Source: Muribaculaceae bacterium Isolate-110 (HZI) (GTDB taxonomy: Bacteria > Bacteroidota > Bacteroidia > Bacteroidales > Muribaculaceae). From it: DNA of 36,392 nt. Shown piece after piece: positions 1 to 36,392 of this stretch (positions within the stretch are counted from its first letter, which is position 1; each line of letters begins with the position of its first letter). Both the position numbers and the translations under genes were made by a program. A model generated the notes under the pieces. That model saw nothing but the letters and a program-made list of their open reading frames with translations, did not search any database and was not told the origin of the DNA. The stretch covers positions 1 to 36,392 of the forward strand of contig RIBL01000023.1 in assembly GCA_003762875.1 (NCBI GenBank), written 5' to 3'.

Positions 1-105
1 AGCTCCCTGCTTGTCAAGGAACATATCAAGGACTTGTTGACTCCAGAACCGGAGCCAGCACAAATAGCAAATTGCCATCCAACTCTTGACCTCGAATTTG
101 ATTAA
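1..105 (+). CDS. C-terminal end of an unidentified protein (partial)
   Basis: An open frame enters from the left edge in phase with position 1 and stops at TAA 103-105, giving 34 residues that end LDLEFD. The tail is rich in Pro and Glu (PEPEPAQ) and has no recognisable motif, so no function is assigned. It ends 127 bp before bamD, which has its own promoter. This may be a real gene end or a chance open frame; the bacteroidal style of the tail slightly favours a real gene. Confidence 0.45.
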   Translation, partial: SSLLVKEHIKDLLTPEPEPAQIANCHPTLDLEFD

Positions 106-155
106 CACTTTTTAAGAGACACTAGTGACATTTTTCAACAATTATCGCCCGCATG

Positions 156-188
156 ATTGGCCTTTTTCACAAAAAATGACTAATTTTG
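156..188 (+). promoter_or_regulatory. Bacteroidetes-type promoter of bamD
   Basis: A -7 box TAATTTTG lies at 181-188. A -33-like ATTGG lies at 156-160, giving a 20-bp spacer. This matches the Bacteroidetes primary sigma pattern (TTG, 19-21 bp, TAnnTTTG). The predicted start of transcription is about 35-40 bp before the bamD ATG. Confidence 0.7.
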
Positions 189-232
189 CGAGTTGAAACG
201 CAAACGCTCCGGCAAGCACACCATATATAATT

Positions 233-1033
233 ATGTACAAATACCTCTTAATACTGCTCGTGGCAATAGCTGTGACATCATGTGGCGAATATCAGCGCGT
301 GCTCAAAAGCAACGACGCAGACTATCGCCTCGACTTTGCCAAACGGGCATTTGAAGAGAAAAAATACACTCAGGCCGCAACCGCACTCGAAAACGTACCT
401 CAGGTATTCAAAGGCTCCGAGAAAGCCGAAGACGCTCTCTTCCTGCTCGCTCTCGCCAACTACGAAAACAAAGACTACGAGACCGCCGGCACATATTTCA
501 AGCAATATTACACACGCTACCCCAAAGGCAAGCACACCGAGCTGGCCCGCTTCTACACAGGCTACGGCTACTATCTCGACTCGCCCGACCCACAGCTCGA
601 CCAGTCCGGCACCATCAAAGCCATACAGGAGCTTCAGGCTTTTCTCGACTACTTCCCGCGCAGCGACAAAGTATCCATTGCCCAAAACTCCATCTTCGAG
701 CTCCAGGACAAACTCACCCTCAAGCAACTTGAGAATGCCCAGCTCTACTACAACCTCGGCACCTATCTAGGCAACAACTACGAAAGCTGCATCATCGTAG
801 CCCGAAACGCCATCAAGGACTATCCCTACTCCAAATACAAGGAAGACCTCGAGCTCCTCATTCTCAAAGCCAAATATCAGGAAGCACGCGAGAGCGTAAA
901 CGAAAAAAAAGCCGACCGATACTCCGAAGTGGTCGATGAATACTACTCGTTTATCAACAACTATCCCGACACCCCCAACCGCGAGGAGGCCGACAACATC
1001 TTCAAGATTGCCAGCCGATACATCAAGGAATAG
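233..1033 (+). CDS. bamD: Outer membrane protein assembly factor BamD (lipoprotein)
   Basis: BamD is the TPR lipoprotein that, with BamA, inserts beta-barrel proteins into the outer membrane and faces the periplasm. The 266-residue product starts with a short basic/hydrophobic signal and a lipobox (VTSC, Cys17 lipidated), followed by GEYQRVLKSND, typical of Bacteroidetes BamD. Helical TPR-like repeats rich in Tyr/Lys fill the rest (for example ALANYENKDYETAGTYFKQY and the C-terminal YSFINNYPDTPNREEA). Length is close to the family norm (about 250-280). The ATG at 233 directly precedes the signal peptide. The omega-like subunit gene follows 58 bp downstream in the same direction, an arrangement common in this order, so the two are probably co-transcribed. 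Confidence 0.93.
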   Translation: MYKYLLILLVAIAVTSCGEYQRVLKSNDADYRLDFAKRAFEEKKYTQAATALENVPQVFKGSEKAEDALFLLALANYENKDYETAGTYFKQYYTRYPKGKHTELARFYTGYGYYLDSPDPQLDQSGTIKAIQELQAFLDYFPRSDKVSIAQNSIFELQDKLTLKQLENAQLYYNLGTYLGNNYESCIIVARNAIKDYPYSKYKEDLELLILKAKYQEARESVNEKKADRYSEVVDEYYSFINNYPDTPNREEADNIFKIASRYIKE

Positions 1034-1091
1034 TCGCTCCGCCTCACCCCTTGTCATAGAATAGAAAAAAACATATCGTATATACCACACA

Positions 1092-1424
1092 ATGGACTAC
1101 AAGAAGACCAACGCACCTCTCAACACTCAGACCCGCGACCTCATCTCAATGAGCGAGGACACCGGCAACGTATACGAAACCGTCTGCATCATCGCCAAGC
1201 GTTCCAATCAGATAGCCGCCGAGATGAAGCACGACCTTGAGAAGAAGCTCCAGGAATTTGCATCTCTCAACGACAACCTTGAGGAAATCTCCGAAAACCG
1301 CGAGCAGATCGAAATCTCACGCTTCTACGAGCGTCTCCCCAAGCCCACCCTCATCGCAACACAGGAGTATCTCGACCACAAGATTCACTTCCGCAACCCC
1401 GCCAAAGACATCGACCAGGACTAA
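1092..1424 (+). CDS. rpoZ: Omega-like DNA-directed RNA polymerase subunit (RpoZ/Rpb6 family)
   Basis: This 110-residue acidic/helical protein resembles the Bacteroidetes omega-type RNA polymerase subunit, which helps assemble the beta-prime subunit. The stretch from about residue 23 (TGNVYETVCIIAKRSNQIAAEMK) holds the typical omega core: a first helix, then ARRAxQI-like residues seen here as AKRSNQIA. The C-terminal half (SRFYERLPKPTLIATQEYL) is specific to the phylum. Its place just after bamD fits the usual order. Sequence similarity to proteobacterial omega is weak, so the name rests mostly on the lineage pattern and the core motif. Confidence 0.8.
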   Translation: MDYKKTNAPLNTQTRDLISMSEDTGNVYETVCIIAKRSNQIAAEMKHDLEKKLQEFASLNDNLEEISENREQIEISRFYERLPKPTLIATQEYLDHKIHFRNPAKDIDQD

Positions 1425-1472
1425 ACACCCTGAGTTGTCGCAGTGCGGCGATGAAAAAAATTCGTCATGCTG

Positions 1473-1503
1473 TTGCGCAAGTCAAAAATTATCACTAAAT
1501 TTG
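1473..1503 (+). promoter_or_regulatory. Promoter of rpsO
   Basis: A -7 box TAAATTTG lies at 1496-1503 and a -33 TTG at 1473-1475, with a 20-bp spacer. Transcription would start near 1510, leaving a leader of about 50 nt before the rpsO ATG at 1559. Confidence 0.65.
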
Positions 1504-1558
1504 CACGCTCTTTTGAGCATAATATATTCATTTTATCCACTTTTAAACATCTGTATCA

Positions 1559-1834
1559 ATGCATTTGAATTCTGATGAAAAAGTAGAAATCTTTGAGAAG
1601 TACGGTAAGGGCAAAACTGACACTGGCTCGCCTGAAGCACAGATTGCATTATTCTCTGTCCGTATCGCTCATTTGACCGAGCACCTTCGGTCAAATCATA
1701 AAGATTATACGACCGCACGAGCACTCAAGGCTCTGGTAGGTAAGCGTCGTCGTCTTCTCGACTACCTCATCCGCAAGGACATCAACCGCTACCGCGCCAT
1801 CATCGCCCAGAAGGAGCTCGGTATCAGAAAGTAA
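1559..1834 (+). CDS. rpsO: 30S ribosomal protein S15
   Basis: S15 binds the central domain of 16S rRNA early in small-subunit assembly. The 91-residue product shows the family signature throughout: KTDTGSPEAQIALFSVRI near residue 21, LTEHL in the second helix, then LVGKRRRLLDYL and the terminal RYRAIIAQKELGIRK. Length is within two residues of the usual 89. The upstream promoter makes it an independent unit, and two hairpins follow its stop. No frame or motif anomaly is seen. Confidence 0.97.
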   Translation: MHLNSDEKVEIFEKYGKGKTDTGSPEAQIALFSVRIAHLTEHLRSNHKDYTTARALKALVGKRRRLLDYLIRKDINRYRAIIAQKELGIRK

Positions 1835-1868
1835 ATCCCCACAAAGGATTCTACTTGAAGATCACACC

Positions 1869-1901
1869 AACCGCTGTCAAGCCTTATGCCTGACAGCGGT
1901 T
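1869..1901 (+). terminator. Hairpin after rpsO, no U-tract
   Basis: A perfect 11-bp inverted repeat (arms 1869-1879 and 1891-1901, AACCGCTGTCA and its complement) has an 11-nt loop and lies 35 bp after the rpsO stop. There is no T-run after it, so it may protect the 3' end or terminate weakly; the hairpin at 1945-1984 is the better terminator. Confidence 0.55.
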
Positions 1902-1944
1902 GTCGTATATAGACAGCAAAAACCACATACACATATATATAAAG

Positions 1945-1984
1945 TCAATGCCACGACATCATTGCCATGGCATTGATTTTTTTA
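1945..1984 (+). terminator. Rho-independent terminator for rpsO
   Basis: Arms TCAATGCCA (1945-1953) and TGGCATTGA (1968-1976) pair perfectly, and a T-run follows on the plus strand. The orientation serves rpsO rather than the opposing gene that ends at 2011, because the T-run is on the right-hand side only. Confidence 0.75.
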
Positions 1985-2010
1985 TAAGATATTCAATATG
2001 CTCAGTTGAT

Positions 2011-4101
2011 TTATCTGCCGCCGGCGGTCGAGCGGTCGGCATTGGCGTCGACATTAATGAGCTTGTCAGCCCCTCTTTTTTGCCGGCCCCACTGCAGGTT
2101 ATAGCTCACGGAGATATACGGCATACGCATATTTATACGCATGTGCTGTTCATTACGATTCCACTTACTCAACGATTTGCTGCCTTGGTCATATTTGCCG
2201 AACGGCATAATGACTCCGGCTCCAAACCGCCATGATTTCAGGTTATAGCTTAAATCAATAATATTAATGTCTTCACCCCATGAGATTTTCTCACCCCACA
2301 GATCACGCTGCGATCGCTTATATTGACCGCTGAGGACAAAGCCCCAGTGTGCGAGACCGATTTGAACGTCACCGCTCCAAGCGTTGCTATGCTGCGTGTA
2401 TCCCGCACCACGCATACGCTCCATTCGAAATTGAATGTAACCGCTTGCCATAAGCCAATCGGGGATAATCTCGATTTGAGGAGCAATGAATAATGAGATA
2501 TTCTGTAATCCTTGACTGTTCTCATAGGTAGTGATCAGCCTGTCATCCATCCAATGCAGCACAGGAGTGATAGCGTTGGGCGAAGTAAATGCTCTGACAC
2601 CGAAAGAGCCGTTGACACGTGGCAGATTAAAGCCATAGCGAAACGTCAGCATATAAGAGTTGGCGGTCTTGAGCTCCTGATTGCCCACACGCCACTGAAA
2701 ACCATCAAGCTGCTGTGGCACAATATTGGTTTCGGACAGCGACGGAGAGGATTGCCATGAAGTGAAATTAAGTCGGAAATTATGGTTCTGATTGAGTGAA
2801 TAGGTGATTGTGGCCTGTGGACGCGGGCTCCAGGTGTGATTGCCTTGATTGGTTTCCTTAAACAGAAAATCGGTATATTGCACACCCATTCCGGCTGTGG
2901 CTGTCCATCGTCCGAAATGATGAAAGTATTCGGCAAACAGATAGACTTTATCCTGACGCTGATGAAATATGTCACCCCCGAGATTTTCATACTGCGAACG
3001 ATTGCGATTGGCCGTATACGAAGCCCCGGCGGTAAATCGGCCGTTGCGCCAGCTCTTGATATAATCAGCCTCTATGGCATAAGCCTGATTGCGGTCCTTG
3101 ATATTGGTATGAATATCGGTCATATAACCTGCGGCACCATTAATCTGCTCCATATAATCCGAAAAAGAGCGGCCGAAATAAAACGAGCTGTTGAAATTGA
3201 CTACAAACATCTGCCTGTTGGCAAAGTTCTGTTGCCAGTATAACGAAAGCGATGGTGTGCCGCCATTGTTGCCATGCGAGTCAGTCAACAATATGTTGTC
3301 CGAACCGTCGCTAAGCGAGAGCAACCCCCTATAGGTGGTTTTATCCGCGATATTACTATTCAGATTAAACTCGGCCATAAAAACCGTCGTATCAGGCTTT
3401 ATGTAATTATATGAAGCCCAGGCGCGGGCCTGACTATTATCCAGCGAGCCGCCTCGCGATGATTCGTTACGTGTTAGCGATGAGCCGTCGGGATAAGTGA
3501 ACGTCTCGACATAGTCGCGGTGGGTTTTGATTTTATTGGTGAGCTTGTAGTTGCCGCCGACCTCCCATTGCGAACGTCCCACATTGAATTTTGCATCAGC
3601 CATATAAGCTCCCCATGCTGCATTGAGAGCCGGGCGCGCCTCAGTCTGCAAAGAGCCGCCGACTGTCGGATTGGCGACAATGAAATTCACCACACAGTTG
3701 GCACCGCCGTAACGAAGACCGGGATTGTCAATCCATTCCACACGCCTGATAGTTTCAGGCAACAATGCGCGCACTGCGTCAATTGACGATTCCCTTCCGT
3801 TGATGCGCACCTGCACGGATTGCCCGGCCGACTGGATTATGCCAAGCTGGTCACTCACGGTCAGTGAGGGTATCATCAGATTGCTCAGAAGCTGCATACC
3901 GTTTCGCGAGTTAGCCACCGCACTCTTTGACGGATGATAGACATCCATATCGGCCTTGCGTATTACCTTTGGTGCCCGGACCACGATCTCACCAAGTTCC
4001 CTGACAGCTATTGTATCCGTTGCCGACTGGGCGGATGTGATGACCGGCATCACGGCAGCCGCCATGACAATCAAGAATTGTTTTAAGAAAGTCGTTTTCA
4101 T
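2011..4101 (-). CDS. TonB-dependent-receptor-like outer membrane beta-barrel protein
   Basis: A predicted outer membrane beta-barrel of the PF14905 type (OMP_b-brl_3), 696 residues from the chosen ATG at 4101. That start begins a clean signal peptide (MKTTFLKQF, cleavage after SAQ about residue 25). A longer frame starting at 4152 would overlap the promoter at 4132-4164 and is rejected. A plug-like domain follows at about residues 40-160, with VQVRINGRES and the NPGLRYGGANCVVNFIV signature that closes plugs in this family. The rest is alternating aromatic/polar strands ending in VSYNLQWGRQKRG. The N-terminal carboxypeptidase-regulatory domain and a SusD partner, seen in glycan-importing SusC proteins, are absent. 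The cargo is unknown. It may be a peptide, metal or structural barrel rather than a glycan importer. Confidence 0.82.
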   Translation of the reverse strand: MKTTFLKQFLIVMAAAVMPVITSAQSATDTIAVRELGEIVVRAPKVIRKADMDVYHPSKSAVANSRNGMQLLSNLMIPSLTVSDQLGIIQSAGQSVQVRINGRESSIDAVRALLPETIRRVEWIDNPGLRYGGANCVVNFIVANPTVGGSLQTEARPALNAAWGAYMADAKFNVGRSQWEVGGNYKLTNKIKTHRDYVETFTYPDGSSLTRNESSRGGSLDNSQARAWASYNYIKPDTTVFMAEFNLNSNIADKTTYRGLLSLSDGSDNILLTDSHGNNGGTPSLSLYWQQNFANRQMFVVNFNSSFYFGRSFSDYMEQINGAAGYMTDIHTNIKDRNQAYAIEADYIKSWRNGRFTAGASYTANRNRSQYENLGGDIFHQRQDKVYLFAEYFHHFGRWTATAGMGVQYTDFLFKETNQGNHTWSPRPQATITYSLNQNHNFRLNFTSWQSSPSLSETNIVPQQLDGFQWRVGNQELKTANSYMLTFRYGFNLPRVNGSFGVRAFTSPNAITPVLHWMDDRLITTYENSQGLQNISLFIAPQIEIIPDWLMASGYIQFRMERMRGAGYTQHSNAWSGDVQIGLAHWGFVLSGQYKRSQRDLWGEKISWGEDINIIDLSYNLKSWRFGAGVIMPFGKYDQGSKSLSKWNRNEQHMRINMRMPYISVSYNLQWGRQKRGADKLINVDANADRSTAGGR

Positions 4102-4131
4102 ATTGCGATATATTTTTATGATTTTACACCG

Positions 4132-4164
4132 CAAAATTACCCCCAAATCCATCTTAACGCCAAG
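4132..4164 (-). promoter_or_regulatory. Promoter of the outer membrane barrel gene
   Basis: On the minus strand a -7 box TAATTTTG lies at 4139-4132, with CTTGG at 4164-4160 as the -33 element and a 20-bp spacer. It lies 30 bp upstream of the ATG at 4101, which supports that start. Confidence 0.7.
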
Positions 4165-4292
4165 AATAAAAGTCTTAACGAACCATACATAACACTCTGT
4201 AAATCAACGACAGTCTTACCTAAAAGGTTAAATCCGACTCCTCACCACCCAAATATCACCTAAAACAGTGATGCCCGGACAAAAAAGCGGGT

Positions 4293-4340
4293 ATACAAAA
4301 AAACGGGACTGTATTCTTCATACGAATACAATCCCGTTTT
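4293..4340 (-). terminator. Terminator of rplU-rpmA
   Basis: A 17-bp stem with one imperfect pair (arms 4300-4316 and 4324-4340, 7-nt loop) lies 25 bp past the rpmA stop. Read on the minus strand, the arm ending TCCCG is followed by an unbroken T-run. The plus strand has only four Ts, so the orientation is clear. Confidence 0.85.
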
Positions 4341-4364
4341 ATTCTGTGTCGTATCAGAGTGGGC

Positions 4365-4625
4365 TTATGCCTGAGCGGGCTCCACGTTGATAAACTTGCG
4401 ACCTTCCTTGCCCTCGGTGAATACTACTACACCGTCAATGAGAGCGAAGAGAGTGTGGTCCTTACCCATACCCACGTTGAGACCGGGATGGTGAACGGTG
4501 CCACGCTGACGCTTGAGGATGTTACCGGCTTTGCAATGCTGACCGCCGAAAATCTTTACACCGAGTCGTTTGCTTTCTGACTCACGGCCGTTCTTAGAAC
4601 TGCCGACACCTTTTTTATGTGCCAT
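4365..4625 (-). CDS. rpmA: 50S ribosomal protein L27
   Basis: L27 lies near the peptidyl-transferase centre, where its N-terminus reaches toward the P-site tRNA. The 86-residue product begins [16 protein letters not shown], the canonical start, with no cleavable Firmicutes-type extension. It continues with [21 protein letters not shown] and the [12 protein letters not shown] core. It follows rplU by 23 bp on the minus strand, the near-universal L21-L27 pair, and is closed by a strong terminator. Confidence 0.97.
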
Positions 4626-4648
4626 TTCTTTTTAACTGATTTAGGGGG

Positions 4649-4969
4649 TTAAGCTACAACTTCTTTGATTAACACTTTGGTGAAGCACTGGCGATGGCCG
4701 TTCTTGCGACGATAGCCTTTGCGACGCTTCTTCTTGAAGACGATTACCTTCTCGCCCTTTACAAGAGGCTCGAGAATCTGGCAAACCACCTTGGCACCCT
4801 CTACGGTGGGGGCACCTACTTTTACTGCGTTGTCGGCTTCAGCGAGGAGCACACGGTCAAATTCTACTGTGTCACCTTCTTTGTGAGCATCGCCGAGATA
4901 GTGAACATACAGGAACTTCTCAGGCTCTGCCTTGAACTGCTGTCCCTGGATTTCTACGATAGCGTACAT
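4649..4969 (-). CDS. rplU: 50S ribosomal protein L21
   Basis: L21 binds 23S rRNA in the large subunit. The 106-residue product starts [22 protein letters not shown], the family N-terminus. It carries [17 protein letters not shown], the basic loop that contacts rRNA, near residues 78-95. Length is normal. It is the first gene of the rplU-rpmA unit, driven by a promoter at 5069-5100, about 100 bp upstream. Confidence 0.97.
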
Positions 4970-5068
4970 CTGTTATTTTGTTGTATTACAGGTTATACCT
5001 TCGGGCGAACAGCCGTCTTTATTCTTTCGGCTGTTACTTAGACATGCCCGGTGAGGCTAAATCGGTTG

Positions 5069-5100
5069 CAAAATTAGCTATTTACGCCCAATCGGCCAAA
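5069..5100 (-). promoter_or_regulatory. Promoter of rplU-rpmA
   Basis: On the minus strand a TAATTTTG -7 box lies at 5076-5069 and a TTTGG -33 element at 5100-5096, spacer 19 bp. The divergent MATE gene starts at 5199; its own promoter is less clear, with only a weak TTACTTTG at 5160-5167. Confidence 0.75.
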
Positions 5101-5198
5101 TATTTAGGCCAAAGAATTTTATTTATGTTAATTTTTTCAGTCATATGACGATTTTTTGGTTACTTTGCATAATGATTCCATAATGAAACCAAAGGTGC

Positions 5199-6605
5199 AT
5201 GAACAGTAATAATACTAAGAAACTCGAACAGTTGAGCAACGAATCAGTGGGCCGTCTCTTGTGGCGATACAGTCTGCCGGCCGTGGTGGGGATGCTCGTG
5301 ATGTCGCTCTACAATATCATCGACCGCATATTCATCGGCCAGGGCGTAGGGCCCGAAGCCATCGCCGGACTCGCCATCACGTTTCCGGTGATGAACATCT
5401 CGGCCGCCCTTGGCGTACTCATCGGAGCCGGCGGTTCGGCCCGCATATCCATTCTGCTCGGAGCCAAGGACTATCACGGAGCGCGTCGCGTGCTTGGCAA
5501 CGCCCTGACGCTGATGACAGCCATAGTGGTCTGCTACCTTACAGTGTTTGCCATATTCATCGACGACATTCTCACCATCTTCGGTGCGAGCGAGGTCACA
5601 TTGCCCTATGCCCGCGACTATATGCTCTACATACTGCCGGGCCTGTTCATGACCAACTTCTCTCACACCTTCAATAACTTCATGCGCGTGTCGGGCTACC
5701 CTGTCAAGGCGATGGTGACGATGTTTATCGGTGCGGGAGTCAATGTGGTGCTCGACCCTCTGTTCATATTCCACTTCGGATGGGGCATCAAGGGTGCGGC
5801 CATCGCCACCGACATATCCATGGCCGTGTCGGCACTCTTCGTGATGCGCCACTTCTTCACGTCATCCTCAGTGCTGCACTTCAACCGCGACCCGTGGATG
5901 TATCGTCCCGACCTGAGAGTCATCGGCTCGATTGTCGCCATCGGAGCGGCACCGTCGCTCGTCAACGCGGCCGCCTGTTTCATCAACGTGATTATCAACA
6001 AGACCCTCTACACCCATGGAGGCGACATAGCCGTGGGTGCCGCAGGTATATTTACCTCCTATACCTCACTCATGACCATGGTTGTCGTAGGACTATGTCA
6101 GGGCATGCAGCCCATCATCGGCTACAACTACGGTGCCGGACTGCTGTCGCGCCTCAAGCGCACCTACTGGCTGGCCGTCGGAGCCTCGACACTCATAGTG
6201 ACGGCGGGCCAGTTGGTCGGACTCATATGCCCGTGGTACATAGCCCGGGCCTTCACGTCCGACCCCACGCTCATCGACCAGACCGTGAGATGTCTACGCA
6301 TATCGCTCACAGCCTTTACGGTGGTAGGATTTCAGATCATATCCACCACACTCTTTCAGTCGCTCGGCAAAGCGGGGGCATCGGTATTTCTATCGCTCGC
6401 ACGTCAGGTGATATTTCTCATCCCGCTGCTGTTGCTGCTGCCCGACCGCTACGGGCTCGACGGTGTGTGGATGTCGTTTCCGATGTCCGACTGCCTGGCC
6501 ACAGCCGTGACGGTGATAATGGTCTCGCTCGAACTGTCGCGTCTCAACCGCGCTGTCAAAGGGCAGACTCAATCCAATCTTTGCACCGATTCTTTGGAAT
6601 CATAG
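5199..6605 (+). CDS. MATE-family multidrug/sodium antiporter
   Basis: An inner-membrane exporter of the MATE family, which expels cationic drugs or metabolites in exchange for Na+ or H+. The 468 residues form about 12 hydrophobic segments in two homologous halves. The start (LLWRYSLPAVVGMLVMSLYNIIDRIFIGQ) and the PIIGYNYGAG segment of the second half match the MepA/DinF-like branch. Length is usual (440-470). It has no regulator next to it. The next gene's promoter (6593-6625) lies in its last codons and just after its stop. Substrate cannot be inferred from the sequence. Confidence 0.92.
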   Translation: MNSNNTKKLEQLSNESVGRLLWRYSLPAVVGMLVMSLYNIIDRIFIGQGVGPEAIAGLAITFPVMNISAALGVLIGAGGSARISILLGAKDYHGARRVLGNALTLMTAIVVCYLTVFAIFIDDILTIFGASEVTLPYARDYMLYILPGLFMTNFSHTFNNFMRVSGYPVKAMVTMFIGAGVNVVLDPLFIFHFGWGIKGAAIATDISMAVSALFVMRHFFTSSSVLHFNRDPWMYRPDLRVIGSIVAIGAAPSLVNAAACFINVIINKTLYTHGGDIAVGAAGIFTSYTSLMTMVVVGLCQGMQPIIGYNYGAGLLSRLKRTYWLAVGASTLIVTAGQLVGLICPWYIARAFTSDPTLIDQTVRCLRISLTAFTVVGFQIISTTLFQSLGKAGASVFLSLARQVIFLIPLLLLLPDRYGLDGVWMSFPMSDCLATAVTVIMVSLELSRLNRAVKGQTQSNLCTDSLES

Positions 6606-6625
6606 CGCATAATTTCTTATCTTTG
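6593..6625 (+). promoter_or_regulatory. Promoter of the DUF5606 gene, overlapping the end of the MATE gene
   Basis: A TTTGG -33 element at 6593-6597 and a TATCTTTG -7 box at 6618-6625 are separated by 20 bp. The -33 part lies inside the last codons of the MATE gene. It fits the consensus well and makes the downstream gene group independently transcribed. Confidence 0.75.
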
Positions 6626-6653
6626 CATCCGCAAAACCCATCAAATTACAATT

Positions 6654-7079
6654 ATGCTTAAGACAATACTTTCCATATCGGGCCGTCCCGGCCTGTACAA
6701 GCTCGTCAACCGCGGTAAAGGTATGCTCATCGTCGAGGAAATCTCCACCGGCAAGCGCACTCCCGCCTATGCCCGCGACAAAGTGATCTCGCTCGGCGAC
6801 ATCTCCATCTACACCGAGGAAGGCGACACCCCTCTCGGACTCGTACTCGACACCGTAAAGGAGAAAAACGAAGGCAAGGCCGTCGACATCAAGGCTATCG
6901 GCAATGACGCCGACCTCCGCGAATATTTCGCCGAGATACTCCCCGAGTATGACCGCGAGCGCGTCTACACCACCGACATCAAGAAACTCCTGTCGTGGTA
7001 CAACCTCCTTGTCGCAGCCGGCATCACCGACTTCAAGCCGGCCGAAGAGGCTTCTGAAGAGGCTTCTGAAGAAGCCTGA
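6654..7079 (+). CDS. DUF5606 domain-containing protein
   Basis: A small cytoplasmic protein (141 residues) of a Bacteroidetes family of unknown function, recognised by its N-terminus LKTILSISGRPGLYKLVNRGKGMLIVE and the central DLREYFAEILPEYDRERVY...KKLLSWYNLL. The N-terminal part resembles a small beta-barrel fold; the middle is helical. The C-terminus is a low-complexity acidic tail made by an in-frame 12-bp tandem repeat (EEAS units). It has its own promoter. The hemerythrin gene starts 43 bp later and may be co-transcribed. Function unknown. Confidence 0.85.
   Translation: MLKTILSISGRPGLYKLVNRGKGMLIVEEISTGKRTPAYARDKVISLGDISIYTEEGDTPLGLVLDTVKEKNEGKAVDIKAIGNDADLREYFAEILPEYDRERVYTTDIKKLLSWYNLLVAAGITDFKPAEEASEEASEEA
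7044..7076 (+). repeat. 12-bp in-frame tandem repeat in the DUF5606 tail
   Basis: The unit GAAGAGGCTTCT occurs at 7044-7055 and 7056-7067, followed by a degenerate partial unit at 7068-7076. It encodes EEAS-type repeats and would change tail length in steps of four residues without a frameshift. Confidence 0.8.
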
Positions 7080-7122
7080 GTTTAAGAGAAGTTGAGAGTT
7101 TAAAAAGTTTAACCTCCCACAC

Positions 7123-7815
7123 GTGAAGAAATCACGCACATTCAGCGAGCAGGACAGTGTCGTAGACCTCATCAACGAGGACTACGACATACTGCCCGTG
7201 CTCAGCCGTTTTTCGCTCCCGCTCGGATTCGGCTCCAAGACAATAGGCGAACTGTGCGCGCAGTCAGGCATCAACGTACAGGTATTTCTGCTTATAGTCA
7301 ATTTTCTGCTGTCGGGTCATATCGACACCTCGCGTCTCTCGGCCGTCTCGGCCCGCGAAGTGGCCAGCTTTCTGCACAATTCCCACGACTACTATCTGCA
7401 ATATAAATATCCTCACATCCGGGCCAATCTGCTCACCGCGCTCGACCCGGCGCATGCCGACATCAACCCGATAATAGTCAAATATTTCGACGACTATATC
7501 CACGAAGTGGAGGCCCACTTCAGATATGAGGAGCAAAAGGTGTTTCCCTACGTCGAGTCACTCTCCGATGGCAATTACAGCGGGGCTTACAACATCGGCA
7601 TGTTCACTCGCCGCCATGACCATGAGGTGGAGGGAAAACTCGCCGAACTGAAAAACATCATCCTTCGCTACTATTCCACATCAGTCCCCTACAGGATGTA
7701 TGACGTGCTTGTCGACCTCTACAACTGCGAGGACGACCTCAAGCAGCACGCGCAGGTCGAGGACAATATACTGGTGCCGCTGATAAGCGAGCTCGAAAGC
7801 CGTCTGCGTAAATAA
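7123..7815 (+). CDS. Hemerythrin-domain protein with ScdA-like N-terminus (RIC/YtfE-type)
   Basis: Probably a di-iron protein related to ScdA/YtfE, which repair iron-sulfur centres or sense NO and oxidative stress. The N-terminal 65 residues (DLINEDYDILPVLSRF...TIGELCAQSGIN) resemble the ScdA_N domain. The rest is a hemerythrin-like helical bundle with candidate iron ligands His85/His88, His132 with Glu136 (HFRYEE), His165/His167, and His209 with Glu213 (HAQVE). The start is GTG at 7123: no ATG lies upstream in frame, and the next Met is about residue 160, far inside the domain. Classical ScdA has a Cys-Pro pair in the N-domain; I see only Cys45, so the N-terminal chemistry may differ. A LuxR-type regulator gene follows 26 bp later. 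Confidence 0.82.
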   Translation: MKKSRTFSEQDSVVDLINEDYDILPVLSRFSLPLGFGSKTIGELCAQSGINVQVFLLIVNFLLSGHIDTSRLSAVSAREVASFLHNSHDYYLQYKYPHIRANLLTALDPAHADINPIIVKYFDDYIHEVEAHFRYEEQKVFPYVESLSDGNYSGAYNIGMFTRRHDHEVEGKLAELKNIILRYYSTSVPYRMYDVLVDLYNCEDDLKQHAQVEDNILVPLISELESRLRK

Positions 7816-7841
7816 CCAACCTTTTTTTAGTCTTGTAAGTC

Positions 7842-8411
7842 ATGCGAGTTCACAAAGTCGGATTACTGCTCAGTTCGCCCCTGCTCACATCCGGGCTGCA
7901 CGACACGCTGCTCCGAGCGCATGGACTGAACATTATAGACATCACCGAGCGCACAACTCCCGAGTCATACACACAGCGCGTATCGGCTGAATCGCCGTCA
8001 CTGATGATAGTCGACCCCTTCACCGCCCACTATTGCCCGGTCGATGTGCCGTCGATGCTGCTCACCACGTGTCAGGTGCCCGACAATGTGCGCGACGGCC
8101 ATGTGGCCATAGCCTCGATATACGACAGCACCGAGTCAATCGTGTCAAAGATACGCACCTTTGTCAATCCCTCCGCTACGGGGGGCGACCAGCGCGGCAG
8201 CGATCTGTCACCCCGCGAACGCGACGTGATAATGCACATAGTCAAAGGATTGTCCAACAAAGAGATTGCCGCCCAGATGAATGTCTCGGTCAACACTGTG
8301 ATGACCCATCGCCGCAACATCGCCTCAAAGCTCGAGATTCACTCGCCGGCCGGTCTGACAATTTTCGCAATCGCCACCGGCATGGTCAAAATCGACGAAG
8401 TGGCCATCTGA
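7842..8411 (+). CDS. LuxR-type HTH response-regulator-like protein
   Basis: A DNA-binding regulator of 189 residues. The C-terminal LuxR/NarL helix-turn-helix lies at about 122-172 (LSPRERDVIMHIVKGLSNKEIA...NTVMTHRRNIASKL). The first 110 residues have a receiver-like alternation with a possible phospho-acceptor Asp in LMIVDPF. They lack the paired acidic residues after strand 1 expected of a normal receiver (KVGLLLSSPLL instead), so phosphorylation by a histidine kinase is doubtful. The 26-bp gap to the hemerythrin gene suggests one operon in which the diiron protein and the regulator act in the same redox or nitrosative response. That link is inference. Confidence 0.82.
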   Translation: MRVHKVGLLLSSPLLTSGLHDTLLRAHGLNIIDITERTTPESYTQRVSAESPSLMIVDPFTAHYCPVDVPSMLLTTCQVPDNVRDGHVAIASIYDSTESIVSKIRTFVNPSATGGDQRGSDLSPRERDVIMHIVKGLSNKEIAAQMNVSVNTVMTHRRNIASKLEIHSPAGLTIFAIATGMVKIDEVAI

Positions 8412-8433
8412 CACCCCTCCCTTATAATAATTA

Positions 8434-8796
8434 TCACATCATCCCCGGATAAAACGCGTCAGGTATATGCTCGAGCGTATATCCGTCGGGCGAACCTACT
8501 ATAAATATCAGGTCAAAACGTGGGTCAAGCGGCTCCCGAAGCGAACTCATATACATGTCGGCCGCCTGTATCATACGCTGACGCTTGCGCCTGTCAACAG
8601 CGTCACACGGGTCGACATAACCCGAACTACGCGTCTTTACCTCGACAAAACACAGGTAATTGTCCTTGCGTGCAAGAAAATCGACCTCTATCCTGCCTAT
8701 GCGTATGTTCACGCCGTCGATGCCATAGCCCTGTGACAGAAGATAGTCACGGGCCACGGCCTCGCCCCAGCGTCCAAGCTCGTTATGCTCCGACAT
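8434..8796 (-). CDS. YraN/UPF0102-family nuclease-fold protein
   Basis: A 120-residue protein of the YraN family, which has a restriction-endonuclease-like (PD-(D/E)XK) fold and no settled function. The family landmarks are all present: ELGRWGEAVARDYLLSQGY near the N-terminus, then GRIEVDFLAR (Asp39) and FVEVKTRS (Glu52, Lys54), which form the nuclease-like active site. It follows obg by 14 bp and converges on the LuxR-type gene with only 22 bp between the two stops. It is the last gene of the long minus-strand unit. Confidence 0.92.
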   Translation of the reverse strand: MSEHNELGRWGEAVARDYLLSQGYGIDGVNIRIGRIEVDFLARKDNYLCFVEVKTRSSGYVDPCDAVDRRKRQRMIQAADMYMSSLREPLDPRFDLIFIVGSPDGYTLEHIPDAFYPGMM

Positions 8797-8810
8797 CAGG
8801 GGTAACAGCG

Positions 8811-10001
8811 TTATTCGTCATAATCATAATCGTCCTCGTCGAGCATACGGTAGCCGTAATCCTCGCCCTCGAAGTCCTCGTCATACACATCGTCGTCATC
8901 CTCGGGCATGGCGGGCACGTTCTCGAAGATAAACTCGTCCTCCTCGCGCACACGGTGGTGGCCGTCAAGCGGACGATGCGTTATGGGACTGACCTCGATG
9001 CGGTTGCGCTCGTCAGTGATTTCGCCCCACAGCATATCCTTGAGTTCGGTTATGCCCTGGCCGGTCACAGCCGAGATAAACACGTGAGGGATGCCTTCGG
9101 GCAGATGGCCCTCCATCTCGGCACGCAACTCGTCGTCGAGCATATCGCTCTTGGATATGGCCAGCACACGAGGCTTGTCGGCAAGCTGGGGGTTGAATTT
9201 CTCCAGCTCGGAGGCAAGTATCTCATACTCCTTCTTTATATCGTCGGCATCGGCCGGCACCATAAAGAGCAGCACGGCGTTACGCTCGATGTGACGGAGA
9301 AATCTCAGTCCGAGACCCTTGCCCTCACTGGCACCCTCGATGATGCCGGGGATGTCGGCCATGACAAACGAGCGGTCACCGCGATATGACACGATGCCGA
9401 GCTGGGGCTCCATGGTAGTGAACGGATAGTCGGCAATCTTGGGGCGCGCGGCCGAGATAGACGAGAGCAGGGTCGACTTGCCGGCATTAGGAAAACCGAC
9501 CAGACCGACATCGGCAAGGAGCTTAAGCTCCATAATGATACTCTTCTCGATGGCCGGCTCGCCGGGCTGGGCATAGCGGGGGGTGCGGTTGGTGGCACTC
9601 TTGAAATGCCAGTTGCCAAGACCGCCGCGGCCGCCGCGCAGGAGCTTGATTTCCTCGCCGTCCTCGGTGACTTCGCAGAGAAACTCGCCTGTCTCGGCAT
9701 CAAAAACCACAGTTCCGCAGGGCACTTCTACAACCACATCCTCGCCGTCCTTGCCAAACGAGCGTCCGCCTGAACCTGACTGTCCGTTGCCTGCAAAGAT
9801 GTGACGGCGATAACGCAGTGGGAGGAGTGTCCACATATGTGAGTTGCCACGAAGTATGATATGGCCTCCGCGGCCTCCGTCACCACCGTCCGGGCCACCC
9901 TTGGGCACATACTTGGCGCGGTGGAAGTGTCGCGAACCGGCTCCGCCCTTTCCCGAGCGGCAAAGCACTTTTACGTAGTCTATGAAATTGGTATCAGCCA
10001 T
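8811..10001 (-). CDS. obg: GTPase Obg/CgtA (ObgE)
   Basis: An essential GTPase that binds the 50S subunit and couples ribosome assembly to growth state. The 396 residues show the glycine-rich Obg fold at about 1-160 ([36 protein letters not shown]). The G domain carries G1 GFPNAGKST (about 169-177), switch [11 protein letters not shown]3 DIPG (216-219) and G4 SKSD (283-286). The last 35 residues are an Asp/Glu/Tyr-rich acidic tail ([19 protein letters not shown]), a typical species-variable Obg tail. In many bacteria obg is next to rplU-rpmA. Here it instead sits 23 bp after a nonulosonate-sugar gene and reads from the same promoter-distal operon. Confidence 0.96.
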
Positions 10002-10024
10002 CTTGTTGAGCTTAAAATTTTTTA

Positions 10025-11065
10025 CTAATAATGATTAACGTAGCGCATCAGTTCACGGGCATGGGCATAGTCGGCGGGCGAACCTATGTCAATCCATGTG
10101 CCGTTGATGGGGAAATAAGTGACCTTGCAGCCCGACTCCAGAGCCCGGTCTATCAGGTCGGTGGCATCAGTGCGCCCGTCGGCCGGCAATGAGCGTAGCA
10201 GACGGTTGGATATAATGTATATTCCCGCGTTGGCATAGTAGGAATATGACGGTTTCTCTTCGAGCGAAGTCACACGGTTGCCGTCGGTGGCAAGTATGGC
10301 ATAGGGCACCGACACATTGTATGATACGGCAGCAATCGTGATGTCGGCCTTCTCGGCCATATGGTGAAGATACATCTCCTCAAACGATACGGTGGTCAGA
10401 AGGTCGGAGTTCATCACGATGGTCTCGCCCTCCTCCGGCACATCACACAGGGCCGCGGCCCCGATGGTGCCCATCGCCATAGGCTCGCGCACACATTTCA
10501 CCTGCACGCCCTCGACCGGAGCGGCGAAATGCTCCTCTATCTGCCCGGCAAGATAATTGACTGTCACCGTGATGTCCGACACACCCACCGCGGCCAGAGC
10601 ACGGATATTATGGTCGATGACGGGACGGTCGCCGAGCGGCAGCAGCGGCTTGGGTGTGGTGAGCGTGAGCGGACGCAGACGTTCGCCCTTGCCTCCGGCC
10701 ATGAGAATCGCACTCACGGGGAGTATCGAGCGCGTCACCGATGTGTCGATTATCCTGACCACGCGCCCTGCGGCATCAAGCACAGGGATGAGCTGAAGTC
10801 CGCGCCGGCGCATTTCGCGCAGCCGGCCCACCGACTCCTCCCCTTCGCGCAGCGCGCTGTAACCGACATGCATTGCCTGTCGGACAGGAGCGTCGAGACC
10901 TACACCTCCAAGCAACGCCCGGCGCACATCGCCATCGGTGAGTGTGCCGCACATGTGCATATCACTGTCGGTCACAAGTAGTGTCATCCGGCCGCCCGAC
11001 AGACTGTTGAGCTTGCCGAGAGCCTCGATGAGAGTGGAGTCATGTGAGATTAAATGCTTGTCCAT
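10025..11065 (-). CDS. CBS-domain sugar-1-phosphate nucleotidyltransferase (PtmE-like)
   Basis: A two-part protein of 346 residues. Two CBS motifs fill about 1-115 ([40 protein letters not shown]). A sugar-nucleotidyltransferase fold follows from about 119 ([28 protein letters not shown], then NSDLLT and the metal-binding DIGSPADY near the end). This CBS plus nucleotidyltransferase order is that of Campylobacter PtmE, which makes GDP-glucosamine for legionaminic acid. The next genes upstream, a CMP-sugar synthetase and a hydrolysing 2-epimerase, support the same pathway. Whether GTP is the nucleotide here cannot be read from the sequence, and other CBS-linked transferases exist. Confidence 0.82.
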
Positions 11066-11076
11066 AGTGTGTAATA

Positions 11077-11787
11077 TCAGTCATTGGAGAGTTGGTTCAT
11101 GACCTGCTCAAGCACAATCCAGTCGAGCGGTGTGTCAAGGTCGAGCGAACGGCTGCGCGGCATCTCGTAAGGTATGCGGCGGGCAAACCGTCCAAGCTCC
11201 ATGGCACGTATTGACGCAGGATTGATTACATAGACCGCGCCGTTGTATTGCCATGCGCGCGGAGCATCCTGTCTGCGGGTAATGAGTCCGTCACCCTTGC
11301 TCACACGGAGACATCCGTCCCCTGCGGTCTCGAAGCAGTCATAGTAAGGATTGCACGCAGCCTCGGTGACACTCACCACCATGTCAATATCGGGCGAATA
11401 GAGAGCCAGACACGCCTCCACATCACCGACGGTGCGCAGGGGCGAGGTGGGTTGCAACAATACTATCCGGTCATACACGATGCCCGTGCGGTCGGCATAA
11501 TCCATGACATCGAGTATCACTTCGCGCGACCCCACATTGTCGGCTCCCAGGGCTGCGGGTCGGCGATAGGCTACCTCCAGCCCCTCGCTCTCGACGACAG
11601 CGCGGATGGCGTCATCGTCGGTCGACACTATCACATGGCTGTCGGGCGCGAGCTGCCGGGCCACCTCGATGGAATAGTGGATGAGCGGATGACCGGCTAT
11701 CATCTTGATATTCTTGCCGGGTATGCCTTTGCTGCCTCCACGGGCAGGTATTATGTATAATGTGGAGCAGGAGGTGGTGGTCATCAT
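11077..11787 (-). CDS. CMP-nonulosonate cytidylyltransferase (NeuA/LegF-like)
   Basis: Activates a nonulosonic acid (legionaminic, pseudaminic or sialic type) with CTP to give the CMP-sugar used by glycosyltransferases. The 236-residue product starts with the family signature IIPARGGSKGIPGKNIK. It has the metal and base contacts of the family in VIVSTDDDAIRAVVESEG and VLLQPTSPLR (about 105-116), and ends LDLDTPLDWIVLEQVM. Its ATG overlaps the stop of the 2-epimerase gene by 4 nt, indicating translational coupling. Which nonulosonate it uses cannot be told from sequence alone; LegF is favoured by the PtmE-like neighbour. Confidence 0.88.
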   Translation of the reverse strand: MMTTTSCSTLYIIPARGGSKGIPGKNIKMIAGHPLIHYSIEVARQLAPDSHVIVSTDDDAIRAVVESEGLEVAYRRPAALGADNVGSREVILDVMDYADRTGIVYDRIVLLQPTSPLRTVGDVEACLALYSPDIDMVVSVTEAACNPYYDCFETAGDGCLRVSKGDGLITRRQDAPRAWQYNGAVYVINPASIRAMELGRFARRIPYEMPRSRSLDLDTPLDWIVLEQVMNQLSND

Positions 11788-12950
11788 CTCATGTCATAAA
11801 ATTTTTTAGTACGCATCAGCTCCACAGGAGTCTCGGCGATGGCCTTGACTGAGAGAGCGAGAGTGTCGGGACGCACATAGGGATTTTGCGCTGCACGTGC
11901 ACGCGCCTGTCCCTCGTCCGACAGGGCTTCGGCGATGGCCATGGATATGTCATCGGCCGAGTCACCGCAATGTATCACACTGTCGGAGCATAGCCGTCCG
12001 CGCTGTCTGATGCCTATGTCGACGGTGGGTATGCCCATCGACGGCACTTCTATAATGCCGCTCGACGAGTTGCCCACCACCGCGCTGACACAGCGCAACG
12101 CCGAGAGATAGCGCAGCTTGCCGAGCGAGGGGATAACCCTCACACGGTCGGGATTGCTCAAGGCGTAACTCTCTATCATGTCGATTATCACACGGCCCTG
12201 CGCGTCATTGTTGGGATAAGTGATGAGCACATGCGAGTCGGGAAACCGGTCGAGTGCTTCCAGCAAGGCACGGCAACGTGACTCAGTGTCGCAACTGTCG
12301 AGCGTGGCCGGATGATAGGTCATGAGCAACGACCCGTGAGGCAGACTGAAACCGATAGATTCCTCCAGCCGGTCGCGCGGCATCAACGGTTCGTTGAGCA
12401 GATTCCACACTCCTATCGAACCTGTGTTTATGACCCGCCCGGGCTCCTCGCCCATTGCGATGACGCGGCGGCGGTAGGGCTCGGTGGAAGTGAGGTGCAG
12501 ACTTGCCATCTTGGTGATGGCATGGCGTATGGAGTCGTCAATGGCCCCTTCGGAAATCTCGCCTCCGGCGATATGCACTATCGGGATGCGCATCATCATG
12601 GCGGCGGTGGCTGTGGCAAGCATCTCGAAACGGTCGCCGAGTATCACGACCACATCGGGCTGCAATCCGCCAAACGCACGGGCCATGCCTGACATACACG
12701 CCCCCATGGCATCGACAGTGCCCGCAGGAGTGTCGCCCGTATCGGGCATCGCGACACTCACCACATCGTCAAAGCCATCGGCCTTGATTTCATTTATGGT
12801 CATGCCATAGCGTTGCTGCAGGTGCATGTTGGTAGCCAGCACCGTGACACGGCAGTCGGGCCGATCACGGAGCGCGACGGCAATGCCGCTGAGCAGACCC
12901 CAGTCGGCACGCGTACCTGTGGCTATGGCTATATTTCTCATGTTTTTCAC
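11784..12950 (-). CDS. Hydrolysing NDP-sugar 2-epimerase (NeuC/LegG-like)
   Basis: A 388-residue enzyme that removes the nucleotide and inverts C2 of a UDP- or GDP-aminosugar, supplying the ManNAc-type precursor for nonulosonate synthesis. It shows ATGTRADWGLL at the N-terminus, DVVVILGDRFEMLA (about 100-113), HIAGGEISEGAIDDSIRHAITKMASLH, GSIG, and VVGNSSSGIIEVPSMGIPTVDIGIRQRGR in the C-terminal nucleotide-binding half. An alternative ATG three codons on (12941) gives the equally plausible MRNIAIATG. The preceding gene (yggS) ends 62 bp upstream and I see no promoter between, so it is probably read from the DUF4494 promoter. LegG (GDP substrate) is preferred over NeuC because of the PtmE-like gene. 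Confidence 0.87.
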   Translation of the reverse strand: MKNMRNIAIATGTRADWGLLSGIAVALRDRPDCRVTVLATNMHLQQRYGMTINEIKADGFDDVVSVAMPDTGDTPAGTVDAMGACMSGMARAFGGLQPDVVVILGDRFEMLATATAAMMMRIPIVHIAGGEISEGAIDDSIRHAITKMASLHLTSTEPYRRRVIAMGEEPGRVINTGSIGVWNLLNEPLMPRDRLEESIGFSLPHGSLLMTYHPATLDSCDTESRCRALLEALDRFPDSHVLITYPNNDAQGRVIIDMIESYALSNPDRVRVIPSLGKLRYLSALRCVSAVVGNSSSGIIEVPSMGIPTVDIGIRQRGRLCSDSVIHCGDSADDISMAIAEALSDEGQARARAAQNPYVRPDTLALSVKAIAETPVELMRTKKFYDMR

Positions 12951-13011
12951 ACCGTTCGAGCAGGTTCGGCGGGAAGATATTTTTTTGTTAGAGGGTGTTT
13001 ATCTCGATGGC

Positions 13012-13680
13012 TCAATATTCGCGTTCGCCAAAAATAGTGGTGCCCACGCGTATCATGTCGGCACCTTCGCTTACGGCTATAGGCCAGTCATGGCTCATGC
13101 CCATACTCACAACAGTGAACGAATCGCATCGGCTCATCACACCCTTTTTCAAGGTGTCAAACGTGTGACGTATCAGTCTGAAATCCTTGCGTATCCGCTC
13201 CTCATCGTCCACATTGGAAGCCATGCCCATGACTCCGGCAATCTCCACATGCGACATCTCGGCGACAAGCTCAGGAGTCACAAGGTCAATAAGCTCGTCG
13301 GGCGCGAAGCCATACTTGGTCTCTTCGCGGGCCACATGCACCTGCAGAAGCACAGCCACACGGCGGTCTATGCGGGCGGCCTCACTGTTGATCAGCGATA
13401 GCAGACGGGCTGAGTCGACACTGTGGATAAGCGACACATGAGGAAGTATCTGGCGCACCTTGTTGGTCTGAAGATGTCCGATAAAATGCCACCGTACATC
13501 GGCCGGCATCACCTTGGCCTTGTCACACAGCTCGTTGGCCCGGCTTTCGCCAAACACTCGCTGACCTGTCTCATATGCCTCGAGCAGAGCCTCGACAGGA
13601 TGAAACTTCGACACAGCCACGAGTTCGACTCCCGAAGGAATCGACTCGCGGAGCTGACGCAGATTTTCACTTACGCCCAT
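13012..13680 (-). CDS. yggS: YggS/PLPBP-family pyridoxal-phosphate-binding protein
   Basis: A PLP carrier/homeostasis protein with an alanine-racemase-like single-domain barrel. The 222 residues include VAVSKFHP (PLP Schiff-base Lys25), FGESRANEL, WHFIGHLQTNKV, IHSVDS, and the C-terminal signature VVSMGMSHDWPIAVSEGADMIRVGTTIFGER. All landmarks are intact, and length is normal for the family (220-235). It follows the DUF4494 gene by 11 bp and precedes the nonulosonate genes on the minus strand. Confidence 0.95.
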   Translation of the reverse strand: MGVSENLRQLRESIPSGVELVAVSKFHPVEALLEAYETGQRVFGESRANELCDKAKVMPADVRWHFIGHLQTNKVRQILPHVSLIHSVDSARLLSLINSEAARIDRRVAVLLQVHVAREETKYGFAPDELIDLVTPELVAEMSHVEIAGVMGMASNVDDEERIRKDFRLIRHTFDTLKKGVMSRCDSFTVVSMGMSHDWPIAVSEGADMIRVGTTIFGEREY

Positions 13681-13691
13681 GTCACGGCCTC

Positions 13692-14144
13692 TTATTCTCC
13701 GTCCTTTGAACCCTTGCCGCTGAGATCAGCCTCATAGACGTCCATGATGGGAGTCTCCTGGATGGTGTTGATCTCAAAGTCGGCCATTGTGCCGCTCATG
13801 CCTTCCATGAAGTTGTCATAAGCCTCCTTGAACGAGTCGGCGGCCACGAGAAACTGTGTGATCGATTTCTTCTCCACAGCGGTCTTCTCGTCGAGAGTGA
13901 TGAAAGCCGCCTTGACAAGATACCACTTGTCGCCGGTCTTCTGACGGAATATCTCGGAAATCTTGGAAATCTTCACAGCCGACACATTATATTCGGATGT
14001 GAAATGTGCTATCTCCTCCGATATGCGGGCCTCAGCCTCGGTAAACGACAGCGCGTCCACCATATATGCTTCAGTGACTTTCTTGATGGCTCCGTTCTCC
14101 ATTGTCTTGTCATAACGGACCTTAGTCTCAAACCAAATTGCCAT
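13692..14144 (-). CDS. DUF4494 domain-containing protein
   Basis: A 150-residue Bacteroidetes protein of unknown function recognised by MAIWFETKVRYDKTMENGAIKKVTEAYMVDALSF at the start and the repeated ferredoxin-like pattern (YMVDALSFTEAEARI; FLVAADSFKEAYDNFMEGM). It is often next to yggS in Bacteroidales, as here. It is the first gene of the long minus-strand unit and has a -7 box 47 bp upstream. Function unknown. Confidence 0.88.
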   Translation of the reverse strand: MAIWFETKVRYDKTMENGAIKKVTEAYMVDALSFTEAEARISEEIAHFTSEYNVSAVKISKISEIFRQKTGDKWYLVKAAFITLDEKTAVEKKSITQFLVAADSFKEAYDNFMEGMSGTMADFEINTIQETPIMDVYEADLSGKGSKDGE

Positions 14145-14190
14145 TGTAATGTATATTGTTACGAGTGATTAAAAAACAAAAATCGAGCTA

Positions 14191-14218
14191 CAAAATTACG
14201 CAAAAAATCTCATCCAAA
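14191..14218 (-). promoter_or_regulatory. Probable promoter of the DUF4494-yggS-nonulosonate-obg-yraN unit
   Basis: A perfect TAATTTTG -7 box lies on the minus strand at 14198-14191. The nearest -33-like TTTGG (14218-14214) is only 15 bp away, shorter than usual, so the -33 element is uncertain. No other clear TAnnTTTG was found between the genes down to yraN. Confidence 0.5.
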
Positions 14219-14327
14219 TTCCAGATGCCTGTGTTTTTTTATTTTCCATGCCTCATTATACAATTTTCACACTTGCCGTGACGTTACAATAAGGCATAAA
14301 TGTATCAATCCATTACCGTCACAAGAG

Positions 14328-15545
14328 ATGCGAGTACTCATTGTCAATAAATTTTTCTATCCGCGCGGTGGTGACTGCGTGGTGGCCATGGGCACACGTG
14401 AACTGTTAATCGAAGCAGGCCACACTGTACAGGTCTTCGCGATGCATCATCCGCTCAACATCAGTCTGCCTGAAAGCGGCTCATTTGCATCACAGATCGA
14501 TTTTTCAGGCTCACTCTCTCAGAAAGTAAAGGCCTTTGGACGTCTTGTAGGATTGGGCGACATCTCCGCCACCTTTCGTAAAGTCCTGCACGACTTCAAG
14601 CCCAATGTGATACATGTCCACAACATCCACTCTTACCTCTCCCCTGTAATATGCCGGATAGCCCATGACAGTGGCATCCCCGTAGTGTGGACGCTGCACG
14701 ACTTCAAACTAGTCTGTCCGGCCTATACGTTCCGCAAAGGCAACGGCGAGATATGCGACTATGCAGCCACCGGCAAATGCAGCCCCGTAAGAAACAGATG
14801 TCTCAAAAACAGCCTGACGGCATCCGCCATGGCTGCGGTAGAAAAACTCCGGTGGTCTATGCCGAGGCTCAACCGCATGACCGACGCATACATAGCTCCC
14901 TCACACTTCATGAGCGAAATGATGATGCTCGGTGGAGCCGACAAAGACAAGATGAACGTGATATACAACTTTGTCGACCCCGCCAAACTATGCATTCTCG
15001 CTCGCAGTGACTCGCGAAGCGGCGGCGATGACAACAACCGATATTTTGCCTACACCGGGCGTCTGTCATTCGAGAAAGGCGTCGCCACACTGATACAGGC
15101 CGCAATACAGGCAGGCGTAAACCTGCGTATAGCCGGTGACGGACCGATGCGCGCCCAGTTGGAGGCAATGGCCGCCGGTCACAAAGGCATCACATTTCTC
15201 GGCCGGCTCGACGCCGAGGCTGTCGCGGCCCTGCAACGTGACGCCGACGCCTGTGTCTGTCCGTCGGAATGGTTTGAGAACAATCCGCTCGCTGTCATCG
15301 AGAGTCTTTGTGCCGGCACCCCCGTCATAGGGGCCGACATCGGCGGCATCCCCGAACTTATTACTCCCGGAGTAAACGGATTTCTCTACAAATCGGGTGA
15401 CACTAATGCTCTCGCCCGAATATTGAATGACTTCTCACCCTCATCATTCGACAAGTGTTCAATAGCCCGCGACGCGACTGAAAAATTCTCCACACGCACA
15501 CACCTCGACCGACTTCTGAATATATATCAATCCTGCATACGCTAA
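14328..15545 (+). CDS. Family 4 glycosyltransferase
   Basis: A cytoplasmic or membrane-associated GT-B-fold retaining glycosyltransferase (405 residues), probably for a surface polysaccharide. The N-terminal Rossmann half starts MRVLIVNKFFYPRGGDCVVAMGTRELL and includes VIHVHNIHSYLSP and VVWTLHDFKLVCPAY. The C-terminal half has FAYTGRLSFEKGVATLIQA, the sugar-nucleotide motif EWFENNPLAVIESLCAGTPVIGADIGGIPELI (about 314-345) and a typical ending. The ATG is well placed at the first strand. It runs with a second glycosyltransferase 15 bp downstream. I could not find a clear -7 box in the 183 bp upstream. Confidence 0.9.
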   Translation: MRVLIVNKFFYPRGGDCVVAMGTRELLIEAGHTVQVFAMHHPLNISLPESGSFASQIDFSGSLSQKVKAFGRLVGLGDISATFRKVLHDFKPNVIHVHNIHSYLSPVICRIAHDSGIPVVWTLHDFKLVCPAYTFRKGNGEICDYAATGKCSPVRNRCLKNSLTASAMAAVEKLRWSMPRLNRMTDAYIAPSHFMSEMMMLGGADKDKMNVIYNFVDPAKLCILARSDSRSGGDDNNRYFAYTGRLSFEKGVATLIQAAIQAGVNLRIAGDGPMRAQLEAMAAGHKGITFLGRLDAEAVAALQRDADACVCPSEWFENNPLAVIESLCAGTPVIGADIGGIPELITPGVNGFLYKSGDTNALARILNDFSPSSFDKCSIARDATEKFSTRTHLDRLLNIYQSCIR

Positions 15546-15560
15546 ACTCACCCCGATTAT

Positions 15561-16712
15561 ATGAAAATCGCATTTGTGTCCACACGCGGCATCCCCAACA
15601 ACTACGGCGGTTTTGAACAGTTTGCCGAATACATCTCGGTCGGGCTTGCCCGCAGAGGACATGATGTCACCGTATATTCTCCGCATTTTCATCCCTATAA
15701 AGAGAGCGAATACAAAGGTGTCAGGATTAAACACATCCATTCGCCCGAGCAATGGATAGGCAGTAGCATAGGCTCGTTTTTCTATGATTTCAAGTGTCTG
15801 AAAGACGCCTTGAAAGAAGGGGATTACGATATAATATACGAAGCGGGCTACACATCCATTATCCCGGCCTACATATGGTTTGATATCAAAAAACGCAAAG
15901 ATGTAATAGTCACGACCAATATGGACGGGCTGGAATACAAACGCACCAAATTTAACCCTTTGGTGCGACAGTTTGTGGAATGGGAGGAAAAAATGGCTGT
16001 GAAGCACTCTCATTATCTCGTGTCAGACAACACAGGCATAGCCGACTATTTCATGCAGAAATATGGCAAGCCGTCAAAATATCTTGCCTATGGGGCTGAC
16101 ATACACGATGACTATAATCCCGACATTCCGGCCGAATATGGTCTGACAGCCGACGGCTATTACCTGATCATAGCCCGTATGGAGCCCGAAAACAATATCG
16201 AGATGGCCATACAGGGCTATCTCGCCTCAAAGCACAAAGGCACTTGTCCGCTCGTGCTTGTCGGAAAGACCAACACTCCGTTTGCTAAAAAACTGATGAA
16301 AAAATACGGCACGGAAAGCGGCATACGATTTATCGGCGGAATATACGACTTCAAGAAAATCAACTCGATACGCCGATACTCACGCGCCTATTTTCACGGC
16401 CATTCGGTCGGAGGCACAAATCCGTCGCTGCTCGAAGCCATGGCAAGCGAGGTGATGCTCCTGGCCCACGACAACATATTCAACCGCGCGGTGGCTGGCG
16501 ACAATGCGATATATTATCGCGACAGCCATGATGTCACCGAGATACTTGACAACATCGACAGCTCAATCTCCGACATGAAATCACGCATTGTCGAGGCCAA
16601 CCTCACCACCATACGCGAGCGGTATTCATGGCAACATCTCGTTGACCTGCACGAAGACTATTTCAAATGGCTGATGTCTGACAACCGAAAGCACGCCACC
16701 AATGATAATTAG
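15561..16712 (+). CDS. DUF1972-type glycosyltransferase (rhamnosyltransferase-like)
   Basis: A 383-residue GT4-type enzyme with the DUF1972 N-terminal half (about 1-180: MKIAFVSTRGIPNNYGGFEQFAEY, DIIYEAGYTSIIP, TTNMDGLEYKRTKFNP). The C-terminal donor-binding half includes IIARMEPENNIEMAIQGY and HGHSVGGTNPSLLEAMAS. Streptococcal relatives transfer rhamnose in capsule assembly; the sugar here is unknown. It follows the first glycosyltransferase with a 15-bp gap, so the two act in one pathway, perhaps decorating a cell-surface glycan. No flippase or polymerase gene is adjacent, so this is not a full polysaccharide locus. Confidence 0.88.
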   Translation: MKIAFVSTRGIPNNYGGFEQFAEYISVGLARRGHDVTVYSPHFHPYKESEYKGVRIKHIHSPEQWIGSSIGSFFYDFKCLKDALKEGDYDIIYEAGYTSIIPAYIWFDIKKRKDVIVTTNMDGLEYKRTKFNPLVRQFVEWEEKMAVKHSHYLVSDNTGIADYFMQKYGKPSKYLAYGADIHDDYNPDIPAEYGLTADGYYLIIARMEPENNIEMAIQGYLASKHKGTCPLVLVGKTNTPFAKKLMKKYGTESGIRFIGGIYDFKKINSIRRYSRAYFHGHSVGGTNPSLLEAMASEVMLLAHDNIFNRAVAGDNAIYYRDSHDVTEILDNIDSSISDMKSRIVEANLTTIRERYSWQHLVDLHEDYFKWLMSDNRKHATNDN

Positions 16713-16741
16713 CGTTTTTTTGACGTTAATGAAAGGCAACT

Positions 16742-16773
16742 TTTGGAAAAGAGGAAAAAATACGCTAACTTTG
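16742..16773 (+). promoter_or_regulatory. Promoter of tRNA-Leu
   Basis: A TTTGG -33 element lies at 16742-16746 and a TAACTTTG -7 box at 16766-16773, with a 19-bp spacer. This is one of the best consensus matches in the window and fits a strongly expressed tRNA. A 6-bp hairpin (16775-16791) lies in the leader. Confidence 0.8.
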
Positions 16774-16800
16774 CGGTGTTTTCATAACACCGACACGGAT

Positions 16801-16884
16801 GCTCGAATGGTGGAATGGTAGACACGAAGGACTTAAAATCCTTTGGTCATTGCGACCGTGCGGGTTCGAGTCCCGCTTCGAGCA
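16801..16884 (+). tRNA. tRNA-Leu, anticodon TAA
   Basis: A full class II tRNA folds by eye. Acceptor arms are GCTCGAA (16801-16807) and TTCGAGC (16877-16883), with discriminator A at 16884. The D stem is GTG/CAC. The anticodon stem is AAGGA/TCCTT with loop CTTAAAA giving anticodon TAA. A long variable arm precedes the T stem GCGGG/CCCGC and loop TTCGAGT. CCA is not encoded. It is an isolated single tRNA gene with its own promoter and terminator. Confidence 0.97.
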
Positions 16885-16892
16885 CTAAATTC

Positions 16893-16938
16893 AATCCCCG
16901 CCGGCCTCTTGTTTTCGAGGGGTAAGCGGGGATTTTTT
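16893..16938 (+). terminator. Terminator of tRNA-Leu, just before porU
   Basis: Arms AATCCCCGC (16893-16901) and GCGGGGATT (16926-16934) form a 9-bp stem, with a nested CCTC/GAGG helix in the loop and a six-T run (16933-16938). The T-run ends 12 bp before the porU start, leaving little room for a separate promoter. Confidence 0.85.
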
Positions 16939-16950
16939 CAGAAAATACAC

Positions 16951-19900
16951 GTGCATACCAATCTCCGACATCATATCGCGCTCGCAGCTATGACGACTCT
17001 GCTATTATTACTGCCGTCCATATCTGCTGCTGCCGCCACCACGACGTCATCGCTGCTATCGGCCGGGCGATGGGTCAAGGTGCACACAGACACAACATCG
17101 GTCTACCGTCTGCCCCACTCCCTGCTGCGTGAATGGGGATTTGACAATCCCGACAACATAGTCATCGCCGGCTATGGCAGCGTGGAGCGCGCCCATTCGC
17201 TCGACACCGCTCCCGACGACCTGCCCGTGCTCCCTGTGTATCGTGACGACGACGCCATATACTTCTATGCCGAGGGCGACACGCGCCTTACTCTCAACAC
17301 CACTCCCGGGGGCAGATACACCCCTTTTGACGCCCATTACAACTATTACTCCAAAGGCTCATATTATTTCATAGGCCAACGGGCCGGCTTTTCGTCGCCC
17401 GACATGGAGACATCCGACATAACCCCTGCCGACAACTCCACGGCTGTCACAACTCACTACGCGCTCAGCCATCACGTTTATCGCGAGAACCATTCGTCGC
17501 CCCACGGCTTGCTCTCCTATTCACACAACATCGGATCCGCCTCGCCGCGCACCATAGGTTTTGACATACCCGGCCAGTGCGGTCAGGGCTTCCTGTATTA
17601 CTCCTACATATGGTGGCACGACAACGCCACTCCCCAATCTGTGGGAGTAAACTTTTCCGACGCGGTAAGCTCGACAAGCGGCACTCCAGACAGGCTCACA
17701 CGCAACAGCACCATACTCCACCGCCTCTACACTCATAAGGAACAGTCGCGCGTCAATCTCAGCTTTACCGGAGAGGCCGACCGGTTTTCGGTAACATTCA
17801 GCAACCCCTCCGACCTCTTCGGAGTATTCGCGCTCTCCAACCACACGTTTATCTATGAGCGCGCCAGCCACACCTCGGCCGAACCTTACACGCTTTACAT
17901 CCCCAACGCCTCGGCCGGCCAGCCGATAACCCTGCAAGGAATCCTGCCCGGACTTGTGGCATGGGACGTCACGCAACCGCGCTCACCCCGCAATCTCAAA
18001 GTAAACAGCAGCCAAAACGGTGTCACCACCCTATGCACGGCCACCTCGTCACCATCGCTCAGTATACACACATTTCTCCCCTCAGCCCACATACCCGTGC
18101 CGGAATATTGCGGGATGGCAGCCACGCAGGACTTCACGCCGGCCTACGGAGCCGACATGCTGATTGTCACCACCGAAGCCACTTATGACGCCGCACTCCG
18201 TCTGGCCGCCGCCCACGAGCAGTGGCAGGGCATGAAGGTAAGCGTGATCAGACAGAGTGAAATATTCAACCAATATTCATCGGGTGCGCTCCACCCCAAT
18301 GGCCTGCGCCACTTCGTGCGTCGACTCGCTGCTGATACAGGCCGGCCGCTGCGCTATCTGCTGCTTTTCGGCCAAGGCTCACGTGACACACGTGCCGACT
18401 TTGACATCTCTGGCACGGAATACATGGTCACCTACGGCACCGAAAGCACCTCCGAACAGTGTGACGAGACCAAATTTTACTGCTCCGACCTATACTTCGG
18501 CACCTTGGCCGACCATATCGCCCCCTCGCTCGCATCCATGCGTGAGAATGCGAGCATCAGTGTCGGACGTGTACCGTCGGCCGACAGAGTCTCGGCCGAA
18601 GCCTATGTGGACAAATGCATCACCTACCTGTCGTCACCCGTCAAGGCGGGCCACTACAACCACGCTATCATCTCGGGAGGCATAGGCGACGCGAGCCAGC
18701 ACCTCATGGCCTCGGAAAACATCGGCTCGCTCATAAGCAGCCACACCGCATCGCCCACTCTCAACCGCGCGCACCTCTCGCTCTTCACCCTCAGCAATCC
18801 TCAACTCAATGAGTCGAAGCAGCTCCACACCTATCTCACGTCGCGTCTCGGGGGAGACTCCCGCCTGTTCAGCTACACAGGCCACAGCTCGCGCGACCAT
18901 ATCTCGCACTATTCCCACACCATGAACCGTGAAAAGGCCATGGCCTACGGCTCCCTGCCGGTGGTCTACATGTCGTCGTGCAGCACTACTCCAATCGACA
19001 TCACCGACAACAGTCTCGGCTCCACAATGATACTCCACAACCCGGGGCCGATAGCCGTGATAGGAGCCGGCGACGAGGTGTATCTCAACTATAACATCAC
19101 GCTCAACAACCGGTTTATCGACCTCTTCTATACATCCGAGGGGGGCGAATGTCTGGGCGACGTGTTCCGCCTCGCGGTCAACAGCACCAAGTCCTCGGTC
19201 TCACAGTTTACCAACAATCTGTGCTACAACTTTCTCGGCGACCCGGCCCTTCCCCGCTATCTGCCCGAAGCCACGGTCAATGTCAACTCCATAGACGGGA
19301 CTCCCCTTACGTCCGAAGACGAAAAAATATCGGTGGCCGCACTGTCAAAGACTCGCTTCTCAGGCAATGTCACCCGCCCCGACGGCTCGGTCGACACCTC
19401 GTTTTCAGGCAAACTGTATATCGACATCTATGCCACCCCCTACATACGAAGCACGCTCAAGCACGACAACAAGGACCTGTCAAAAGAGCTGACTGTCGAC
19501 GATGATCTCATATACACGTCGGTGGTCAATGTCACCGACGGCATGTGGAGCTCCTACCTTACTCTGCCGGCCGTATCGGCCACCGGGACTAACCGCATGA
19601 CCCTCAACGCTATCTCCGACTCACACGTCATCGCCTCCGGCGGATTCGACCGCCTTTCGGTCACCGATCCCGCCGATAATGCCGGCCGCGACACCGATGT
19701 AACTCCTCCGGCCATAAACATGTGGCTCGACTCGCCGGGCACGGCCGACGGAGCCGTGGTGTCGTCATCACCTATATTATATATAGAAATTTCCGACAGC
19801 GGATCGGGCATAAGCCTCAACAACTCGTCTGTCGGCATGATGCCTGTAGTCGCGCTTGACGGCTCAAGCCTTCCGACGGCCGCCGGAATCATACACCCTG

Positions 19901-20328
19901 AGGAGGAGGGTGTGGCACGCGGAGCCTGTCAGCTCGACAACCTCAACGACGGCCCCCACACCATCACCTTACGCACGCGTGACATCGCCGGCAACTCGAC
20001 TTCGGAGACCATCTGCTTTACAGTCGTGACCGTCGACCGCACCGCCACGCTCACCCCGTCGTCCTCCCTGGTGCGTGATGACGTCACCTTCACGCTGTCA
20101 CATTCGCTCCCCGTAACCCCTCGCTCCGAGCGGCTCGTGATACGCGACATGGAGGGTAACACCGTGCTCTCGACCGACTCCGCACCGTTCCCATTCACTT
20201 GGGACCTCACCGCCTCCGACGGACTCGCAGTGCCCGACGGCACTTATCGAGCCTCGGTGATAATCGATGCCCACCCCTTCTACACAGCTACTCCCGAAAC
20301 AGTATTTACAATAGTGAAAAAACAATGA
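16951..20328 (+). CDS. porU: PorU-like type IX secretion sortase (C25 gingipain-type protease)
   Basis: A secreted 1125-residue protein of the gingipain (C25) family, resembling PorU. PorU removes the C-terminal signal of type IX secretion cargo at the cell surface and attaches the cargo to lipopolysaccharide. The chosen start is GTG 16951, which gives a short basic lead (HTNLRHH) and a hydrophobic signal ending ISAAAA. A longer frame would run through the tRNA and is rejected; the next Met (16990) would lose the charged lead. The catalytic pair is visible as His645 (YTGHSS) and Cys677 (MSSCST), 32 residues apart. The gingipain RgpB pair is about 33 apart. Ig-like and FlgD-like beta domains follow (about 780-1125), ending VPDGTYRASV..FTIVKKQ. 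Length is close to P. gingivalis PorU. It overlaps fmt by 4 nt. Confidence 0.87.
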   Translation: MHTNLRHHIALAAMTTLLLLLPSISAAAATTTSSLLSAGRWVKVHTDTTSVYRLPHSLLREWGFDNPDNIVIAGYGSVERAHSLDTAPDDLPVLPVYRDDDAIYFYAEGDTRLTLNTTPGGRYTPFDAHYNYYSKGSYYFIGQRAGFSSPDMETSDITPADNSTAVTTHYALSHHVYRENHSSPHGLLSYSHNIGSASPRTIGFDIPGQCGQGFLYYSYIWWHDNATPQSVGVNFSDAVSSTSGTPDRLTRNSTILHRLYTHKEQSRVNLSFTGEADRFSVTFSNPSDLFGVFALSNHTFIYERASHTSAEPYTLYIPNASAGQPITLQGILPGLVAWDVTQPRSPRNLKVNSSQNGVTTLCTATSSPSLSIHTFLPSAHIPVPEYCGMAATQDFTPAYGADMLIVTTEATYDAALRLAAAHEQWQGMKVSVIRQSEIFNQYSSGALHPNGLRHFVRRLAADTGRPLRYLLLFGQGSRDTRADFDISGTEYMVTYGTESTSEQCDETKFYCSDLYFGTLADHIAPSLASMRENASISVGRVPSADRVSAEAYVDKCITYLSSPVKAGHYNHAIISGGIGDASQHLMASENIGSLISSHTASPTLNRAHLSLFTLSNPQLNESKQLHTYLTSRLGGDSRLFSYTGHSSRDHISHYSHTMNREKAMAYGSLPVVYMSSCSTTPIDITDNSLGSTMILHNPGPIAVIGAGDEVYLNYNITLNNRFIDLFYTSEGGECLGDVFRLAVNSTKSSVSQFTNNLCYNFLGDPALPRYLPEATVNVNSIDGTPLTSEDEKISVAALSKTRFSGNVTRPDGSVDTSFSGKLYIDIYATPYIRSTLKHDNKDLSKELTVDDDLIYTSVVNVTDGMWSSYLTLPAVSATGTNRMTLNAISDSHVIASGGFDRLSVTDPADNAGRDTDVTPPAINMWLDSPGTADGAVVSSSPILYIEISDSGSGISLNNSSVGMMPVVALDGSSLPTAAGIIHPEEEGVARGACQLDNLNDGPHTITLRTRDIAGNSTSETICFTVVTVDRTATLTPSSSLVRDDVTFTLSHSLPVTPRSERLVIRDMEGNTVLSTDSAPFPFTWDLTASDGLAVPDGTYRASVIIDAHPFYTATPETVFTIVKKQ

Positions 20329-21290
20329 CCAAAGAAAATCTCCGCATAGTGTTTCTCGGCACACCTGATTTTGCCGTAGAAAGCCTTGAGGCAATCCTCG
20401 CCAACGGTTATAACGTGGTGGGGGTAGTGACAATGCCCGACAAACCTGCCGGACGTGGCCACAAGATGTATCAGTCGCCGGTCAAACTCTGTGCCATGAG
20501 CCATGGCATCGAGGTGTTACAGCCCGTCAGGCTTAAAGACCCAGAGTTTGTCGACCGTCTGCGTGCTCTTGAAGCCGACCTGTTTATCGTCATAGCCTTC
20601 CGCATGCTCCCCGAAGTGGTGTGGACTATGCCGCGTCTGGGCACATTCAACCTCCACGCTTCTCTGCTGCCGCGCTACCGCGGTGCCGCTCCTATCAACC
20701 GCGCCGTAATGAACGGCGACACCGAGACGGGCGTCACAACATTCTTCCTGAAACACGAAATCGACACCGGCGACATTATCTCGCAGGAACGGGTGGAGAT
20801 ACTCCCCACCGACAACGTCGGCGATGTGCATGACCGCCTGATGCATCTCGGCGCGAAACTCACCGTCAAGACCATCGACGATATCATTGCCGGAACACTA
20901 CGCCCCATCCCGCAGGACCAACTCATCGGTGACACCGCCCCCACTCCTGCCCCGAAAATATTCAAAGAGGACTGCGAGATATGCTGGAACGCCCCGGCCG
21001 AGACAATCCACAATCATGTGCGCGGACTCTCGCCCTATCCCGCCGCGTGGTCTACGCTCATATCCGATGATACAGAGCAAGGTGCCGTCAAGATATTCGA
21101 GACCGCGATTCTTCACGACACGGCTCCGCTCGCTCCCGGCGAAATTGCCATTCAGGGTGACACGCTCATCGTAGGCACCGCCACTGCCCCCGTAAGCATA
21201 CTTTCGCTCCAGGCTCCCGGCAAACGTCGTGTCACCACGGCCGAATATCTCCGCGGCGCACGCCTCGTCACTCCGAGATTCAAGGCATAA
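20325..21290 (+). CDS. fmt: Methionyl-tRNA formyltransferase
   Basis: Formylates Met-tRNAfMet using 10-formyl-THF, for translation initiation. From the ATG at 20325, which overlaps the porU stop as ATGA, the product has 321 residues. Landmarks are VFLGTPDFAV (10-18), MPDKPAGRG, the folate-site motif HASLLPRYRGAAPI (111-124), then FLKHEIDTGDII with the active-site Asp near 147-150. The C-terminal tRNA-binding barrel contains GLSPYPAAW. Length is normal (310-325). A longer in-frame extension from 20199 lies inside porU and is rejected. The ATGA overlap indicates translational coupling with the sortase, an unusual partner; fmt is more often with def. Confidence 0.95.
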   Translation: MTKENLRIVFLGTPDFAVESLEAILANGYNVVGVVTMPDKPAGRGHKMYQSPVKLCAMSHGIEVLQPVRLKDPEFVDRLRALEADLFIVIAFRMLPEVVWTMPRLGTFNLHASLLPRYRGAAPINRAVMNGDTETGVTTFFLKHEIDTGDIISQERVEILPTDNVGDVHDRLMHLGAKLTVKTIDDIIAGTLRPIPQDQLIGDTAPTPAPKIFKEDCEICWNAPAETIHNHVRGLSPYPAAWSTLISDDTEQGAVKIFETAILHDTAPLAPGEIAIQGDTLIVGTATAPVSILSLQAPGKRRVTTAEYLRGARLVTPRFKA

Positions 21291-21306
21291 TATCGGGCAT
21301 CGAGGG

Positions 21307-21427
21307 GATACAAAAGGACAAAAGTCTCAAAAGAAACAGAAGTTTTTTATTTTACAGGCTATAAGATTTTCAGCCATGAAAAAATAAAAAACTTCTGTTT
21401 CTTTTGAGACTTTTGTCCTTTTGTATC
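21307..21427. repeat. Palindromic repeat copy A: 47-bp perfect inverted repeat
   Basis: Arms 21307-21353 and 21381-21427 are perfect reverse complements, separated by a 27-nt loop, and occupy nearly all of the 152-bp gap between convergent fmt and the pectate lyase. Each arm is built of short modules in order P-R-Q-S: P GATACAAAA, R GGACAAAA, Q GTCTCAAAA, S GAAACAGAA, then a T-run. GC-rich caps (GGGGA on the left, TCTCCCC on the right) close the base. The transcript from either side would form a 47-bp duplex, so a bidirectional 3'-end or RNase III-type signal is plausible. Related units occur at 29493-29720 and 36180-36221. Confidence 0.9.
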
Positions 21428-21442
21428 TCCCCGATCAGGGAT

Positions 21443-23860
21443 TTAGAATATCTTCACGAGCTTGGATGAATAGTTGACCAAAGCCGTCTTGAGAGCAGAG
21501 ATGACATCATAGTTTGTATCCTCGGTGGCATTGTCGAATGTCCACTGGAAATCACCCTTGTTGAGACGTCCGGCTCCGTAGAATCCCATCACAGTTGCGG
21601 GCACTTCGGCGGCGGGCTGTGCAGTGTAGGTGTGCATGAGTGACGGATTGGTGTCAAAGTTGCTGTAGGATGTATTACCAAACTTGGTCACATATGATGC
21701 CGGCACCTGCTCGTCGCGCGATGATGCCTCGTAGCAGTCAAAATCGTCGGCCGAGGCAGTGTGGGTGATGACAGTGTAGTTGCTCGAAGCACCCTTTTCG
21801 GCATACAGGTTGCCGAAACTCTTTATCATGCCGCCATCCTCGCCCGAGAATGTGCCGTCACCCTTACCATCAGTACCCTGCTTGGATATCATCATAGGGT
21901 CTTTGGTGTGACGATAGAAATTGCTTTCCACAAATATGCTTGACCCCATGGTGGCTCCTACGCCATATTTGGCCACACCGTCATAATAGTTGTTCCAGAC
22001 ATGCGTGGTGATGGTGCGCACGCGGGGATGACGCGAATCACTGTGGTCAAACCAGTTGTGATGATAATCGGCATAGTCCTCGGTCGACTCGCTCTTCATG
22101 CCGCAAAGCGATGTCTTGCCATTGTCCCAGAAGTGGTTGTAGGCCACAGTTATGTAGCGTGTATTGCCTTTGATGTCGACAGTGCCGTCACCCTTGGCCT
22201 GGTCCTTGTCTCCTCCTACGCTTCCGTAGAAAAAGTCCATGTGGTGCACCCAGCAATGAGCGTTTTGGGTGTCAAACGACAGGGCGTCGTCCATACAGCA
22301 CATATTGGCGAAGTTGCGCATCTCGACTGACGAGCAGTTACGTATCAGGAATCCAAATCCCCACGTAGTGGCGTCATCACCGATGCCCTCGACAGTGACA
22401 TTGACAGGGGCATAAGCGTTTTTACCCTTTATCTGGAGACCTTCGGCAGAGCTGGAGAACGAATCCATATCGGTATCCTTGATTGTGCCGACTATACGCA
22501 CACATATGGGCTCCTTTGCAGTACCTTTCTGCAAAGCATCCATAATGGCCTGCAGACCTGTAAATTCCCTATAGGCCTTGTCATAAAACACCTTGCATGT
22601 CACGGTCTTGGCGGTCTCAGCTGTGACATAAATCACAGTGGCATTATCCTTTAGCTCGCCGTTCTCCTTGTACGCACCGATACCAGAACCGTCATAGGGA
22701 GCTGTAACCGCGTTGCGCAGGAACGCAAATCCCGAGCGGTCGTGGGCCTTGACACTCATGTCTGTGGCTTCGGAGGCCGAAGCGGTGTCTTCGGTGCCGT
22801 CAATCACGGGCACGACCTTGAGGGCATAGACATTTGCGGGGAGTCCGACCATGTCGGCACGTCCATAGGTGCCATAGTCGCGCACGAGCTCGCGGTCGAT
22901 GCGGGTATAGTCGGCATACTTGCCACCCTTGACATACACATTATATGATGTGGCACCCTCAAACGGGGTCCATTTCACATACGCGCTCTCAAGCCAGCCT
23001 TTGGCCTCGGTGATGTTGACACCGCGGTTGATTATCTCACCCTCCGAACCTGTAGGAATGCCCTTGGTGAAGGATATGGTGCTGACGTTTCTGAGATATT
23101 CGTCGGTCCAGTCGGCAGCCTTGGGGGTCACCGTCACTTTGCCGGTAGTCTTGTCGAGGTCTACGCTCTCAAGCTCGGCGGTATTGTAATATTTCACCGA
23201 ATTGTCAGCGATAGTGAGCATCATCTGATTGGCCATCGGATTCATGGCCACCGCATGGTCGGGGTCAGAGGGTGTAGGGCCGACAGGACCTTCGCCCTCG
23301 CCTGTAACTTCTATCTTGTAAAAATACATGCCTCCGTTAGTGGAAAGAGTCACATCTCCATCGGCAGTGACTGTACCTTTATGCGTTACATTAGTTTTAC
23401 TTGTCGCAGCACTTTCCTCGCTGAAACCAGCGGAAGCCGTGACATTACTTGCAAGGACATAGCGGGCGACACTTGATGAAGAACATTTAGCCAACACTGT
23501 GATATTGTCACCGGCCTTGAGCGACGGGATGGTTATGGTGGCCTCTGAGGCATTTAGCGTAAAACAACCTGTCTTGGGGTCAATCCTTACCTGATCAGCC
23601 TTAGTTGCCGATACATGCAGACCCTTTGTAAAGTCAAGCTCCTGTCCGTTGGCTATAAGGGTCTGATTGGAAAGAACGAGACCATTGCCCCATCGTTCTT
23701 TATCGGAATCATATGTCCAATTAACTTTATCGGCATTGAGATTATTTTTGTCAGTCGTGCCCAGCGTAGTGAAATCCCAGGTCTGGGCATTTGCGCCAAA
23801 TGTAATAATAGCTATGGCAGCGGTCAGAAGGCCGCGGAGCGAGAGTAAAGACTTCTTCAT
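21443..23860 (-). CDS. Secreted PL1-family pectate lyase
   Basis: A predicted secreted pectin-degrading enzyme of 805 residues. A signal peptide (about 1-25, ending ANAQ) is followed by a beta-rich N-terminal region (about 26-186), a Gly/Pro linker near 187-200, a fibronectin-III-like region (about 290-360), and a right-handed parallel beta-helix of PL1 type (about 390-760). Visible PL1 features are HCWVHHMDFFYG (535-546), the calcium-site segment GDGTVDIKG (557-565, Asp562), DYHHNWFDHSDSRHPRVR (598-615, catalytic Arg region) and VWNNYYDG. No T9SS sorting domain is on this protein, whose end is LVNYSSKLVKIF. The gene for a small secreted protein bearing such a tail overlaps its start by 4 nt. 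There is no SusCD pair nearby. The extracellular or periplasmic site is not settled. Confidence 0.86.
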   Translation of the reverse strand: MKKSLLSLRGLLTAAIAIITFGANAQTWDFTTLGTTDKNNLNADKVNWTYDSDKERWGNGLVLSNQTLIANGQELDFTKGLHVSATKADQVRIDPKTGCFTLNASEATITIPSLKAGDNITVLAKCSSSSVARYVLASNVTASAGFSEESAATSKTNVTHKGTVTADGDVTLSTNGGMYFYKIEVTGEGEGPVGPTPSDPDHAVAMNPMANQMMLTIADNSVKYYNTAELESVDLDKTTGKVTVTPKAADWTDEYLRNVSTISFTKGIPTGSEGEIINRGVNITEAKGWLESAYVKWTPFEGATSYNVYVKGGKYADYTRIDRELVRDYGTYGRADMVGLPANVYALKVVPVIDGTEDTASASEATDMSVKAHDRSGFAFLRNAVTAPYDGSGIGAYKENGELKDNATVIYVTAETAKTVTCKVFYDKAYREFTGLQAIMDALQKGTAKEPICVRIVGTIKDTDMDSFSSSAEGLQIKGKNAYAPVNVTVEGIGDDATTWGFGFLIRNCSSVEMRNFANMCCMDDALSFDTQNAHCWVHHMDFFYGSVGGDKDQAKGDGTVDIKGNTRYITVAYNHFWDNGKTSLCGMKSESTEDYADYHHNWFDHSDSRHPRVRTITTHVWNNYYDGVAKYGVGATMGSSIFVESNFYRHTKDPMMISKQGTDGKGDGTFSGEDGGMIKSFGNLYAEKGASSNYTVITHTASADDFDCYEASSRDEQVPASYVTKFGNTSYSNFDTNPSLMHTYTAQPAAEVPATVMGFYGAGRLNKGDFQWTFDNATEDTNYDVISALKTALVNYSSKLVKIF

Positions 23861-24222
23861 TTCACAAGCACTTTTTGACCGTTAACAATATATACCCCCG
23901 CTTTGAGCCCCTCGGGAGTGTCGGCCACACGCTGGCCCTTGAGATTGTAGACTCCGCTATTTTTCACAGAGTCGGCAATGATTTGATCGATAGCGGTCTG
24001 CTCGTCATGCGTAAGATTCACAGCCACTTCCGACATGTCGGCCGACAGGGTGGTGTCGTCAGAGAAATTAAGTATCACATTATCGCCGTCAAAAGTGATG
24101 CGCACAAGCTCCCTTGTCTCAGGGGTGCCGCCGATGGTGGTGACAATCTTCGAGTCGGCCCACATGGCCACTGCGCCGCCCAACAAGAGTGCGCACAATG
24201 ACATTCTTAAAGTGTTATCCAT
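23857..24222 (-). CDS. Small secreted protein with a T9SS type A-like C-terminal tail
   Basis: A 121-residue protein from the ATG at 24222; a longer frame up to 24303 would cover the hairpin region and lacks a better start. Residues 1-22 form a signal peptide (MDNTLRMSLCALLLGGAVAM). Residues 37-70 have the beta pattern RITFDGDNVILNFSDDTTLSADMSEV, seen in many Bacteroidales secreted proteins. Residues 88-121 (GVYNLKGQRVA, then GLKAGVYIVNGQKVLVK) resemble the type A sorting domain of T9SS cargo. Its stop overlaps the pectate lyase start by 4 nt, so they are translationally coupled. Function unknown. It could be a partner of the lyase, or the remains of a fused protein. Confidence 0.72.
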   Translation of the reverse strand: MDNTLRMSLCALLLGGAVAMWADSKIVTTIGGTPETRELVRITFDGDNVILNFSDDTTLSADMSEVAVNLTHDEQTAIDQIIADSVKNSGVYNLKGQRVADTPEGLKAGVYIVNGQKVLVK

Positions 24223-24260
24223 GGTTATTGAAAGTAAAATAAGTATCAGATTATAAGGGG

Positions 24261-24306
24261 AATGTACGGACAGTATTGGCCACACACCCGACTGTCCATA
24301 CATATT
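24261..24306 (-). terminator. Hairpin between mscL and the small secreted protein gene
   Basis: Arms 24261-24274 and 24291-24304 pair over about 12-14 bp with one weak pair. No T-run follows on the minus strand, so this is either a weak terminator of mscL or an mRNA structure ahead of the small gene. No clear -7 box separates it from the ATG at 24222. Confidence 0.45.
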
Positions 24307-24311
24307 GTTTT

Positions 24312-24331
24312 AGCTCCGTCCGCGCGGAGCC
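24312..24331 (-). terminator. Short GC-rich hairpin just after mscL
   Basis: GCTCCG (24313-24318) pairs with CGGAGC (24325-24330) only 5 bp past the mscL stop. Minus-strand sequence after it is AT-rich but A-rich rather than T-rich, so termination is uncertain. Confidence 0.4.
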
Positions 24332-24335
24332 TGTA

Positions 24336-24761
24336 TTACTTTTTCTCCTTGAGCAGATCGCGTATCTCGGTGAGCAGCACCTCTTCCTTGGAGGGAGCGG
24401 GAGCAGGGGCCGGAGCCTCCTCCTTCTTGCGTTTGAGCTGATTGATGGCCTTGATGGCTACAAATATGCAGAAAGCCACGATAATGAAGTCGACGAGAGT
24501 CTGCACCCATGAGCCCCAGTTCATTGTGACCTCGGGCGTGAGCACCTCCTGTGTCTGACTGTCGACAACGGCCTTTTGTATCACCCACTTGTAGTCGGTG
24601 AAATTCATACCGCCGGTGACTACGCCTACGAGCGGCATTATGATGTCGTCGACAAGTGATGAAATTATCTTGCCGAAAGCGGCACCTATCACAACGCCGA
24701 CAGCCATGTCTATGACATTGCCGCGCATTGCAAACTCCTTAAATTCCTTGAAAAATGACAT
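24336..24761 (-). CDS. mscL: Large-conductance mechanosensitive channel MscL
   Basis: An inner-membrane channel that opens at high membrane tension and protects cells against hypo-osmotic shock. The 141 residues start [37 protein letters not shown] (amphipathic helix and TM1). A periplasmic loop with [29 protein letters not shown] (TM2) follows, then a charged C-terminal helix [29 protein letters not shown]. The sequence order and length are normal. It has its own promoter at 24808-24839. Confidence 0.96.
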
Positions 24762-24807
24762 TTTAATACTGATTAAGAGAGGGTGTTGAAAAAAACGAAT
24801 TTGGGAA

Positions 24808-24839
24808 CAAATTTAGATAATAACAGGCGATTTTTACAA
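24808..24839 (-). promoter_or_regulatory. Promoter of mscL
   Basis: TAAATTTG lies on the minus strand at 24815-24808, and a TTG element at 24839-24837 gives a spacer of 21 bp. It starts transcription about 40 bp before the mscL ATG. Confidence 0.6.
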
Positions 24840-24975
24840 TAAGTTTTCTAAAAAAATGTTATACCGACATCAAATTCACGACAAATGGTGTGAACACATC
24901 CCCGCCAATATATAATAATGTATAACGATGCTACTTTTTTCGGTGCAAATTGTTAGATGATTAAAAAATATTTAG
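24840..24975. other. AT-rich divergent spacer between mscL and gapA promoters
   Basis: The gap between the two divergent genes (24762-25058) is AT-rich and carries the two promoters. The middle part has poly-A/T runs (for example AAAAAATG, AATATATAATAATG) but no gene, hairpin or repeat that I can support. AT-rich DNA here may act as an UP-like element; that is inference. Confidence 0.4.
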
Positions 24976-24983
24976 TAATTTTG
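24976..24983 (+). promoter_or_regulatory. -7 box of the gapA promoter
   Basis: TAATTTTG at 24976-24983 is a perfect Bacteroidetes -7 box. The best -33 TTG (24950-24952) is 23 bp away, slightly long. The transcript would have a leader of about 70 nt before the gapA ATG. Confidence 0.6.
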
Positions 24984-25055
24984 TCGCGCTTATTAGATAG
25001 GCGTTTCCAAAGGAATCAAATCAATTCTAAAAAATAAAACCCAATTTATTTTTAA

Positions 25056-26066
<1,011 letters not shown>

Positions 26067-26092
26067 TAAGCCACCTCTGACAAGAGCATATG

Positions 26093-26126
26093 TCCCCCTC
26101 GTCCCTCTGGCGAGGGGGATTTTTTT
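26093..26126 (+). terminator. Strong terminator of gapA
   Basis: TCCCCCTCG (26093-26101) pairs perfectly with CGAGGGGGA (26111-26119) over a 9-nt loop, followed by seven Ts (26120-26126). It lies 26 bp after the gapA stop. Confidence 0.95.
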
Positions 26127-26360
26127 GTACACTGTTGCCGCGGCTCTATTCCGGCAGTGTGAGCACTTAGAGTTCGTGTTTAATAACACAAGCTGTCGCT
26201 GCATTTTACTCTGACATTTTGGCGCATTACAGATTATTGCACCGACATTTCGGCTTGGGCCTTAAAAAGCCCCCCAATGTTTTCAATTGTTAAGAAAACT
26301 CATTCGCAACCCCATAAGAGTTAAATAATATTTACCACACAATGTTTTTTAGCATAAAAA
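26127..26360. other. Intergenic stretch without a recognisable gene
   Basis: The stretch between the gapA terminator and the ncRNA promoter (26361) has no convincing open frame. It has a small hairpin near 26128-26160 (CACTG...CAGTG), a GGGC/GCCC stem near 26258-26273 and a run of AT-rich DNA before 26361. I see no repeat-family copy here. Confidence 0.4.
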
Positions 26361-26391
26361 TTTGCAGATAGCGAAAATCTCCCTACCTTTG
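26361..26391 (+). promoter_or_regulatory. Promoter of the candidate ncRNA
   Basis: A TTTG -33 element at 26361-26364 and a TACCTTTG -7 box at 26384-26391 have a 19-bp spacer, a near-ideal match. No start codon with a worthwhile frame follows. Confidence 0.75.
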
Positions 26392-26397
26392 TATCAG

Positions 26398-26568
26398 TTT
26401 TTCATGGTATTAGATTTAAGGTAAGAAGATTATTCGTCGGGATGACGGATAATTTTTTTTATACTTAGTCCTGAGATGCCCCGATTCCATATATTTTCAA
26501 CGACAGGCATCTCTGTTTTTTACCACCACGTTCCAAGAGGTTGCTGAGACTACTTGGAACGTTTTTTT
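26398..26568 (+). ncRNA. Candidate small RNA of about 170 nt with three hairpins
   Basis: A strong promoter ends at 26391, so transcription would start near 26398. Three stems follow. H1 has 10 bp (26429-26438 with 26444-26453, one wobble) and eight Ts. H2 has 8 bp (26473-26480 with 26506-26513) and six Ts. H3 has 10 bp (26528-26537 with 26553-26562) and seven Ts. Each T-run is a possible 3' end, so transcripts of about 62, 123 and 170 nt are expected. uvrA has its own promoter downstream (26590-26597), so this is not simply a uvrA leader. No ORF of note lies inside. The 5' segment TTCATGGTATTAGATTTAAG seems familiar to me from other Bacteroidales intergenic regions, but I cannot verify this or name a family. 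Confidence 0.62.
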
Positions 26569-26589
26569 CGCCCTCAGCAAAAAAAATCG

Positions 26590-26597
26590 TAACTTTG
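26590..26597 (+). promoter_or_regulatory. -7 box of the uvrA promoter
   Basis: TAACTTTG at 26590-26597 lies 27 bp before the uvrA ATG. The -33 region falls next to the T-run of the ncRNA terminator (26562-26568), with no clean TTG. It makes uvrA independent of the ncRNA. Confidence 0.55.
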
Positions 26598-26623
26598 TAT
26601 CTTACACACAACATCTCCCGACA

Positions 26624-29491
26624 ATGAACGATAGCCGACAATATATCTCCGTGCGCGGAGCCAAGGTAAACAATCTCAAAGACATCGACGTAGACATTCC
26701 CCGCGGCAGCCTCGTGGTCATCACCGGCGTGTCGGGCTCGGGCAAGTCGTCACTCGCGTTTGACACCCTCTATGCCGAGGGACAGCGACGCTATGTCGAG
26801 AGCCTCAGCAGCTACGCACGCCAGTTTATGGGCAAGATGCCCAAGCCCGAATGCAACGCCATACTCGGACTCCCGCCGGCTATAGCGATAGAGCAGAAGG
26901 TCAACACGCGCAATCCGCGAAGCACCGTTGGCACCTCGACTGAAATCTATGATTACCTGCGCCTGCTCTTCGGGCGCGTGGGCCACACTTACTCGCCCGT
27001 CAGCGGCATGGAGGTGAGGAAACACACCGTAGATGACGTGGCGAAGTTTGCCACCGGCTATCCCGACGGCACACGTCTGGCTGTGCTCGCTCCGGTCATG
27101 CTGCCAGAGGGGCGCAGACTCGTGTCGCAGCTCGATGTGTTTCTCAAGGCCGGCTATGCCCGTGTGATGTGTGGCGAAGAGTTTCTGGAGCTGGAAGAGA
27201 TTATCTCACAGATGCGCGACGACAAATACACCGGAAGCATGGAGCCGTCAGACTACATGCTCGTGGTCGACCGTCTGGCCGTCTCGCACGAAGGCGACGA
27301 GCTGAGCCGCCTGGCCGACTCGGCCGAGACAGCCTTCTTCGAGGGTCACGACTCTCTCACCCTGATGGTGTGGGAGCCGGAAGGCGGACGGGTGACGCGC
27401 GAGTTCTCCAAGAAATTCGAGGCCGACGGCATACGCTTCGAGGAACCCTCCGACATGATGTTCAACTTCAACAACCCCGTCGGAGCATGCCCCGTGTGTG
27501 GTGGTTTCGGTAGGGTGCTCGGCATCGACGAGCGTCTGGTCGTACCCAACACCTCGCTCTCGGTCTATGACGAGGCCGTGGCATGCTGGCGCGGAGAGAA
27601 GATGGGCGAATGGCGCAGCGTGTTTATCCACGACGCCATCCAGTTTGGTTTTCCAGTCCACACCCCCTATGCCGACCTCACGCCCGAGCAGAAATCGCTC
27701 CTGTGGCACGGCCCTACCCCCGAGCAGATGCGCACGGCCAAGCTGACCTATCCCGAGTTTCCGAGCATCGACGAGTTTTTCAAGATGGTCGACTCCAACC
27801 AATACAAGATACAATATCGCGTAATGCGCGCCCGCTATCAAGGCAAGACAGTGTGTCACGCATGTCACGGCTCGCGTCTGCGTCCCGAAGCCGACTATGT
27901 AAAGGTGGGCGGACACACCATAGGCCAGCTCGTGAGCATGCCGGTGAGCGACCTTCAGGAATTTTTCCGCACACTCACGCTCGACGACCATGACGCCGGC
28001 ATAGCGCGCCGCGTGCTCGCCGAGATCAACAACCGCCTGGGCTATCTCGTGGAGGTGGGCCTGGGCTACCTCACCCTCGACCGCCTCAGCAACTCGCTCT
28101 CGGGCGGCGAGAGCCAGCGCATCAATCTGGCCACCTCGCTCGGCAGCAGTCTCGTGGGCTCGCTCTACATACTCGACGAGCCGTCCATCGGACTCCATTC
28201 ACGCGACACGGGCCGGCTCATCACCGTGCTCAAAAAGCTCCGCGACCTGGGCAACACCGTGGTGGTGGTGGAGCACGACGAGGAGATAATGCGCGAGGCC
28301 GACTATCTCATCGACGTAGGCCCCGATGCGGGACGCCTCGGTGGCGAGATAATCTTCCAGGGTAACCCCTCGAGCATCGACGACCTCACCTCGGCCCCCG
28401 GAGCCAAGACCAGCTACACAGCCCGCTATCTGAGCGGCGCGCTCACCATCCCCGTGCCCCGCGAGCGTCGCCGCTGGCGCGACTCGATAGTCATCAAGGG
28501 TGCGCGCGAGCATAATCTCAAGGATGTCGACGTCACTTTCCCGCTGGGCGTCATGACTGTGGTCACCGGCGTGTCGGGCTCGGGCAAATCTACCCTCGTG
28601 CGCGACATTCTCTATCGCGCGCTCAATCGCAAACTCGGCAATCCAGGTGACGCTCCGGCCTTTCACCGCTCGCTCTCGGGCGACATCTCGCGCATAAGTG
28701 CCGTGGAATTTGTCGACCAGAACCCTATCGGCAAGTCGACACGCTCCAACCCCGCCACCTATCTCAAAGCCTTTGAGGAAATACGCAAGCTCTATGCCTC
28801 CACTCAGGGAGCCAAGCAGATGGGCTTCACGGCCTCGGACTTCTCGTTCAACTCCGACGGCGGACGCTGCGAGGCCTGCAAGGGCGACGGCTACATCACC
28901 ATCGAGATGCAGTTTATGGCCGACATCACCATCCCCTGCGAGGAGTGTCACGGCAAACGTTATCAGAAGGAGATTCTCGAGATAGAGTATCGCGGCAAAA
29001 ACATCTACGACATCCTCGAGATGACCATCAACCAGGCCATAGAGTTTTTCTCGGAAGAAGCCGGCACGCAGGAAAAACGCATTGTCAAACGTCTCAAACC
29101 GCTCCAGGACGTAGGTCTCGGCTACATAAAGGTAGGACAGAACTCTTCATCGCTCTCGGGCGGCGAGAACCAGCGCGTCAAGCTCGCGTCATTCTTTGCC
29201 GACGAGTCGCGCCAACCCACTATGTACATTTTTGACGAGCCGACCACAGGTCTGCACTTCAACGACATCGCCACGCTCATGAAATCGTTTGACCGTCTCA
29301 TTGCCATGGGTCACACGGTGCTGATTATCGAGCACAACATGGATGTCATCAAGTGTGCCGACTATGTCATCGACATGGGCCCCGAGGGGGGCGACCGCGG
29401 CGGCAACCTCGTCATTGCCGGCACGCCCGAACAGGTGGCTGCATGCCCTGAATCACACACCGGCCGCTACCTCAAAGAGAAACTCCAATAA
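26624..29491 (+). CDS. uvrA: Excinuclease ABC subunit A
   Basis: DNA-damage recognition ATPase of nucleotide excision repair, which loads UvrB. The 955 residues carry two ABC ATPase halves. Walker A GVSGSGKSS is near 35-43 and GVSGSGKST near 649-657. Zinc modules are CPVC (Cys289) with CHAC (Cys411), and CEAC (Cys749) with CEEC (Cys772). Signatures are LSGGESQRINLATSLG and LSGGENQRVKLASF, and the Walker B segments are LYILDEPSIGLH and MYIFDEPTTGLH. Everything expected of a working enzyme is present and length is normal. It is followed at once by repeat copy B and is convergent with the lipoprotein operon. Confidence 0.98.
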   Translation: MNDSRQYISVRGAKVNNLKDIDVDIPRGSLVVITGVSGSGKSSLAFDTLYAEGQRRYVESLSSYARQFMGKMPKPECNAILGLPPAIAIEQKVNTRNPRSTVGTSTEIYDYLRLLFGRVGHTYSPVSGMEVRKHTVDDVAKFATGYPDGTRLAVLAPVMLPEGRRLVSQLDVFLKAGYARVMCGEEFLELEEIISQMRDDKYTGSMEPSDYMLVVDRLAVSHEGDELSRLADSAETAFFEGHDSLTLMVWEPEGGRVTREFSKKFEADGIRFEEPSDMMFNFNNPVGACPVCGGFGRVLGIDERLVVPNTSLSVYDEAVACWRGEKMGEWRSVFIHDAIQFGFPVHTPYADLTPEQKSLLWHGPTPEQMRTAKLTYPEFPSIDEFFKMVDSNQYKIQYRVMRARYQGKTVCHACHGSRLRPEADYVKVGGHTIGQLVSMPVSDLQEFFRTLTLDDHDAGIARRVLAEINNRLGYLVEVGLGYLTLDRLSNSLSGGESQRINLATSLGSSLVGSLYILDEPSIGLHSRDTGRLITVLKKLRDLGNTVVVVEHDEEIMREADYLIDVGPDAGRLGGEIIFQGNPSSIDDLTSAPGAKTSYTARYLSGALTIPVPRERRRWRDSIVIKGAREHNLKDVDVTFPLGVMTVVTGVSGSGKSTLVRDILYRALNRKLGNPGDAPAFHRSLSGDISRISAVEFVDQNPIGKSTRSNPATYLKAFEEIRKLYASTQGAKQMGFTASDFSFNSDGGRCEACKGDGYITIEMQFMADITIPCEECHGKRYQKEILEIEYRGKNIYDILEMTINQAIEFFSEEAGTQEKRIVKRLKPLQDVGLGYIKVGQNSSSLSGGENQRVKLASFFADESRQPTMYIFDEPTTGLHFNDIATLMKSFDRLIAMGHTVLIIEHNMDVIKCADYVIDMGPEGGDRGGNLVIAGTPEQVAACPESHTGRYLKEKLQ

Positions 29492-29492
29492 A

Positions 29493-29720
29493 GGGAGATA
29501 CAAAAGTTTCAAAAGGACAGAAGAAACATAAGTTTTTTTATTTCCTGCGCACCGGTGACGTCGCAGTGGAGATACAAAAGGACAAAAGTTTCAAAAGAAA
29601 CATAAGTTTTTATATTCAAGGCACATAACGGTGCGCAGAAAATAGAAAACTTATGTTTCTTTTGAAACTTTTGTCCTTTTGTATCTCCTTCTCGGAGACT
29701 TTTGAAACTTTTGTATCTCC
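29493..29720. repeat. Compound palindromic repeat copy B (four units, nested)
   Basis: Four units of the copy A family fill the gap between uvrA and the lipoprotein gene. B1 (about 29493-29539, forward) has module order P-Q-R-S. B2 (29568-29610, forward) and B3 (29646-29688, inverted) have order P-R-Q-S and form a perfect 43-bp inverted repeat with a 35-nt loop. B4 (29694-29720, inverted) is truncated after P-Q. The first 22 nt of B1 (29494-29515) pair with B4 (29699-29720), so a short outer stem encloses the 43-bp inner one. Downstream of S, B1 and B3 also share a segment around CTGCGCACC (29544-29552; complement near 29631-29639), so the true unit is longer than the modules. Confidence 0.9.
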
Positions 29721-29728
29721 TTCTTGGA

Positions 29729-31999
29729 TTAGTATACGAGTTCGAGGTCGTCGAGCCACATGGTCGAGCCGACACCACCGGTGAAGTAATCACCGTTACG
29801 GCTTGCCGATGCGACAATCATTATATATTTGAAGTCGAGCGAGCCGTTGACATCATCAAACGGTATATAGAACTCTACCATGCCGTCGCCGGATGTAGCT
29901 CCCTCAAATACTTTTTCACCATAGGCTACGACATTTGAAGCATCCTTTTTAAATAACTTTGATGTTTTTGTCCTGATGACAACAGGCCATGTATTATATT
30001 CGTCATCGCCATTCTCGCTTTTAAGATCATCCGAGAGAAGTGCCATATAGATTATACCTGTATCCATGTCGCCCTTGCTGACAGTTGACATACTTGTATG
30101 AGTAACAGCGACAGGCGCATATTTGATATAACCCCTCAGACCCTTTGGACGGACCGGTGTCTCAAACGGACGGCCAAAGCCAAGCACTCCGTCTGTACCA
30201 TCTGTCTTAAGATATTGGCCAACAAATACATTACCGGCTGCAAATTTACCAATACCAAACATACTCGGATAAGCAGACTCAAGTTTAATCGAATATTTTC
30301 CGGAATGTTTGACTGTTTCATCCGGTGTTGTCACGTTTATGTTCATTTTCATAGAACCGTGGTTTCCACAATCCCAGAAGCGGCCATCCAGCTCAGGCAC
30401 AGCACAAGGAAGCCACAATCCGTTTTTGTTAGACGGAGAAGCCGAACCGCTAAACCAATCCTCAAATCCGGCATTGGGGAGCTGGGGATATGCGACAGTC
30501 GAGAATGTCAGCTCATCGGCCGAGGTGTAGTCGTCGACCACGAGACGGTAGGCATATTCGGCTCCGGCCTGAAGGTCGGTGAGATTTACGGTGAGGTTTG
30601 TGCCCTCGAGAGTACCCTCGACAAATGTCCAGTCCTCATAAGAGCGAGCCTGACCTAAGAGTTTCACCTCAAAGCCCATGCGTGTTCCCGGTTTGGTCAC
30701 TTCGGCGGCAATCGTGGCGGCGGTATATGACACGTCGCTCGGCTTAACCTCCACAAGCTGACCGGGAGCATCAGTAATATTGAAGGCCAAGCTCAGCACC
30801 GAAGTCTTGCCCTGCGCGTCTGTCGCCTGAATGTCGAGCTGATACTCGCCTGCGGACAGAGTGTTGGTGAGCTGCTCCTCAAGATTGAGACGGAGATTGG
30901 TCACCTCGCCCTCCACAGGCTCGTTACGGTTGTCAAACGCCTTGAAGTTGATGCCCTTTTCGGCAAGATTGGCCAGATGGGTGACATTGATATTGCTGTT
31001 GAGCAGATCGTAGTCTTTCTCAAGGCCGGCCTGTGTGAGCAGATTGCCTGAGATAATCACAGCCGAGAGGGGCGACGAACCGATAATATGTATCGAGCGG
31101 CGGCCAATGTTGCCCGGCTCGCCGAGCACGGGGCGCGAGGCGTCAAAGCCGTCAATGCCTACAATCTCGGGAGCAAGGGCTATGAGCACATCTTCGACCG
31201 TACCCTCGACAGGCTCGGGGTTGACCTCGATGTCGAAATACGCGCCGCCGATCTCTATGTCGCCGCCGGTGGCGTCATACTTGACATTGAAATGATATTC
31301 GGTGGCACGCGCGAGGTTGGGAGCCTCAGCCACGTCGGGGTCGGTGTATTCGCCCGAGCGTGTGAACTCCTTGCCTGTGTTATCTGTACCTTTGATGGTC
31401 CATGTGAAGCCCTTGGTGCGGCTGTTGATCATGAAATATCCCTTCTCGGCCAACTTGTCACCCTCGAATGTAAGGCTGTGTGACCCGTCGGTGATACCGT
31501 CGTTGAGTCCGATGGTGAGGCTCACGTCATGAAGCACATCCTCGAGTCGCTCGCTGAGCGTAAGGCTCACGAGTGTATTGCGCACTGTACACACGATGTC
31601 GACCGGTGTGGTCGAGCCGGTGGCGATGTCAAAGGGAGTGGTGCCGTGATAGCGTATGCCGTCCCATGATGCGGGGATGGAGTCGCCCACCCATGCTTCG
31701 GCAAGATAGCTGCCCGAGGTGAGATTGAGACCCTCGGCGGGAAATGACGAGAGGCCGTTGTATTTGTACAGCAGATTTCTCTGCGAATCGCTGATCCATA
31801 TCAGGGCCTTGGTGCAAAGGTCGTTGTGCTGTTCTTCGGTCAGCGAGCGCGACACCACCTTGATGTCGGACATCACCGACGTGCGGAGCGTCATTTTACC
31901 CTCGCCTGCGCCATAGCTGATAAGGCTTTCGTCACGACAGCTTGTGGCGGTGAAGCCGAGAAGCATTGCTGCGACGCTATATAATATCTTATTTTTCAT
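29729..31999 (-). CDS. DUF4493/PCMD-domain lipoprotein (third gene of operon)
   Basis: A predicted outer-membrane lipoprotein of 756 residues. The lipobox ends TSC (Cys21) and is followed by RDES, acidic residues of the type linked to surface exposure in Bacteroidetes. The N-terminal region (about 30-250) is of DUF4493 type. A middle beta domain follows (about 265-405), then a fibronectin-III-like repeat (about 415-500: DVSYTAATIAAEVTK, LTDLQAGAEYAYRL). The C-terminal domain (about 506-756) starts LPNAGFEDW and includes GFGRPFETPVRPKGLRGYIKYAP and a final WLDDLELVY; it resembles PCMD, a putative carbohydrate-binding or -metabolising domain. Two paralogues lie upstream. The function may be glycan binding or adhesion, but it is unproven. 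Confidence 0.8.
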   Translation of the reverse strand: MKNKILYSVAAMLLGFTATSCRDESLISYGAGEGKMTLRTSVMSDIKVVSRSLTEEQHNDLCTKALIWISDSQRNLLYKYNGLSSFPAEGLNLTSGSYLAEAWVGDSIPASWDGIRYHGTTPFDIATGSTTPVDIVCTVRNTLVSLTLSERLEDVLHDVSLTIGLNDGITDGSHSLTFEGDKLAEKGYFMINSRTKGFTWTIKGTDNTGKEFTRSGEYTDPDVAEAPNLARATEYHFNVKYDATGGDIEIGGAYFDIEVNPEPVEGTVEDVLIALAPEIVGIDGFDASRPVLGEPGNIGRRSIHIIGSSPLSAVIISGNLLTQAGLEKDYDLLNSNINVTHLANLAEKGINFKAFDNRNEPVEGEVTNLRLNLEEQLTNTLSAGEYQLDIQATDAQGKTSVLSLAFNITDAPGQLVEVKPSDVSYTAATIAAEVTKPGTRMGFEVKLLGQARSYEDWTFVEGTLEGTNLTVNLTDLQAGAEYAYRLVVDDYTSADELTFSTVAYPQLPNAGFEDWFSGSASPSNKNGLWLPCAVPELDGRFWDCGNHGSMKMNINVTTPDETVKHSGKYSIKLESAYPSMFGIGKFAAGNVFVGQYLKTDGTDGVLGFGRPFETPVRPKGLRGYIKYAPVAVTHTSMSTVSKGDMDTGIIYMALLSDDLKSENGDDEYNTWPVVIRTKTSKLFKKDASNVVAYGEKVFEGATSGDGMVEFYIPFDDVNGSLDFKYIMIVASASRNGDYFTGGVGSTMWLDDLELVY

Positions 32000-32025
32000 T
32001 TTTTCAGGTTTTTGATACTCCGTTT

Positions 32026-33390
32026 TTAGTTCTGGAATTTAAGGTCCTGGATTGTGACATTCCCCATATTATCCCTTACAGTAAGACGGAATGTATGGAT
32101 TCGGCCCGGCTCGTCATCAAGAGCAAGCAGAGGGATGAATGGCGAAAGATCAAACGGTATCTCGTACTGTCCAATTACCTCACTACCTATCTTGAATCCA
32201 AATCCTGTAAGGGCTGCTGTCAAATCCATATTCTCACTATCGGGATCAGAAGGATCTATCTTGCTATTTTCAGGATATGCAAGATCAAATTTTGACGTAA
32301 GTCCGACACTGTTAAGAAATTCGGTAGTCAGATAGGGAGATATTATCTCTACTTCAATATTTGCAAGTGGTTCTTTCGACTTGATTGTAAGTATATACTC
32401 TCCGTCTACCGCAGGCGTGACTGCATCCTTATCAAATGTTGCACCGATTTCGATATTCTCATCCGACGGGTTTTCGGGCTGGTCGGGGCCGGGCTGGTCA
32501 GGACCGGGGCCGGGCTCTTCGGGCCACTCCTCGGTGTCGGGATGCTTGTCGGGGTCGGTCGAGGGTGTCTCGCCGGGACGCACTGTCGAGTTGACATTGC
32601 TCTCGATAACCTCAAAGTCGATTTTGATGCCGCTGTCAGCCCCGGTGATGTCACCAAACTCGTCGGGGAGTATCGGGTTGCCGGTATTGAGCGAGAACGA
32701 GAAGATGTAATAGTTGCCGCGCTTGGCATCGGTGACATTCTTTGTGGCCGAGACGGTCTGCCCCTTCACAGTGCCGGTGAATGTGGCAATGATTGTGGGA
32801 TTGTCCTCGGCAGGATAGAAGTAGCCGTAGCGGGTCTCGTTGGCCGCCCAGGTGAGCGAAGTGCCGGCCACACCGGCCACCACGTCGACATGCGAGTCGT
32901 CGCTCATGGCCTTGGTGAGCTCTTCGGAGAAACGTATCTCCACCTTGACCGAAGCAAAGTCGCAGGTCAAGGTGCCGATATAGGTCACATTGTTGTTGAC
33001 CACAGTGAAGTCGGCCGAACCCTCATAGTAAGGTTCGCTCCACGCAGCGTCGGCGGGCTCGTGACTGCGCACTCTCACGGTGTAGTCGCCTACGGGGAGG
33101 GTGAATATCTGGGGCATTGTCGAGTAGGTCCACGAGCACGGTTTGCCCTCATAAGTTGCTATCACGTCCGAGCCTTTCTCGGTCACGGTGACGAGATAGT
33201 CGGAGGTGTCGACGATAGCGCGGCCTATGGCTGTGACTTCATCGTTGACTGTCACATCCATCTTTGAGCGTGACACTCCGCCGGTGTTGGCGGGATATGT
33301 TCCCTGCTCCGCGGGGGTCCAGTCGTCACACGCGCTAAACGCCACGACTGACATCAATGCCACTAAGAGCGAATATATTCTGGTTTTCAT
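32026..33390 (-). CDS. DUF4493 lipoprotein without PCMD (second gene of operon)
   Basis: A 454-residue lipoprotein: the lipobox ends FSAC (Cys21) and DDW follows. A DUF4493-like domain occupies about 40-275, with the typical PVGDYTVRVRSHEPADAAWSEPYYEGSADFTV segment. A Pro/Gly/Asp-rich linker (TEEWPEEPGPGPDQPG, about 285-310) leads to one further beta domain (about 315-454) whose end, RLTVRDNMGNVTIQDLKF, parallels the middle domain of the paralogues. It stops there, lacking the fibronectin-like and PCMD parts. It lies 14 bp after the first gene and 26 bp before the third on the minus strand. Function unknown; probably surface-exposed. Confidence 0.8.
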   Translation of the reverse strand: MKTRIYSLLVALMSVVAFSACDDWTPAEQGTYPANTGGVSRSKMDVTVNDEVTAIGRAIVDTSDYLVTVTEKGSDVIATYEGKPCSWTYSTMPQIFTLPVGDYTVRVRSHEPADAAWSEPYYEGSADFTVVNNNVTYIGTLTCDFASVKVEIRFSEELTKAMSDDSHVDVVAGVAGTSLTWAANETRYGYFYPAEDNPTIIATFTGTVKGQTVSATKNVTDAKRGNYYIFSFSLNTGNPILPDEFGDITGADSGIKIDFEVIESNVNSTVRPGETPSTDPDKHPDTEEWPEEPGPGPDQPGPDQPENPSDENIEIGATFDKDAVTPAVDGEYILTIKSKEPLANIEVEIISPYLTTEFLNSVGLTSKFDLAYPENSKIDPSDPDSENMDLTAALTGFGFKIGSEVIGQYEIPFDLSPFIPLLALDDEPGRIHTFRLTVRDNMGNVTIQDLKFQN

Positions 33391-33404
33391 TGTTTCTTAT
33401 AGAT

Positions 33405-36023
33405 TTAATAGTTAAGCACGATGTCGTCGATGTAAAGCTCAGAGCCGACATATTCACCACCGGAAGTGTTATTAGAACCAGGTGTATGCCAAAATTTAAC
33501 ATCTTTGGCCAAAGCTGCAGAATTGGAAGAAGAGACAAATCTCACACTGATCTTAGATGCATTTTTTGCCGTTGAATCATAAGTGAGAGGCATTTCTACC
33601 AATTTATACGAACCTGTTTCATAAAGATTAGTTTCAGCCTTTGCAATTGGATTATCATTAATATCATACACTATAACTTCCGCGTAGCCATAATCACCGT
33701 TTCCAGATGTTACAACATCATAATGATAATAAAAAGAAACCAATGAAGGTCGCGAGGTAAACTGATAGCCATAATTCGGAATATAATTTATACACGAGCC
33801 AAGAAATAACTCTCCAGGTGTAATAGTATTACATGTATTAAATCCAGCATTCTCTTTTAGTGACCAGGCCCAACCAGCTGCCGCTGAATTACCGCTACCC
33901 CAGCCAACAGTTCTAATCAGAGCGGCATTGTTTCCTCTGTTTTGACGGTCGGAAAACAAATTAGCAACACCTTGTGTATGGCCATCACCAGATTTCGTGG
34001 TACCAACACCTCCGCCATGTGCTGAAGATTTCGTACTACGTCCATTTGCCGGAATTGTACCGGATGTCGCCTTATAAGCACAACCACCTGTTATCCCTCC
34101 ACTACCGCTGCCTGAGCCAAATGTAGAGATGGTAAGGTCGTTGACAGTCGACCAAACCGAACCGTCAGCTATTTTCCACAAATATTGATAGTCACCTTTC
34201 TTTTCAGATGTCCATTCGTCAAAACCTGCATCCGGCAACTGAGCGGCTTCCTCGGTGGTGAGGCTGGCGGTGGTACTCTTTTCATTGCCAAGACGGGCGC
34301 GGAATGTGTAAGTTGTCGATGCGCTCAGACCTGTAATATGATATACCGAAGTACCCACACCTGCTACTCGTGACGAACTGCTTGAATAAGTGTCTGATTC
34401 AAGTGTGGTATTGACTTCACTATAAGTAACGCCACCATCGGTCGAAACCTCAAACTTCACATCGGACTTTTGAGCAAGAAGCTCATCGTTCATAAAGTCG
34501 AGGGTCGCGTAAACGTGAGTTGCAAATGCATTTGTAGCAGCCTCCACAACACGAAGATCGGGCACCTTGAGTGTATATTTCTCACCCGCTACATTATCGG
34601 TCTCGGGACGTACCAAGACAGGATTTTCAGCCGTGATAGCCTTACCTTCCACTTCAAGAGTGTAGACACCGCTCTGAGCATTGAGGGAGGCAGACTTAAC
34701 TGTAAGAAGGTCGCGTGTGCCACGGTCATTGTCGGCATAGAGTCGCACATCAGCTATGTTTCCACCATTATAATGCAGAAGCACGGTAGCCTTGCCATTG
34801 TCGGTAATAATCGAGCCGTCAAGTATCTCGAGAACGAGACGCTCGACGCTGACGCTGAAGAGGTCGAGTGTCTTCTCCTTGCCCTGGAGGTCGGTGACGG
34901 TGAGCGCGAACGACGAGGTGTTGTCGGCACCGTCGACATAGAGCAGCTTGGACACGAGGCCGCTGAAATCAACGACGGCAAACACCGACTTGTTGCCTGT
35001 CAGACCGAGGGTCTTTACGCCATAGCTTTCGAGCAGCGACTGTGCGGCTCCGGGATTGGCGAGGTCGATGCTCTCGGGCCAGCCCTTGGAACGGAGATAA
35101 GACGAGCCGACATTGAGCACGGCGGTGTCGATCTTGCCGCGGGCCACGATGGTGGTCTTGAGCAAGCCGTCATACGCGCTGCCCGAGACGTTGGCTATTA
35201 CACTGCCTGCCTCGAAGCCTTCGGTGAGAATCTCGGGAGCGGCTGCAAGCATGGGCAGATTGGCGTCGGTGATGTCAATCTCCACATCCTTGACTTCGGC
35301 GATAGTGTCGTCAAAAGTGAGTCGGAGTGTCTCGGCCGATCCGGCTTCGACATCTATATTTATATTATAGCAGTGGCGCGCCTCGGCGGTGAAGGGGTCG
35401 ACCTGTGCGGTGGCCTGCTTGCCGTTGGGCTTGGTGAAAGCGATGCTCACCATGACGCTGCCGGGCTTGACATAGAGACGGCGTGTCTCATCGGAAGCCC
35501 ACACATAGTCGGTGCCTGAGGCGGTGGTGACTGTAACGGTGTAGTCAGTCATATAATCTGTGAAACCCTTGGAGAGTGTCACATTGACCATGGCATTGGC
35601 CAGACGCACGGGCAGATTGACAGGTGTGGACGACTCGTTTTTCACAGTGAGCTGCTGCGAGCCGTAATACCAGGGGCTGTCCCAGCCTTCCGAGTCGGCC
35701 GAGCCATAAGCGGCCTCGAGTGTGTACTGGCCGGTGTTGACACGCTGCTGCGAGCCAAACTCCGCCACAGTGTAAATCTTAGGGGGGATGGCTCCCGAGG
35801 CATGGGTAAGCGTGAGGGTCAGATCGTCAGGGGTGATTTCCAATGAAGTCGCGCGTGAGCGGTCTCCGCGAGGTCCCGTGAGGGGACTTGGGTCAAAGTC
35901 GAGGGCGAGCGCGATGTATCCTGCATCGCTCCCCGAGGCGAGTTGGGTCTCCTCGCTACATCCCGTTGTCACAGACCACAGGAGTGTGGCGCAGGCTACG
36001 CCCGCCAAAATGTTCTTTTTCAT
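33405..36023 (-). CDS. DUF4493/PCMD-like lipoprotein (first gene of operon)
   Basis: The largest of the three paralogues, 872 residues. The lipobox ends TTGC (Cys22) and SEET follows. A DUF4493-type region lies at about 30-250 (LEAAYGSADSEGWDSPWYYGSQQLTV). A middle beta domain (about 260-400) and fibronectin-like repeats (about 400-590) follow. The C-terminal PCMD-like domain (about 595-872) begins LPDAGFDEW, includes a Gly/Ser-rich stretch (STFGSGSGSGGITGGCAY), PGELFLGSCIN and SRPSLVSFYYHYD, and ends YVGSELYIDDIVLNY. It is first in the operon, with a promoter 73 bp upstream. The 3' third is clearly AT-richer than the rest: a hand count of one 60-base line, 33601-33660, gives 28% GC against 52% for 35281-35340. 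Confidence 0.8.
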   Translation of the reverse strand: MKKNILAGVACATLLWSVTTGCSEETQLASGSDAGYIALALDFDPSPLTGPRGDRSRATSLEITPDDLTLTLTHASGAIPPKIYTVAEFGSQQRVNTGQYTLEAAYGSADSEGWDSPWYYGSQQLTVKNESSTPVNLPVRLANAMVNVTLSKGFTDYMTDYTVTVTTASGTDYVWASDETRRLYVKPGSVMVSIAFTKPNGKQATAQVDPFTAEARHCYNINIDVEAGSAETLRLTFDDTIAEVKDVEIDITDANLPMLAAAPEILTEGFEAGSVIANVSGSAYDGLLKTTIVARGKIDTAVLNVGSSYLRSKGWPESIDLANPGAAQSLLESYGVKTLGLTGNKSVFAVVDFSGLVSKLLYVDGADNTSSFALTVTDLQGKEKTLDLFSVSVERLVLEILDGSIITDNGKATVLLHYNGGNIADVRLYADNDRGTRDLLTVKSASLNAQSGVYTLEVEGKAITAENPVLVRPETDNVAGEKYTLKVPDLRVVEAATNAFATHVYATLDFMNDELLAQKSDVKFEVSTDGGVTYSEVNTTLESDTYSSSSSRVAGVGTSVYHITGLSASTTYTFRARLGNEKSTTASLTTEEAAQLPDAGFDEWTSEKKGDYQYLWKIADGSVWSTVNDLTISTFGSGSGSGGITGGCAYKATSGTIPANGRSTKSSAHGGGVGTTKSGDGHTQGVANLFSDRQNRGNNAALIRTVGWGSGNSAAAGWAWSLKENAGFNTCNTITPGELFLGSCINYIPNYGYQFTSRPSLVSFYYHYDVVTSGNGDYGYAEVIVYDINDNPIAKAETNLYETGSYKLVEMPLTYDSTAKNASKISVRFVSSSNSAALAKDVKFWHTPGSNNTSGGEYVGSELYIDDIVLNY

Positions 36024-36095
36024 AAATATTTTATGTTGCGCTAACGTGAAGTTAGGATTGGTTTTACTGTATAGCTGGTTTGCTCTAAACTATGA

Positions 36096-36126
36096 CAAAA
36101 TTAGTAAAAATTTCCACAATCAACAA
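36096..36126 (-). promoter_or_regulatory. Promoter of the DUF4493 lipoprotein operon
   Basis: A TAATTTTG -7 box on the minus strand (36103-36096) and a TTG element (36126-36124) are separated by 20 bp. It lies upstream of the first ATG at 36023; no competing promoter was seen between the three genes. Confidence 0.65.
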
Positions 36127-36179
36127 TCTTTTTAACATTCCGCTGACAAATTATTGGACATTCTGACCAATAAAAGTGG

Positions 36180-36221
36180 GATACAAAAGTTTCAAAAGGA
36201 CAGAAGAAACATAAGTTTTTT
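36180..36221 (+). repeat. Palindromic repeat family copy C: a single half-unit
   Basis: A 42-nt stretch identical to the B1 unit (29497-29538), module order P-Q-R-S and a six-T end, in the same orientation. No inverted partner is present in the remaining 171 bp of the window. It lies about 55 bp upstream of the operon promoter's -33 element, and with B1 forms direct repeats around the operon. Confidence 0.85.
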
Positions 36222-36382
36222 CAATATTCATGACATGGGTACAGTAGAGATTACTTAAACAACAACGGTAGTGTTTCACTGAGTGTGTCTGAGGCGAGTT
36301 CCCTCAAGCCTGTAGACCTCAGATGACGATGCAAATTTAATTGTTTTTTCTCATTGTTTCGTTATTCGATGAAAAAAAATAG
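36222..36382. other. Intergenic stretch at the right edge
   Basis: No gene is supported here. A hairpin TCTGAGG (36288-36294) with CCTCAGA (36317-36323) has a 22-nt loop. A TAAATTTG box on the minus strand (36339-36332) might start a leftward transcript, but no -33 element supports it. Confidence 0.35.
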
Positions 36383-36390
36383 TAATTTTG
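36383..36390 (+). promoter_or_regulatory. -7 box for a gene beyond the right edge
   Basis: TAATTTTG at 36383-36390 on the plus strand; a TTTCG at 36357-36361 could be the -33 element with a 21-bp spacer. The gene it drives lies outside the window. Confidence 0.5.
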
Positions 36391-36392
36391 AA

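Follow-up and report, generated by a model that had tools for sequence, protein, structure and literature searches.

MITEs are gene-less inverted-repeat elements whose many copies accompany a small number of complete elements, and the cyanobacterial STRR are heptamer repeats composed of short tandem modules. The REPIN/RAYT system is described in PMC3116915 as short inverted doublets which form hairpins, are dispersed intergenically and whose movement in trans is ascribed, as a hypothesis, to a nuclease-type enzyme of one domain. The intervening sequences (IVS) of 23S rRNA that carry an S23 ORF are presented in PMC4990558 as hairpin elements of ~430 nt with terminal inverted repeats and one ORF of ~125 aa, sporadic in distribution and called selfish. 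According to PMC4679880, TAACTGA heptamer repeats occur patchily in Beggiatoaceae, Cyanobacteria and Bacteroidetes, and a mobile element is suspected.

The repeat family described in this work resembles REPINs (PMC3116915) in its short inverted hairpin doublets dispersed between genes and in the movement in trans presumed for them, but no Y1 transposase lies beside the units, the unit differs from a REP hairpin and the enzyme encoded in the loop is a predicted PD-(D/E)XK protein. It shares with the S23-bearing IVS of PMC4990558 the terminal inverted repeats around one ~125-aa ORF and the sporadic distribution, whereas IVS interrupt helices of the 23S rRNA and encode S23, and the present elements are intergenic, linked to GxxExxY, equipped with arms of 9-nt modules and mostly gene-less. 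Short tandem modules, patchiness across phyla and a suspected mobile element are common to this family and the TAACTGA heptamers of PMC4679880; the modules are, however, 9 nt here and 7 nt in the heptamer repeats, and arms of 7-nt modules go with S23 genes. As with the paired uptake signals known from Neisseria and Pasteurellaceae (PMC1852404), a motif paired head-to-head between convergent genes is taken as a terminator, but the arms are long and multi-modular, the copies far fewer and a fixed core is absent. The large number of gene-less inverted-repeat copies relative to complete elements recalls MITEs, from which the family differs in having no known transposase family and no target duplication found for its gene-less copies.

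Modular repeats at three intergenic sites

The window, i.e. the whole 36,392-nt stretch analysed (Muribaculaceae bacterium Isolate-110 (HZI), contig RIBL01000023.1), contains three sites, A (21299-21435), B (29494-29720) and C (36180-36221), whose modular inverted repeats all belong to a single family found throughout the genome. All three are intergenic and without ORF. The modules are designated P, Q, R and S.

20199..21290, + strand: formyltransferase-domain gene (methionyl-tRNA formyltransferase-like), left of A; listed start is that of the longest frame
21299..21353, + strand: element A, 5' arm, A-rich, P-R-Q-S then T-run; 55 nt, 96% complementary
21311-21337: A-type unit within the 5' arm of element A (pattern match)
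21354..21380, no strand: element A, loop of 27 nt with small inner hairpin (inverted-repeat search, RNA fold)
21381..21435, - strand: element A, 3' arm (inverted-repeat search, A-type pattern)
21443..23860, - strand: pectate-lyase domain protein gene, right of A, convergent
26624..29491, + strand: UvrA-type protein gene, left of B
29494..29540, + strand: element B1, single unit, P-Q-R-S; 40/41 identical to the 3' arm flanking this genome's GxxExxY gene
29568..29610, + strand: element B2, 5' arm of a perfect 43-bp palindrome, P-R-Q-S; 43 nt, 100% complementary
29646..29688, - strand: element B3, 3' arm of the perfect B2/B3 palindrome (inverted-repeat search)
29699..29720, - strand: element B4, partial unit, P and Q only (motif matches)
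29729..31999, - strand: DUF4493 / PCMD domain protein gene, right of B, convergent
36180..36221, + strand: element C, single unit, P-Q-R-S and T-run, near the contig end (pattern match)

The order of modules is P-R-Q-S in A and B2/B3 versus P-Q-R-S in B1 and C. The inner tail of B3 also matches the B1 tail (CTGCGCACCG), and B therefore looks nested. The initial annotation had assigned the three sites to a single family with single, paired-inverted and nested forms, and every site read as described, all three forms being borne out. The window contains 8 copies of GATACAAAAG versus 0.04 expected, with one of the eight outside sites A-C (position 24573, minus strand), and 11 copies of CAAAAGNNNCAAAAG, allowing at most 1 mismatch, versus 0.09 expected. 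In the search of the window against Rfam 15 at the gathering threshold only tRNA and FopS were matched and the A-C repeats were not; no named repeat of such build was found there or in the published literature searched, in agreement with the initial annotation.

RNA folding gave z values of -15.6 and -18.4 for the plus and minus strand of A, respectively, and -16.1 for B2/B3; C alone folds weakly (z -3.1). Like intrinsic terminators, the palindromes have a stable predicted RNA hairpin just after stop codons, but the U-tract directly after the hairpin is absent: in A and B2/B3 the T-runs are part of the stem, and the stems are followed by CCCCGATCAGG or CTTCTCGG. Without a T-run outside the stem, these palindromes are therefore not textbook intrinsic terminators.

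Distribution of the family in the genome and among relatives

The whole genome (3.42 Mb) was scanned with unit patterns, each scored against the same pattern reversed. The A-type unit was found 68 times and its reversed counterpart 0 times, so the family extends beyond the three sites, whose being its only copies had been named as grounds for refutation. Two further patterns gave 55 versus 0 and 40 versus 0 matches, and a looser one 281 versus 36, with positions known for the first 100 of the 281 matches listed.

The genome stretches examined contained 92 family sites, 58 of which are clear palindromes, i.e. inverted doublets forming a hairpin. The A-rich arm comes first (5') in all 58, and the loops hold small locus-specific hairpins. 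Palindromes were located between convergent genes (39), in tandem gaps (16) and at edges (3), with 0 in divergent gaps; 24 of the 39 convergent ones lie no more than 50 nt from both stop codons. Convergent gaps constituted 21 of 287 overall in an unbiased 400-kb sample and only 1 of these 21 carried the family, which is therefore not the usual terminator of the host. The proposal that the arms are kept alike within a palindrome was upheld by a mean of 1.7 mismatches within versus 5.2 between palindromes (32 nt, 31 palindromes), and paired arms co-varied, with 66 shared deviations in comparison to a mean of 13 and a maximum of 25 after shuffling. No target-site duplication above the level of shuffles was detected around gene-less palindromes (43 of the 58, with both ends readable).

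Arms are common to unlinked sites and to different species. The strict three-module pattern was present in 7 of 297 genomes of the host's taxonomic family (G000 included), with patchy presence between species. It was used in place of one-mismatch matches outside the genus, which were excluded from family counts because they were about as frequent as the reversed control. Exact-pattern scans of genome-contig and viral-contig collections, from which the window's own genome may be absent, yielded no match. In the gap after uvrA, relatives G009 and G013 have ordinary terminator-like hairpins where element B is found here; for the fmt site (A), none of the relatives compared has the same convergent neighbour. 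One genome, G005, harbours 32 units yet no PF13366 match, the genome being 99% complete.

A GxxExxY gene between the same arms

The window's genome carries one copy of a GxxExxY gene enclosed by arms of the family (C25:98284-98764), and a second species of the genus, G010, likewise has one such gene, enclosed by arms built from the same unit. B1 and C each match the 3' arm of the GxxExxY locus in the window's genome at 40 of 41 positions. Five GxxExxY loci in 27 genomes of the genus had flank inverted-repeat scores of 36, 31, 22, 15 and 13; a score of at least 15 was reached by 0 of 261 ordinary genes and 0 of 45 uvrA/fmt loci. The GxxExxY arms of G010 and G007 share the module type with the palindrome after uvrA in the respective genome. 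A search for decayed GxxExxY pieces in the genome stretches examined returned only the known copy as significant (next best E 0.06).

GxxExxY was present or absent between the same neighbours in divergent relatives, with gaps of 464 versus 32 nt for fabD-fabG and 478 versus 13 nt for radA and an FAD gene. Around 62 GxxExxY loci bounded by repeats no clear excess of direct repeats or target-site duplications was seen.

In a sample across phyla (72 of 80 loci, 8 with short flanks being omitted) inverted modular arms flanked 45 of 72 GxxExxY genes; after the flanks were swapped the count fell to 1 of 72, and among ordinary genes it was 0 of 261. The loci below the inverted-repeat threshold numbered 27 of 72 in this set, 17 of 29 in a sample by phylum (29 of 30 loci, one omitted for length) and 5 of 8 on plasmids. 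The pooled autocorrelation of GxxExxY flanks in other phyla peaks at lag 9, the same as in the window's genome.

GxxExxY is a ~125-aa protein with a predicted PD-(D/E)XK nuclease fold: the structure model (pLDDT 92) has structural matches of Cas4 and lambda-exonuclease type, and D73, E83 and K85, the catalytic residues of the predicted nuclease, do not vary in an alignment of 54 proteins, selected by hand from the 57 that were readable. No relative with a solved structure was found by sequence (best E 0.33). Long hairpins and a nuclease gene in like arms across phyla point to very small mobile elements of a class that has attracted little notice.

S23 genes as a parallel case

S23 genes, whose protein matches the solved structure 2gsc by sequence, show a like build of arms with modules of 7 nt. 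The modal module length was 9 nt in 30 of 58 GxxExxY arms versus 7 nt in 20 of 23 S23 arms. The S23 set comprised 18 of 23 matches above the cut-off (2 without a locus and 3 weak in longer frames were omitted), and 13 of these 18 loci entered the module-length comparison, the rest being short or cut by contig ends. Of 27 plasmid records with S23, 16 were opened; L405 and L407 represent one insertion event. For one S23 element, empty sites and a 5-bp duplication demonstrate that the arms and the gene arrived as one insert. The S23 elements are suggested as the source of the TAACTGA-type heptamer repeats.

Origin of the gene-less palindromes

The explanation judged slightly better than even is that A, B and C are gene-less GxxExxY-linked hairpin elements that may be mobile and act as terminators where they land. 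The complete element would consist of an inverted arm of 9-nt modules, the gene for the ~125-aa GxxExxY protein and a second inverted arm. The GxxExxY nuclease may cut target DNA at or near the 3' ends of genes, with the element copied into the cut through repair or template switching and gene-less palindromes copied in trans. Copies landing between convergent genes would supplant the ordinary terminator, since the transcript of either strand would fold into a long hairpin whose 3' arm is U-rich. The arms might be kept alike by selection for the stem or by hairpin-templated repair.

It is conceivable, at rather less than even probability, that the palindromes are bidirectional terminators grown out of older hairpins by slippage and hairpin-templated repair, into which GxxExxY and S23 inserted as separate selfish genes. 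Such growth would fit the position between convergent stops, the replaced terminator at uvrA, the small locus-specific hairpins in the loops, the nested B, the failure to find a target-site duplication around gene-less palindromes and the units without a GxxExxY gene in G005. It does not fit arms common to unlinked sites and to several species, nor the S23 empty site, where arms and gene came together as one insert; passive insertion into any palindrome also predicts no split between 9-nt GxxExxY and 7-nt S23 arms.

Long inverted repeats kept without mobility as RNase III substrates or stabilisers of mRNA 3' ends are improbable: stems of 43-55 nt (43 nt at 100%, 55 nt at 96%) downstream of stop codons suit this function, but the patchy presence between species and the linked nuclease gene are left unexplained. 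That the units are REP-like and owe their movement to a Y1 tyrosine transposase is very improbable. The inverted doublets do form hairpins as REPINs do (PMC3116915) and the genome has one Y1_Tnp gene (C25:191010), but a single unit such as C makes no strong hairpin and the gene between the arms is GxxExxY, not Y1. The Y1 transposase was rejected as the driver on position, with 0 units (at most 1 mismatch) within 3 kb of its gene and the nearest ones at 187755 and 196281 (3.2 and 4.9 kb away). A DNA-uptake-like motif of the kind that often forms paired terminators in Neisseria and Pasteurellaceae is hardly credible: paired uptake signals are most often found between tail-to-tail genes in the account of Kingsford et al. 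2007 (PMC1852404), but the present unit spans ~42 nt, varies in its modules and has 281 loose matches, without a fixed core in very high copy, not a fixed 9-11-mer in ~1000 or more copies.

The favoured explanation, gene-less copies of a nuclease-linked hairpin element, can be extended, tentatively and at somewhat under even probability, to a general proposal. GxxExxY and S23 genes would represent the complete versions of minimal mobile elements that fall into two sister classes and occur across many phyla of bacteria and in at least one genome of an archaeon, with the module length set by the protein (9 versus 7 nt). Their gene-less copies would be one source of unexplained palindromic or tandem intergenic repeats of 7-9 nt, taking over as terminators.

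If this is true, GxxExxY and S23 (a four-helix bundle), very common protein families without a function, would gain a role, and the movement of S23-bearing intervening sequences, a long-standing puzzle, would become directly testable via empty sites. It would also explain where one class of low-complexity repeats between genes comes from, and would be an example of mobile DNA taking the place of the terminator between convergent genes.

The repeat family in the window and in the genome

The window comprises the whole of contig C18 in a genome of 3.42 Mb and 100 contigs. It carries three sites of one inverted-repeat family built from the modules P, Q, R and S:

21299-21435, site A, P-R-Q-S (A-type) units, 3' of an fmt-like gene
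29494-29720, site B (B1-B4), 3' of uvrA; P-Q-R-S in B1, P-R-Q-S in the B2/B3 palindrome
36180-36221, site C, a P-Q-R-S unit

The three sites were present as initially annotated, far from chance expectation, and B was indeed nested, the tail of B1 matching that of B3. Genome-wide, GATACAAAAGNNNCAAAAG with at most one mismatch gave 55 matches, A-type units with at most three mismatches gave 68 and P-Q-R-S units 40, compared with 0 for each reversed control. The stretches fetched around the listed matches and the window were merged into 76 segments (269 kb). These contained 92 family sites, 58 of them with an inverted-repeat score of at least 20; the remaining 34 comprised single units, incomplete palindromes and long-looped units. 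The repeat is thus not confined to the window. No published report of it, or of modular arms around GxxExxY genes (see below), was found in the open-access papers searched. The proposal of an undescribed family stands. The ends C57:1-117, C90:1-117 and the end of C36 (loci L076, L087 and L072) share a sequence of about 117 nt running into a family unit, so some assembly breaks lie in or beside longer repeats carrying the unit.

In the taxonomic family, a three-module pattern matched 7 of 297 genomes: 60 matches in this genome, 32 in G005, 3 in G010 and 1 in G002, and, in other genera, 8 in G293, 2 in G152 and 1 in G189. The reversed pattern matched once among the 297, in a genome without forward matches. 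The distribution is patchy, and two species show strong amplification. In a genome from another taxonomic family of the order, CTGTCTTTT-type units of 9 nt form a long tandem array with one arm (L101, G046:C95, 557-1139).

Structure of the arms

A exceeded T in the 5' arm of all 58 palindromes, and the autocorrelation of their arms peaked at lag 9 (0.478). In 31 A-type palindromes whose two arms could be read over 32 nt, the arms of one palindrome differed at a mean of 1.7 positions and those of different palindromes at 5.2, bearing out the earlier impression that arms are alike within a palindrome. Departures from the consensus were common to both arms in 66 cases and not in 54, against a mean of 13 shared departures (maximum 25) in 1000 trials of partner-arm shuffling. 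This pattern is covariation, and it fits either selection for the stem or hairpin-templated repair.

Some loops of family elements contain a second modular palindrome, GACAGGAGTACAGGAG. A second palindrome family, GACAGGAGNACAGGAG, occurs alone, nested in CAAAAG palindromes or around a broken GxxExxY gene (L177, after uvrA, and L260 in G010; loops of elements of this genome in L012, L015, L020, L061, L065 and L084).

A GxxExxY gene between the arms

At C25:98284-98764 two family arms enclose a 125-aa gene of the GxxExxY family (TIGR04256; PDDEXK_3, PF13366), and B1 and C each share 40 of 41 positions with its 3' arm. PF13366 gave eight rows in 27 genomes of the genus, corresponding to five GxxExxY loci and two other, longer proteins; one of the five genes is broken into two pieces and one has an inner stop.

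Flank inverted-repeat scores of the five GxxExxY loci of the genus
This genome: 36
G010: 31, same unit as in this genome
G007: 22, CGCAGAG modules
G010, broken copy: 15, ACAGGAG modules
G002: 13

Of the 261 control genes of this genome and the 45 uvrA or fmt loci, none scored 15 or more. The modules of the GxxExxY arms in G010 and G007 are of a type also found as a gene-less palindrome after uvrA. The link of the repeat family to the GxxExxY gene family is well supported.

D73, E83 and K85 were invariant in 54 aligned GxxExxY sequences. The AlphaFold2 model (mean pLDDT 92) gave five Foldseek matches at E ≤0.001, namely SSO0001 chains, LHK-Exo and lambda exonuclease, with a Holliday-junction resolvase ranking 46th (E 0.24). 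A nuclease fold is well supported, and GxxExxY is a putative nuclease. One paper mentions it as a reverse-transcriptase neighbour.

GxxExxY loci in other phyla

Three aligned GxxExxY proteins served as the query in a scan of the genomes of 84,980 species, and the best 80 of 483 relatives were kept. Among the 72 loci with both flanks long enough, the score was at least 15 in 45, at least 20 in 27 and at least 30 in 8, versus 1, 0 and 0 when downstream flanks were swapped between loci (one shuffle). The titles of these loci name Verrucomicrobia, Planctomycetes, Chloroflexi, Acidobacteria, proteobacteria, Bacteroidetes and one Methanophagales archaeon. For the arms of the 45, autocorrelation was again highest at lag 9 (0.475, against 0.25-0.33 at other lags), and the 5' arm was purine-rich in 39. 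In a Bacteroidota sample, PF13366 was present in 151 of 296 genomes and 12 of 29 GxxExxY loci scored at least 15 (swapped flanks, 0 of 29), as did 3 of 8 plasmid loci.

S23 genes as a sister case

Since the 32 units of G005 occur without any PF13366 match, S23 genes (PF05635), the ORF family of 23S rRNA intervening sequences (IVS), were also tested. No CAAAAG arms were found around the S23 genes of G005, so these do not account for its units. Inverted modular arms nevertheless flank S23 genes of the genus, 16 of the 18 looked at scoring at least 15 and the other two 14. Among S23 genes of plasmids, most of them from cyanobacteria, 12 of 16 scored at least 15. The best module period was 7 in 20 and 8 in 3 of 23 S23 arms, whereas among 58 GxxExxY arms it was 9 in 30, 8 in 11 and 10 in 7; the C content of 5' arms was 7 and 19 %, respectively. 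Within one conjugative-plasmid family, Trichormus and Scytonema share an S23 insertion absent from Nostoc linckia, Microchaete and N. carneum. The insert is 428 bp long including a 5-bp duplication (GTAAT); in this one event, arms and gene arrived together. On cyanobacterial and other plasmids (L402-L417, e.g. L406 and L411), S23 genes with 7-nt-module arms lie as if inserted in operons. They separate cas6 from cas4, cas10 from a cmr3-type gene, and the beta from the alpha gene of ribonucleotide reductase.

IVS of 23S rRNA are described as hairpins that carry an S23 ORF; they have been termed selfish, and their mobility as unresolved (PMC4990558). The S23/IVS elements are kin in build to the GxxExxY-linked ones.

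Possible mobility of the GxxExxY-linked elements

In Sphingomonas parapaucimobilis the fabD-fabG gap contains a GxxExxY gene and measures 464 nt; in S. paeninsulae it lacks the gene and measures 32 nt. The gap between radA and the FAD gene measures 478 nt with the gene in Bacteroides finegoldii and 13 nt without it in Parabacteroides distasonis. In both comparisons the relatives are too distant for the element ends to be placed exactly. The 43 gene-less palindromes examined showed no target duplication, and 62 GxxExxY loci showed no clear excess (mean 4.58 versus 4.32 shuffled, largest shuffled 4.63), which speaks either against simple transposition or for an old age of the copies. Mobility of the family is inferred.

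Placement relative to genes and the uvrA gap

According to our own simple gene calls, 39 of the 58 palindromes scoring at least 20 lie between convergent genes, 16 between tandem and none between divergent genes, with 3 at edges. At 24 of the 39 convergent sites, neither stop codon is more than 50 nt from the arms. Four of the 34 lower-scoring sites are in divergent gaps. In 20 stretches of 20 kb each, sampled without bias, the family occupied 1 of 21 convergent, 2 of 246 tandem and 1 of 20 divergent gaps. Convergent gaps are therefore preferred, but few of them are served. Different modular inverted repeats were seen in two convergent gaps of this genome, with ATTAGTA repeats around a GC-rich hairpin (L244, about 3781-3980) and with AAGTTAAAA-type modules (L246, 9906-10022).

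Downstream sequence was readable at 24 of the 25 uvrA loci of the genus. In G009 and G013 the convergent neighbour of uvrA is, by eye from the next-gene sequence, the same as in this genome, and the gap holds GC-rich hairpins of the ordinary terminator type (with an A-run and a T-run in G013) where element B stands here. The uvrA genes of G010 and G007 are followed by other modular palindromes, GACAGGAGAACAGGAGAAC and CGCAAAGAACGCAGAGAACGCAAAGAG. Directly upstream of uvrA in the window, 26395-26462 matches the Bacteroidetes FopS sRNA family of Rfam. A and B2/B3 give extreme values in RNA fold prediction. The T-runs lie inside the stem, so the elements, if they stop transcription, are not textbook intrinsic terminators.

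Among known systems, REPINs are described as inverted hairpin doublets (PMC3116915), and paired uptake signals as terminators between convergent genes (PMC1852404). We read A, B and C as gene-less members of a GxxExxY-linked class of hairpin elements, which are predicted to act as terminators where they have landed.
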